Under the pieces are notes generated by a model. The model had not been told where the DNA came from, searched no databases, and saw only the letters and a program-made list of their open reading frames with translations. Positions 1-45,628 of a stretch of DNA of 45,628 nt are shown piece by piece (position 1 is the first letter of the stretch; every line of letters starts with the position of its first letter). A program made the position numbers and the translations under genes. Origin of the DNA: a virus; IMG/VR virus record IMGVR_UViG_3300017763_000036, positions 1-45,628 of that record; one strand, given 5' to 3'.

Positions 1-1
1 A

Positions 2-1477
2 CCGGCTTCTAAGATTACAAAAAAAAATATGTACCATTTAGCTGATGAAGAACTTGAAGGATTAGACACCACTATTGACTGGAAAAACACAGGAGATAAC
101 AGTTATGATGGTGAAAAATTACAATTACTACTTCATGATGAAAGTGGTAAATGGGAAAAACCTGATAACATTTTAAATAACTGGAGGGTAACAAAAACTT
201 GTTTACGTTTAGGTAGCAAGGTTATTGGAAAGTGTATGATGGGATCAACTTCGAACGCTTTAGATAAGGGGGGAAGAAATTTTAAATCACTTTATGAGGA
301 TTCTTTTCCTTCTAAAAGAAACGCAAATGGCCAAACAAAAAGCGGCCTATATTGTTTATTTATACCTATGGAATGGAACTTTGAGGGATATATAGACAGA
401 TATGGAATGCCTGTTTTTAAAACTCCCGCCAAACCTATTGTAGGTATAGATGGTGAAGATATTAATATAGGAGCAATAGATTATTGGGAAAATGAAGTTA
501 GTTCTTTGACGCAAGATCCTGACGCTTTAAATGAATTTTACAGACAATTTCCAAGAACAGAGTCTCATGCGTTTAGAGATGAAAGCAAACAATCTTTATT
601 TAACTTAACTAAAATATATCAACAAGTAGATTATAATGACTCTTTAATAATGGATCACCATACAACAAGAGGATCTTTTCAGTGGAAAGATGGAGTTAAA
701 GATACTGAAGTAATATGGTCCCCTAATAAAAATGGAAGATTTTTAGTAACCTGGACACCAGGGAAGGGTTTGATGAATAAAGTTATAACAGCCAGAGGTA
801 TGAAAAAACCAGGGAATGAACACTTAGGTTCTTTTGGTTGTGATTCTTATGATATATCTGGCGTAGTTGTAGGGAAGGGTTCTAACGGAGCATTGCATGG
901 TCTGACTAAATTTAATATGGATAGTGCGCCAAGTAATGAGTTTTTTTTAGAATATATAGCACGCCCACAGACTGCGGAAATATTTTTTGAAGAAGTATTA
1001 ATGGCTTGTGTTTTTTATGGGATGCCTATACTTTGTGAAAACAATAAACCTCGCTTATTGTATCACTTTAAAAATAGAGGATATAGAGGATATTGTTTAA
1101 ATCGTCCTGACAAAACCTATAACAAATTATCTAAAACAGAAAAAGAATTAGGAGGAATACCTAACACTTCTGAAGACGTAAAACAATCTCATGCTTCAGC
1201 AATAGAATCTTATATTGAAAAGCATGTTGGTATTGATTTATTAGGGGATTATAGAGATCAAGATGATATGGGGAGGATGTATTTTCAAAGAACTTTAGAA
1301 GACTGGGCTAAGTTTGATATTAACAATAGAACTAAGTTTGATGCAGCTATTAGTTCAGGATTAGCTATCATGGCTAACCAAAAACACTTATATACTCCAT
1401 CTAAAGAAAAATCAAAAATAAGTATTAACTTTGCAAGATATAATAATAAGAATACATTAAGTAAAATAATTACATGA
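2..1477 (+). CDS. terL: Phage terminase large subunit, 5' truncated by window edge
   Basis: This is the ATPase-nuclease motor that packages phage DNA into the prohead and cuts concatemers. The reading frame is open to the window edge, so the ATG at 29 is internal, and the Walker A part lies upstream of the window. Counting from that ATG, a Walker B with catalytic acid pair is seen at LLLHDE (D37, E38), followed by a coupling-motif-like MMGSTSN at about 71-77. The C-terminal half has the RNase H-like nuclease pattern: D272/D275 in GCDSYD, E337 in LCENN and D438 in FDAA. The stop overlaps the portal start by 4 bases (ATGA), the usual terminase-portal order. The motif order makes the family call firm although the N-terminus is missing. 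Confidence 0.9.
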   Translation, partial: PASKITKKNMYHLADEELEGLDTTIDWKNTGDNSYDGEKLQLLLHDESGKWEKPDNILNNWRVTKTCLRLGSKVIGKCMMGSTSNALDKGGRNFKSLYEDSFPSKRNANGQTKSGLYCLFIPMEWNFEGYIDRYGMPVFKTPAKPIVGIDGEDINIGAIDYWENEVSSLTQDPDALNEFYRQFPRTESHAFRDESKQSLFNLTKIYQQVDYNDSLIMDHHTTRGSFQWKDGVKDTEVIWSPNKNGRFLVTWTPGKGLMNKVITARGMKKPGNEHLGSFGCDSYDISGVVVGKGSNGALHGLTKFNMDSAPSNEFFLEYIARPQTAEIFFEEVLMACVFYGMPILCENNKPRLLYHFKNRGYRGYCLNRPDKTYNKLSKTEKELGGIPNTSEDVKQSHASAIESYIEKHVGIDLLGDYRDQDDMGRMYFQRTLEDWAKFDINNRTKFDAAISSGLAIMANQKHLYTPSKEKSKISINFARYNNKNTLSKIIT

Positions 1478-3909
1478 AAGCAGTCACTATAAATATCCAA
1501 TCAGCTGCCTTCCCAGATCAATTTGTGTCCGATGCAGATAAAAAGAAAAAAACTTTTGGGTTACAGGTAGGTCAAGCAATACAATACGAATGGTTTAGAA
1601 AGGATGGCATGAATTGTAGATTCTACAATCAGTGGGCAGATTTTAACCGACTAAGACTGTATGCGAGAGGAGAGCAATCAGTTGCAAAATATAAAAACGA
1701 ATTAGCGGTAGATGGAGATTTATCTTACCTTAACTTAGACTGGTCGCCTATTCCTGTTATACCTAAGTTTGTTGATATAGTAGTAAATGGAATGGCGGAT
1801 AGATTATTTAAAGTAAATTGCCAGGCACAAGATGCTATGTCTGCAGAAAAAAGAAATGAATTTCAAAAGATGATTGAGGTAAATGTGGCTGCTCAAGATT
1901 TATTTCATCAAGTTGAAAAAGATTTTCAAATGAATGTTTTTCAAGTAGACCCCAAAACACTTCCTCAAAGTGATGCTGAAATGGAGTTGTACATGCAATT
2001 AAATTATAAACCAGGGATAGAAATTGCTAATGAAATTGCTATTAACACTATGCTGGAAGAAAATCATTATTCTGATATTCGTAAAAGAGTAGATTATGAT
2101 TTAACTACTATAGGTATAGGTATTACTAAACACATGTTTCAGCAAGGAGATGGTATTCGTGTAGAGTATGTAGACCCTGCAAATGTAGTTTATAGTTATA
2201 CTGAAGATCCTTATTTTAAAGATTGTTTTTATTGGGGTGAACTTAAGACAGTTCCTATTTCGGAGGTGTTAAAAATCAATCCAGATTTAACAACAGAAGA
2301 TTTAGAGGAAATATCAAAATATAGTCAAGCTTGGTATGATTACTATAATACAGCTGCTATTTATGAGAATAGTATGTTTGCAAGAGACACTTGTACATTG
2401 TTGTTTTTTAATTATAAAACTACTAATAGTTTTGTTTATAAGAAAAAACAAACTGCAGAAGGAACTTTTAAAACAGTAGAAAAAGATGATCAATTTAACC
2501 CTCCAGAAGAAATGATGGAGGAGGGTAATTTTGAAAGAGTAGAAAAAAGAATTGACGTATGGTATGATGGGGTTATGGTAATGGGAAGCAATATGCTTCT
2601 TAAGTGGGAAATGATGGAGAATATGGTCCGTCCTAATTCTGCCAATCAACATGCCATGTCTAACTATGTAGCGTGCGCTCCAAGAATGTATAAAGGTATT
2701 TTAGATTCTTTAGTTAAAAGAATGATTCCTTTTGCAGATTTAATTCAAATAAGTCATTTAAAATTACAACAAGTTGTTTCTAAGGTAGTTCCTGACGGGG
2801 TATTTATTGATGCTGACGGATTAAGTGAGGTAGATTTAGGAACGGGTAATGCTTATGATCCTTCAGATGCTTTACGATTATACTTTCAAACAGGTAGTGT
2901 AGTGGGTAGAAGTTATACTCAAGACGGAGAATATAATAATGCAAAAGTTCCAATTACTCAGTTAACATCTAATAGTGGTAGTAGTAAGATGCAAATGCTT
3001 ATAGGTAATTATAATCACTATTTAGGAATGATAAGGCAAGTAACTGGATTAAATGAAGCCAGGGATGCTTCTACTCCTGACCCTAACTCTTTAGTGGGTG
3101 TTCAGAAGTTAGCAGCGTTAAATTCTAATGTAGCTACCAGACACATTCTTAATTCAAGTTTATATATAACCAGAACTTTAGCTGAAGCTCTTTCAATAAG
3201 GACTGCGGATGTGTTAGAATACGCTGACTTTAAAGATGAATTTGCTATGCAAATTGGTAAATATAATTTAGGAATTATAGAAGAAATTAAAAATTTATAT
3301 TTATATGACTTTGGTGTGTTTATTGAAATGAGTCCTGATGAAGAAGAAAAAGCTCAGTTAGAGGCTAATATTCAGGTAGCATTAAAAATGGGCGGAATTG
3401 ATTTGGAAGACGCTATTGATATTAGAACTATTAATAATTTAAAAATGGCTAATCAATTATTAAAAGTTAAGCGTAAACAAAGTGCTGCCGAAAAGAAAGA
3501 GGCTGAAATGCAAAAGCAGGCTATGCAAGGTCAACAGCAACAGGCTATTCAGAAGCAGGCGGCTCAGGCTAAAATGCAACAAACTCAGGCTGAATTACAA
3601 GCTAAGATTCAAATTAAAAAAGCAGAAATTGCTTTTGAAATTGAAAAACAAACTAACGAGGCTGATTTAAAAAGAAGACTAATGGATGTTGAATTTAACT
3701 ACAACATGCAATTACGAGGTATGGAGCAACAGCAGGTAGATATGAGAGAAAAAAAGAAAGAAGAAGGTAAGTCTCAAAGAATAGCTGAAGGAAACACGCA
3801 ACAATCTAAAATGATTGAGCAAAGAAAAAACAATTTGCCAGCTATGAATTTTGAGTCGAATGAAGATAGTTTAGATGGGTTTGATTTAGCAGAATTTAAT
3901 CCCAGATAG
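1474..3909 (+). CDS. Portal protein
   Basis: Predicted portal, the dodecameric ring at the special capsid vertex through which terminase drives DNA. At 811 residues it is a large, podovirus-type portal. The call rests mainly on position, directly after terminase (ATGA overlap) and before the scaffold and capsid genes, and on its size and mixed alpha/beta composition. The last ~140 residues (about 665-770) are very rich in Gln, Lys, Glu and Ala (for example MQKQAMQGQQQQAIQKQ). This looks like a long coiled coil, as in the barrel helices of some short-tailed phage portals. The tail after it is acidic. No single diagnostic motif was seen, so this is an assignment by synteny and form. Confidence 0.78.
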   Translation: MKAVTINIQSAAFPDQFVSDADKKKKTFGLQVGQAIQYEWFRKDGMNCRFYNQWADFNRLRLYARGEQSVAKYKNELAVDGDLSYLNLDWSPIPVIPKFVDIVVNGMADRLFKVNCQAQDAMSAEKRNEFQKMIEVNVAAQDLFHQVEKDFQMNVFQVDPKTLPQSDAEMELYMQLNYKPGIEIANEIAINTMLEENHYSDIRKRVDYDLTTIGIGITKHMFQQGDGIRVEYVDPANVVYSYTEDPYFKDCFYWGELKTVPISEVLKINPDLTTEDLEEISKYSQAWYDYYNTAAIYENSMFARDTCTLLFFNYKTTNSFVYKKKQTAEGTFKTVEKDDQFNPPEEMMEEGNFERVEKRIDVWYDGVMVMGSNMLLKWEMMENMVRPNSANQHAMSNYVACAPRMYKGILDSLVKRMIPFADLIQISHLKLQQVVSKVVPDGVFIDADGLSEVDLGTGNAYDPSDALRLYFQTGSVVGRSYTQDGEYNNAKVPITQLTSNSGSSKMQMLIGNYNHYLGMIRQVTGLNEARDASTPDPNSLVGVQKLAALNSNVATRHILNSSLYITRTLAEALSIRTADVLEYADFKDEFAMQIGKYNLGIIEEIKNLYLYDFGVFIEMSPDEEEKAQLEANIQVALKMGGIDLEDAIDIRTINNLKMANQLLKVKRKQSAAEKKEAEMQKQAMQGQQQQAIQKQAAQAKMQQTQAELQAKIQIKKAEIAFEIEKQTNEADLKRRLMDVEFNYNMQLRGMEQQQVDMREKKKEEGKSQRIAEGNTQQSKMIEQRKNNLPAMNFESNEDSLDGFDLAEFNPR

Positions 3910-3912
3910 CGC

Positions 3913-3944
3913 TTGAAAAAATAATTAAATAAATATTAACTTTG
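3913..3944 (+). promoter_or_regulatory. Bacteroidota-type promoter before scaffold gene
   Basis: A TTG at 3913-3915 and TAACTTTG at 3937-3944 are separated by 21 bases, fitting the Bacteroidota consensus TTG-N17-23-TAnnTTTG. It starts just after the portal stop and ends 20 bases before the scaffold ATG, so it probably drives extra expression of the scaffold and capsid genes. Confidence 0.65.
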
Positions 3945-3964
3945 CATAAATTAAATTAAATAAA

Positions 3965-5110
3965 ATGGAAGAAAATAAAAACGAAACAACTGAACAGCCA
4001 AAGTTCATTGTTAAAGAAGTAACAGGTGTTGAGCAAAAATCAACTCAAGAAATAGAAAAAGAATTACTTGAGAAACATGAGGAAAAGTTTTCAGGCCCAA
4101 AAGAGGAAACCGTAGTTCCAGCTGTTGAAGAAAAAATAGAGGATTCGTCACCTGAAAAACCTAAGTCTGATGGGTTAAATGATGAAAGTATTCTTTCTTA
4201 TATAAAAGAAAGATATGATAAAGATATATCTTCAGTAGATGAGTTGTTTTCTACAACAAAAACTAACGAAGAATTACCTGAAGATGTTTCGGCATACTTT
4301 AAGTATAAAAAAGAAACTGGACGTGGAATTAATGATTTTGTAAAATTACAACAAAATTATGATGACATGGACAGTGATAAGGTGTTGTCTCAATATTATT
4401 CTCAAACTGAAGAAGGTTTAGATAGTGAGGATATTAAAGATTTAATGTTAGATAAGTTTGGTTATGATAAAGATTTAGATGAACCAAGTGATATTAAAAA
4501 AATTGAGAGAGCAAAAAAGAAAGAACTTGTAAAAGCTAAAAAGTTTTTCAATGAACAAAAAGATAAATATAACACTCCTCTTGAGTCAAGCGGGGGTGGG
4601 TTATCTGATGAGGACAGAGAAAAGTTTAATAGCTATAAAAGTTATATAGAAGAATCTACTAATGCTAAAGAAGCGCAAAAGAAAAGGTACGATTATTTTT
4701 TAGATAAGACCAATCAGGTCTTTAACGATGAATTCAAAGGTTTTGAGTTCTCTGTCGGAGAAAATAATTTTACGTTTAAACCTGGTGATGCTAATGAGCT
4801 AAAGAGTAAACAGTCAGATGTCAACACGTTCGTAAATAAATTTATGGACAAAGAGACAGGTTTGATGAATGATGCTCAAGGATATCATAGGGCAATGTCA
4901 GTAGCTATGAATATTGATAAGTTTGCTGAATTTTTTTACAATCAGGGGGTGACTCAGGCTGTAGACAAGGTAAGTAAAAAGTCTAAAAATATTAATATGG
5001 ACATGCGTAAAACGCCTGTTTCATTAAATAAAAATGGACTACAAATCAAAGCTGTAGGCGATACAAGTAGTGGTAGAGGACTCAAAATTAAAAGTATTAA
5101 AAAATTATAA
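3965..5110 (+). CDS. Capsid assembly scaffolding-like protein
   Basis: Probable scaffolding protein that shapes the prohead and leaves before or during packaging. It is 381 residues, highly charged, with long predicted helical stretches, an acidic N-terminal third rich in Glu and Lys, and a basic C-terminal end (GLKIKSIKKL). A basic C-terminus binding the coat protein is known from scaffolds of short-tailed phages. It lies between portal and major capsid protein, 18 bases before the latter, and has its own promoter. No enzymatic motif is visible. The call rests on composition and gene order. Confidence 0.65.
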   Translation: MEENKNETTEQPKFIVKEVTGVEQKSTQEIEKELLEKHEEKFSGPKEETVVPAVEEKIEDSSPEKPKSDGLNDESILSYIKERYDKDISSVDELFSTTKTNEELPEDVSAYFKYKKETGRGINDFVKLQQNYDDMDSDKVLSQYYSQTEEGLDSEDIKDLMLDKFGYDKDLDEPSDIKKIERAKKKELVKAKKFFNEQKDKYNTPLESSGGGLSDEDREKFNSYKSYIEESTNAKEAQKKRYDYFLDKTNQVFNDEFKGFEFSVGENNFTFKPGDANELKSKQSDVNTFVNKFMDKETGLMNDAQGYHRAMSVAMNIDKFAEFFYNQGVTQAVDKVSKKSKNINMDMRKTPVSLNKNGLQIKAVGDTSSGRGLKIKSIKKL

Positions 5111-5128
5111 ACTAAAAAATTAAAAACA

Positions 5129-6550
5129 ATGGCAGTAAATGCAACACCAGGGTTTGATCTTCAGCCAAGTGCGGAGAGAGTAGCCCTACCAAGTAATTAC
5201 ATTACCAACTTTGATTTCTTAAATCAGTATCTTCCAGATACATACGAGAAAGAATTTGAAAGATATGGTAATAGAACAGTAGCTTCATTCTTAAGAATGG
5301 TAGGTGCTGAAATGCCTTCTAACTCAGACATGATCAAATGGGCTGAGCAAGGAAGACTACACACTAAATACACTCAAGTAACTTTAGCAGCAACAGGTGC
5401 TACTACGGGTGTTTTAACAGTAACAGACCCATTAGTACCAGCTGGTAGTAATGTAGCTGTAAGAGTAGGTCAAACTCTTTTTATATCTGACAACACTGCA
5501 GGTTCTACATTGCAAAATAAAGCAGTTGTAACAGGTGTACCAACAGCTACTACAATTAATGTAGCGTTTTATGAGCCTTTATCTGTAGTTCCAGCAGCTC
5601 CATCAACATTAACTATAATGATTTATGGTTCTGAATTTGCTAAAGGAACTCCAGGAATGGTAGACTCATTAGAGGCTAACGATGTATTCTTTGACAACAA
5701 ACCAATTATCATTAAAGATACTTACGAAGTAAGTGGTTCTGAAATGGCACAAATTGGATGGGTTGAAATTTCTACTGAAAATGGTGGATCAGGATACTTA
5801 TGGTACATGAAGTCTGAGCACGAAACAAGATTAAGATTTGAGGACTACCTTGAAACTGCAATGATTGAAGCTGTTCCAGCTGCAACAGGTTCTGGTGCAG
5901 AGGCTGCTCTTTCTGGTGCAGCTCCTGCAGCTGGTGTGATCAATGCTGGTTCTGAAGGTGTATTCTTTGTAGTAGGAAGTAGAGGAAATGTTTGGGGTGG
6001 TGGTAATCCAACTACTTTAGCTGGTTTCGATACAGTTATTCAAAGACTTGACAAGCAAGGAGCTATTGAAGAAAATGTTATTTTCTGTAATAGACAATTC
6101 TCATTTGATATTGACGATATGTTAGCTGCTCAAAACTCTTACGGAGCGGGTGGTACTTCATACGGATTATTTGATAATGACGAAGACATGGCTTTAAATT
6201 TAGGTTTCACAGGATTCCGTAGAGGATATGATTTCTACAAGTCTGACTGGAAATACTTAAACGATGCTACAATGAGAGGTGATATTGTAGGTGGAAACAT
6301 CAACGGACTTTTAGTTCCTGCTGGTTCTACTTCTGTATATGATCAAGTGTTAGGAAAGAACGCTAAGCGTCCATTCTTACATGTTAGATACAGAGCTTCT
6401 GAAACTGAAGACAGACGTTACAAAACTTGGATTACTGGTTCTGCTGGTGGTGCAAGAACATCTTCTTTAGATGCTATGCAAGTTAACTTCTTGAGTGAAA
6501 GAGCTTGTTGTACTTTAGGTGCAAACAACTTCTTCTTATTCCAAGACTAA
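5129..6550 (+). CDS. Major capsid protein
   Basis: Predicted HK97-fold coat protein, 473 residues, in the canonical place after the scaffold and followed by a strong terminator. Codon choice is notably regular compared with neighbours (frequent GGT, GTA, TTA), as expected for the most abundant protein. Residues about 83-168 form an Ala/Thr/Val-rich beta stretch with a VRVGQTLFIS core that resembles modules found in three other structural proteins here; this may be an insertion or part of the E-loop region. The C-terminal half carries aromatic-rich segments (TGFRRGYDFYKSDWKYL). The call rests on position, length and composition. It is secure as a structural protein and probable as the major coat protein. 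Confidence 0.82.
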   Translation: MAVNATPGFDLQPSAERVALPSNYITNFDFLNQYLPDTYEKEFERYGNRTVASFLRMVGAEMPSNSDMIKWAEQGRLHTKYTQVTLAATGATTGVLTVTDPLVPAGSNVAVRVGQTLFISDNTAGSTLQNKAVVTGVPTATTINVAFYEPLSVVPAAPSTLTIMIYGSEFAKGTPGMVDSLEANDVFFDNKPIIIKDTYEVSGSEMAQIGWVEISTENGGSGYLWYMKSEHETRLRFEDYLETAMIEAVPAATGSGAEAALSGAAPAAGVINAGSEGVFFVVGSRGNVWGGGNPTTLAGFDTVIQRLDKQGAIEENVIFCNRQFSFDIDDMLAAQNSYGAGGTSYGLFDNDEDMALNLGFTGFRRGYDFYKSDWKYLNDATMRGDIVGGNINGLLVPAGSTSVYDQVLGKNAKRPFLHVRYRASETEDRRYKTWITGSAGGARTSSLDAMQVNFLSERACCTLGANNFFLFQD

Positions 6551-6564
6551 GTAACACTAATTTA

Positions 6565-6594
6565 GGGGGGGATTAATTTCCTCCCCTTTTTTTT
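6565..6594 (+). terminator. Rho-independent terminator after capsid gene
   Basis: An 8-base stem with one mismatch (GGGGGGGA against TCCTCCCC, loop of 6) is followed by eight T residues. It begins 15 bases after the capsid stop. Confidence 0.8.
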
Positions 6595-6616
6595 AACTTT
6601 AATTAAATTATATAAA

Positions 6617-7360
6617 ATGAAAACAAAAAAAACAATGGTAGCTAAGAGCTACAAATTAAAAAACAACAGAACTCCTTTAGCATATATGCTTTCTTCTCAT
6701 CACTCTAAAAGAACTAATCTTTTATATTTTGACGAAGAGACAGGAGTTAATAGGCCACTTCGTTATGCAAGAAACCAAAAATCACCTTTTGAGGATGAGC
6801 AAGATGGTAATGCAATAATGGAGCCTATTGTCTTTGAAGATGGACTTCTTCACGTTCAAAAAACAAACCAAGTACTTCAACACTTTCTTTCTTTACATCC
6901 TGGTAATGGAAATTTATTTGAAGAAATAAATCAAGCAAAAGATGCTGCTGAAGAAATGGAAATGGAAAACATAATTTTAGACGCTCAACTTTTGGCTCGT
7001 GATTTATCTGTAGAAAAAATGGCTACTATAGGTAGAGTTCTTATGGGGTCTCAGGTGGATAGTATGAGTACAGCTGAATTAAAAAGAGATATATTAGTTT
7101 TTTCAAGAACTTATCCTATTGAATTTTTAGATGTTTTAAACGATCCAACTTTACAAGTTCAAGATGATGTAGTTATTTTCTTCCAAAAAGGTATGCTTGC
7201 TTTAAGAAACAAACAAAGAGATGTGTACTTTAATTTACCTCAAAATAAAAAGAAACTATTAACTGTTCCTTTTGGGGAAGATCATCATGATATAGTTGCT
7301 TCTTACATGCAAAGAGATGAAGGTATAGAGACTTATAAACTTTTAAAGAAAAATTTATAA
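6617..7360 (+). CDS. Structural-region protein of unknown function (247 aa)
   Basis: No family is recognised. The protein is 247 residues, with a basic N-terminus (MKTKKTMVAKSYKLKNNR), an acidic central helix-rich part (AKDAAEEMEMENIILDAQ, near 107-124) and a C-terminus with alternating charged and hydrophobic residues. It stands alone between two terminators, downstream of the capsid gene, so some read-through or its own promoter is needed. Position suggests a head-associated or head-completion protein. The first residues resemble those of the 39-residue basic protein at 42508 (MKTKKTSMAK), which may be chance. Confidence 0.6.
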   Translation: MKTKKTMVAKSYKLKNNRTPLAYMLSSHHSKRTNLLYFDEETGVNRPLRYARNQKSPFEDEQDGNAIMEPIVFEDGLLHVQKTNQVLQHFLSLHPGNGNLFEEINQAKDAAEEMEMENIILDAQLLARDLSVEKMATIGRVLMGSQVDSMSTAELKRDILVFSRTYPIEFLDVLNDPTLQVQDDVVIFFQKGMLALRNKQRDVYFNLPQNKKKLLTVPFGEDHHDIVASYMQRDEGIETYKLLKKNL

Positions 7361-7384
7361 AATAATATAAGCACAATAAAAGAG

Positions 7385-7410
7385 ACACCCTAATAAGGGT
7401 GTTTTTTTTT
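7385..7410 (+). terminator. Rho-independent terminator
   Basis: A perfect 7-base stem ACACCCT/AGGGTGT with an AATA loop is followed by nine T residues, 25 bases after the stop of the 247-residue gene. Confidence 0.88.
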
Positions 7411-7413
7411 ATG

Positions 7414-7421
7414 TATATTTG
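7414..7421 (+). promoter_or_regulatory. -7 element TATATTTG
   Basis: A TAnnTTTG box directly after the preceding terminator and 33 bases before the ATG at 7455. No TTG is present at the expected -33 distance, so only half of the consensus is met. Confidence 0.45.
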
Positions 7422-7454
7422 CACTTTATTAACCCATTAAAAACTTTTTATAAA

Positions 7455-7733
7455 ATGGAAAAATTCTTATCAATCCCAGTTACAGGCTCTGGGGACGTTC
7501 TTTTGAATGTAAACGATGTCCTGTCAGTAACAGCTGCAAGTGCAACTGCGACTACTACAGTAATAACTTACCTTAACGGTAATACTGCAACAATTACTGC
7601 TGCTGCTCAAGTAGCTTTCAGTATGAGAAAATTTATTACAGACTCTATGGTTTCTGCATTATCAACTTCTTGGACTCGTGTGGTTTATAAAGCTGTACCA
7701 CCACAGGCTGTATCAGGAATAGTAATAGCATAA
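7455..7733 (+). CDS. Small head-decoration-like structural protein (92 aa)
   Basis: Predicted virion protein of unknown exact role. An earlier in-frame TTG at 7419 lies inside the -7 box, so the ATG at 7455, preceded by an A/T-rich leader, is preferred. The sequence is rich in Thr, Ala and Val with short beta-strand patterns. It resembles the two ends of its downstream neighbour: MEKFLSIPV against MGKFINVPL at the start, and LLNVNDVL...VITYLNGNTATIT...STSWTRVVY against LVNLNNIV...VLTYKTKTATNDILTIT...ESEWTNVV at the C-terminus. The two genes therefore look like a duplication. A decoration or head-stabilising role is an inference from position and composition. Confidence 0.65.
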   Translation: MEKFLSIPVTGSGDVLLNVNDVLSVTAASATATTTVITYLNGNTATITAAAQVAFSMRKFITDSMVSALSTSWTRVVYKAVPPQAVSGIVIA

Positions 7734-7735
7734 TT

Positions 7736-8512
7736 ATGGGAAAGTTTATTAACGTGCCCCTCCCGCTTTACAGCGTAACAGCGGACATGGCTAACCCAAC
7801 AATATCCAGTACAACTACTGGAGCTGCAACGGGGAAATTAACTGACTCAGGCGGAGGATTCAGTGGTGTTATAAATGTAGGAGATATTATTTTAGAGACT
7901 ACTATTTGGCAACTTGCTACAGTAACTAAAGTAGATAGTGATACGGTGTTAAGTATTGAGGGAGCAGCAACTGCTGCTTTGGAGACTTCTGGTGCTGTTT
8001 TTAAAATATGGACTCCTTCAAATGCATATAGTTTTAAGATAGCTACTGGAACATTTTTAGCAGATGTGAGAGTAGGTGATGTGGTAATAAATACCACTAA
8101 AGGTTATAGCGCTAAAGTTACAAAGGTAGAGACTCAAAGTGCTTTACAGCTGGATTCTATAATTTTTGACGATAATGGATCTGACACTGCTGTTGTTATA
8201 TCTCAAAGTGGTTTTGGTGGTAGATTAGTAAATTTAAACAATATAGTAATGAGCACACCAACTGCTGGTGGAGCGGGAACTACTCCTATTGTTTTAACTT
8301 ACAAAACTAAAACTGCAACTAATGATATTTTAACTATTACTATTGCAGAAGCTCAAGCTAATTATAGTTGGCAAAAAGCTTTTGAAAAATTAATGCTTGA
8401 AACTTTGGAGTCAGAATGGACAAATGTTGTAGGTGAAATGCCTTTAATTGCTGCCCCTGTAGTTGCTTCAAAACCAGCTATACTTTATGCAACAGGTGTA
8501 GCTTTAGCTTAG
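7736..8512 (+). CDS. Decoration-like structural protein with two inserted beta modules (258 aa)
   Basis: Starts 2 bases after the previous stop. Residues 1-10 and about 163-258 match the whole of the preceding 92-residue protein in pattern. Residues about 29-158 are extra and hold two copies of a beta module: INVGDIILETTIWQLATVTK (47-66 region) and VRVGDVVINTTKGYSAKVTK (111-130), each followed by a run of alternating hydrophobic residues. The protein therefore looks like the small neighbour plus a tandem insertion. It probably sits on the virion surface or in the head. The family is unrecognised and function is inferred from context only. Confidence 0.65.
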   Translation: MGKFINVPLPLYSVTADMANPTISSTTTGAATGKLTDSGGGFSGVINVGDIILETTIWQLATVTKVDSDTVLSIEGAATAALETSGAVFKIWTPSNAYSFKIATGTFLADVRVGDVVINTTKGYSAKVTKVETQSALQLDSIIFDDNGSDTAVVISQSGFGGRLVNLNNIVMSTPTAGGAGTTPIVLTYKTKTATNDILTITIAEAQANYSWQKAFEKLMLETLESEWTNVVGEMPLIAAPVVASKPAILYATGVALA

Positions 8513-8532
8513 GTTGTATTATACATATTAAG

Positions 8533-8568
8533 AGAGGCTTACAAATAAAGTGAGCCTCTTTTTTTTTT
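8533..8568 (+). terminator. Rho-independent terminator
   Basis: A 10-base stem AGAGGCTTAC/GTGAGCCTCT containing one wobble pair, with a 7-base loop, is followed by a T run to 8568. It lies 20 bases after the 258-residue gene. Confidence 0.87.
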
Positions 8569-8570
8569 AC

Positions 8571-8578
8571 TATCTTTG
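8571..8578 (+). promoter_or_regulatory. -7 element TATCTTTG
   Basis: A perfect TAnnTTTG box placed immediately after the terminator and 18 bases before the ATG at 8597. No clear -33 TTG is seen because the terminator hairpin occupies that position. It probably starts the connector and tail operon. Confidence 0.55.
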
Positions 8579-8596
8579 TGAAAACATTTAAAGTTT

Positions 8597-9583
8597 ATGG
8601 CAGCATCAATAAATGAGGTACGAAATACGGTATTAGCAATAGCTAATAAAAACAACTACGGATACATATCTCCTCAAGATTTTAATCTTTATGCTAAGCA
8701 AGCGCAAATGGATATGTTTGAAGATTATTTTTATCAGTATAATAATTGGATAACTAAAGAAAACCAAAGAGTTTCAGGAACAGGATATGCTGATATTGTA
8801 AAGGGAATAGTAGAGGTTATAGATAGTTTTTCTGCTTCAGTATTTTTAACACAAGCTAACGCTAACACCTTTTCATTACCAAATGATTATTATTTAATAA
8901 ATAAATTATTTTATTATTCTAAGCCTTTATTTACAGGTACAAACACAGCTATAACAGTAGGTCAGCTTGATGATGCTGCAGCAGTAGGATGGACAACTAT
9001 ACCTGTATCAGCTCCAACACCACCTATTGGGAGTTTGGTAGTTAATACAACAACTTTAACACAAGCTTATGTTACTGGAGTTGTAAATGCAAATGCTTTA
9101 TCATTAAGTGCAGATATATTTTTAGCAGTAGGGGATAGTTATGTTATATATTCAAATACAGATATTAAAGAAGTAGAAAGGGTAAACCAAAATAAAATAT
9201 TTTTACTAACAAGTTCTATGTTAACAGCTCCAACAAAAACTTATCCTGCTTATGTATTAGGAGGAGCAAGTTCTAATACTGCTATTGGAACTTTAGGAAA
9301 TATAGTTACAATTTATCCTTCTACTATAATGAACTCAGGCGATATACAGGCTCAATACATTAGATACCCGGCTGACCCTCAATGGACCTGGCAATTTTTA
9401 ACAGGAGGCGAGCCTCAGTTTAATCCAGGGGCTGCAGATTTTCAAGAGTTTGAATTACCAGATTCTGACGAGCCAAGTTTGGTTGCTAAAATTTGTCAAT
9501 ATATAGGTATTGAAATTAGAGAAGAGATGGTCTATAAATTTGGAGGAAATGAAGAAACTTTAGATAACCAAGAAACAGCTTAA
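8597..9583 (+). CDS. Head-tail connector/adaptor-like structural protein (328 aa)
   Basis: First gene of the connector-tail operon. The N-terminal ~110 residues look helical (INEVRNTVLAIANKNNYGY; YAKQAQMDMFEDYFYQYNNW), a style common in phage adaptor proteins that bind the portal. Residues about 119-187 are a beta module (PIGSLVVNTTTLTQAYVTG followed by ALSLSADIF and GDSYVIYS) also found elsewhere in this genome. The remainder resumes a mixed fold with the PDDYYL/LPNDYYLINKLFY type of segment seen in connector proteins. No enzymatic motif. The name rests on order (after head genes, before the hub protein). Confidence 0.6.
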   Translation: MAASINEVRNTVLAIANKNNYGYISPQDFNLYAKQAQMDMFEDYFYQYNNWITKENQRVSGTGYADIVKGIVEVIDSFSASVFLTQANANTFSLPNDYYLINKLFYYSKPLFTGTNTAITVGQLDDAAAVGWTTIPVSAPTPPIGSLVVNTTTLTQAYVTGVVNANALSLSADIFLAVGDSYVIYSNTDIKEVERVNQNKIFLLTSSMLTAPTKTYPAYVLGGASSNTAIGTLGNIVTIYPSTIMNSGDIQAQYIRYPADPQWTWQFLTGGEPQFNPGAADFQEFELPDSDEPSLVAKICQYIGIEIREEMVYKFGGNEETLDNQETA

Positions 9584-9585
9584 TT

Positions 9586-10521
9586 ATGGCATATATTACA
9601 GATTATCAATATTACGAAAATGGTATAGTACCTCCAGGCTCAAGTCCTGAATCTGAAAAAAATTGGGGGTCATATCAATATGTTACCTTAGAAAATATAG
9701 TTAATAATTTTATGTTAATGTATCAGGGTAATCATGAAATTGTTAATAATATAAATAGATATCAAGTTTTATTTCACGCAAAAAGAGGAATTCAAGAATT
9801 GAATTATGATGCGATGAAAGAAATAAAAATATTAGAATTAGAAGTTTGTGAAGAATTAAGATTTGTTCTTCCTCCCGATTATGTAAATTGGGTAAGAGTT
9901 TCTTTAATGGAAAATGGAATGCTTTTCCCTATGACTGAAAATATTCAGACTAATTGGAGTGGGGCTTATTTGCAAGATAATGACTGTCGTATTTTATTTG
10001 ATATAGACGGAAATGTATTGAAGCCAGCTGATTCTTTCTTTGATATAAAAAGATTAGACGGAACTCAAAAAAACATGTACATGGGTACAGGTCCTTATCA
10101 TGGTTCGTTAGGCTATAATATAGATGGAACTTGGTATTTTGACTATGCAGTTGGCGGTAGATTTGGAATGAATACAGAAACCGCAAATGTAAATCCTACT
10201 TTTAGTATAAATAAAAGTGGAGGTGTAATTAATTTTAATTCAGGAATGATGGGTAAATTTGTAGTTTTAGAATACGTATCAGATGGATTAGAAAAAGGAG
10301 ATGATTCTTTGGTTAGTGTTAATAAATTATTTGAAGAGTTTATATATGCTTACATAAGGTACTCTATTGTAAATAGTAAATTTGGAGTTCAAGAATATGT
10401 GGTTAATAGAGCAAGAAAAGATAAATCTTCTTTATTAAGAAACGCTAAATTAAGATTAAGCAATATACACCCCGGGAGGCTTTTACAAAACTTAAGAGGT
10501 CAGAATAAATGGATAAAATAG
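9586..10521 (+). CDS. Tail tube/adaptor-like structural protein (311 aa)
   Basis: Begins 2 bases after the preceding stop and ends 1 base before the next start, so translation is probably coupled. The protein has a helical N-terminal part (NRYQVLFHAKRGIQELNYD), then a beta-rich middle with ELRFVLPPDYVNWVRVSLM, and a basic helical C-terminus (NRARKDKSSLLRNAKLRL). The segment with LPPDYVNWV is typical of tail adaptor proteins of short-tailed phages (the P22 gp4/T7 gp11 class by position). I recognise no specific family beyond that, so the role as ring protein between portal and tail hub is inferred. Confidence 0.6.
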   Translation: MAYITDYQYYENGIVPPGSSPESEKNWGSYQYVTLENIVNNFMLMYQGNHEIVNNINRYQVLFHAKRGIQELNYDAMKEIKILELEVCEELRFVLPPDYVNWVRVSLMENGMLFPMTENIQTNWSGAYLQDNDCRILFDIDGNVLKPADSFFDIKRLDGTQKNMYMGTGPYHGSLGYNIDGTWYFDYAVGGRFGMNTETANVNPTFSINKSGGVINFNSGMMGKFVVLEYVSDGLEKGDDSLVSVNKLFEEFIYAYIRYSIVNSKFGVQEYVVNRARKDKSSLLRNAKLRLSNIHPGRLLQNLRGQNKWIK

Positions 10522-10522
10522 A

Positions 10523-13500
10523 ATGGCAGATATTAGATCAAATTTTATAGCAGGGAAAATGAATAAAAGCGTTGATGAGCGCTTAGTTCCACTTGGAGAA
10601 TATGTAGATGCATTAAATGTAAGATTAGGTTCTACTGAGTCTACTGAAATAGGGGCTGTCGAAAATTCAAAAGGTAATACTCAATTAACTTTTTTATCTT
10701 ACGAAAGTAATCCTTTAAATCCTGCATCAACCTCTTGCTTAGGTGTTTATGAAGACGGAATGGAAGAAACTATATACTGGTTTGTTCATGACTCTGCTAA
10801 CGCTGCATCTCCCACAGGCAAGTGTGACATGATAGTTTCATTTAACACTAATAGTAATGTAGTTACCTACCATGTAGTTTCGGTATGGGACGGGGAGCCT
10901 GGAAATGCTAATACAACTTTAAATTTTGATCCTAAATTCTTAGTTACTGGAGTAAGTAAAATAGAAAACCAATTATTTTTTACGGATGATAAAAACCCTC
11001 CAAGATATATAAATGTAAAAAGAAATTATGATGATCCAGCGGCTACAAATGTTCCCGCTGGTTCTGATGGTATACGTAAACAAGATGTAAATGTTATTGT
11101 AAAACCTCCAGGATTTGAGGACTCTACTCCTACATATACTCCTTTACCTGTTCCTGAAGTAACATTAGAAGATTTTCCAGGTGATGAAAATTATATGGAA
11201 ACAAGATTTTTATGTTTTGCTTATAGATATAGATATCAAGATGGCGGGTATAGTGCAACGTCTTTATTTAGTATGCCGGCTTTTCAGCCTGGAGCTTTTA
11301 GATTTAATTTAGATACCTTTAATAATGCGGGTATGTTAAATCGTTTTAATGGGGCTACTATTGGTTTTTCTACAGGATCTAAAAGAGTTGTTCAAGTAGA
11401 CTTGCTTTATAAAGAAAGTGGTAATAATGTTATTTATGTAATAGAAAGATATAATAAAAAAGATTTAGGGTGGGCTGATGAAATACAACAAAGTTTAACT
11501 TTTAGCAATAGTAAAATATTTACAACTTTAGGGTCAGATGAATTATTAAGACAATATGATAATGTACCCAGAATTGCTAAGGCTCAAACCATTCAAGGTA
11601 ACAGATTGATATACGGAAATTATGTAGACGGTTACGATATTGTTAATGAAAACGGTCAAAAAATACCTATAAATTATAGCACTGAGCATTTAGTAGAAGA
11701 GATAGGAGGTGTAGGACTGGATGCTCCTGTAGCGTCTGATGGTGTTGATTATGAAATAGGACAGCAAGCTGTACCAGGGAAGCCTGCTCTTGTTAGTGTT
11801 ACTGATTCACAAATAACCTTTGATTTATCAGCGTTAGACTTGCCAATTCCAGCAGGATTAACATTGACTTTTGATTTAAATATGCAGTCCGCCCCTTCCC
11901 CTCAAGTTAGTGGTGGTAATCCGCAGGCTGTCGGTCCTGATTCAAGCCCTTCTTTTCAGCAGCCAAGTCCTTTTAGTATAAACTGGACTTTTACGTGCCC
12001 AGTAGCTTATGCTTCTGTTGCTGATTTAGTTAACTCTACTGAGTTTCAGACGCCTATAGGAACTACTGCTATAGGTAATTATCAACCATTGCTTCCTAAT
12101 GACCTTTCGGGTCAAGGGGGTACGGTAACTGATAAGTTTAATAATTATGTCAATCCTCCACCAGGAACTATGGAGATTATAAATAGCTCTATAACTACAG
12201 GGTGTCTTACAGCGGCTCCAGCAGCAACCGCAGTGTGTACTCAGCAAGGATTTAATTACACAGCTACAGCAACTGGATTTACTCTTCAGTGTCCTGCTGT
12301 AAGGTTTTATTCTGAAGACGCTCCTTCTGCTGGAGATGTGAGTGAGCAGTTTGAGTTTTTTAGTTTTATAGATTTTAGTAGTACTGTTGGGTATCTTTTA
12401 ACTGCTGACACTTATAGCTTACACAGTAATAGAGATTATGAAACAGGTATTGTTTACATGGATGATTACGGTAGGGCTTCTACAGTATTGGTTGCTAATG
12501 ACAACACTCTGTATGTGCCGCCAATTAATTCAAGAGATAAAAATACATGTAGGGTAACATTATCTAATTTACCTCCTTACTGGGCTTCTAAATATAAATT
12601 TGTAATGAAGCCAAGTGAAGGTACTTATTTTACTGTTTTTTCAAGCTTATACTTTCCAGATTGTAGAGAACCTTCTGTGCTTTGGTTTAAGTTAGAGGGA
12701 GATAATACTAATATTGTTACTCAAGGAATGAATCTTGTCGTTAAGGCGGATACTTTAGGCCCTGTAAGTTCTAATGTAGTGTGTAAAGTTTTAGAAATAA
12801 GAGCGTTTAGTGGTGATTCAAATGATTTAGGTATAAGTGCCTGTGGAGATACTAATAATCCAGCTGGATTATATATGTGTATAAAACCAGGGGGGTTTAG
12901 CACTGAGATTGCAGATGATGCTGTTATTGATTATGGAAACAAATCATCCAGTTCTAACAGCACAAGCTGTAACCTGTCAAACAGTTATGAGTTAAACTTT
13001 CCTTCTGGCTCATCAAATACAGGTCCATACGATTTACCAGCAGGATCAAGTATTAGAGTCAGGATTGATAACTGGAGAGGAAGCAAAGGTAGTAATTGTA
13101 CATCAAAGAAATATAAATTTGATGGAGATTTTAAAGCATCTCAAGATTACCCTAATTTCTTATTATGGTGGTATGGAGATGGGGCTGATTTTACAACTGG
13201 AAGTAGTAATGGTGTAAGTTGTTCACAATATAAAAACTCAGGGGTTCCTTTTGCTACTTCAACAGGAGCTCCTACAGTTCCGTCATCTCATTGTTTTAAT
13301 ACACAGTTATTTGTTTATGGAGACCCTACCGCAGTTACTGGTGACCTTAAGTTTAGAAATCGTTGTGGTATTCCAAGATGTTCAAGTTTTTGGGGAGACA
13401 AAAGACCAGGGCATGTTGGTACTTTGATACAGGTTTTAAGGGGAGGGCAATTAATTATATGGGAGACAGAGCCGGCTGAAGTAGATCCTAATTTATTTTA

Positions 13501-15415
13501 TGACGCTTCACGAATGATGGATATATACACAGACCCTGCAGATGGATTAAGATATCATCAGTCTCCAGGAGGTCCATCCGATCAAGATCAAGATGCTACT
13601 AATAATTTAGAAGTAACATTACCTTTTGCAAATTGTTATACATTTGGAAACGGGGTAGAAAGTTTTAGAATTACAGATTCTCCAGGAACCAAGTCTTTTA
13701 ATATGGGAGAAAGAGTGTTGGCTGTTTCTAATCAAGACTATAAAGAAGCAAATAGATTTGCAGGCATGACTTATAGTGGGGTTTATAGTGGAGCCGCCAA
13801 CTCTAATAACCTTAATGAATTTAATTTAGGATTAGTAAATTATAAAGATTGCGAGACTTCTTTTGGTCCTATACAGTTTATGTATTCCAGAGAGACTGAT
13901 ATCCTTACTTTGCAAGAAGATAGAATATCTTATGTCTTAGCAAAAAAGAATGTAATTAGCGACTCAACTGGAGGAGGGGCAATAGCTTCTGTACCTCAAG
14001 TTTTAGGGACTCAGATAGCAAGAATAGAAGAATATGGTATTAGTTTTAATCCAGAAAGTTTTGCGGCTTGGGGTTCTGATATGTTTTTTACAGACACTAA
14101 AAGAGGAGCTGTTATAAACTTAAGAGGAACGTCTGCTAATACTGATCAAATACAAGTTGTGTCTCAATATGGAATGAGGTCTTGGTTTAGAGATCAATTT
14201 GCAGAACAGCTTATAACACAAAAATTAGGGGGATATGACCCTTATATGAATGAATATGTTTTAAATACTAATTTAAAAACTGTTCCATTCCCAGAAGTAG
14301 GAACTCCTTGTGGAACAACACTATCACAAAACAATGCGGTAAATGTATTATCTTATACCGTAAATGTAGGAGATGCTGTAGGGTCTATAAATATACCTTA
14401 CAATATAAGTTCAGGCTCAATAACTGTAGACGCTACTTGGAATGGGGTAACAGTTAGTTCAGGAGTTACAGCAACGAGTGGATTTATAACTGTTAATAAA
14501 ACTGCAAATACTCCAAATGATATTGAGATGGTAATTACTCCAGTAACAACATCTGGAGCTTCGGCTACTTATGACATTACAATAGATTGCCCTCCAGTAA
14601 CAACACTAACAATAATTAGAATTGTATTAAGCTCCCCAAGTACAGATGGTCAATTTATTCATTTTGATTATAACTGGAATGATGGGTCTACTATTTCGCC
14701 ATCAGTAAATGATTTAGCTACTTTAGGATTAATAACTCCTACTGAATATATATCTCAAACTGGAAATAGGTCGATAGGGGTATTCCCTTATATAGGTGCT
14801 GATATTACAATGAGAGCTTTAAAGCAGGGGTTTGATGATTTTGTTTTTGATAGTGCTCAAGATAAGTTTAAATATTTATCAAGCAGTACATTGTATGCAA
14901 ACACTAATACTGACATGCAATTATTATTGGCTGATCCAGACTTAATAAACATAGTCCCTATATCAGGTGCCGCAGGATCGGAGCAAGCTACTATTACTAC
15001 AACTGCAGTAAACTTCCCATTATCCAATCAATATTTATATTTAGTTTGGGATTTAAGAGAGACTACGCAAAGTACATTATGCTTCTCTCCTATAGCGACT
15101 GGTAGTGCTGCTGAAGCTTGTTGCGGATGTAATCCTGCGTGCGGAATAACATACTTTGGACCTGCACAATCAACTTCAGCTTTTGCTTGTCAAACAAATA
15201 CTAATAGTGCTGGTAATCAGCAAGGTTCTTTTAACGGAACAGGGTCTATTCCTCAGATTGGAGAGATTTGTTTTGCAAACTTAACTTGTGATCCAGCATC
15301 GGTTATACTTCCAGGATTCTATATTGTAGATCCAGCTCAACCTTCTGCGGCAAGTCCAAAACAATGGATTCAGGTAGGGGCAAACGGAGCGGTAATATCA
15401 GCAGGATCATGTTAA
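10523..15415 (+). CDS. Large tail stabilisation/hub protein (1630 aa)
   Basis: Predicted tail hub or stabilisation protein of the type placed after adaptor genes in Bacteroidota short-tailed phages (P22 gp10-like in role). The N-terminus MADIRSNFIAGKMNKSVDER and the following VPLGEYVDALNVRLG match that class as I recall it, with beta-propeller-like repeats through the first ~450 residues. The middle is rich in Ser, Asn, Gly and Cys. The last ~100 residues are Cys-rich (ACCGCNPACG) and end in IQVGANGAVISAGSC, a module also present in the next protein. No signal peptide or enzyme motif is seen. The unusual length suggests fused receptor-contact domains. Confidence 0.68.
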   Translation: MADIRSNFIAGKMNKSVDERLVPLGEYVDALNVRLGSTESTEIGAVENSKGNTQLTFLSYESNPLNPASTSCLGVYEDGMEETIYWFVHDSANAASPTGKCDMIVSFNTNSNVVTYHVVSVWDGEPGNANTTLNFDPKFLVTGVSKIENQLFFTDDKNPPRYINVKRNYDDPAATNVPAGSDGIRKQDVNVIVKPPGFEDSTPTYTPLPVPEVTLEDFPGDENYMETRFLCFAYRYRYQDGGYSATSLFSMPAFQPGAFRFNLDTFNNAGMLNRFNGATIGFSTGSKRVVQVDLLYKESGNNVIYVIERYNKKDLGWADEIQQSLTFSNSKIFTTLGSDELLRQYDNVPRIAKAQTIQGNRLIYGNYVDGYDIVNENGQKIPINYSTEHLVEEIGGVGLDAPVASDGVDYEIGQQAVPGKPALVSVTDSQITFDLSALDLPIPAGLTLTFDLNMQSAPSPQVSGGNPQAVGPDSSPSFQQPSPFSINWTFTCPVAYASVADLVNSTEFQTPIGTTAIGNYQPLLPNDLSGQGGTVTDKFNNYVNPPPGTMEIINSSITTGCLTAAPAATAVCTQQGFNYTATATGFTLQCPAVRFYSEDAPSAGDVSEQFEFFSFIDFSSTVGYLLTADTYSLHSNRDYETGIVYMDDYGRASTVLVANDNTLYVPPINSRDKNTCRVTLSNLPPYWASKYKFVMKPSEGTYFTVFSSLYFPDCREPSVLWFKLEGDNTNIVTQGMNLVVKADTLGPVSSNVVCKVLEIRAFSGDSNDLGISACGDTNNPAGLYMCIKPGGFSTEIADDAVIDYGNKSSSSNSTSCNLSNSYELNFPSGSSNTGPYDLPAGSSIRVRIDNWRGSKGSNCTSKKYKFDGDFKASQDYPNFLLWWYGDGADFTTGSSNGVSCSQYKNSGVPFATSTGAPTVPSSHCFNTQLFVYGDPTAVTGDLKFRNRCGIPRCSSFWGDKRPGHVGTLIQVLRGGQLIIWETEPAEVDPNLFYDASRMMDIYTDPADGLRYHQSPGGPSDQDQDATNNLEVTLPFANCYTFGNGVESFRITDSPGTKSFNMGERVLAVSNQDYKEANRFAGMTYSGVYSGAANSNNLNEFNLGLVNYKDCETSFGPIQFMYSRETDILTLQEDRISYVLAKKNVISDSTGGGAIASVPQVLGTQIARIEEYGISFNPESFAAWGSDMFFTDTKRGAVINLRGTSANTDQIQVVSQYGMRSWFRDQFAEQLITQKLGGYDPYMNEYVLNTNLKTVPFPEVGTPCGTTLSQNNAVNVLSYTVNVGDAVGSINIPYNISSGSITVDATWNGVTVSSGVTATSGFITVNKTANTPNDIEMVITPVTTSGASATYDITIDCPPVTTLTIIRIVLSSPSTDGQFIHFDYNWNDGSTISPSVNDLATLGLITPTEYISQTGNRSIGVFPYIGADITMRALKQGFDDFVFDSAQDKFKYLSSSTLYANTNTDMQLLLADPDLINIVPISGAAGSEQATITTTAVNFPLSNQYLYLVWDLRETTQSTLCFSPIATGSAAEACCGCNPACGITYFGPAQSTSAFACQTNTNSAGNQQGSFNGTGSIPQIGEICFANLTCDPASVILPGFYIVDPAQPSAASPKQWIQVGANGAVISAGSC

Positions 15416-15428
15416 AAAATTAAATTAT

Positions 15429-16367
15429 ATGGCAACTTTAGGAAATTATTATTATGACGGAACCAGCTTTGCTTTAGCAACAGGCTTGTTTACAAATTCA
15501 GCGTTAAGCGTTGTTGCTCCTGACGGATGGTATAGTCAAGGAGGTATTTATAGAAAAATGACAGGAGGTGTGTTAGGGGCTACTAATACGTGCCCTTCTT
15601 GTATAACTTCTTGCGGATCAACACCAGTGTCTCAAAATGTATTTGCTAAAAGTCTTCTTACAGTAGATGTGGGAGTAAATGTGGGTGCAGTAATAGTAGA
15701 GTTTACGGTTGGATCAGGTAATAATGCAAGAGCAACTTGGACATATAATGCAATTACAGCAAGCGAGTATTCTTCTCCTAACACTCCAGGAGGAGGTTAT
15801 CTACAGGGATTAATTGGCGATCAAGGATGTTGTGGCGCTACAAACATGACAGGAAGTGGAGGCGTTACTTATACAGGCGCAGAGCAATCTTATAGTGCAG
15901 GCGTTTGGCAGCCTAATGGTAATGTAAGCACTTGGGGTCCATACTTAAATCAAGCTGCTGGAGGTGTAGATTTAAATTCCTTTGGTGGATGGGGAACAAC
16001 TATAATGGTAGTCCCTAAAACTTCTGCAGTTTTGAATACTATAGATTTTGTAATAGACTCTCCTAATGCGGGAACTTTTGATTGGTCTATAAAAGTTTTA
16101 TGCCCTGCGTATCTACCTTCATTTCAAGGAACTCTTTCCGGTCAAGCAGGTTGTGCAGGAGCATGTTCAATAACAACTTCTCCAGATCTTTTTTATCACG
16201 CACCCGTATCAGGAACCACTGGATTGCCGGCAGTAAACGATTGGGTTTTTACTGATAATAGCGGAGTTACAACTGTAGCTGATGGTTATTATAGCGTGTT
16301 TTTTGGAGGAGTATTTTATTGTATGCAAACTGCAAACGGAGTAATAATTAATCTAACATCTTGTTAA
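15429..16367 (+). CDS. Cys-rich tail/appendage protein (312 aa)
   Basis: Starts 13 bases after the hub gene. Residues 1-60 (YYYDGTSFALATGLFTN, then VAPDGWYSQGGIYRKM and CPSCITSCG) and residues about 250-312 (FTDNSGVTTVADGYYSVFF, then ANGVIINLTSC) are two versions of one module. A third version ends the preceding hub protein. The middle is a Gly/Thr-rich beta domain with Cys pairs. Paired cysteines are unusual in a cytoplasmically made virion protein and may bind metal or form disulfides after release. By position this is a tail tip, fibre or adhesin candidate. The family is unrecognised. Confidence 0.6.
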   Translation: MATLGNYYYDGTSFALATGLFTNSALSVVAPDGWYSQGGIYRKMTGGVLGATNTCPSCITSCGSTPVSQNVFAKSLLTVDVGVNVGAVIVEFTVGSGNNARATWTYNAITASEYSSPNTPGGGYLQGLIGDQGCCGATNMTGSGGVTYTGAEQSYSAGVWQPNGNVSTWGPYLNQAAGGVDLNSFGGWGTTIMVVPKTSAVLNTIDFVIDSPNAGTFDWSIKVLCPAYLPSFQGTLSGQAGCAGACSITTSPDLFYHAPVSGTTGLPAVNDWVFTDNSGVTTVADGYYSVFFGGVFYCMQTANGVIINLTSC

Positions 16368-16368
16368 T

Positions 16369-17178
16369 ATGCCTTTAGAACCAGCAACATTATCTTACAG
16401 TGAAAACGTAAAAGGATGGCCTTCATTTTATTCTTTTCAGCCAGACTATATGGTTGGGATGAATAGTTATTTTTATACTTTTAATGGAGGTAATTTATAT
16501 AGACACAATACCAATGAGATAAGAAACAATTACTATAACACTCAGTTTAATTCTACAATAACATCAGTGTTTAATACTGAGCCTCAGACTATTAAACTAT
16601 TTAAAACCATGTCTTATGAAAGTGATGACAGGTGGAGGTGTACTGAATTATTTACAGAACTGGGAACAGGCTCTATGTTAGCCACAGAGTTTGAGCAAAA
16701 AGAAAGAGAATGGTTTACTTTTTTAAGAGAAAACCAAGATACAGTAAATTGGTCTGCCCGATCTACTAATGGTATAGGAACTCTCCCTGCGGTAGGTGGT
16801 GTAGGTGGGGCTTCTCCAGCTATTACCCTTACTTTTACTTTTGATATAGGGAGTATTATTTCTGTTGGTGATTATGTGTATGCAGCGACACCAGGTATTT
16901 TTCCAGCACCAGCAGGACCAGAAGTTTATGCGGGTCAAGTTACTGCACTAAATAGAGATACTAATGTAATAACTATTAATGATACTGCTCCGGCTGTTGA
17001 TGGGGTGACTTTAGGAACAGTGCCTGCAAATGGTGACTTTATTATGTTTATGAAAAACGCTATAGCAGAGTCTCATGGTGCGCGTGGTTATTTTATGCAA
17101 TATACGCTTGTAAATACTAATACTGCTGCAGTTGAATTGTTTTCAGTCGGTAGTAGTGTAATGAAAAGTTATCCATAG
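16369..17178 (+). CDS. Tail-associated structural protein with inserted beta module (269 aa)
   Basis: Follows its neighbour by 1 base. Residues 1-130 are aromatic-rich (VKGWPSFYSFQPDYMVG, MNSYFYTFNGGNLYRHN), with FKTMSYESDDRWRCTELF near 78-95. A similar style occurs in tail proteins that sit next to the hub in Bacteroidota phages. Residues about 134-229 are an insertion with a VGDYVYAATPG core resembling modules in the capsid, 258- and 328-residue proteins. The C-terminus returns to a beta pattern (ARGYFMQYTLVNTNTAAVELF). The function is structural by context only. Confidence 0.58.
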   Translation: MPLEPATLSYSENVKGWPSFYSFQPDYMVGMNSYFYTFNGGNLYRHNTNEIRNNYYNTQFNSTITSVFNTEPQTIKLFKTMSYESDDRWRCTELFTELGTGSMLATEFEQKEREWFTFLRENQDTVNWSARSTNGIGTLPAVGGVGGASPAITLTFTFDIGSIISVGDYVYAATPGIFPAPAGPEVYAGQVTALNRDTNVITINDTAPAVDGVTLGTVPANGDFIMFMKNAIAESHGARGYFMQYTLVNTNTAAVELFSVGSSVMKSYP

Positions 17179-17185
17179 AATTTAT

Positions 17186-17193
17186 TATCTTTG
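17186..17193 (+). promoter_or_regulatory. -7 element TATCTTTG, possibly giving a leaderless mRNA
   Basis: A perfect TAnnTTTG box ends only 5 bases before the ATG at 17199. Bacteroidota transcripts normally start a few bases after this box, so the mRNA may begin at or very close to the start codon. No -33 TTG is evident. Confidence 0.5.
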
Positions 17194-17198
17194 CGATA

Positions 17199-17609
17199 AT
17201 GAAATTAAATATATTACCATTAACAGCAGAGGACTACGATAACATTCTGTGTGATTGGTGGAGAGACTGGAGATGGACCCCGCCTTCTAAAGATTTTTTA
17301 CCAGATAATGGTAAAGGTGGTTTTATTGTTTATGAAGAAGATAAGCCTATATGTGCTGGTTTTATGTACTTAACTAATTCAAAAGCAGCATGGTGTGATT
17401 GGATAATATCTAATAGGCATTATAAAGACAGGCAAAACAGAAGAGACGCTTTAGAACTTTTAATTAAAACAATTAGTTTGGAAGCAGAAAAAAAAGGAAA
17501 CAAATATGTTTATGCATTAATAAAAAATAAACCATTGATAGAAGTTTATAAAAACAATAATTTTGAGGAAGGCAGTACGTATACTCATGAAATGATTAAA
17601 AAAATATAA
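17199..17609 (+). CDS. GNAT-like acetyltransferase-fold protein
   Basis: 136 residues resembling the compact GNAT-fold proteins often found among tail genes of phages. Visible features: an early WWRDWRWTPPSKDFLP segment, GGFIVYEEDKPICAGFMYLTNS (beta strands 2-4 of the fold, residues ~46-67), the strand WCDWIISN, a helix with NRRDALELLIKTISLEAEKKG, and the closing LIEVYKNNNFEEGS, which resembles the usual GNAT 'ARRFYEKxGF' end. The classical acetyl-CoA R/Q-x-x-G-x-G/A loop is weak (YKDRQNRRD), so catalytic activity is uncertain. It has its own promoter and sits between the tail and ejection genes. The substrate is unknown. Confidence 0.62.
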   Translation: MKLNILPLTAEDYDNILCDWWRDWRWTPPSKDFLPDNGKGGFIVYEEDKPICAGFMYLTNSKAAWCDWIISNRHYKDRQNRRDALELLIKTISLEAEKKGNKYVYALIKNKPLIEVYKNNNFEEGSTYTHEMIKKI

Positions 17610-17610
17610 T

Positions 17611-18516
17611 ATGGCAGCAGTAACAACAGCAGTAGTAGGTATAGCATCAGCGGCAACAAGTACCGCAATGAGTTTTTCAGCAGCAGCAAAAGCAAAAAGA
17701 GAAGGAGAGGCAGCGGCAGCAGAAGCAAAAAAAGCAATGGAAGATGCAAAGAAAAAAGCAGAGACGGATTTTTATGAGGGCCTTAGCGTTCCTTTAGACG
17801 CCTATGACGCTGAGTTTGAAAACAATTTAGCTGTTGCTCAACAAAGTACAGAAGCTTTACAAGAAGGAGACGCAAGAGCTTTAGCTGCGGGTGTTGGTAG
17901 GGTTGGCGCACAAGCTGGTGCACAAGCTCAAGAAACACGTATTGCAATGGGAGAACAAATCTCTGATCTTCAAGCTACTAAAGCACAGTCTAAAGATGCA
18001 GTAAACCAGCAGCTTTTACAGATGGATGTGGCTAACGCTAAAGAACAAAAACAAATTGCACGTGAATCAGAAGCTGCAAGAAGTGCTGCTATTGGCCAGG
18101 GTATACAGGGTATTGGAAGTACTATAGGTGCAGTGGCTGCTGCCGCTCCTTTATTTCCAGGGGGAGGAGCTACTCCACCACCAGGGGGTATTAACACAGG
18201 GAATCCTTTAGACCCTAATATGATTGGAGGTTCAAATTACACCCCTCCTTCACTTTCTTTAAGTAGTCCAAGTTCTGGGTTAAGTTTAAGTGGTGGAAAT
18301 AATTCAATATTTTCTGACAGAAGATTAAAAGAAAACATTAGTTTAATTGGCAAATCTAAAAGTGGATTAAATATATATACTTTTAAGTACAAAGGAAAAG
18401 AAGGTGTTTATCAAGGAGTTATGTCTGATGAAGTTCCTCAAGAAGCGGTAATTAAATCAGGGGGTTATGATATGGTAAATTACTCTACGTTAGATGTAGA
18501 ATTTAAAGAAATATAA
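17611..18516 (+). CDS. Internal/ejection protein with S74-chaperone-like C-terminus (301 aa)
   Basis: Probable internal virion protein in the position of T7 gp14. The N-terminus is hydrophobic and small-residue-rich (AVVGIASAATSTAMSFSAAA, about 6-25), followed by a long Ala/Glu/Lys/Gln helix to about residue 160, then a Gly/Pro-rich linker (PLFPGGGATPPPGG). The last ~67 residues begin with FSDRRLKENISLIGKSKSG and continue LNIYTFKYKG and YQGVMSDEV, the pattern of the peptidase S74 intramolecular chaperone domain. It is short, probably lacking part of that domain. It starts 1 base after the GNAT-like gene and is followed 1 base later by the next ejection gene. Confidence 0.65.
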   Translation: MAAVTTAVVGIASAATSTAMSFSAAAKAKREGEAAAAEAKKAMEDAKKKAETDFYEGLSVPLDAYDAEFENNLAVAQQSTEALQEGDARALAAGVGRVGAQAGAQAQETRIAMGEQISDLQATKAQSKDAVNQQLLQMDVANAKEQKQIARESEAARSAAIGQGIQGIGSTIGAVAAAAPLFPGGGATPPPGGINTGNPLDPNMIGGSNYTPPSLSLSSPSSGLSLSGGNNSIFSDRRLKENISLIGKSKSGLNIYTFKYKGKEGVYQGVMSDEVPQEAVIKSGGYDMVNYSTLDVEFKEI

Positions 18517-18517
18517 A

Positions 18518-20497
18518 ATGGCGGTAGATCCAACTAAAGCAAAACGAGATATAAATTTTGATACGTTTGCTCCTGAAAAAGAAGGAAGTAGAATAAATTG
18601 GTTTGAGCAGGCTAATGTAATTAGCAACGCTGTTACTCAGGCTGCTAATAAACGTCAAAAACGTAAGGATGATATTGATGCAGACACTAAAAAGAATTTA
18701 GATGCGTTAAATGAGTTAGAGTCTTTAGATAACAAAACATTAATGGATATGACTATTGACGGATCTAACGATGCCGCTAATGTTATATATCAAGCTGAAC
18801 AAGCAATGAAAAGAGGAGAGCTTAGACCTCAGGACTTTCAAAAAATAAAGAATAATATAAGCTCAGGGTTTACACAGTTTCAAAAAAATGCTAAGAGTTG
18901 GGATGAAGATTTTAAAAGGTATACTGAAAGAATGAATAGTACAAATCCTGGGGAAAAGTCCAGTTCTTTAGAGCAGTATCTTGGTGAAAGAATGGAGTCT
19001 TTTGGAAATCTTAAAAACTTACAGTTAGTTACTAATCCTGAGACGGGTATGTTAGCTTTTGGTAGAATAGACCCTGAGACAGGGGAGCTATTAACAGGTC
19101 CAGATGATTTAATTAGCATGAATAGAATGACTGCTATTAGTAAGCAAGAGATTAATGAATATGATGTGGGTGGATTTATAGAGCAGGCTTCGGAAGAGTT
19201 AGGAACTTATATTACAGCAGGTAACGCAACAACTGCGGGTAAGAAAGGTGCTGGACCAAGAGCTGTCCTTACAATAGAAGACTTTATGCAAACTCCTGAG
19301 GCTGAACAATATATATCAGATAAAGCTGCGGCTGCAATGAGTAGTAATTATGAGATAGGAAGTATTTTAGCAGATAATGGTATTAAAAATGATGACGGAG
19401 AGTTGTTTAGAGCGGGAGACCAAAGACAGTTTGATCAGTGGAATATAGATAATCCTGGTAATGAGGATAACAACCCTATTATTGTTATGGGGTATAAAGA
19501 GAATGGTGTACAGGTAGAACCATCTATTACTGACGCTCAAAGGCAAAAAGCTCAAGGTTTTATGGAAGACTCTTTAAAAGCTAAGTTAGGATATAAAGAA
19601 ACATTAACAACTAAACAAGTTGTTCAACCAAGAGCTAAAAGTAATTATGAATTTGCCAGCGGACAAAGAGAAAAAACATATTCTAACTTAATGGGTACGC
19701 TGAACACAGCCTTTACTGGAAATGACGCTGAGTCAATAGCTGCATTAAATGAATTAGCTTCTTCTATTAATAGTAGAATGTCTGGAAGTAAAAATTATGT
19801 TCCGATACAAAAATTAGAAATTGAGGGTGATGAAGTTTTAATCCATAAAAAAGGAGGAGAAATAGAGAGAGTAGATATTACAGATATGTCTACACGAGAT
19901 ATAGGGTCTTCTATATGGAATGATGTAACAGGAGGTGAAGTTTCTTTTGCGGATGCGTTAGCTATGTATGAAAAAGGAGGAGGTTCATTAGGTAAATATC
20001 GTAAAGGAGATAGAGGCGGTAGACAAACTAATGTAGACAAAATTGAAAATGCAGACTATAATTCTAAGATTAGAATTGACGGTAAAGATGACGATGTGCA
20101 GAGCTTTGTTGATGCTGTAGATAATATAGGAGGTGGGGATACAGTAGCAGATGTTGCTCCTGACTATTCAAATATATTACAAGAGGTGTTTAAAACATCT
20201 ACTACTCCAGGTCTTGTTGAGGCGTTTAAAGGAGTAGATATAAATGTTACAGCAGGAAAAGATGAAAAAGATAATGAGACGCTTGTATTTAAAATTGGAG
20301 ATATGACCTTTACATATCCAAACGATATGGTTGACTGGAACGAAGGAGAGACTATTGGTCAAAACAAGTGGGATAGTAGTGATCGGATCTGGCCAGCAAT
20401 GCAGGATTTTATAGCTGAAGCTATATCTCAGAAAAAAACTGGTAAGAAATACAAGAAAGAAACAACTAATGAAGGTGATAATATTTTAGACGAATAA
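18518..20497 (+). CDS. Internal virion/ejection protein (659 aa)
   Basis: Second of three consecutive long proteins before the end of the virion block, in the place of T7 gp15-type internal core proteins. It is charged, mostly helical, with no signal peptide and no clear enzyme motif. The N-terminal ~130 residues contain heptad-like helices (NVISNAVTQAANKRQKRKDD). The C-terminus is very acidic/basic (KKTGKKYKKETTNEGDNILDE). The intergenic spacing to both neighbours is under 7 bases, indicating one operon. Function is inferred from order: such proteins are packed in the head and pass into the cell ahead of the DNA. Confidence 0.6.
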   Translation: MAVDPTKAKRDINFDTFAPEKEGSRINWFEQANVISNAVTQAANKRQKRKDDIDADTKKNLDALNELESLDNKTLMDMTIDGSNDAANVIYQAEQAMKRGELRPQDFQKIKNNISSGFTQFQKNAKSWDEDFKRYTERMNSTNPGEKSSSLEQYLGERMESFGNLKNLQLVTNPETGMLAFGRIDPETGELLTGPDDLISMNRMTAISKQEINEYDVGGFIEQASEELGTYITAGNATTAGKKGAGPRAVLTIEDFMQTPEAEQYISDKAAAAMSSNYEIGSILADNGIKNDDGELFRAGDQRQFDQWNIDNPGNEDNNPIIVMGYKENGVQVEPSITDAQRQKAQGFMEDSLKAKLGYKETLTTKQVVQPRAKSNYEFASGQREKTYSNLMGTLNTAFTGNDAESIAALNELASSINSRMSGSKNYVPIQKLEIEGDEVLIHKKGGEIERVDITDMSTRDIGSSIWNDVTGGEVSFADALAMYEKGGGSLGKYRKGDRGGRQTNVDKIENADYNSKIRIDGKDDDVQSFVDAVDNIGGGDTVADVAPDYSNILQEVFKTSTTPGLVEAFKGVDINVTAGKDEKDNETLVFKIGDMTFTYPNDMVDWNEGETIGQNKWDSSDRIWPAMQDFIAEAISQKKTGKKYKKETTNEGDNILDE

Positions 20498-20503
20498 TAA
20501 AAC

Positions 20504-23500
20504 ATGGATAAGTTAGAACAAATGTACAATCTCTATGTAGAGAAAGGATTAATTTCAGAACTTAAAAGTCCATTTGAAAAGTGGTCTAAAGCTAATCCAG
20601 AGATGCAAATAAAGCTTTTTGAGTTAGGACAAAAAGAAGGGTTGTTTGGTGAGAATACCCAGATAGAATCTTTTTCCAACTTATGGAAGGTAAAAAAAAA
20701 AGACGATTCTCAGCCTATTGCAGAAGAGGAAGTTATGGAATCATCTACAGAACAAGTTCAGGATCAAGGTGGATCTTCGGATGTTTCGATATCGGAAAAC
20801 GTAAGTGATTACGAAACTAAATTATTAGGAGGCGAGACTGATACTGAAACTGAAACAGAGACAGAAGTTGTAGAAACTGACCCTGCTCGTTCTCAACAAG
20901 ACAGAGTGTCGATGCCAGACGCTGCTGAAGACAACACTATACTTGAAGATGTTGTTGGGAAAAATTATTTAACAAATTTTATTGGAGATATATATCGTGC
21001 TGGAAAGCAAGGTTTTGTACAGGGTAACACTTCAGATGAAGGGTGGGAGCTTATGTATAAGGGGGCTGATGCAAACCCTGAGGATATAATGGAATTTTTA
21101 CAAGCTCAAGAAGAAATTGCTGCGTTAGGTGAAAGTGATGAAATGCAAGAGTTTAATAGGGTGTATGAAGATGCTGGTGGAGGTGCTTTGGGTTTTTTAA
21201 AAGGATTAGCTTATGCTGGACCTTTAAATGTTGTTGCTCAATTAGGCGCTCAAACTATGATGCAAATGCTTAACACTTCCTCAGCTACTGCGGCAGGAAC
21301 TGTTGTTGCTGGTGGGGCCGGAGTTGGATCTTTAGCAGGTGGAGTAGGAGCTATCCCTGGCGCTATTGCTTCATTACCAGCAGCTTATGCGGCTTCAGGA
21401 GCTGCATTGGAAACTGGCTTGTCTTTTGCAGAGTTTTTAAGAGAGGCTGTAGAAGAGAATGGAGATTCATTTGATCAAAAAGGTATATCAAAAGTATTAG
21501 CTGATGAGGATAAAATGTTTAAAATCAGAGCTAAATCAGCAGGTAGAGGGGCTATAATAGGTATTGTAGATAGGTATAGCTTAAAGATGGGTGGTAAAAT
21601 TATAGCTAATCAAGTTGTTAAAGGGGCAAGCAAAGGGAAAAGAGCCTTAACAGCTATGGGAGTAGAAGCCGGTGGAGGTGGTGTAGGAGAGACTATAGCC
21701 AGAGTAGCGGTAGGTCAAGATTTAGATGCTCGTGAGATTGGTTTTGAAACTATTGGGGGTACAGGAAAAGCAGGTGTTTCTTATGCTTACGGATCTTTGC
21801 TGGCAAGACCAACATATAAAATAAATAGCGATACTAAAGAAGGTGAGGTGGATGTGAAGACTATGACTGAGATGATTATGAATTCAGATGATAAAGACTT
21901 TGCTGCCATGGGTATTACAATAGAGAATGACCCTGCTTTAAAAGATTTAGCCGACAAAAGAAAAACGAAATTAAGAATACAAAACACTATATTAAGAGAA
22001 ATAGGCCAACAAAACATTCCCAACAAAGAAACTTTAGATGAATTAGTTTCATTAGAAGTAGAGAAGGAAAGCCTGGGAGCCCCTACCACAGAGGCTGGTA
22101 AAAACAGGTTAAAAGAAATTCAAGAAAGAATTATAGGTATATACAAGGGAGATATAAACGTTAAGGTTACTCAAACTGATGATGGTCAAGGAAATACGAC
22201 TACAGAAACTATTGAGGTATCTAAAGAGTATGCTACAGAAAAATTATTGGAAGAAGGGAATGAAAACCCTACCGAGCAAGATATTGCTGAGAAACAAGCT
22301 CAGCTTATGGAAGAGGGACAAGAAGCTATTAATAAACTAAAACAAGAGCAAGATGCCATTCAAGAGTCAAGCCCAGAGAGCGTGGATGTACAAGAACAAA
22401 CCGAAGTTAGCAGCGAGGTGGGAGATGGAAACACCGAGACAGTTGTTACCGAAGAGAGCGACAGCCAAGAAGGGCCCAGTCCTGAAGAGGTTACGCAAGA
22501 GGAAATAAATGAAGAGTCAAGAGACTTAGAAACCCTAATAGATGGGGAGCCTACTGTAGTTGAAAACACTGAGGTAGTAGAAGAAGAGAGTAGACCATTA
22601 AAAGAAAAGATAAGAAATATAGTAGATAAAATAGCTGATGGTAAAAATGGGTTTGCTCAGAAATGGTTTAACCCTATAGTTATGGAGCGTGCTGGAATAA
22701 CTAAAGATGAAGATGTTAAGGAATACTATATACAAAGTATAGAAAACGGAGAGGTTATAAATGATGCTAATAAAGAGTTTTTTAATAGTGAGTTTGAAAG
22801 GTTAGGAATAACCCCTCCTACTACAGACAACACTACTACTCAAGAGGTAACAAGAGAGTCTGCTGTTGAGGTTAACAATGAAACAGAAGGGCTAACTATT
22901 ATAAACTCTAAAACAGGGGAAGTAGTAGAGATGAGCGGGGCAAATGTTACAACTCCTAAAATAAATAAGGACGGAACTATAGAAAACAACTCTACTAATT
23001 TATTTATTGCAGACGATACAGTGGTAGAGGTAGACCCTATATATGAAGATACAAAAGCTCAAGAGAAACAAGAGTCATTAATAACCGAGCTTGCTAAGAA
23101 AGCGGTTAAGTCTATTAAACAAATACTACCTGATGTGCAAGTGGTTTTACATAGAACAGAAGCTGCTTACAATAAAGCTACTAATCAAAATTCACAAGGA
23201 TCAAAAGGTAAGGGGGGGTCAAGAGGAATGTATTCTCAAGGAACTAACACTATACATATTAATATGCCTCATGCAAATACCAGAACTATAGCTCATGAAG
23301 TTTTTCATGCGGTAGTAATGAGTAAGTTTGATGGAGCTAACCTAAAGGCAGTAACTGATAGAATGGTAAAGTCTTTACAGTCAAGTATTAAGGACCCTAA
23401 AATAAAAGCAGAGTTAGATGCTTTTGTAAAAAAATATACAGGAGATAATAAAAAATTTAGAAGTGAAGAATATTTGGCGGAGCTAACAGGAATGTTGGCA

Positions 23501-26500
23501 GACAATTATACCTCTTTAAATACAGAAGAAAAAAGTCTTGTTAAAAGATTGCTGCAAAAATTAGGAAGCATGCTTGGTATTAAAGCGGAGGTTAGCACTC
23601 AAGATGAAGTGGTTAATCTATTAAATGTATTGTCTGGAAAAATAAGAGAAGGAGGAGAGGTTAGTATGCAGGATATACAAGGACTTCAGGAAGTAGATAA
23701 ATTAAATACTGAAGAAAAAATAAAAGAACAAAAAGATGAAGATGATGCAAAAAAGGCTTTGCAAGAATATGAGGCTGAAATAGATCAACTACCGTCAGGA
23801 ATTTTTGCATATCTTTTTGAAAACTTAGGTAAGGTTCATGTTAAAGATTTTGATCAGTACGGAGACCCTAATAATAGAAAGGGAACTGCGAGAGATAGAA
23901 TGGCATACAATAGATTACTTAGAAAAACAGGGCCAAGAAATATTGATACAGTAGAAGACCCAACTTCTGATGACATAGGGTTTTTAGATCCTCAGGTTAT
24001 TATAGATTACTTAGATGATGTAGTAAGTAATCCTGGCAAGTATACTCGAAAAAATATTCAAAAGGCAAGAGATGCTGGTTTGACTCGTGATCAAAAATTT
24101 GAAGAGAGCCCTATTAAAAAAGTAACAAGATTAGCACAGCAAAACGGTATTAACCAGTCAGGGTTCTTTTCGGCTAATTTATTTAACCCACAGGCTTTGC
24201 GTAAACAATTAGAAGCGCAGGGTTATGGTTTAAAAGAAGCTTACAAGTCTTATGGAGACGGAGCTTTAACAGGTTATTATATTACAAAAAATGGACGTAA
24301 GTTTAATATACCTTCCAATGATAGAATGCAGGTTATCTTTAATCCTCAAGACTCTAATAATGAAGTAGTGTCCAAGGCTCGTGAGATGGACTTTAGTGAT
24401 GCTTCTATTAAAGATTACTTAACAAGAATTAGAAAGGTAGCTGCTTCAGTCGCAGATGCGTTGCTTAAATCTAAAACTGAGAGAGAAATAAATATACCTG
24501 TAGTATTTGGAAATGTAGAAGGGGGAATGAAAGTAGGAGAAAATATGTTTAATGATGTAAACACTCAGCTTACAGAGTTTATTACAAAAAACAATCCTAA
24601 CAATGCAGAGATAAGAGAGAAAGGTATTTCTTTATTAGAAAAAAATGAAGAGTTTCAAGCCCAACCAAAATCGGTTCAGAATGATTTAGTAAGTGGTTTT
24701 GATAGGTCCTTACAGACAACTGCTAATAGAACAGTTCAGAAAAAAATAAGTGCTATTCGTAAAGAAATACGAACAAGAAAAGAAGGCGCTTCCAGTTTAG
24801 CAAAAAGTAAAGCCAGAATAAAACAGTTTATAAGAACTCAGCTTCCTGTTTCAAAAAAATATACTAAAGCAGATATTTTAAAACTAACTAATCTAATAGC
24901 TAACTCTTCTGAAAAAACTTTTTTAGCAGATGCAGAAAGAGTTTTACAGGTTGTAGAAAAGCAAAGAGCTGTTTTAAAAAAATCATTATTTAAAGATATT
25001 TTAAATTTAGTAAACAAAAAGGCTTCTAAGAAAACTACAGATAGCGGTAAGGTTAGAAGTAAAGGTTTAGATGCTGCTGGTCAGCAATTTTTTAGATCAG
25101 TTAAAACTATACTTACTGCCGCTATTAAAGGAGATGTTGATGTGCTGGCCTCTATAACTGAAAAGTTAAGAGCAGACAACGTGGAGATAGGTGGAACTGT
25201 TATAAATGTAAACGATGCTTTAACTAAAGAATTAAACGGAGAGCAGTTAACTGTAAAAGAACAAATGTTATTAGAGCAAATTTATGCTTTAGATACTTTT
25301 GGAAATATATCTAATATGAGCTTAGAAGATGTTCAGTCTTTATATGATGGCTTTAAAGATGTTAGAGCAGAGTCAATTAAAAGATTAGCAGTTAAAAGGT
25401 TAGCAAGAGCAGAAAACCAAAATAAATTAAATGAAGAATCTTCAGCTCAAATTAAAGAAAACTACCCGTTTTTATACAATGAGGACGGAACTTTAAAAGA
25501 TAAGAATGATTTAGATAGAGACGCCAGTAGTACCTGGAATGATTTTCAAAAGCTAAAAATATGGAAAGGACTACAGAATTTTGTAGACAGATATCCTTTT
25601 ACAACGGGCTTAGGTATATCAGACTTCTTTAGAAATAAAATTGCACACTTAGGTACTATCACTAATATTATGGATAATGTAGCTAAGGGTAATAACTTCT
25701 TTAGAGAGAATGTTTATGATAAGCTTAACCTGATGCACACTAAAGCTTTAGAAGGGGAAAGGGCTATTATAAAGTCTAACGATAAAGGTTTAGGAAAAAT
25801 CGCTAATACTATAGAGGGAATAACCAAGGGTTATGCTGAATGGAAAAGTAAAATACCGAGAGGGCAAAGAACTATTTATGGTAAATTTAAAGGAGGGGCA
25901 AGAGAGAGGTCTCATACTATAGATGAGATGATGCGTATTTATGCTTTAAGTAAAAATGATATACAAAGAGCAAAGTTAGAGAAGATGGGTTATGATGCAG
26001 AAGTGTTAGACCAGATCACCAGAGAGATAACTCCTTTGGCTACTGAGTTTATAGACAAGACTGTAGATTATTTAAGTAATGAATATTTTGAGGAAACAAA
26101 CTCTACATACCGTCAAGTAAATGACGTAAACTTAGGCTTTGTAGCTAACTACTTTCCAACACAAAGCATATCTCCTTCTGTAGATGGCTTGATTACTGAG
26201 GGAGATTTTAATGGAGTGTTTAATGCTGAGTATGATTCTGCTTTTAAATCACGTATTGATAGAGAGTCCGATGTAAAAATAGAAAATTTATTATTTACAA
26301 ATGTATTAGAGTCTCATATTAAAAGCATGGAAAGATACAAGTCTTATGCTGAGGGCACTAAAACTTTAAATAATATATTTAAAAGTCCAGATGTAAATAC
26401 TTTAGCTCAAGAACTGGGTATAAGAGGATTGATGAAAAATATGGTTAATATGGCTGTTAACCCTAACTCAGGACTTAAATTATCTAACACTAAGTTAGAT

Positions 26501-27706
26501 ACCTTGCAGCGTAAATTTACTTCATTTGCACTGTCATTTAAGTTTATGCAGATACCTAAGCAGGCCACTTCATTTATTAATGCTTTTGAAGACTACAACT
26601 ATAGAGGTGAGGGTAAGACAAGAATACCAGGGATGGACACCTTAGGATTCATGATGGATATGGCTAAAATAATAGCAACACTACCTAAGCAGATTAAAAA
26701 AGCTCGTAGTATTTCAGCTGATTTTTCTGCTCGTTTAGATCAAGGATTGGAGGGTGATGTGTATGGATTGGAAAGTGGTAGTAGAGTATTTAAACCATTA
26801 AGAGGAAGGTCTAAGGTGGCTAAATTTATACAGGCCCTTAAGACTGCAGCTGCCTCTCCTACTGTTATAGGGGATGTTATGGGGGTGATGGGATATATGG
26901 CTAACTACAATAGAAATATTGCAAACGGAATGTCTAAAGCAGATGCCCTGCAAGCTTTTAATAACTATAATGCTACTCAGCAAAGTCGTAGAAGTACAGA
27001 TAAAAACATGATGCAACTTCAAGGAGATGGTTTAACAAGAGCATTCACTATGTTTGGTAGTACATTGTTTTTACAGATGAATAAAGTAATGTCCAGTACT
27101 GCTAACATAATGAAAACTTTAAAAGAAAAGAAAGTCCCTACAGCCAAAGACACAAGGGCTTTAAGTTTAAATTTTGCTCTTGCTAACATGTTGTTTATTG
27201 CTACAGCTAATATTTTTAAACTATCCGAGGGAGGGGAGGATGAAGAAGAGGCTATGGAAAAAATCAAAGATGCCGCTATGGGCTTAACACTTCTTTATCA
27301 AGTGCCTTTAATAGGTGGTGGTGCTGAATCAGTTGTTAATGCTATTAAGGGCAAAAGAAGTTATAACAATGATGTTGTTAACCCTTACACCAGCGTATTT
27401 AGAAAGGTAAGCAAAGGATTTAAAAAAGAAAGTACTTTTGATGCGTTAAGACCAGTTGCTGAAATTGCATTAGGAGCACAGCTTGATCCGTTTATTGGTT
27501 TATTTAATACTTTAGGCGTGGAGATAGATGATGCGAGTGACGAAGAAAACCTATTCAGAATGTTAGGGGTTAGTCCTTCTTACCAGCCTAACTCCGTAAA
27601 AAGTGGCTCTAAGAGTAAGGAGGGTATGGGTCCAAGAGGGGGCACTCCAAGAGGTGGGTCTAAAGGGAAGAGAGATTCGGGAGGTAGATTGAGCCAGCCA
27701 AGATAA
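20504..27706 (+). CDS. Giant internal virion/ejection protein with zinc-metallopeptidase motif (2400 aa)
   Basis: Probable gp16-like ejection protein that helps DNA cross the envelope. The N-terminal ~65 residues contain FEKWSKANPEMQIKLFELGQ, then an acidic, low-complexity stretch. Residues about 225-310 are hydrophobic and Gly/Ala-rich, possibly membrane-active. Around 885-1000 lies a zincin-like domain: AHEVFH (H931, E932, H935) with downstream EEYLAEL (E988/E989/E993) able to supply the third zinc ligand. A further helical region follows, then a basic middle (1480-1720), and hydrophobic helices near 2215-2235 (LNFALANMLFIATANIF). The C-terminus is Gly/Lys/Arg-rich. It is the longest gene in the window. 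No lysozyme or RNA polymerase motif was noticed. Confidence 0.68.
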   Translation: MDKLEQMYNLYVEKGLISELKSPFEKWSKANPEMQIKLFELGQKEGLFGENTQIESFSNLWKVKKKDDSQPIAEEEVMESSTEQVQDQGGSSDVSISENVSDYETKLLGGETDTETETETEVVETDPARSQQDRVSMPDAAEDNTILEDVVGKNYLTNFIGDIYRAGKQGFVQGNTSDEGWELMYKGADANPEDIMEFLQAQEEIAALGESDEMQEFNRVYEDAGGGALGFLKGLAYAGPLNVVAQLGAQTMMQMLNTSSATAAGTVVAGGAGVGSLAGGVGAIPGAIASLPAAYAASGAALETGLSFAEFLREAVEENGDSFDQKGISKVLADEDKMFKIRAKSAGRGAIIGIVDRYSLKMGGKIIANQVVKGASKGKRALTAMGVEAGGGGVGETIARVAVGQDLDAREIGFETIGGTGKAGVSYAYGSLLARPTYKINSDTKEGEVDVKTMTEMIMNSDDKDFAAMGITIENDPALKDLADKRKTKLRIQNTILREIGQQNIPNKETLDELVSLEVEKESLGAPTTEAGKNRLKEIQERIIGIYKGDINVKVTQTDDGQGNTTTETIEVSKEYATEKLLEEGNENPTEQDIAEKQAQLMEEGQEAINKLKQEQDAIQESSPESVDVQEQTEVSSEVGDGNTETVVTEESDSQEGPSPEEVTQEEINEESRDLETLIDGEPTVVENTEVVEEESRPLKEKIRNIVDKIADGKNGFAQKWFNPIVMERAGITKDEDVKEYYIQSIENGEVINDANKEFFNSEFERLGITPPTTDNTTTQEVTRESAVEVNNETEGLTIINSKTGEVVEMSGANVTTPKINKDGTIENNSTNLFIADDTVVEVDPIYEDTKAQEKQESLITELAKKAVKSIKQILPDVQVVLHRTEAAYNKATNQNSQGSKGKGGSRGMYSQGTNTIHINMPHANTRTIAHEVFHAVVMSKFDGANLKAVTDRMVKSLQSSIKDPKIKAELDAFVKKYTGDNKKFRSEEYLAELTGMLADNYTSLNTEEKSLVKRLLQKLGSMLGIKAEVSTQDEVVNLLNVLSGKIREGGEVSMQDIQGLQEVDKLNTEEKIKEQKDEDDAKKALQEYEAEIDQLPSGIFAYLFENLGKVHVKDFDQYGDPNNRKGTARDRMAYNRLLRKTGPRNIDTVEDPTSDDIGFLDPQVIIDYLDDVVSNPGKYTRKNIQKARDAGLTRDQKFEESPIKKVTRLAQQNGINQSGFFSANLFNPQALRKQLEAQGYGLKEAYKSYGDGALTGYYITKNGRKFNIPSNDRMQVIFNPQDSNNEVVSKAREMDFSDASIKDYLTRIRKVAASVADALLKSKTEREINIPVVFGNVEGGMKVGENMFNDVNTQLTEFITKNNPNNAEIREKGISLLEKNEEFQAQPKSVQNDLVSGFDRSLQTTANRTVQKKISAIRKEIRTRKEGASSLAKSKARIKQFIRTQLPVSKKYTKADILKLTNLIANSSEKTFLADAERVLQVVEKQRAVLKKSLFKDILNLVNKKASKKTTDSGKVRSKGLDAAGQQFFRSVKTILTAAIKGDVDVLASITEKLRADNVEIGGTVINVNDALTKELNGEQLTVKEQMLLEQIYALDTFGNISNMSLEDVQSLYDGFKDVRAESIKRLAVKRLARAENQNKLNEESSAQIKENYPFLYNEDGTLKDKNDLDRDASSTWNDFQKLKIWKGLQNFVDRYPFTTGLGISDFFRNKIAHLGTITNIMDNVAKGNNFFRENVYDKLNLMHTKALEGERAIIKSNDKGLGKIANTIEGITKGYAEWKSKIPRGQRTIYGKFKGGARERSHTIDEMMRIYALSKNDIQRAKLEKMGYDAEVLDQITREITPLATEFIDKTVDYLSNEYFEETNSTYRQVNDVNLGFVANYFPTQSISPSVDGLITEGDFNGVFNAEYDSAFKSRIDRESDVKIENLLFTNVLESHIKSMERYKSYAEGTKTLNNIFKSPDVNTLAQELGIRGLMKNMVNMAVNPNSGLKLSNTKLDTLQRKFTSFALSFKFMQIPKQATSFINAFEDYNYRGEGKTRIPGMDTLGFMMDMAKIIATLPKQIKKARSISADFSARLDQGLEGDVYGLESGSRVFKPLRGRSKVAKFIQALKTAAASPTVIGDVMGVMGYMANYNRNIANGMSKADALQAFNNYNATQQSRRSTDKNMMQLQGDGLTRAFTMFGSTLFLQMNKVMSSTANIMKTLKEKKVPTAKDTRALSLNFALANMLFIATANIFKLSEGGEDEEEAMEKIKDAAMGLTLLYQVPLIGGGAESVVNAIKGKRSYNNDVVNPYTSVFRKVSKGFKKESTFDALRPVAEIALGAQLDPFIGLFNTLGVEIDDASDEENLFRMLGVSPSYQPNSVKSGSKSKEGMGPRGGTPRGGSKGKRDSGGRLSQPR

Positions 27707-27726
27707 TAATTAAAAACTATAATACT

Positions 27727-27960
27727 ATGAGGAGTTTTAATGAAGATCAATGTATGAGACACAGCTATAACTTGTTGCTGGGTAAAAAAACTTTAGATGA
27801 ATTAATATCTGAGACCGCTGAATTAGTTCTTATGTTTAACCCTAAACAAAAGATTGTCCCTATGGATTATGATTTGTACGATACTCTTATTGAATACTTT
27901 GTTCAAACTGAAGAATATGAAAAGTGTGCCGAGCTTATGAAGGCGAAGAAGTCTCTTTAA
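27727..27960 (+). CDS. Small protein of unknown function (77 aa)
   Basis: Last + strand gene of the virion block, 20 bases after the giant ejection gene, with an A/T-rich leader before ATG. The protein is helical and mildly acidic (FVQTEEYEKCAELMKAKKSL), with two helix-like halves resembling a single helical-repeat unit. Its 3' end overlaps the last gene of the convergent - strand block by 26 bases. No family is recognised. Confidence 0.55.
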   Translation: MRSFNEDQCMRHSYNLLLGKKTLDELISETAELVLMFNPKQKIVPMDYDLYDTLIEYFVQTEEYEKCAELMKAKKSL

Positions 27961-28138
27961 TTTCTTGATCTATTAGTTCTAATAGCTGAGTGGCAGTGTA
28001 GATAGGGAGTTTATCATTGTAGTTCTGATAGATTTGAGTAAAGTTTTTTTCCTCCCTATCCCACGTCCATAATGTGTTTACTTTATTTTTAATGTTCTGC
28101 TTAAGAACCCACTTAATAGTTTTATATTTCGTGCTCAT
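27935..28138 (-). CDS. Small protein of unknown function (67 aa)
   Basis: The most distal gene of the - strand block, overlapping the preceding gene by 17 bases and converging with the + strand 77-residue gene. It has an N-terminal basic helix (KYKTIKWVLKQNIKNK) and a Trp-Thr-Trp segment, then an acidic C-terminus (LLELIDQEIKETSSPS). The A/T-rich leader and tight overlap support it as real. No function can be assigned. Confidence 0.5.
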   Translation of the reverse strand: MSTKYKTIKWVLKQNIKNKVNTLWTWDREEKNFTQIYQNYNDKLPIYTATQLLELIDQEIKETSSPS

Positions 28139-28505
28139 ATTTTATTTGATCCTTGCTATCTCTGTTTCTATTATACTGGTCTACGATAAAGTTTTTGTTA
28201 TAATTTTTACGCTCTGCTTCCAACTTGTAATAAAGAAAAGCTTGAAACCCGTTTAGGTGTGAATCAGTAGGAAAGAAATATTTCCATCCTTTAGACATTC
28301 CTTTTGCTATATAATAACAAAATGCTACCCCTATTTTACCAGTGTTTTTTTTAAAATTAATTACAGCAGTATGATCTGATGTTGGTATAACTTCTTCTAC
28401 CTCAAAGCTTTCTTTAGAAACATTACCCTCTCTGTCCGGACGGGAAAATCTTTCTGCTATTACTTGGCTAAACTTATGTAGCTCTTTTGCTATTTGTTTA
28501 TTCAT
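28122..28505 (-). CDS. Conserved-looking phage protein of unknown function (127 aa)
   Basis: 127 residues, overlapped by both neighbours by 8-17 bases, so translationally coupled. The central part reads like a compact alpha/beta domain: HTAVINFKKNTGKIGVAFCY, then YYIAKGMSKGWKYFFPTDSH, followed by a basic helix (YYKLEAERKNYNKNF). The GWKYFFPTDSH segment looks like a conserved core. No enzyme family is recognised. Confidence 0.6.
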   Translation of the reverse strand: MNKQIAKELHKFSQVIAERFSRPDREGNVSKESFEVEEVIPTSDHTAVINFKKNTGKIGVAFCYYIAKGMSKGWKYFFPTDSHLNGFQAFLYYKLEAERKNYNKNFIVDQYNRNRDSKDQIKYEHEI

Positions 28506-28845
28506 TTTTTTTTCTTGTATGGGTCACCACTCTATGGCAATTAGCACATCGGATTTCACACTTATCTATTTCTTGTTTTATTGTTTCTATGCTATAAGAA
28601 TTTCTAACCATATTTGAAATGCACATTATTTTTTTTCCTCTTACGTGATCAAAGTCTAATACTAATGGATTAGTTTCTCCGCAGTCTATACATTTAGATA
28701 TGGTTTTAATTGCATCAATATATTCCTTCGCTTTTCTTCTTTGACTTTTGTTTCTTAAATAAGATCTTTTTTTTATCTTTTTTTTATTAGCCTCATAATG
28801 ACGTTTAGATGCAGCAGCTTGATCTTTTTTATCCTTATAAGCCAT
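28498..28845 (-). CDS. HNH endonuclease-like protein
   Basis: 115 residues. After a very basic N-terminus (about 1-45) comes a zinc-bound HNH/McrA-like core: CIDCG (C52, C55), LDFDHVRGKK (D65, H67) and CEIRCANCHRVVTH (C100, C103, H104, H109). The D-x-H, CxxC and final H are the expected metal and catalytic residues. Phage HNH proteins act as homing or packaging-associated nickases or as host-DNA degraders. Because this one sits far from terminase with replication genes, a homing or DNA-processing role is possible. It overlaps the next gene by 8 bases and follows the previous one by 32. Confidence 0.75.
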   Translation of the reverse strand: MAYKDKKDQAAASKRHYEANKKKIKKRSYLRNKSQRRKAKEYIDAIKTISKCIDCGETNPLVLDFDHVRGKKIMCISNMVRNSYSIETIKQEIDKCEIRCANCHRVVTHTRKKNE

Positions 28846-28877
28846 TTCGTGATTAGCAAGGCCAAATAACTATCAGA

Positions 28878-29069
28878 CTACACTTCATCAGACATGGAAA
28901 TTATTAAGTCGTTTAATTCTTTTACTAATTTTTGAGCTTTAATCTTGGCTTGCTCATAATCTCTGTCCATCAAGTCTTCATACAAATCATCTCCGAAGTC
29001 ATGAATAGCGCTACAAACATATTTTATATGTGTTATCTCTCTTCTATCCTCTGTTGCTACTCCTGGCAT
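28878..29069 (-). CDS. Small helical protein of unknown function (63 aa)
   Basis: Overlaps the upstream DnaA domain IV-like gene by 13 bases. It is acidic and almost entirely helical in pattern (YEDLMDRDYEQAKIKAQKL, VKELNDLIISMSDEV). No family is recognised. It may be a partner of the DNA-binding protein encoded directly upstream, given the coupling. Confidence 0.55.
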   Translation of the reverse strand: MPGVATEDRREITHIKYVCSAIHDFGDDLYEDLMDRDYEQAKIKAQKLVKELNDLIISMSDEV

Positions 29070-29491
29070 GACAGTTTGATCCTGTTTTTTATATTTTTTA
29101 ACTCTTCTTGAACATCTATTAAGGACAAATTTAACATTTTATTTTGTTCTCGCAACTCATTTAGTTCTTTTTTTATTTGCAAGGGTTTTAATTCATCATA
29201 TTCCCCTTCTTCTCCTTCCCATAAAATTATAATATTTTTATAATCCCTTTCTAATTGAGCATCAAATTTTCTCATAAAAGGAAATTCTTTTACTGCGTGC
29301 AGAACAGTTGCGTGGTTTTTACGAAATGCTGTTCCTATTGCTGTGTAAGACATTAAACACTTTTCTCTTAATAAAGTATATGCTAATGCTCTGGCTTTAA
29401 TGTATAAGTAAGTTCTGTTTTTAGAATCTATATCAATCTCGTAATGAGAGTTGATCATTTGCTTTATTGCTTTTACTTTTTCTTGATTCAT
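29057..29491 (-). CDS. DnaA domain IV-like DNA-binding protein (144 aa)
   Basis: Residues about 24-70 match the helix-turn-helix of DnaA domain IV: IKARALAYTLLREKC, then YTAIGTAFRKNHATVLHAVK, where KNHATVLHA aligns with the DnaA signature DHTTVLHA. There is no AAA+ domain, so it is a stand-alone DNA binder. The C-terminal half is acidic then helical (coiled-coil-like, LKKELNELREQNKMLNL type). The ATG is preceded by a typical A/T-rich leader, although this makes a 59-base overlap with the upstream gene. It may recognise origin or regulatory repeats, or compete with host DnaA. Confidence 0.72.
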   Translation of the reverse strand: MNQEKVKAIKQMINSHYEIDIDSKNRTYLYIKARALAYTLLREKCLMSYTAIGTAFRKNHATVLHAVKEFPFMRKFDAQLERDYKNIIILWEGEEGEYDELKPLQIKKELNELREQNKMLNLSLIDVQEELKNIKNRIKLSCQE

Positions 29492-29795
29492 TTGATTTTA
29501 AATTTATTAAGTCCAAATACTCATCCATCTCTATTAATTTTAAATCAGAAAGTATAGGAATTGATGAGTGGTCTTTTATTACTTCCACTATAAAGGTTAC
29601 CGGCTCATTGTCATCACTCATAACTAATCCTTCTAACACTGTGGACACCAATAGGTTAGGTCTTACTTTATGTTCATTAGACTGGATGTATTTTGCTATT
29701 TTAATACCAGTTCTGATATCCATGTCTTGCAATGTCTCTACAAAGTCTTCTTCAATATCAAACCCCGCCTCTGTATACTTCGGTTTTGCATCCAT
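29433..29795 (-). CDS. Protein of unknown function (120 aa)
   Basis: Overlaps the VRR-NUC gene upstream by 38 bases and the DnaA-like gene downstream by 59. The sequence is acidic in the first two thirds (FDIEEDFVETLQDMDIRTGI) and ends in a basic Ser/Lys/Asn tail (SRKSKSNKANDQLSLRD). The C-terminal tail is encoded in the overlap and may be poorly constrained. No family is recognised. Co-location suggests a replication-linked role. Confidence 0.55.
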   Translation of the reverse strand: MDAKPKYTEAGFDIEEDFVETLQDMDIRTGIKIAKYIQSNEHKVRPNLLVSTVLEGLVMSDDNEPVTFIVEVIKDHSSIPILSDLKLIEMDEYLDLINLKSNESRKSKSNKANDQLSLRD

Positions 29796-30003
29796 GTTTT
29801 TCTAATTCTTTTAATCTATACTCTTGTAGCTTGGATAATTTACCTGTTGGTTTTTTTACCTCCGAAAACAAAACTTGACTTCCAGGAGGTATAGCAAGGA
29901 GATCGGGGATACCATTCTTATTAGTCTTGATTAGCTTAAGAACATAGTATCCTTCCGACTCCAGTTGCTTAATCCTTTGCAGTTGTATTTGTTGTTCAGT
30001 CAT
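29758..30003 (-). CDS. VRR-NUC domain nuclease
   Basis: A minimal, 81-residue VRR-NUC (PD-(D/E)XK superfamily) protein. Visible motifs are NGIPDLLAI (D34), FSEVKKPTGKLSKLQ (E48, K50, Q60) and LKELEKHG, the usual order for the family. Stand-alone VRR-NUC proteins in phages are structure-specific nucleases, proposed to act with nearby SNF2-type helicases. Here the SF2 helicase gene is the next one upstream, 105 bases away. The start is the only ATG giving a full domain. Confidence 0.85.
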   Translation of the reverse strand: MTEQQIQLQRIKQLESEGYYVLKLIKTNKNGIPDLLAIPPGSQVLFSEVKKPTGKLSKLQEYRLKELEKHGCKTEVYRGGV

Positions 30004-30075
30004 ATTGATGTTGTAAAAGTTAATCAGGACACACTGTTAATTCAGTTTTTACCCCACCCTACCAAGTCTTTTAAT

Positions 30076-30099
30076 AAAAACAAGTAGGTGCCGAACCTA
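30076..30099 (-). terminator. Possible weak terminator after helicase gene
   Basis: On the - strand TAGGT/ACCTA forms a 5-base stem with a 5-base loop, followed by CTTG and five T residues. It lies just after the helicase stop at 30109. The stem is short, so attenuation rather than full termination is likely. Confidence 0.35.
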
Positions 30100-30108
30100 A
30101 TTTACTTT

Positions 30109-31341
30109 TTACAAACTTACAAAATCTCTTCTAAAATGAGCAAGGGTATAATCCTTCTTCTTTACAACCGCTTTATAGATGTCTTTTTCTATGCCTCCCC
30201 TACTAAATATCCAGTACACATCATTCCTTAATCTATCTTTAGTTGTCATACGGTCTCTTGACTGCCAATAAGATGTAGCGCTAAAGTCAATATTATAATA
30301 TACTAACGCATTTGCTTTCCTTAAACTAATACCTTCTCTTCCACTTACAATTTGGAGTGCTATATTTTTATCAGTATTATTAAAACAATCTAAGTCTGTG
30401 CAAATGTTTTCCCCAAAAACTTGTTTAATAGCGTTTAATTCTTCTTTAAACTTATAAAATATTCCTATCTTAAATCCTCTAAATGTTTTCCTTATAAATT
30501 CAGCCTTACTTAAATCCAGCACCATAGAGTTTCCACTCTCAAATTTTATAGTTCCGCTACACATTTGATGAACCTTAGTCATTAGTTTTACTGAGGTATC
30601 CGCAAGTATTACTTCACTTTCTCCTTCTACAACTAAATCTTTTTTTAATTTATTAATTAAATTAATTGTTTCTGGTTTAATATCAACCTCTAAAATATGT
30701 TCAGTAGTCTCAACTATAAATCCAGCTTCTTTCTGGCTAAAGTTAATGGTGTAGGGAGACATGTCTTCGATTATTTTTTTACTTCCTTTAGAATAATCGT
30801 TAATATAAAGTCCTCCTATTTTTTTCTGCACTACCTTAACATATTCTTTAGCAAATTTATAGAAGTTTTTATATTGATTAAAGGGATTGCTGGGGATAAA
30901 GCATACTTGATGATACATTTGAGAATACGACTCGGGAGTAGGCGTTCCGCTTAGTAATATAACATAAGGTTTTGATCTGGCTATAATGTTAGATACTTTT
31001 TTTGATCTACCACTTGGTTTTGGAAACGCTCCCATTCCATGAGCCTCATCACATATTACTACATCCCATTCAGTTTGTTTTACTTTATGTAATGATTCAT
31101 AATTAATGACTTGTAATTCAAAATCAGGACAAAGCAACTCATAGTCTTTTTCTATACTGGAAATAGCTTTTTTTTTAGTTATAAACAAAACCTTTTTAAT
31201 ATTTAGGTTTTCACATATACCTAAGCTTGTCAGCGTTTTACCGGTTCTAACCTCCATTGCTAAATAAAGGAACTTATTGTTTTTTATTATCCCAACCCCA
31301 TTAGATATAATATCTTTCTGATAGTCTCTAAAATTTATCAT
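30109..31341 (-). CDS. SF2 (SNF2-like) DNA helicase/translocase
   Basis: 410 residues with the superfamily 2 motifs in order: Q-like FRDYQKD (4-10), Walker A MEVRTGKT (29-36), motif Ia VLFITKKKA, DEAH (98-101), SGTPTP (131-136) and a C-terminal motif V/VI region VSGREGISLRKAN then YWQSRDRMTTKDR. The pattern matches the short phage SNF2-type helicases that lie next to VRR-NUC genes. It overlaps the primase-helicase gene by 4 bases (ATGA). The likely role is remodelling replication forks or recombination intermediates. Confidence 0.87.
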   Translation of the reverse strand: MINFRDYQKDIISNGVGIIKNNKFLYLAMEVRTGKTLTSLGICENLNIKKVLFITKKKAISSIEKDYELLCPDFELQVINYESLHKVKQTEWDVVICDEAHGMGAFPKPSGRSKKVSNIIARSKPYVILLSGTPTPESYSQMYHQVCFIPSNPFNQYKNFYKFAKEYVKVVQKKIGGLYINDYSKGSKKIIEDMSPYTINFSQKEAGFIVETTEHILEVDIKPETINLINKLKKDLVVEGESEVILADTSVKLMTKVHQMCSGTIKFESGNSMVLDLSKAEFIRKTFRGFKIGIFYKFKEELNAIKQVFGENICTDLDCFNNTDKNIALQIVSGREGISLRKANALVYYNIDFSATSYWQSRDRMTTKDRLRNDVYWIFSRGGIEKDIYKAVVKKKDYTLAHFRRDFVSL

Positions 31342-33740
31342 ATATCTATTGATGTTTGTTTTTCTTTTTCAACAAATTGAATCCACTTTCCTATCATATC
31401 TCTACCCTCTAAAGGATAACACTCATATTTGTACTGAGAAAAAGATGATAGCCACTTTCCAAACCTAACCCTACTAACAGCCATTCTTGATTTAGGAGCA
31501 TAATCAGGATATTCATTAGTAAAATCAAGATATAAATCATTTATTTTAATTCTTTCTCCTGGTATTAGTTTAGAGTTAGGACTGCCCCCTATTACTCCAC
31601 ACCACTCTATAAATTCGTGAGATGTTTCTGCAGAGAATTGCCTTGCTTTTAGGTTGACAAAATCGCTTTTTAATAATCCTTTCTCTAAATATAATTGCAG
31701 ATTTTGTATCATATAGTTATCAAATTGACACCAATCATTATCATCCCATTCTCCAAACATAAGTTTACTAAACTCTACAAGAGGAGTAAATTCTTTAGTA
31801 TAAAATTGACTTAACTCTAATTCCCATTTTCTTCTTTCAAAAGAAGATCCTTTTCCTTTTATTGCGTAGTTAGTAGTTATAGCCACCTTAGGAGATTTAC
31901 TAAATGGTATTTTAATAGCATCTTTATTTTTCTTTTCAAGAGTCAATCCTTCAGTTACTACACTAAATAATCTTTCAAAGTCAAAGTGTTTTTTTACATC
32001 ATCAAAACAAAGTATTTGTGTATCAGCAGAAACTAATTGATAAGCAAAAGATTTTTCAAAGTTAAATGACTTACCATCTATTACCACTAACTTTTTCATG
32101 TGAGACAATCCAGTCATAAACAATCCCTTTCCAGTACCACCCTCAGGGTTGTCTGATATAACCTCATCATTAAGTATAGTTGCTGGGCAGTAAGATAAGT
32201 TTTTCCATCCATGCAATAAATAACCTATAGTAGACTCCATTGATTTAGTTCTTTTTTCAGTGCCACCACTAATATTATTTATAAAAGTTTTATAATCACA
32301 ATCAGTAATTTCACATATATCAAAGACTCTATTTATTACGTGGTCTTTCCAAACATACCCTCCTAAATCTAAGTAATCAATAGGGATAACCTCATCCTTA
32401 GTTATTTTAACTGCACAATTTTTATAGTATAAATAAGCGGTGCTTTTATTATCGGCAATAAAATAAACATTAATAGAAGATAATAAAGTTAAGAACTCCT
32501 CTCTAAAATATCTAACTTGATCTGCAAAGTAATTGTAAACTGATATATCATCTATATCTAACAGGTAATTTAAGATAAAATCTTTAATTTCTTTTTCTGA
32601 CGTATGGTCTATCAGGTTGTTAGTTACTTTAACAAATACGTAGTTCTTACTTCCTTCAGGATTAAACTTGTAAAAACCATTATCTTCTAAAAACTTTTTA
32701 AAAGATATATGTACAATCTTTACTACTCCCTTTTCTGATTTACTCCAAAACTTTTGCTTGTCTTGTTCTTCCTCTAACCTTCTAATAACATTATCTATAA
32801 CACTGTCCTCTACTTCAGAGCTATCTTCTATATGAGATTTTATTTCCCCTTTAGATACTCCTTTTCTTAATTTAGACTTAACCTCATTTACTCTTTCTTC
32901 ATCTTCATAATATTTAGTTCCAAAATTCTGGACTTGTTTATATGCTGAACTAATCGTTCTTTTAATTTCATTTTGAGAAAAGTCTTTACTTACAAAATTA
33001 TTCATTATGTATTCAGCTAAAGTTCTATTAATCCCAAAATCATTAAAGGCAGATGCCAGTATATAAACATTATTATTTCTCTCTCCACTATTTAATCCGT
33101 ACTTTCTCTCCCACCACTTCATTAGTATCTCAACTATTTTATTTTCATCGGTAATAGGTATAGTTTGTATGTCTTTATGTTTTACTACCTCTTGGTATTC
33201 TTGTTCTATAATTTGATTAAAAACACTGGATTGCTCATTAATATGGATTAAGGGATCATAACTCTCATAACATACTCTTGATAAATTTTTACAAGACACA
33301 TCAAAATATTCACTATCATAATGATGCTGTAAAGAATTAAAAAATTGCTTATGAGTTTCAGCTTCATCCGGAATCTTTACTAAGACCTTTAATCCTAATC
33401 CACTGGGCGAAATAAAACATGAGTAGGTGTATCTATCTTTTGTTATGTTTTCTTTTTCTTCCAGTAATTCTTTTTCTGAAGGAAAATTATCAAAATCTAA
33501 ACATATAAGTCCACTATGCTTAGTAATAGATGAGTCGTTTCTTTTTGTAAATTTACCACTAAAACATATTGCCGGTAATGATTGCTTTAATTTATTTCTT
33601 ATTTCTTTGTCTTTTTCTGCCCTTATTGATCGGACTATTTCTTGTGATGCTCCTTCTTGAATCCTTTCTAATATTTTTGATACGTCTCTATAAAAAGGTT
33701 GAGAAGTGTCTTTAATGTCTTTAAATATGGTGATTTCCAT
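31338..33740 (-). CDS. Primase-helicase: VirE N-terminal-like domain plus SF3/D5-like helicase
   Basis: 800 residues. The N-terminal ~200 match the VirE-N/BT4734-type domain, with an AEP-primase-like pattern: LDFDN (81-85, DxD) and SPSGLGLK (111-118). Residues about 215-270 form a PriCT-like helical domain (NSGERNNNVYILASAFND). The C-terminal part is a superfamily 3 helicase: Walker A GGTGKG (534-539), Walker B ILCFDD (576-581) and sensor VAITTN (619-624). The expected role is unwinding and priming at the phage origin. The gene is preceded by a 246-base regulatory region with iteron-like repeats and a promoter. Confidence 0.86.
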   Translation of the reverse strand: MEITIFKDIKDTSQPFYRDVSKILERIQEGASQEIVRSIRAEKDKEIRNKLKQSLPAICFSGKFTKRNDSSITKHSGLICLDFDNFPSEKELLEEKENITKDRYTYSCFISPSGLGLKVLVKIPDEAETHKQFFNSLQHHYDSEYFDVSCKNLSRVCYESYDPLIHINEQSSVFNQIIEQEYQEVVKHKDIQTIPITDENKIVEILMKWWERKYGLNSGERNNNVYILASAFNDFGINRTLAEYIMNNFVSKDFSQNEIKRTISSAYKQVQNFGTKYYEDEERVNEVKSKLRKGVSKGEIKSHIEDSSEVEDSVIDNVIRRLEEEQDKQKFWSKSEKGVVKIVHISFKKFLEDNGFYKFNPEGSKNYVFVKVTNNLIDHTSEKEIKDFILNYLLDIDDISVYNYFADQVRYFREEFLTLLSSINVYFIADNKSTAYLYYKNCAVKITKDEVIPIDYLDLGGYVWKDHVINRVFDICEITDCDYKTFINNISGGTEKRTKSMESTIGYLLHGWKNLSYCPATILNDEVISDNPEGGTGKGLFMTGLSHMKKLVVIDGKSFNFEKSFAYQLVSADTQILCFDDVKKHFDFERLFSVVTEGLTLEKKNKDAIKIPFSKSPKVAITTNYAIKGKGSSFERRKWELELSQFYTKEFTPLVEFSKLMFGEWDDNDWCQFDNYMIQNLQLYLEKGLLKSDFVNLKARQFSAETSHEFIEWCGVIGGSPNSKLIPGERIKINDLYLDFTNEYPDYAPKSRMAVSRVRFGKWLSSFSQYKYECYPLEGRDMIGKWIQFVEKEKQTSIDI

Positions 33741-33744
33741 TGTA

Positions 33745-33930
33745 TATGTTGATTTTATGTTAATTTAATGTCAGTTTTATTTTTACTTTTTTAACTATTT
33801 ACTTCTTATATTCTTTTTATTTATGTTAATATGTTAATAATATATATAAAAAAGATAATAAAAGAATATATATATATCAATATATTACTTATAGTCTATA
33901 AATAGCTTACAAACTTAACATATCAACATA
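33745..33930. repeat. AT-rich iteron-like element 1 (TATGTTRA repeats) before primase-helicase
   Basis: Six 8-base TATGTTRA copies: direct on the + strand at 33745-33752, 33756-33763, 33822-33829 and 33830-33837; reverse at 33915-33922 and 33923-33930. The pairs at 33822 and 33915 are each abutting and are inverted relative to each other, with starts 93 bases apart. The ~77 bases between are nearly pure A/T, including AATATATATATATC. An equivalent element lies at 43018-43125. Either an origin (iterons plus unwinding region) or an operator array could look like this. The gap 33741-33986 holds no gene. Confidence 0.6.
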
Positions 33931-33941
33931 TATTAATGCAA
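33910..33941 (-). promoter_or_regulatory. Promoter for the primase-helicase operon
   Basis: On the - strand TTG (33941-33939), 21 bases, then TAAGTTTG (33917-33910), a full Bacteroidota-type promoter. Two abutting TATGTTRA repeats fill most of the spacer and the -7 box edge, so a repeat-binding protein would control access of polymerase. Confidence 0.6.
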
Positions 33942-33964
33942 AAGAAAGGGGACACGAAGCCCCC
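33940..33964 (-). terminator. Rho-independent terminator after SSB-like gene
   Basis: On the - strand GGGGGC/GTCCCC pairs with one wobble around a TTCGT loop and is followed by TTTCTTTT. It lies 22 bases after the stop of the 85-residue gene and directly before the next promoter. Confidence 0.75.
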
Positions 33965-33986
33965 TCCCTTACATTAGTACTTAGTT

Positions 33987-34244
33987 TTAGAAAGGTAGAT
34001 CCTCATCTACTGCTGGTGCAGTTTCTTTCTTAGGTTCAGGCTTATAAGTGTCTACAGTTAAGTAATGTGTTTTACCATACTCATCTTCACCATCTTTTTT
34101 AGCCGATACATTTAGCTTGATATACTTCTTTCCATTGTATTCAAACATGTGTTCTTGAGGTAAGTCTGTTAAACATACGCTGCATGAGATTAAGTTCCCA
34201 TCAAACTTGGAAACTCCGTTTCCTACATAGATTTTTTCTGCCAT
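33987..34244 (-). CDS. Small single-stranded DNA-binding-like protein
   Basis: 85 residues with one small beta domain (KIYVGNGVSKFDGNLISCSV, KYIKLNVSAKKDGEDEYGK, THYLTVDTYKP) and the acidic tail DEDLPF, which copies the C-terminal tip of bacterial SSB (DDDIPF) that recruits replication proteins. No complete classical OB-fold SSB signature is visible, so it is a short phage type. It ends its transcript at a terminator. Upstream are the recombination nuclease and annealing protein, which is a typical setting for a phage SSB. Confidence 0.68.
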   Translation of the reverse strand: MAEKIYVGNGVSKFDGNLISCSVCLTDLPQEHMFEYNGKKYIKLNVSAKKDGEDEYGKTHYLTVDTYKPEPKKETAPAVDEDLPF

Positions 34245-34247
34245 GAT

Positions 34248-34412
34248 TTAATTTTTATAAATTATTTTTTCCAACTGATTCATTGTTGCCTCCATAAGAT
34301 TATCTCTTTCGGCTTGAGAAGTAAGGTCGGTTGGAATTTGCAACCATACTACTCTTTCTTTTTTATTAAAGTATTTCTTTAATGATGTAATTTTCAATAT
34401 CTTCTTTAGCAT
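34248..34412 (-). CDS. Small overlapping ORF (54 aa), unknown
   Basis: An ATG at 34412 opens 54 codons that overlap the end of the RecE-like gene by 47 bases and stop 3 bases before the SSB-like ATG. The product is basic then amphipathic (YFNKKERVVWLQIPTDLTSQ, then a helix MEATMNQLEKIIYKN). It would otherwise leave a 121-base gap in a very compact operon, which favours it being real. An internal TTG at 34397 is an alternative start. No family is recognised. Confidence 0.5.
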   Translation of the reverse strand: MLKKILKITSLKKYFNKKERVVWLQIPTDLTSQAERDNLMEATMNQLEKIIYKN

Positions 34413-35100
34413 CTTTACTATAAAATTTGTTAAACACTTCTATTGCTTTTTCTACTTTCTCTTTTCCATTAGTCAAAAAAGTTTGTGATGGATGATATAT
34501 TCCTAACTCCAGCGTGCTTTTATCTACTACATAAAACGCAACGGGCTTGTCAAAGAATTGCTGATACAGGTATGCTTGACTATCATAGTTATACTTCCTG
34601 GCACTATATTTAAAATCTTTTATATTTCCAGTTGTTTTAAGATCTATAATAAAATCTTTAGAAACAATATCTGCCTTGCCTTTCCACATCATACCCATAA
34701 CCTCATGTATAGCTGGTACTTCATACTCATTACCGGTATCATATATGTCCTCAAAAAACTCTAAGTTATTTTTCATAACACTTATTGCTTTATCAATCTC
34801 TACCTTTTCTTTATCTAACATCATTAATGTTCTACCATAATTAAGTATCTCTTCCTTATACTTTTTAGAATTTCTACTGGCTACATCTATACTGACAAAC
34901 TCTTCTGAAGTTAATTTTTCAGGTTCTAACATAGCTGTATGAAAGTATCTACCAACTAACATAGGTTTAGTAAATTCTTTAGGTTTCCTAAAACTTTTTG
35001 GATCATTTAACAGGTTGATAATATCAGAGTTAGACAAGAACTTTCTCCCAAACTCTCCGTAGTAATGATGATCATCTTTTAATTTATCTAAATCACTCAT
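34366..35100 (-). CDS. RecE-like PD-(D/E)XK exonuclease
   Basis: 244 residues with the exonuclease VIII/PDDEXK pattern: GRYFHTAML (H54), GKADIV (D144), IIDLKTT (D153, K155) and QAYLYQ (Q175). These supply the metal-binding and catalytic residues of the RecE/lambda-type fold. Such enzymes resect double-stranded ends so that an annealing protein can load. The annealing protein gene is directly upstream, 2 bases away, so the two form a recombination pair. The length is that of phage RecE nuclease domains, not full-length E. coli RecE. Confidence 0.84.
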   Translation of the reverse strand: MSDLDKLKDDHHYYGEFGRKFLSNSDIINLLNDPKSFRKPKEFTKPMLVGRYFHTAMLEPEKLTSEEFVSIDVASRNSKKYKEEILNYGRTLMMLDKEKVEIDKAISVMKNNLEFFEDIYDTGNEYEVPAIHEVMGMMWKGKADIVSKDFIIDLKTTGNIKDFKYSARKYNYDSQAYLYQQFFDKPVAFYVVDKSTLELGIYHPSQTFLTNGKEKVEKAIEVFNKFYSKDAKEDIENYIIKEIL

Positions 35101-35102
35101 AA

Positions 35103-35711
35103 CTATTTTATATGTTTAGATATTTCCTTTTTTACCAGTGGCTTAATTTTATATTTAACCTCTAAGTTTTTTACAATTTTAGGTAATCCAAGTTCTTTAT
35201 TATCTGCAACATATTTTAATACTTTAGCAAAATTTGCATCACCTATATTTAATTCAACGTGGGTCGCTTTCTTAGGCACTGGAGTTTTACTAACGGGCGT
35301 AGATGTATGTACTACTAATGAAGTATCTTCCCCTATCCACAAACTCAAACCTAACCCATGCATAGCTATTGCCTTTGCAGTAGATCTTTGTATTGCAGTG
35401 TTTACATCCATAGACGAAACTTTGTCAATAGATATAGAGTTATTTCTATAATCCATTACCGGCAAATAATCTATATGCTCCATATCATTAATAGTAATCC
35501 CCACTTTTACATAAGCAGTTTTTCCATCAGTAAAAAAGTTTAATCCAGTATGCTCACTTTCATATACTTTTCTTTGTGCATTAGGGTATTCGCTTTTAAT
35601 CATACTCCAAGCAGTTGCCCAAGATAGATAGCTAAATTTCCCTTTCTTTTCAGTTTTATCCTTTACGGATATGGATGATAAATCCTTAAAGATGTTCTTT
35701 TTCTTTTCCAT
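35103..35711 (-). CDS. DUF1071/Sak-type single-strand annealing protein
   Basis: 202 residues. The N-terminal ~135 match DUF1071 (Sak-type annealing proteins): FSYLSWATAWSMIKSEYPNA, TAYVKVGITIN, DYLPVMDYRNNSI, and the helix MDVNTAIQRSTAKAIAMHGL followed by GLSLWIGED. These proteins anneal complementary single strands in phage recombination. The C-terminal part is basic (KYKIKPLVKKEISKHIK). It sits in an operon with the RecE-like nuclease and the SSB-like protein. It overlaps the preceding gene by 26 bases. Confidence 0.85.
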   Translation of the reverse strand: MEKKKNIFKDLSSISVKDKTEKKGKFSYLSWATAWSMIKSEYPNAQRKVYESEHTGLNFFTDGKTAYVKVGITINDMEHIDYLPVMDYRNNSISIDKVSSMDVNTAIQRSTAKAIAMHGLGLSLWIGEDTSLVVHTSTPVSKTPVPKKATHVELNIGDANFAKVLKYVADNKELGLPKIVKNLEVKYKIKPLVKKEISKHIK

Positions 35712-36123
35712 TTGATTTGATTTTATTTAATTTAAGTTGTTGTTGTGAATACTTTATTAGTAGCTTATCTCTACTATTTTTTAATTTTTGTATATGTTTA
35801 TCGTTTTTTCTTGAGTTTACCTCCATTCTCATTTTATACTCTACAAGATCCAGCTTTCTTTTGCAATTATACATAGATAGTAGAATGCATCCTTTTACCC
35901 ATCCATTAATATAAAATAGTTCATACTCCTCATCACTGCATTCTGAAAAATAATCTCCAGACTTATTGCAGTTTAATATCTCTATTTTAGAAGGGAATTT
36001 TTGGAGTTTAGCGCCTCTATTTATAATACTATACCCATTTGTAAGTTTGTTTTTAATTGCTCCCTGATCCTCTAAAGATTGTGCATAAATTTCTTCTAAA
36101 CTATACACCTTGAATATCAGCAA
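35686..36123 (-). CDS. Protein of unknown function (145 aa)
   Basis: Overlaps the DnaA-like gene upstream by 23 bases and the annealing gene downstream by 26. It is basic at the C-terminus with a long heptad-like helix (KLKNSRDKLLIKYSQQQLKL). A central aromatic patch (YELFYINGWVKGCILLSMYN) includes a Cys. No recognised domain. The tight overlaps on both sides support a real gene in the recombination operon. Confidence 0.58.
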   Translation of the reverse strand: MLIFKVYSLEEIYAQSLEDQGAIKNKLTNGYSIINRGAKLQKFPSKIEILNCNKSGDYFSECSDEEYELFYINGWVKGCILLSMYNCKRKLDLVEYKMRMEVNSRKNDKHIQKLKNSRDKLLIKYSQQQLKLNKIKSNGKEKEHL

Positions 36124-36394
36124 TAAGTTTTTGAAAGTCCTTATCAGTATCTATAAGTGCTTTCGCTTTCTTATATCCATGTATGATTGTAGAATGACAA
36201 ACACTATACCCTTGTTCTTCCATAAATCTTTGTATATATGAAATTCTAATAGGGCGTTCCATACATAAATAGTATAGCATTTGCCTTGCATCTACTATCT
36301 CTCTTTTTTTAGTTCTATCAAACATTTGATCCATTGTCAAATGAAATTGACTGGCAATAGCATTAGCATATTGCTCAAAAATATCTTTTTTCAT
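36101..36394 (-). CDS. Second DnaA domain IV-like DNA-binding protein (97 aa)
   Basis: The ATG at 36394 follows an A/T-rich leader and is preferred over an upstream in-frame ATG at 36433, which lies inside the promoter. Residues about 26-80 resemble DnaA domain IV: DRTKKREIVDARQMLYYLCM, RISYIQRF, then VCHSTIIHGYKKAK, which corresponds to the DHTTVLHACRK signature of DnaA. It has no AAA+ part. The sequence differs strongly from the 144-residue relative at 29057, so it is probably not a recent duplicate. As first gene of the recombination operon it may regulate it, or bind the origin. Confidence 0.68.
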   Translation of the reverse strand: MKKDIFEQYANAIASQFHLTMDQMFDRTKKREIVDARQMLYYLCMERPIRISYIQRFMEEQGYSVCHSTIIHGYKKAKALIDTDKDFQKLIADIQGV

Positions 36395-36413
36395 ATTTAA
36401 TTTAATTAGGGGG

Positions 36414-36445
36414 CTAAGATAATTCTTTTTCAATTAATAGCCAAA
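36414..36445 (-). promoter_or_regulatory. Promoter with variant -7 box TATCTTAG
   Basis: On the - strand TTTG (36445-36442), then exactly 20 bases, then TATCTTAG (36421-36414), 19 bases before the ATG at 36394. The -7 box differs from TAnnTTTG at one position. The same variant, same spacing and the shared bases TTAGCCnCCTAA recur at 39922-39952. Confidence 0.55.
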
Positions 36446-36474
36446 TTATGTTTAACTTTTTTTTATTTCTTTCT

Positions 36475-36513
36475 TTCCCCATTTGGGGAATTTACTTCCC
36501 ATTTGGGGAATTT
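36475..36513. repeat. Tandem hairpin repeat TTCCC(C)ATTTGGGGAATTT
   Basis: Two copies, at 36475-36493 and about 36496-36513, each able to form a hairpin (TTCCCC/GGGGAA with an ATTT loop; the second one base shorter). They overlap the end of the 92-residue gene and precede the next promoter. No T run follows on the - strand, so these are not a standard terminator for that gene, although they may mark the transcript end. Confidence 0.55.
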
Positions 36514-36770
36514 TCTTTTTTACATTGAACCCTATACAATATAAGGTATCCAATTAAATCAAGCATTGTGTCTTCTGTTTTATCGTTAAGCCCACTGGTT
36601 TTTATCCTACTTAACTTATCATCTATCCTTGCCAGTATTCCCTCTTTTGCAGATAGTTTAGAAAATATTTTAGGAGGATCATTTGCAGTATCTCCGTATG
36701 CCTTATTCTTTTCCAGTAATAACATTATTACCTCTCTTCCTACTTCTTTAATTAATTCTTCAGTTTTCAT
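36492..36770 (-). CDS. MazG/DUF1599-like helical phage protein
   Basis: 92 residues: EVGREVIMLLLEKNKAYGDT, PKIFSKL, ILARIDDKLSRIKTSGLND and DTMLDLIGYLILYRVQC. The order KNxxYGD, E-x-x-D-K and D-x-x-GY is that of small all-alpha proteins related to DUF1599/MazG nucleotide pyrophosphohydrolases, common in phages. D residues near 50-52 and 70-72 could bind a metal. It may tune nucleotide pools, but the assignment rests on motif memory. The C-terminal residues are encoded inside a tandem hairpin repeat. Confidence 0.6.
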   Translation of the reverse strand: MKTEELIKEVGREVIMLLLEKNKAYGDTANDPPKIFSKLSAKEGILARIDDKLSRIKTSGLNDKTEDTMLDLIGYLILYRVQCKKENSPNGK

Positions 36771-36775
36771 TTTAT

Positions 36776-37141
36776 TTAATCTATTAAGTTAATTTCATTT
36801 CTTGTTTCTACATACTCATAACACATCCCTATCTCAGAATGTATTTCCCCATCTTCTCCAAGACCTATACAAAATACATTTTGTAAATTATCTTGCCTAT
36901 CAATGGTGTAATCATCTTGTTTCTCTAACCAATCCATAATCTCTTTACACCAATTATCTGACTCATACCATTTAATATATTCAAATGTATAAAATTTCAT
37001 TCCATCATTTTCGGTATGGGTCTTTAGATAATCCCCATCCGGCTTATCTACTGGAAACTCATGTTTCCTTAATATCTCATCAAATTCATTTGATCGTTTA
37101 CCATTTTTTACTCCAATAATTACTTTACTTCTGTATCCCAT
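36776..37141 (-). CDS. Protein of unknown function (121 aa)
   Basis: Starts MGYRSKVIIGVKNGKRSNEF, with a strand-helix pattern, then KFYTFEYIKWYESDNWCKEI and an acidic C-terminal strand region (GEDGEIHSEIGMCYEYVETR). The arrangement resembles a small ferredoxin-like alpha/beta fold; this is a guess from the pattern. Separated from the neighbours by 1-5 bases and starting after TTAAATAAA, so a genuine operon member. The function is unknown. Confidence 0.58.
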   Translation of the reverse strand: MGYRSKVIIGVKNGKRSNEFDEILRKHEFPVDKPDGDYLKTHTENDGMKFYTFEYIKWYESDNWCKEIMDWLEKQDDYTIDRQDNLQNVFCIGLGEDGEIHSEIGMCYEYVETRNEINLID

Positions 37142-37142
37142 T

Positions 37143-37334
37143 TTATTTAATTTTTTTATTTAATTCTTTTTTCCAAAATTCTCTCCTCCCTAATTTAGTT
37201 TCTAAATACGTTTCTTCAAGTTGGTTTTCAAAAAACTCTTTCATATACTCTATATCTAATATAACCCTCCCCTCACTATCTTCGTGCCAAAAAACTGGAG
37301 TCATTATATGTGTTTTCATTTTTGTTTTTGCCAT
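37143..37334 (-). CDS. Small protein of unknown function (63 aa)
   Basis: Short protein with a basic N-terminus (MAKTKMKTHIMTPV), an acidic middle (DIEYMKEFFENQLEE) and a basic end (REFWKKELNKKIK). It overlaps the previous gene by 19 bases and stops 1 base before the next start. No recognised domain. Confidence 0.5.
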   Translation of the reverse strand: MAKTKMKTHIMTPVFWHEDSEGRVILDIEYMKEFFENQLEETYLETKLGRREFWKKELNKKIK

Positions 37335-37648
37335 AGTTGTTTTAATTTTTTATTTGATTTATAACTTTTTGCTCGTTCCTTACTAATAATTTTATTATAT
37401 TTTTCTGTTTTTTTTATTATTTTATATCTATTTTCAGAATGAAATTTATCAAACTCCAGTATATTGTTTTCATAACCACTATAAGTTTCATTTGATTTTT
37501 CTACCTTTCCACTATATTTAAAATAATCATCAAGTTCTATTGTGTTTTGCTTATAGGTATCCTTTAAAGAATTAATTTGCTTTACTTCTGCAATTAAATT
37601 TCTAACAAGATCTTTTATACTATAAGTGTCCTCCATAATTTTCTTCAT
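37316..37648 (-). CDS. Small basic helical protein (110 aa)
   Basis: Rich in Lys, Asn and Tyr, mostly helical, with a possible coiled coil in the first 35 residues (VRNLIAEVKQINSLKDTYKQ) and a strongly basic C-terminus (KERAKSYKSNKKLKQLWQKQK). Overlaps of 19 and 29 bases with its neighbours. An internal Met at codon 5 (37636) is an alternative start. No family is recognised. Confidence 0.5.
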   Translation of the reverse strand: MKKIMEDTYSIKDLVRNLIAEVKQINSLKDTYKQNTIELDDYFKYSGKVEKSNETYSGYENNILEFDKFHSENRYKIIKKTEKYNKIISKERAKSYKSNKKLKQLWQKQK

Positions 37649-37883
37649 CTATATCAAATCTCATTTCGTGTTCACTATCCTTTTCATCCATACCATCTCC
37701 TAATCCAAATCCATATTCTAATGTTGCTTGATTATTTGCATTTTCGATAGCATCAGTCCACTTATCCTCATTCTCAAACAGCCAATCAGAAACTTTATCC
37801 TCTGCTATGTCTTTAGGTATCTCTATTATTATTTCACAATACTTGTGATATATTGTTCTGCTACTAATTTTTACTTCTCTCAT
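37620..37883 (-). CDS. Acidic small protein of unknown function (87 aa)
   Basis: I chose the ATG at 37883 because it follows an A/T-rich leader like that of other genes here and begins on a strand-like segment (MREVKISSRTIYHKYCEIII). A longer frame from 37955 would add 24 residues. The rest is acidic (KDIAEDKVSDWLFENEDKWT, MDEKDSEHEMRFDIDEENYG). The acidic charge is shared by several neighbours. The function is unknown. Confidence 0.5.
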   Translation of the reverse strand: MREVKISSRTIYHKYCEIIIEIPKDIAEDKVSDWLFENEDKWTDAIENANNQATLEYGFGLGDGMDEKDSEHEMRFDIDEENYGGHL

Positions 37884-37947
37884 TTTTTTATTTTTATTTA
37901 ATTGATAATTATGGATATACTTTATCCATTTGTCGTATGTTAGTTCT

Positions 37948-38160
37948 CTATTCATCTCTCATATCTTCTAAGTGGTTTTCTCTTTGTATGGCTATATATT
38001 CGTATTCCTCTATCTCCTCACAATACTCGTTGCATTCACTACATAGTAATTTATCCTCATCATACATTTCACTATATATTTCCTCATATTCTGAGCCACA
38101 ACACTTGCTTACCATCTCAGTATAGTCGGGTGTTGCTAACTTCCAGTTATCATAATTCAT
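37948..38160 (-). CDS. Small acidic zinc-ribbon-like protein (70 aa)
   Basis: Two Cys pairs, SKCCGSEYEE and LLCSECNEYC, fit a minimal zinc ribbon (C-C...C-x-x-C) set in a very acidic chain (EIYSEMYDEDK; EEIEEYEYIAIQREN). It abuts the 235-residue gene upstream (1-base overlap). Small acidic zinc proteins in phage early regions often bind host proteins. That role is an inference. Confidence 0.55.
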   Translation of the reverse strand: MNYDNWKLATPDYTEMVSKCCGSEYEEIYSEMYDEDKLLCSECNEYCEEIEEYEYIAIQRENHLEDMRDE

Positions 38161-38867
38161 TACGCTATTTCTAATTGATTAGTATTTATTAAACTTTCTT
38201 TTGCTTCCTTTAATGTTTTTCCTAAAAATTCGTTAGAGTAGTCTAAATAATATCCTATTCCATCATCAAAATTAGGGTTTTCCTCAAGTAATTTTGTAAT
38301 CGTATACACAAAATTATCTTTAGTATTTATCTCTTCTATTTCCTCCCAAGATGGCTCATCATAATCACATCTATCTATCTCTTCCCCATCTTCAAAATCT
38401 CTTTCCCCTCCCCATCCGGTCTCTTCTTCAAACCAATAATGGAATGATGGGAAGTCTTTAGCAAACATTTCTATTATATCTTCTCCAATGGGACTCCAAG
38501 CTGATGTAAATTTTATTACATCATCATCTATTTCAAAATCATAATCTCCCCATTTTGTATTCCAATTAGTTAAAGCCCATTCATACCAGTTATTTGATCC
38601 CCACAATTTAATATAGTGTTCGGACATTTTTTTAGTTAAATACTTACTTCTCATAACATCTTTAGTAGCTTGTTTATTTTTTAATTCTTGCTCTTTATGT
38701 TCTTCTTCAGTTATTATTACCATAGGGCTTGAGGTGTTTTCCAGTGCTACCGGCATAGGGTTATAGTATCTGCAAATTCCCCCTACTTTTTCTATTTGTT
38801 TTAATATACTTTTTTGTTTTCCAGTGGTATCAGATAATGATATTCCACAATATACGTGATTAGGCAT
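38160..38867 (-). CDS. YubB/Api92-like ferredoxin-fold protein (DUF1281-like)
   Basis: 235 residues starting MPNHVYCGISL, with the family core WYEWALTNWNTKWGDYDFEI and FTSAWSPIGEDI, then FPSFHYWFEEETGWGG. This is the pattern of YubB/Api92-type proteins found in phages and plasmids, whose biochemical role is not established. A long acidic C-terminal region follows. It is the largest gene in the cluster of tiny genes and starts after a TTAAATT leader. Confidence 0.72.
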   Translation of the reverse strand: MPNHVYCGISLSDTTGKQKSILKQIEKVGGICRYYNPMPVALENTSSPMVIITEEEHKEQELKNKQATKDVMRSKYLTKKMSEHYIKLWGSNNWYEWALTNWNTKWGDYDFEIDDDVIKFTSAWSPIGEDIIEMFAKDFPSFHYWFEEETGWGGERDFEDGEEIDRCDYDEPSWEEIEEINTKDNFVYTITKLLEENPNFDDGIGYYLDYSNEFLGKTLKEAKESLINTNQLEIA

Positions 38868-38888
38868 AATTTAATTTTATTTTAGTTA

Positions 38889-39014
38889 TTATTTATTTGA
38901 TTTATCGTTTATCATTTCATCTAACCATCTCATATACATAAAGTCTTGTTTATTTAATGGTTTTCTTAATTCTCTTTTTAAGCATTCTATATAAAAGTTA
39001 GTGTCTTTTTTCAT
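38889..39014 (-). CDS. Very small protein (41 aa), unknown
   Basis: An ORF of 41 codons fills what would otherwise be a 150-base gap in a tightly packed operon. It starts 2 bases after the preceding stop following TTAAATAGAT, and reads MKKDTNFYIECLKRELRKPL, then a helix with MRWLDEMINDKSNK. No family is recognised. The compact spacing and charged helical composition favour a real gene. Confidence 0.5.
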   Translation of the reverse strand: MKKDTNFYIECLKRELRKPLNKQDFMYMRWLDEMINDKSNK

Positions 39015-39016
39015 AT

Positions 39017-39241
39017 CTATTTAATTTTATTAATTTCTATTGGTATATGGTTTTCATCTAATTCGGTTATTACACTGGTAAATAGTGTTATACTCTCATC
39101 ACTATCATCCCATACTTCAATGTTATTGAAGATAATATCAAAATCCTCATCTTCTCCATTAGTTCTATTTCCTAATAAATGTATATACTTATTTGGGTTT
39201 TCTATTTTTTGCAGTTCTGCAATTAAATCTTTTACTATCAT
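39017..39241 (-). CDS. Small acidic protein of unknown function (74 aa)
   Basis: Reads MIVKDLIAELQKIENPNKYI with an acidic strand-rich remainder (EDEDFDIIFNNIEVWDDSDE). This beginning is common among small phage proteins of unknown role. Gaps to both neighbours are 2 bases, so it is part of the same transcript. Confidence 0.55.
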   Translation of the reverse strand: MIVKDLIAELQKIENPNKYIHLLGNRTNGEDEDFDIIFNNIEVWDDSDESITLFTSVITELDENHIPIEINKIK

Positions 39242-39243
39242 AT

Positions 39244-39432
39244 CTATTTATTTTTTTTACTGGCATCAAATCCAAGATCTTTTTGTAATTCTAAAGTTCT
39301 CTTCTCTAAGTATTCTATATATTCCATAAACACTTTTACATAATACTTTTTATCAGTTGTTAGTTCCTCAATAAATCCACTATTAAAATAGTTAAATCCA
39401 TCATCTACTTTGTCTATTAATTTATCTTTCAT
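39244..39432 (-). CDS. Small protein of unknown function (62 aa)
   Basis: Mixed-charge helical protein: LIDKVDDGFNYFNSGFIEEL then a helix VFMEYIEYLEKRTLELQKDL ending in a basic tail. It begins 1 base after the previous stop and ends 2 bases before the next start. No domain is recognised. Confidence 0.5.
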   Translation of the reverse strand: MKDKLIDKVDDGFNYFNSGFIEELTTDKKYYVKVFMEYIEYLEKRTLELQKDLGFDASKKNK

Positions 39433-39433
39433 A

Positions 39434-39886
39434 TTATTTAATTTTAATTGTATAAAATTCTCCCGTAGGGCTATCGTGGTGCGATATTCTTACTTTATAT
39501 TCCCTATCTTTTACTTTTTCTATTTTATAAGTTAAATCACATTCAGGAGCAATTTTATAAAACATATCTTCTCCTCTTCTTAATGTAAATTGTTTATGTC
39601 CGGTTCTATTGTTCCAACCCATATTTCTACCCTCAACAAATACTTCTTCATCTACATATTCCATAAATTCATCATTTAAATCGTATAAAAATTGTTCTTT
39701 GTGTATTTCGTGTTGGTATATATCATTATAAAAGTGTTCTTCTACTTCCTTGTCAGTTATACTTTTAACATCTCTTTCTTCATCCCATAAGATACTTACT
39801 GCAAATTCTTGCTTATCGTTCTTAAAAAAGTCAATCTCATCCATTAAGAATTGACTCTCATCATATTGTGTTTTCCAGTTTTCCAT
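39434..39886 (-). CDS. Acidic protein of unknown function (150 aa)
   Basis: First gene after the promoter at 39922. Helical, acidic N-terminal two thirds (ESQFLMDEIDFFKNDKQEF, EEHFYNDIYQHEIHKEQF) and a beta-rich C-terminal third (YKIEKVKDREYKVRISHHDS, GEFYTIKIK). An internal NMGWNNRTGHKQFTLRRGED segment is more basic. No family is recognised. As a promoter-proximal gene of a host-interaction-like cluster it may be expressed strongly and early. Confidence 0.55.
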   Translation of the reverse strand: MENWKTQYDESQFLMDEIDFFKNDKQEFAVSILWDEERDVKSITDKEVEEHFYNDIYQHEIHKEQFLYDLNDEFMEYVDEEVFVEGRNMGWNNRTGHKQFTLRRGEDMFYKIAPECDLTYKIEKVKDREYKVRISHHDSPTGEFYTIKIK

Positions 39887-39921
39887 AATTTTGTTTATTT
39901 AATTTAATTTAAGTTAGGTGG

Positions 39922-39952
39922 CTAAAATAAGTAATACTTTTTAATTACACAA
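39922..39952 (-). promoter_or_regulatory. Promoter with variant -7 box TATTTTAG and operator-like inverted repeat
   Basis: On the - strand TTG (39952-39950), exactly 20 bases, then TATTTTAG (39929-39922). A perfect 10-base inverted repeat, AGTAATACTT at 39930-39939 with its complement at 39951-39960, occupies the spacer and -33 region, a likely repressor or activator site. Confidence 0.55.
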
Positions 39953-39981
39953 GTATTACTCATTATTTATTTTTTATTACT

Positions 39982-40215
39982 CTACATACTTGTTAAGCAT
40001 TTAGGACAAAAGGCGTGTAAATCAGTGTATTCTACATCTTCTTTACAATTCCAACATTGCTCTTTATGTATTGGCGTTGTCTCCTCAAGATCTTTTTTTG
40101 CTATCTCTAAATACATATCATCAATATCTTTATCAGATATATTTACAAAATCGTTGATATGGTTTTGGTATACATTCAGTATTCTTACTAAATCTTTCTT
40201 TTTAAAGTCTATCAT
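39982..40215 (-). CDS. Small protein with C-terminal zinc ribbon (77 aa)
   Basis: Helical N-terminal ~50 residues, with charged clusters (KDLEETTPIHKE), and a C-terminal ribbon CWNCKEDVEYTDLHAFCPKC: two CxxC pairs 15 residues apart, a good zinc-binding site. Promoter or terminator sequence follows at 39922-39960. The zinc ribbon suggests DNA, RNA or protein binding, and nothing more specific can be said. Confidence 0.6.
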   Translation of the reverse strand: MIDFKKKDLVRILNVYQNHINDFVNISDKDIDDMYLEIAKKDLEETTPIHKEQCWNCKEDVEYTDLHAFCPKCLTSM

Positions 40216-40227
40216 ATCTATTTATTT

Positions 40228-40335
40228 TTATTTATATTCGTTTCTATACCAATCATATTTTCTATGGTAGTATTCACTATTATTTATTACTCTCATAAAT
40301 CCGTATAGGTTTATCATTCTTATTAGTTTTATCAT
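40228..40335 (-). CDS. Very small basic protein (35 aa), unknown
   Basis: An ATG at 40335, 1 base after the upstream stop, opens 35 codons ending 12 bases before the next gene. The product is hydrophobic then aromatic and basic (MIKLIRMINLYGFMRVINN, YYHRKYDWYRNEYK). Its leader TAAAATTAAATAATATG matches the local start style. Without it there would be a 121-base gap in a dense operon. No family is recognised. Confidence 0.45.
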   Translation of the reverse strand: MIKLIRMINLYGFMRVINNSEYYHRKYDWYRNEYK

Positions 40336-40336
40336 A

Positions 40337-40549
40337 TTATTTAATTTTATAGTATTCAATAAGTAAAGAGTCGTTCTTCACTTGGTATTCATTATATAGT
40401 TTATTCATCTCATAATCAATTTTATTTCTTTGTTGTAATTGCTCATCAGATAGTTTGTTCATCATTCCACAACTTGTTAAACAAATTAATATCAGTATGC
40501 CGAAAATTATTTCAGCTACATTATTTTCTATTTTATCTTTCATATCCAA
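40337..40549 (-). CDS. Small predicted lipoprotein (70 aa)
   Basis: An N-terminal hydrophobic segment IIFGILILICLTSCG with lipobox LTSC predicts cleavage and lipidation at C27, placing the mature protein on an envelope membrane. The mature part is short and charged (SDEQLQQRNKIDYEMNKLYN). The region before the hydrophobic core is longer and more acidic than usual (MDMKDKIENNVAE). Small phage lipoproteins act in superinfection exclusion or as outer-membrane spanins. Its place in the early-type cluster rather than with lysis genes favours exclusion. It overlaps the upstream gene by 17 bases. Confidence 0.65.
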   Translation of the reverse strand: MDMKDKIENNVAEIIFGILILICLTSCGMMNKLSDEQLQQRNKIDYEMNKLYNEYQVKNDSLLIEYYKIK

Positions 40550-40718
40550 AGTATTTTATTATCTCGTTTAAGTTTAAGTAATATGTTTCCCAACCATCAA
40601 CAAAACAATTTACTTCCCATTCATTTTTATTTAATCTTATAACTTCTTTTGTAGAAAGTCCGTATCTTTTTATTTCAAGATGCTCTCCCATTGACATTGC
40701 TAAAAATTTCTTTTTCAT
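40533..40718 (-). CDS. Small protein of unknown function (61 aa)
   Basis: Basic N-terminus (MKKKFLAMSMGEHLEIKRYG) and a beta-rich body (EWEVNCFVDGWETYYLNLNE). The start follows an AATA-rich leader. It overlaps the lipoprotein gene by 17 bases, so translation of the two is probably linked. No domain is recognised. Confidence 0.5.
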   Translation of the reverse strand: MKKKFLAMSMGEHLEIKRYGLSTKEVIRLNKNEWEVNCFVDGWETYYLNLNEIIKYFGYER

Positions 40719-40738
40719 ATTTATTTCTTTAGATCTTT

Positions 40739-40951
40739 TTATTTAGTTTTTAAGTGTTTATATTCTATATTATCTTTTATTAATTCATTCATCTGACTTG
40801 CTCCTCTCCAACTCCAATGTTTATGTGCATTATCGTTAGAATGAACACTATAATTGTTGCATAGATGGGAAATTTCATTCCATTCTTTTTTTGTTATTTC
40901 GTATGATTTCTCAAGTTTATCAAACCATACAATTACCATTTCTTTTTCCAT
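40739..40951 (-). CDS. Small protein of unknown function (70 aa)
   Basis: The ATG at 40951, after AATTAAAAAGTTTTAAA, is preferred to an in-frame ATG at 41029 because the longer version would run through a perfect palindrome. Reads MEKEMVIVWFDKLEKSYEIT, then NSVHSND-type polar residues with HKHWSWRGASQMNE. The Trp/His-rich segment is distinctive. No family is recognised. Confidence 0.5.
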   Translation of the reverse strand: MEKEMVIVWFDKLEKSYEITKKEWNEISHLCNNYSVHSNDNAHKHWSWRGASQMNELIKDNIEYKHLKTK

Positions 40952-40989
40952 TTTAAAACTTTTTAATTTATTATTATTATTTGTAATAG

Positions 40990-41009
40990 ACAGGAGAAAT
41001 TTCTCCTGT
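40990..41009. repeat. Perfect 20-base palindrome upstream of a small gene
   Basis: ACAGGAGAAA followed by its exact complement TTTCTCCTGT. It lies between two - strand genes, 38 bases before the ATG at 40951. No T run follows, so it is more likely a mRNA structure or protein site than a terminator. Confidence 0.6.
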
Positions 41010-41042
41010 TTCGGACAATTAGCCCTCATCAGTATTACTATT

Positions 41043-41258
41043 TTAAAGCCAATATAGAGTCGTTTCTAATGTATCAGGTATACACCATTCGTTAGCATCT
41101 TCCTCGCTTATAATCCCATCTTTTTGCCAACTATCCATTAAATTGTTATACTCTTCTCTTCTTGCCGGTCTATCGGGTATCCCATCAGTTTCAAATCTTT
41201 TTGCTATCAGTGGCAAAATCTCCATTTTAAAATAATTGTTAAATTCTTTTTGAGTCAT
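41043..41258 (-). CDS. Small protein of unknown function (71 aa)
   Basis: Helical start (TQKEFNNYFKMEILPLIAKR) followed by DRPARREEYNNLMDSWQKDG and IISEEDANEWCIPD. This ending resembles small phage proteins with a conserved R-R-E-x-W/Y-N...D...W pattern, of unknown role. It is preceded by a GC hairpin 15 bases from its ATG. Confidence 0.58.
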   Translation of the reverse strand: MTQKEFNNYFKMEILPLIAKRFETDGIPDRPARREEYNNLMDSWQKDGIISEEDANEWCIPDTLETTLYWL

Positions 41259-41273
41259 TTTCTTTTGTTTTAT

Positions 41274-41292
41274 GGGGGGAAATTCTCCCCCC
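41274..41292. repeat. G/C hairpin upstream of a small gene
   Basis: GGGGGG (41274-41279) and CCCCCC (41287-41292) with a 7-base loop, 15 bases before the ATG at 41258 and after the preceding stop. No T run follows on the transcribed strand. Its loop core resembles the palindrome at 40990. Confidence 0.6.
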
Positions 41293-41305
41293 TATTAGTA
41301 TTAAT

Positions 41306-41572
41306 TTATTTTCTATTCCCCTCTATTAGGTTTTTTATTGTTCTCCATTCACTAAATTTAACGTCCGTTAAAAGTAAGTGTGCAATTAAAGTGGATAAAT
41401 CAAAATCCAAATCTTTATTTACTTCTTGTATTGCGTTTCTTAACTTTGGGAAATGTTTACTTGCTATTTTAAAATCAGCGTATTCAAAATCTTGTTCGTT
41501 GGTATGCTTTACTCTTGCATCCTTTTTTAAGTGTTGCATTTTCTCAACAATTTCATAAACTTTTGTATTCAT
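41306..41572 (-). CDS. Small protein of unknown function (88 aa)
   Basis: Helical, mildly basic: VYEIVEKMQHLKKDARVKHT, FPKLRNAIQEVNKDLDFDLS and a hydrophobic helix TLIAHLLLTDVKFSEWRTIK. It follows the first gene of the operon by 24 bases and begins after an AAAATT leader. No family is recognised. Confidence 0.52.
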   Translation of the reverse strand: MNTKVYEIVEKMQHLKKDARVKHTNEQDFEYADFKIASKHFPKLRNAIQEVNKDLDFDLSTLIAHLLLTDVKFSEWRTIKNLIEGNRK

Positions 41573-41596
41573 AATTTTTCTTTTTAATTTATTTTT

Positions 41597-41980
41597 TTAT
41601 TTGTTGTATTTTTGGTGTAATTTTAGGATATGGAAAGACATGAAATTCCAATAATTTTTCAATACAGTATCTTCCCAACTTTTTTTGGTCTCTCCCTCTA
41701 TCTCTTGCAAATCTTTTGCAAGTGCTAAAATATCGTAGTTATAACAAGGGATATCTATACAAGATGGCAAACCGGACAACCATTCCGCAAATCTCTCTTG
41801 TTGGTTTGGTGTTCTTCTTCTTGCGTATTCGCATTCGTATTCTGAGTTGAAGCAATCAAAAACAAATTTTAATTTTTGTTCTGGTGTGTTTGTTTCTGTT
41901 GCGTAGTCAGTTCCATCAATTTGATTAAGTAAATAATTTTCCATATTGGATAAATATTTTTTTGTGTTTGTTCTTAGCAT
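41597..41980 (-). CDS. Phage protein of unknown function (127 aa)
   Basis: First gene of the long - strand block, 41 bases downstream of a -7 box. Residues 58-82 contain NQQERFAEWLSGLPSCIDIP followed by CYNYDILALAKDL, a pattern I associate with a family of small phage and mobile-element proteins from Bacteroidota with no known role. The C-terminal helix is Trp-rich (SWEDTVLKNYWNFMSFHIL). An internal Met at 41944 is an alternative start. Confidence 0.6.
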   Translation of the reverse strand: MLRTNTKKYLSNMENYLLNQIDGTDYATETNTPEQKLKFVFDCFNSEYECEYARRRTPNQQERFAEWLSGLPSCIDIPCYNYDILALAKDLQEIEGETKKSWEDTVLKNYWNFMSFHILKLHQKYNK

Positions 41981-42020
41981 TTTTTTTGTATTAAATTAGT
42001 ATTAGTTTTTATTTCTTGGG

Positions 42021-42028
42021 CAAAGATA
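42021..42028 (-). promoter_or_regulatory. -7 element TATCTTTG for the long - strand block
   Basis: On the - strand TATCTTTG at 42028-42021, 41 bases before the ATG at 41980. A TTG at the normal -33 distance is absent, so the promoter may need an activator. Confidence 0.5.
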
Positions 42029-42099
42029 GTGCAATTCTTTTTAATAATCCTAATAAAAAACAAAGTATTTTTGTCCCAAAGTGAAAATAATTTGTAAGT

Positions 42100-42480
42100 C
42101 GTTGTTATTCAGGAGGTTATAGAGGTAAATTTTTTGTGTTTTCTTGGTGTTTTGTTTATGTTTTGGGGGGTTCGTGGGGGGTTTAAGGTGCATCTCTTCA
42201 CCTCTTAATCATCTTTTTTAGTTCTTTAAGTGGGGGAAGGTGTCCGGATCTTGGGGGAAGGTGTCAAGATCTTGAGAGAATAAGGGCGAACAAGGAACGA
42301 GAGCAGGGGGGCAAGGTGCGACCGGTAGAGAGTAGAGGGGCAACCGGTAAAAACGGCAAAAATTCCCCACAAAAAAAAATATAAACGAGAGGGGGGGGTA
42401 AGATTTTGTTTTCGTTTTCTGAGACGGATGCCGAGCGTATGACCGAGGGGAACCCTCAACCCCAATACATCTAAAAAAAT
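42100..42480. other. Gene-free G-rich region between divergent transcription units
   Basis: Composition changes sharply from A/T to G/purine-rich on the + strand, with runs of five to eight G at 42165, 42176, 42232, 42253, 42306 and 42391. A 21-base direct repeat (GGGGGAAGGTGTC...ATCTTG) occurs at 42232 and 42253, and ACCGGTA occurs twice (about 42320 and 42342). The - strand ORF here has no credible composition or leader. Candidates are a packaging or terminus site, a structured RNA or a recently acquired segment. The whole gap between genes is 41981-42507. Confidence 0.5.
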
Positions 42481-42484
42481 TTTA

Positions 42485-42492
42485 TATCTTTG
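42485..42492 (+). promoter_or_regulatory. -7 element TATCTTTG
   Basis: A perfect TAnnTTTG box 15 bases before the ATG at 42508, at the edge of the G-rich region. No -33 TTG is seen. Confidence 0.55.
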
Positions 42493-42507
42493 TAAAAAAA
42501 TAAAACA

Positions 42508-42627
42508 ATGAAAACAAAAAAAACATCCATGGCAAAATTAGCTGTAAAGGGAGCAAAGAACGCAGCAAAAAATGTTAGAAAAGTTACTAAAATTCAAAAG
42601 AGAACGAATAAAACTAAAAAATATTAA
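42508..42627 (+). CDS. Very basic small protein (39 aa)
   Basis: An ATG 15 bases after a -7 box opens 39 codons, ending 2 bases before the next gene. The product is almost all Lys, Ala, Thr, Asn and Arg (MKTKKTSMAKLAVKGAKNAA then VRKVTKIQKRTNKTKKY), like a histone-H1 tail or nucleic-acid-binding peptide. The promoter and the tight coupling to the next gene support it. Its start resembles that of the 247-residue virion-block protein (MKTKKT). Confidence 0.65.
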   Translation: MKTKKTSMAKLAVKGAKNAAKNVRKVTKIQKRTNKTKKY

Positions 42628-42629
42628 TT

Positions 42630-42860
42630 ATGAAAAAAATGACAAACCCTTTTGAAAAACCTTCTGGAGCTTCTGACTATGTTGACGGGCTTTATGTAAA
42701 AGATGGTAGGTTAAGAAATGATCGTAGAGACGGAGAGACTGGTATAGCTCAAATGTCTCGTATGAAACATGCAGCTGATCGTCAGAAGAAAATAAGTGAG
42801 ATAGCTGATGGTATTGAAAGAGCAGAAGATAATAAAAGATTTAGAAATTTAGATTTTTAA
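42630..42860 (+). CDS. Small charged protein of unknown function (76 aa)
   Basis: Reads MTNPFEKPSGASDYVDGLYV then a charged helix (MKHAADRQKKISEIADGIER). It follows the basic 39-residue gene by 2 bases and is closed by a terminator, forming a two-gene transcript. An internal Met at codon 4 is a possible alternative start. No family is recognised. Confidence 0.6.
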   Translation: MKKMTNPFEKPSGASDYVDGLYVKDGRLRNDRRDGETGIAQMSRMKHAADRQKKISEIADGIERAEDNKRFRNLDF

Positions 42861-42894
42861 AAGACATCCCATTGATGTTCTGTTGTGAGAAAAG

Positions 42895-42925
42895 GAGGTA
42901 AGACATTCAGTCTGCCTCTTTTTTT
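42895..42925 (+). terminator. Rho-independent terminator
   Basis: GAGG...AGAC pairs with GTCT...CCTC around an ATTCA loop with a small internal bulge, followed by seven T residues. It closes the two-gene transcript that starts at 42508. Confidence 0.72.
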
Positions 42926-42932
42926 ATATCTA

Positions 42933-43125
42933 TATGTTAATCTTCAACATATTTATGTTATCTTTTTTTCAACTCAACATTTTATAACTTACTGATTTAT
43001 AATCTATTATATTAAAATATGTTAATATGTTAACTTTAACTCTATTTTTATTAATAAATAAATAATAATAATAATAGAATATATATATATATAAATACAG
43101 ATTTAAAAATAAACATACTGACATA
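42933..43125. repeat. AT-rich iteron-like element 2 (TATGTTRA repeats) before groEL
   Basis: Abutting direct copies TATGTTAA at 43018-43025 and 43026-43033, then about 76 bases of nearly pure A/T containing AGAATATATATATATAT, then abutting degenerate reverse copies at 43110-43117 (TAAACATA) and 43118-43125 (CTGACATA). Further copies lie upstream at 42933-42940 (direct) and 42944-42951 (reverse). Spacing between the pair starts is 92 bases, against 93 in element 1. The gap 42861-43185 holds no gene. Confidence 0.6.
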
Positions 43126-43145
43126 TATTATGTATATATTTTTAT

Positions 43146-43153
43146 TATCTTTG
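43146..43153 (+). promoter_or_regulatory. -7 element TATCTTTG for the groEL transcript
   Basis: A perfect TAnnTTTG box 32 bases before the groEL ATG. The expected -33 region overlaps the reverse TATGTTRA pair instead of a TTG, so a repeat-binding activator or repressor probably controls this promoter. Confidence 0.6.
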
Positions 43154-43185
43154 CATCAAATTAAATTTAATTAAATCACAACAAC

Positions 43186-44835
43186 ATGCAAGATCAAGGA
43201 TACATTCCAAAAGACCTGTCATTTGATGACGAGGCAAGAGAGAAACTAATATCGGGAATCTCTAAAATTTCAAAAGCAGTTAAGAGTACTCTGGGCCCAA
43301 GGGGCAACACAGTTATTATAGAGTCGACTGAACACTTACAAGGATTAACAATAACTAAGGACGGTGTTACTGTAGCTAAGTCTATTCATCTTGATGACCC
43401 TATAGAGAATCTTGCTGTTAGAATGTTAAAGCAAGCCTCTGAGAAAACCGCTAACGTAGCGGGCGATGGAACAACAACAGCTATTGTGCTTACTGAGGCT
43501 TTAGTAAAGGCTGGTCAAAAGTGGATACAGCCACATCACAATATATTTGATATTATAAATGGGATACGATATGACTCTGATGTTATTTTAAGAAACATTA
43601 AAGAAAGATCTGTTGAGGTTACTGATGATATGCTGGACAGTATTGCTTCTATATCTGCTAATAATGATAATGACTTAGGTAAGATTATAGCTGAGGCATA
43701 CAAGAAAGTAGGTAAAGATGGTATAGTTACGGTTGAGAGATCGCAAACTGATCAAACTTATTCTGAGGTTACTAATGGTATAAAGATTGATAGAGGGTAT
43801 ACCTCTCCAATGTTTATTAATGACCAAAGAAAAGATGAGTGTATTATGGAGAATGTTAAAATATTAGTATGCGATACTGAGATTAACAACATACTTCAAA
43901 TTGAGAATATACTTAAACCAATTATTAATGCCGGAGAAAAGCTTTTGATTATAGGGACTTGTTCTGGGAATGTAATAAATACATTAGCTGCCAACGTACA
44001 GCGTAATGGATTAAAGTTTTGTAATATTACACCTCCTTCATTTGGTTATAAAACCCACGAGCTTATGCAAGATATTGCATTTGCAACTGGAGCTAAATAC
44101 TTTTCTGAGAAAACTGGAGACGACTTATCTATTATAAGTATGGCTGACTTAGGTCATGCTGATAAAATAATGGTGGGTAAATCATCTACTGTTATTGTTA
44201 AGGGTGGGGATATTAGTGAAGAAACAAAGGCAAGAGTAGAAGAGCTTAAAGAGCAGCAAAAAAGCTTAAAGGCTAAACATGAGCGTGACTTTATTAATGA
44301 GCGTATAGCATCTTTAGTTGGAGGAATAGCTTGTATATACGTAGGAGCTAATTCTGATATAGAGCAAAAAGAAAAATTCGACAGAGTCGATGACTCTGTC
44401 TGTGCAGTGCGTTCCGCACTACAGGAAGGGATTGTTCCTGGTGGAGGATTGTTATTATATGATTTTGCAAGACACTTTGGATGTAGTTGTGAAGACAATG
44501 CTCACGAGATAATAGACGAGGATATAGCTGGGGAGATGATGTTAAGAGAAGCGTTAAGAGCACCGCTACAACAAATACTTACTAATGCTGGGATGAATGA
44601 AAAAGAAATCATGTCAGAGATATATACACCGGAGATGTTAGGTACAGCAGATGAAGAGCCTGAGCAACCAATAAACAATAAAGGTTATGATGTTGTAAAG
44701 AAAGAATATGGTGATATGTTTGAGATGGGTATAGTAGATCCTGCTAAAGTAACTAAAGAGGCTTTGTTAAATGCTATTAGTGTCGCTACGACTATACTTA
44801 CTACTAATGCTATTGTGACTCATAAAAGAGCATAA
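43186..44835 (+). CDS. groEL: Phage-encoded GroEL-type chaperonin (Cpn60)
   Basis: Full-length, 549 residues against 548 in E. coli GroEL. Family motifs are intact: TLGPRGNTVIIE, ITKDGVTVAKSI, ANVAGDGTTTAIVL with the ATPase Asp at D94 (E. coli D87), RVDDSVCAVRSALQEG with D403 (E. coli D398), PGGGLLLYDFA, and FEMGIVDPAKVTKEA. The C-terminal GGM tail of cellular GroEL is missing; it ends VTHKRA. The protein should form an ATP-driven folding ring. Clear divergence in the apical part (FCNITPPSFGYKTHE) suggests a long-separated phage copy rather than recent host capture. A co-chaperonin gene follows in the same transcript. Confidence 0.95.
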   Translation: MQDQGYIPKDLSFDDEAREKLISGISKISKAVKSTLGPRGNTVIIESTEHLQGLTITKDGVTVAKSIHLDDPIENLAVRMLKQASEKTANVAGDGTTTAIVLTEALVKAGQKWIQPHHNIFDIINGIRYDSDVILRNIKERSVEVTDDMLDSIASISANNDNDLGKIIAEAYKKVGKDGIVTVERSQTDQTYSEVTNGIKIDRGYTSPMFINDQRKDECIMENVKILVCDTEINNILQIENILKPIINAGEKLLIIGTCSGNVINTLAANVQRNGLKFCNITPPSFGYKTHELMQDIAFATGAKYFSEKTGDDLSIISMADLGHADKIMVGKSSTVIVKGGDISEETKARVEELKEQQKSLKAKHERDFINERIASLVGGIACIYVGANSDIEQKEKFDRVDDSVCAVRSALQEGIVPGGGLLLYDFARHFGCSCEDNAHEIIDEDIAGEMMLREALRAPLQQILTNAGMNEKEIMSEIYTPEMLGTADEEPEQPINNKGYDVVKKEYGDMFEMGIVDPAKVTKEALLNAISVATTILTTNAIVTHKRA

Positions 44836-44839
44836 TAAG

Positions 44840-45022
44840 ATGATTAGGTTGTTAAAGAATATTTTTAAAAAAAAAGCAGGTCCTAATGATAAACTATTAA
44901 AGAACTTAGAAGAGTATGCCAAAAAAGAAAAAGCTAAACAGCAAGAATCCAAAGTACTGGGACAAAAGCCAGTTAAACAAACAAGAGGAAAAGAAAAGAG
45001 TACACGCATGTACCACATCTAA
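44840..45022 (+). CDS. Small basic protein between groEL and groES (60 aa)
   Basis: The ATG lies 4 bases after the groEL stop. The product is strongly basic with a helical Lys/Glu middle (NDKLLKNLEEYAKKEKAKQQ) and a basic end (KPVKQTRGKEKSTRM). No domain is recognised. Its place inside the chaperonin transcript hints at a linked role, for example a client or adaptor, but nothing in the sequence proves this. The opposite-strand ORF here is judged a shadow. Confidence 0.55.
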   Translation: MIRLLKNIFKKKAGPNDKLLKNLEEYAKKEKAKQQESKVLGQKPVKQTRGKEKSTRMYHI

Positions 45023-45066
45023 TGGATGTAAAGTATATGCTGTCTGGTATAAATAAAATATATTAA

Positions 45067-45324
45067 ATGAAACCAATAGGAAAATACATAGTAATAAATA
45101 AAATAAACGAAGAGTTAAAGACAGAGTCTGGTCTTTTATTGTCAGCCCAGGATGCTTCAGACTTTAGATATCGTAAAGGCGAGGTTGTTAAAGCCGGTAC
45201 AGATGTTAGTGTTATTAATGAAGGGGATCTTATTTATTATGATAAATCCGCAGGACACGAAATGTTAATTAAAGACAATCCTTATACGGTTATTACTGAG
45301 AGAGATGTCGTTGTTGTTTTATAA
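45067..45324 (+). CDS. groES: Phage-encoded GroES-type co-chaperonin (Cpn10)
   Basis: 85 residues against 97 in E. coli GroES. The fold pattern is clear: an N-terminal strand GKYIVINKINEELK (cf. DRVIVKR in GroES), the mobile loop with hydrophobic tripeptide TESGLLLSAQ, RKGEVVKAG, then EGDLIYYDKSAGHEM and the closing YTVITERDVVVVL (cf. ESDILAIVE). The roof-loop region is shortened. It should cap the adjacent phage GroEL, as gp31 does for host GroEL in T4. It converges with and overlaps the next gene by 32 bases. Confidence 0.85.
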   Translation: MKPIGKYIVINKINEELKTESGLLLSAQDASDFRYRKGEVVKAGTDVSVINEGDLIYYDKSAGHEMLIKDNPYTVITERDVVVVL

Positions 45325-45628
45325 ACTGATTCATTTCTATAATCATATTTCTATAAACCTTATCTGTATAAGAAGCATCATATCTAAATAAAGGGTTAGT
45401 CTTAGGGCTTTCCCCTATTTCTTCTCCATTTAACTTTTTGTATATAGTGTTTATCATACGCTTACCTTTATAGGAAAGCTCGTACAAGGCAGCTTCTCCA
45501 TTTTGTTTTTTACGCCATATATGAATCCATCCTTGCTTTAAGAGTCTGTAAAATCTGGGTTCGTCCCACGACATACATTCTTCAAATTCTTTAAACTTTG
45601 TTTTATTAAAAAGCTGCTCACTATAAAG
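45293..45628 (-). CDS. Winged-helix-like protein, 5' truncated by window edge
   Basis: The frame stays open to the right edge, so the ATG at 45574 is probably internal. Visible are helices NKTKFKEFEE and PRFYRLLKQGWIHIWRKK followed by ALYELSYKGKRMINTIYKKL, a helix-turn-helix then wing-like pattern of the MarR/winged-helix type. The C-terminal part (YTDKVYRNMIIEMNQFIKQ) is helical. It could be a transcription regulator or a small-terminase-like DNA binder; the latter is possible if the genome map is circular, but the part seen does not decide. Confidence 0.55.
   Translation of the reverse strand, partial: LYSEQLFNKTKFKEFEECMSWDEPRFYRLLKQGWIHIWRKKQNGEAALYELSYKGKRMINTIYKKLNGEEIGESPKTNPLFRYDASYTDKVYRNMIIEMNQFIKQQRHLSQ

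Follow-up and report, generated by a model that had tools for sequence, protein, structure and literature searches.

A candidate iteron origin of replication upstream of groEL, with a second, dispensable copy upstream of the primase-helicase gene, in Bacteroidota phages

Two intergenic sites in a viral genome carry the same arrangement of short repeats, one in the 5′ region of a primase-helicase gene (E1) and the other in front of groEL (E2), which raises the question of what function the two could share. A preliminary description of the locus had offered two answers: an operator of a phage regulon linking replication and chaperonin expression, or twin origins. The stretch of DNA analyzed here (the window), 45,628 bp in length, is a virus record in IMG/VR and comes from a virus of Bacteroidota bacteria. 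Judged by comparison, it is a fragment, because relatives with matching gene order measure 57–65 kb, and the frame at 45293–45574 (− strand) is open toward the window end, as expected of a fragment. Primase-helicase scans provided 107 distinct upstream regions corresponding to the E1 position, and groEL-upstream regions corresponding to the E2 position were read in 38 relatives plus MW202828.1 (Podoviridae sp. ctfjg026). The latter has the gene order of the window, carries the element at both sites, and is annotated with terminase and portal genes, which identifies it as a phage genome and not a PICI island.

Each element is composed of a tandem pair of TATGTTRA units with an 8-bp period, an A/T core, and an inverted pair. 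In E1 (33822–33930), the tandem pair TATGTTAATATGTTAA is located at 33822–33837 (+ strand), the A/T-rich core (87% A+T), a candidate unwinding element, at 33838–33914, and the inverted pair, which reads TATGTTGATATGTTAA on the − strand, at 33915–33930, an anatomy conserved in relatives. In E2 (43018–43125), the same pair TATGTTAATATGTTAA is found at 43018–43033 (+ strand), followed by a candidate unwinding element with 92% A+T at 43034–43109 and by an inverted arm at 43110–43125 (− strand) with the units TATGTCAG and TATGTTTA. The spacing from pair to inverted pair is 93 bp in E1 and 92 bp in E2. The paired elements, spacings, and A/T cores are thus as first described, except that the second arm of E2 is degenerate. 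Single sites accompany both elements. At E1 these are TATGTTGA (33745–33752) and TATGTTAA (33756–33763), on the + strand and with an 11-bp period, beside the primase ATG; relatives have two to three such sites with the same period near the primase start. At E2 there are four between 42933 and 42981, in both orientations (42933–42940, +; 42944–42951, −; 42954–42961, +; 42974–42981, −), the last two with one mismatch each, and an IHF-consensus-like site, AATCAGTAAGTTA, at 42985–42997 (− strand). E1 of some relatives (for example, L006 and L008) has a TATAAGTAGTAAG-like stretch, with the inverted pair on one side and the 11-bp single sites on the other, that is reminiscent of DnaA-trio elements.

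The repeats are enriched over random sequence. TATGTTRA occurs 15 times in the window as compared with 7.9 expected from shuffles (15 or more copies were reached in 2 of 100 shuffles), and 10 of the 15 copies fall within the two intergenic sites. The tandem 16-mer TATGTTRATATGTTRA has three copies in the window, only at E1 and E2; shuffled windows contain a mean of 0.44 copies at two or fewer mismatches, and never three. Along the + strand, both elements have their parts in one order (single sites, pair, A/T core, inverted pair). With the primase-helicase gene at 31338–33740 on the − strand and groEL at 43186–44835 on the + strand, downstream of E2, this means that the elements are oppositely oriented relative to their downstream genes, with the single sites lying toward the gene in E1 and away from it in E2; the equal orientation relative to the downstream gene that had been reported holds only on the genome strand.

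In related phages the layout recurs, and the repeat word differs. The preliminary description, which named a lack of conservation in relatives as grounds for refutation, thus passes its own check. Many of the 107 primase-upstream regions keep the layout, with the words TGTTRA, TGACRA, TGATGA, TGTCRA, TGYTCA, and TGGAAT, and it is present in nearly all of the groEL-upstream regions, generally in the phage's own word. The word is usually common to a phage's two sites (TGTTRA, TGTCRA, TGAYRA, TGYTCA, or TTCCAA). For instance, the window and relative G010, whose groEL proteins are 87% identical, differ in their words, with TATGTTAATATGTTAA at both sites of the window and TATGTCGATATGTCAA at both sites of G010. 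Within phages, 7-mer sharing of E1 with E2 amounts to 457 over 32 phages, as compared with 218 (SD 22, maximum 311) when the sites are re-paired between phages, and none of 20,000 re-pairings matched the observed value; an earlier version of this test used 24 phages, and in a minority of phages, including the window, the phage's own E2 is not ranked first. With words taken from E1 alone, E2 is the genome's best 330-bp window in 11 of 17 contigs, the failures being G005, G006, and G028, the last of which has no E1; in G010, G022, G025, and G027, E2 is near the top. Phage-specific word patterns (in this cluster scan chosen from both sites) are rare outside E1 and E2, and in most contigs these two clusters rank first and second in density or close to that.

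E2 is retained where E1 is missing. No E1 was seen in six phages (G028, G029, G030, G033, G034, and G035), where the DNA adjoining the primase ATG is a terminator or some other unrelated sequence; the main cluster in these phages is still E2. The E2 words in these phages include GGCAGAC, ATTCCG, CGTCGA, and TATGTCGCG, often with an 11-bp period; all six genome copies of CGTCG[AT] in G034, and all five genome copies of TGTCG[CT]G in G035, are located inside E2. Of 25 E2 regions, 17 have an IHF-consensus site (WATCARNNNNTTR) whose position, flanked by the single sites and the pair, hardly varies, as compared with 2.7 of 25 in shuffles; such a site is found in 26 of the 107 E1 regions, where it usually points the other way with respect to the gene. 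DnaA boxes (TTWTNCACA) number two in the window, where 6.7 are expected by chance, and none is at E1 or E2, which led us to reject a DnaA-box origin.

Could the primase-helicase itself read the repeats? Profile searches match it to BT4734-like_N, PriCT_1, and DUF5906, the last corresponding to the helicase. The AlphaFold model of its C-terminal domain (pLDDT 88) has helices and a two-stranded wing in winged-helix order, and a Foldseek search with this domain placed the P4 origin-binding domain (1KA8) at rank 7 of 350,542 chains, a weak match (E 0.49). A model that includes the helicase region is of low quality (pLDDT 66); with it, PriRep1 (7pds), from a staphylococcal island, was found first and the NrS-1 helicase second, again weakly (E about 0.01; 0.008). 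We treat these Foldseek matches as leads, not proof, and a PDB sequence search with both the single protein and a profile found no relevant relative. At the other end of the protein, residues 36–175 match the NCBIfam model for CRISPR-associated PrimPol type B with a score of 43 bits, short of the cutoff of 200.

The candidate readers conserved in relatives are the primase-helicase, two Bac_DnaA_C-like proteins, and a small winged-helix-like protein. Variability in the primase-helicase peaks in its last ∼100 residues, and it is this part that tracks the word: among 31 proteins or segments compared over 26 genomes, primase residues 701–795 (labeled PRIM_728-790 in the correlation output) have the highest partial correlation with word class (0.283, 0 of 300 permutations), in an analysis that holds constant the mean divergence of the other proteins, uses word classes assigned by eye, and controls partly for relatedness. 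The whole primase is next (0.198), and some other proteins, including nearby recombination genes, lie at 0.15–0.20; other primase segments correlate as well. Low values were obtained for the DnaA-like protein at 36101–36433 (−0.05), the wHTH protein at 45293–45574 (0.04), and groEL (−0.01); 18 orthologues were required, and the DnaA-like protein at 29057–29491 fell below that number and was left out. A partial Mantel test on 50 phages with E1 words points the same way but separates the primase wHTH (0.165) only weakly from the helicase segment (0.141). The top covarying column, K785R, is in the wing, and we rejected it as a single specificity residue because the independent changes are too few for significance. 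In the two Bac_DnaA_C-like proteins and the wHTH protein at 45293–45574, the recognition helices are retained among phages whose words are unrelated. For the DnaA domain IV-like proteins, which had been put forward as binders, the signature stays constant while the words change and the one at 36101–36433 does not track the word; this proposal is not supported. The C-terminal winged-helix-like domain of the primase-helicase (residues ∼700–795) is, on these data, the candidate iteron binder.

Some neighboring genes deserve a brief mention. The proteins encoded at 29057–29491 and 36101–36433 (both − strand) are small, have a DnaA domain IV-like helix-turn-helix (Bac_DnaA_C), and are conserved in relatives. 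The winged-helix-like protein at 45293–45574 (− strand), called a "repressor" in MW202828.1, is conserved in 17 of 17 relatives. A Sak-like annealing protein is encoded beside a PDDEXK exonuclease-like protein at 34366–35711 (− strand); both correlate with the iteron word, possibly as a result of traveling together with the replication module.

We consider it likely that E2 is the phage's replication origin, with iterons bound by its own primase-helicase, and that E1 is a second, dispensable copy. On our best reading of the sequences, this is the composition of an iteron origin recognized by a primase-helicase that loads itself: iterons on both sides of an A/T region, an IHF-like bend, and no DnaA boxes. 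The C-terminal winged-helix-like domain would bind the iterons, both the tandem pairs with their 8-bp period and the single sites spaced by 11 bp, the DNA would be bent at the IHF-like site between the E2 single sites and pair, and strand opening and helicase loading would take place at the flanked A/T core. E1, with the same word, may provide autoregulation, an accessory origin, or both, and can be lost. The sequences themselves show the anatomy, the agreement of words between the two sites, the persistence of E2 where E1 has been lost, and a primase C terminus that tracks the word; binding, unwinding, and origin activity at E1 and E2 are the steps that we infer.

A different reading is that E1 and E2 are operators of a phage regulator co-controlling the primase-helicase and groEL, without origin function. 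Both elements are upstream of genes, and 11-bp-spaced sites at the primase ATG would suit repression. The promoter overlap in the preliminary description also stands in part: a promoter-like −7 box, TAAGTTTG (33910–33917, − strand), overlaps the inverted pair of E1, and the right arm of E2 adjoins the groEL −7 promoter box, TATCTTTG (43146–43153, + strand), which is of a conserved type. However, a TAnnTTTG-type box precedes groEL in 37 of 39 regions, whereas TAnnTTTG is present within 230 bp upstream of the primase in 20 of 107 relatives. The E1 box is not conserved, E1 as a promoter-spacer operator was rejected on that ground, and a conserved promoter overlapped at both genes is not what the relatives display. 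The absence of E1 from six phages that keep E2 further weakens this reading, as do G012 and G042, where an inserted gene separates groEL from an E2 that has kept its place, which means that E2 is not simply a groEL operator. Moreover, the possible regulators (the wHTH protein at 45293–45574 and the DnaA-like proteins) have recognition helices that stay the same while the words change, and operators would need neither ∼77 bp of A/T core separating two sets of iterons that face each other nor an IHF-like site. We therefore regard a pure operator function as unlikely.

Still less probable, in our estimation, is that E1 and E2 are equal twin origins that both fire, as might be suggested by the near-identical order of their parts and, in most phages, by a word common to the two sites, since E1 is dispensable and E2 is found in phages that have no E1. 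GC skew, proposed at the outset as a check, points the same way: the detrended minimum is 0.34–1.24 kb from E2 in 12 of 12 contigs and 5.7–11.8 kb from E1. Because gene direction flips where the skew flips, the minimum is confounded with transcription and is support for E2, not proof. Between the two answers offered initially, the origin half thus fits best, given iteron sets that flank an A/T core, a conserved IHF-like site, and a skew minimum at E2. Finally, host-bound or structural repeats without a phage-specific binder, to which A/T-rich intergenic DNA is prone, are a very improbable explanation, contradicted by words that contain G/C letters, change as a set, and match between sites ∼10 kb apart.

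An origin at E2 read by the primase-helicase would have relatives among known systems. PICI origins (SaPI, EcCICFT073; PMC6092414) likewise have two iteron sets flanking an A/T region and element-specific words, together with a cognate primase/Rep such as the one proposed here. Here, in contrast, the setting is 57–65-kb Bacteroidota phage genomes, with two copies, an IHF-like site, and a BT4734-like primase N terminus, and whereas a PICI origin is immediately 3′ of rep, E1 is 5′ of the primase-helicase gene and E2 is ∼9.4 kb away, upstream of groEL. As to word specificity, each phage has its own word, and the proposed match to the primase C terminus is a correlation. P4 has a two-site layout, ori and crr, both of which are needed. 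Its alpha protein is a primase/helicase (PMC8628076). That protein combines primase, helicase, and C-terminal winged-helix origin binding (1KA8), as the one here is predicted to do, and in both cases two cis elements have a common word; unlike in P4, E1 can be lost here, a sequence relation is not detectable, and the structural match to 1KA8 is weak. In the PLE satellite, the DNA-binding domain of RepA and the iterons covary, and swapping of origins results in incompatibility (PMC8263062), but the iterons are ∼30 bp and semi-palindromic and the initiator is of the RepA_N type, not a primase-helicase. By analogy, P4 ori and crr may serve as a precedent for two sites and PLE RepA as one for domain-iteron covariation. 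Marine Bacteroidetes phages with GroEL, as here, have been reported (PMC5332604), in a paper where a replication origin is not mentioned. Cultured GroEL-bearing elemo phages have no such element upstream of groEL, and none is evident before the replication gene; in the open-licence literature, we found no description of the element and origin for such Bacteroidota phages.

If correct, the E2 assignment would predict, in a large group of Bacteroidota phages, both the origin and the domain that gives the initiator its specificity, and an origin layout that has been reported as unique to PICIs would then be shared by phages. It would also make available dozens of natural pairs of word and initiator for asking how winged-helix initiators come to recognize another DNA target. 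Replication modules with distinct words would, moreover, be incompatible between relatives. More tentatively, and with somewhat less than even confidence, we propose that these are island-type iteron origins in a two-site form, in which an initiator domain and two distant iteron sets switch words together, so that close relatives would have replication "dialects" incompatible with one another, perhaps as a way to evade competitors or satellites that target the origin. As to the distribution of the primase itself, relatives L445–L452 are on MAG contigs labeled Pseudomonadales, Aliivibrio, Pacearchaeota, Flavobacteriales, Aureispira, and Cytophagales, of which the first three labels are probably binning errors.
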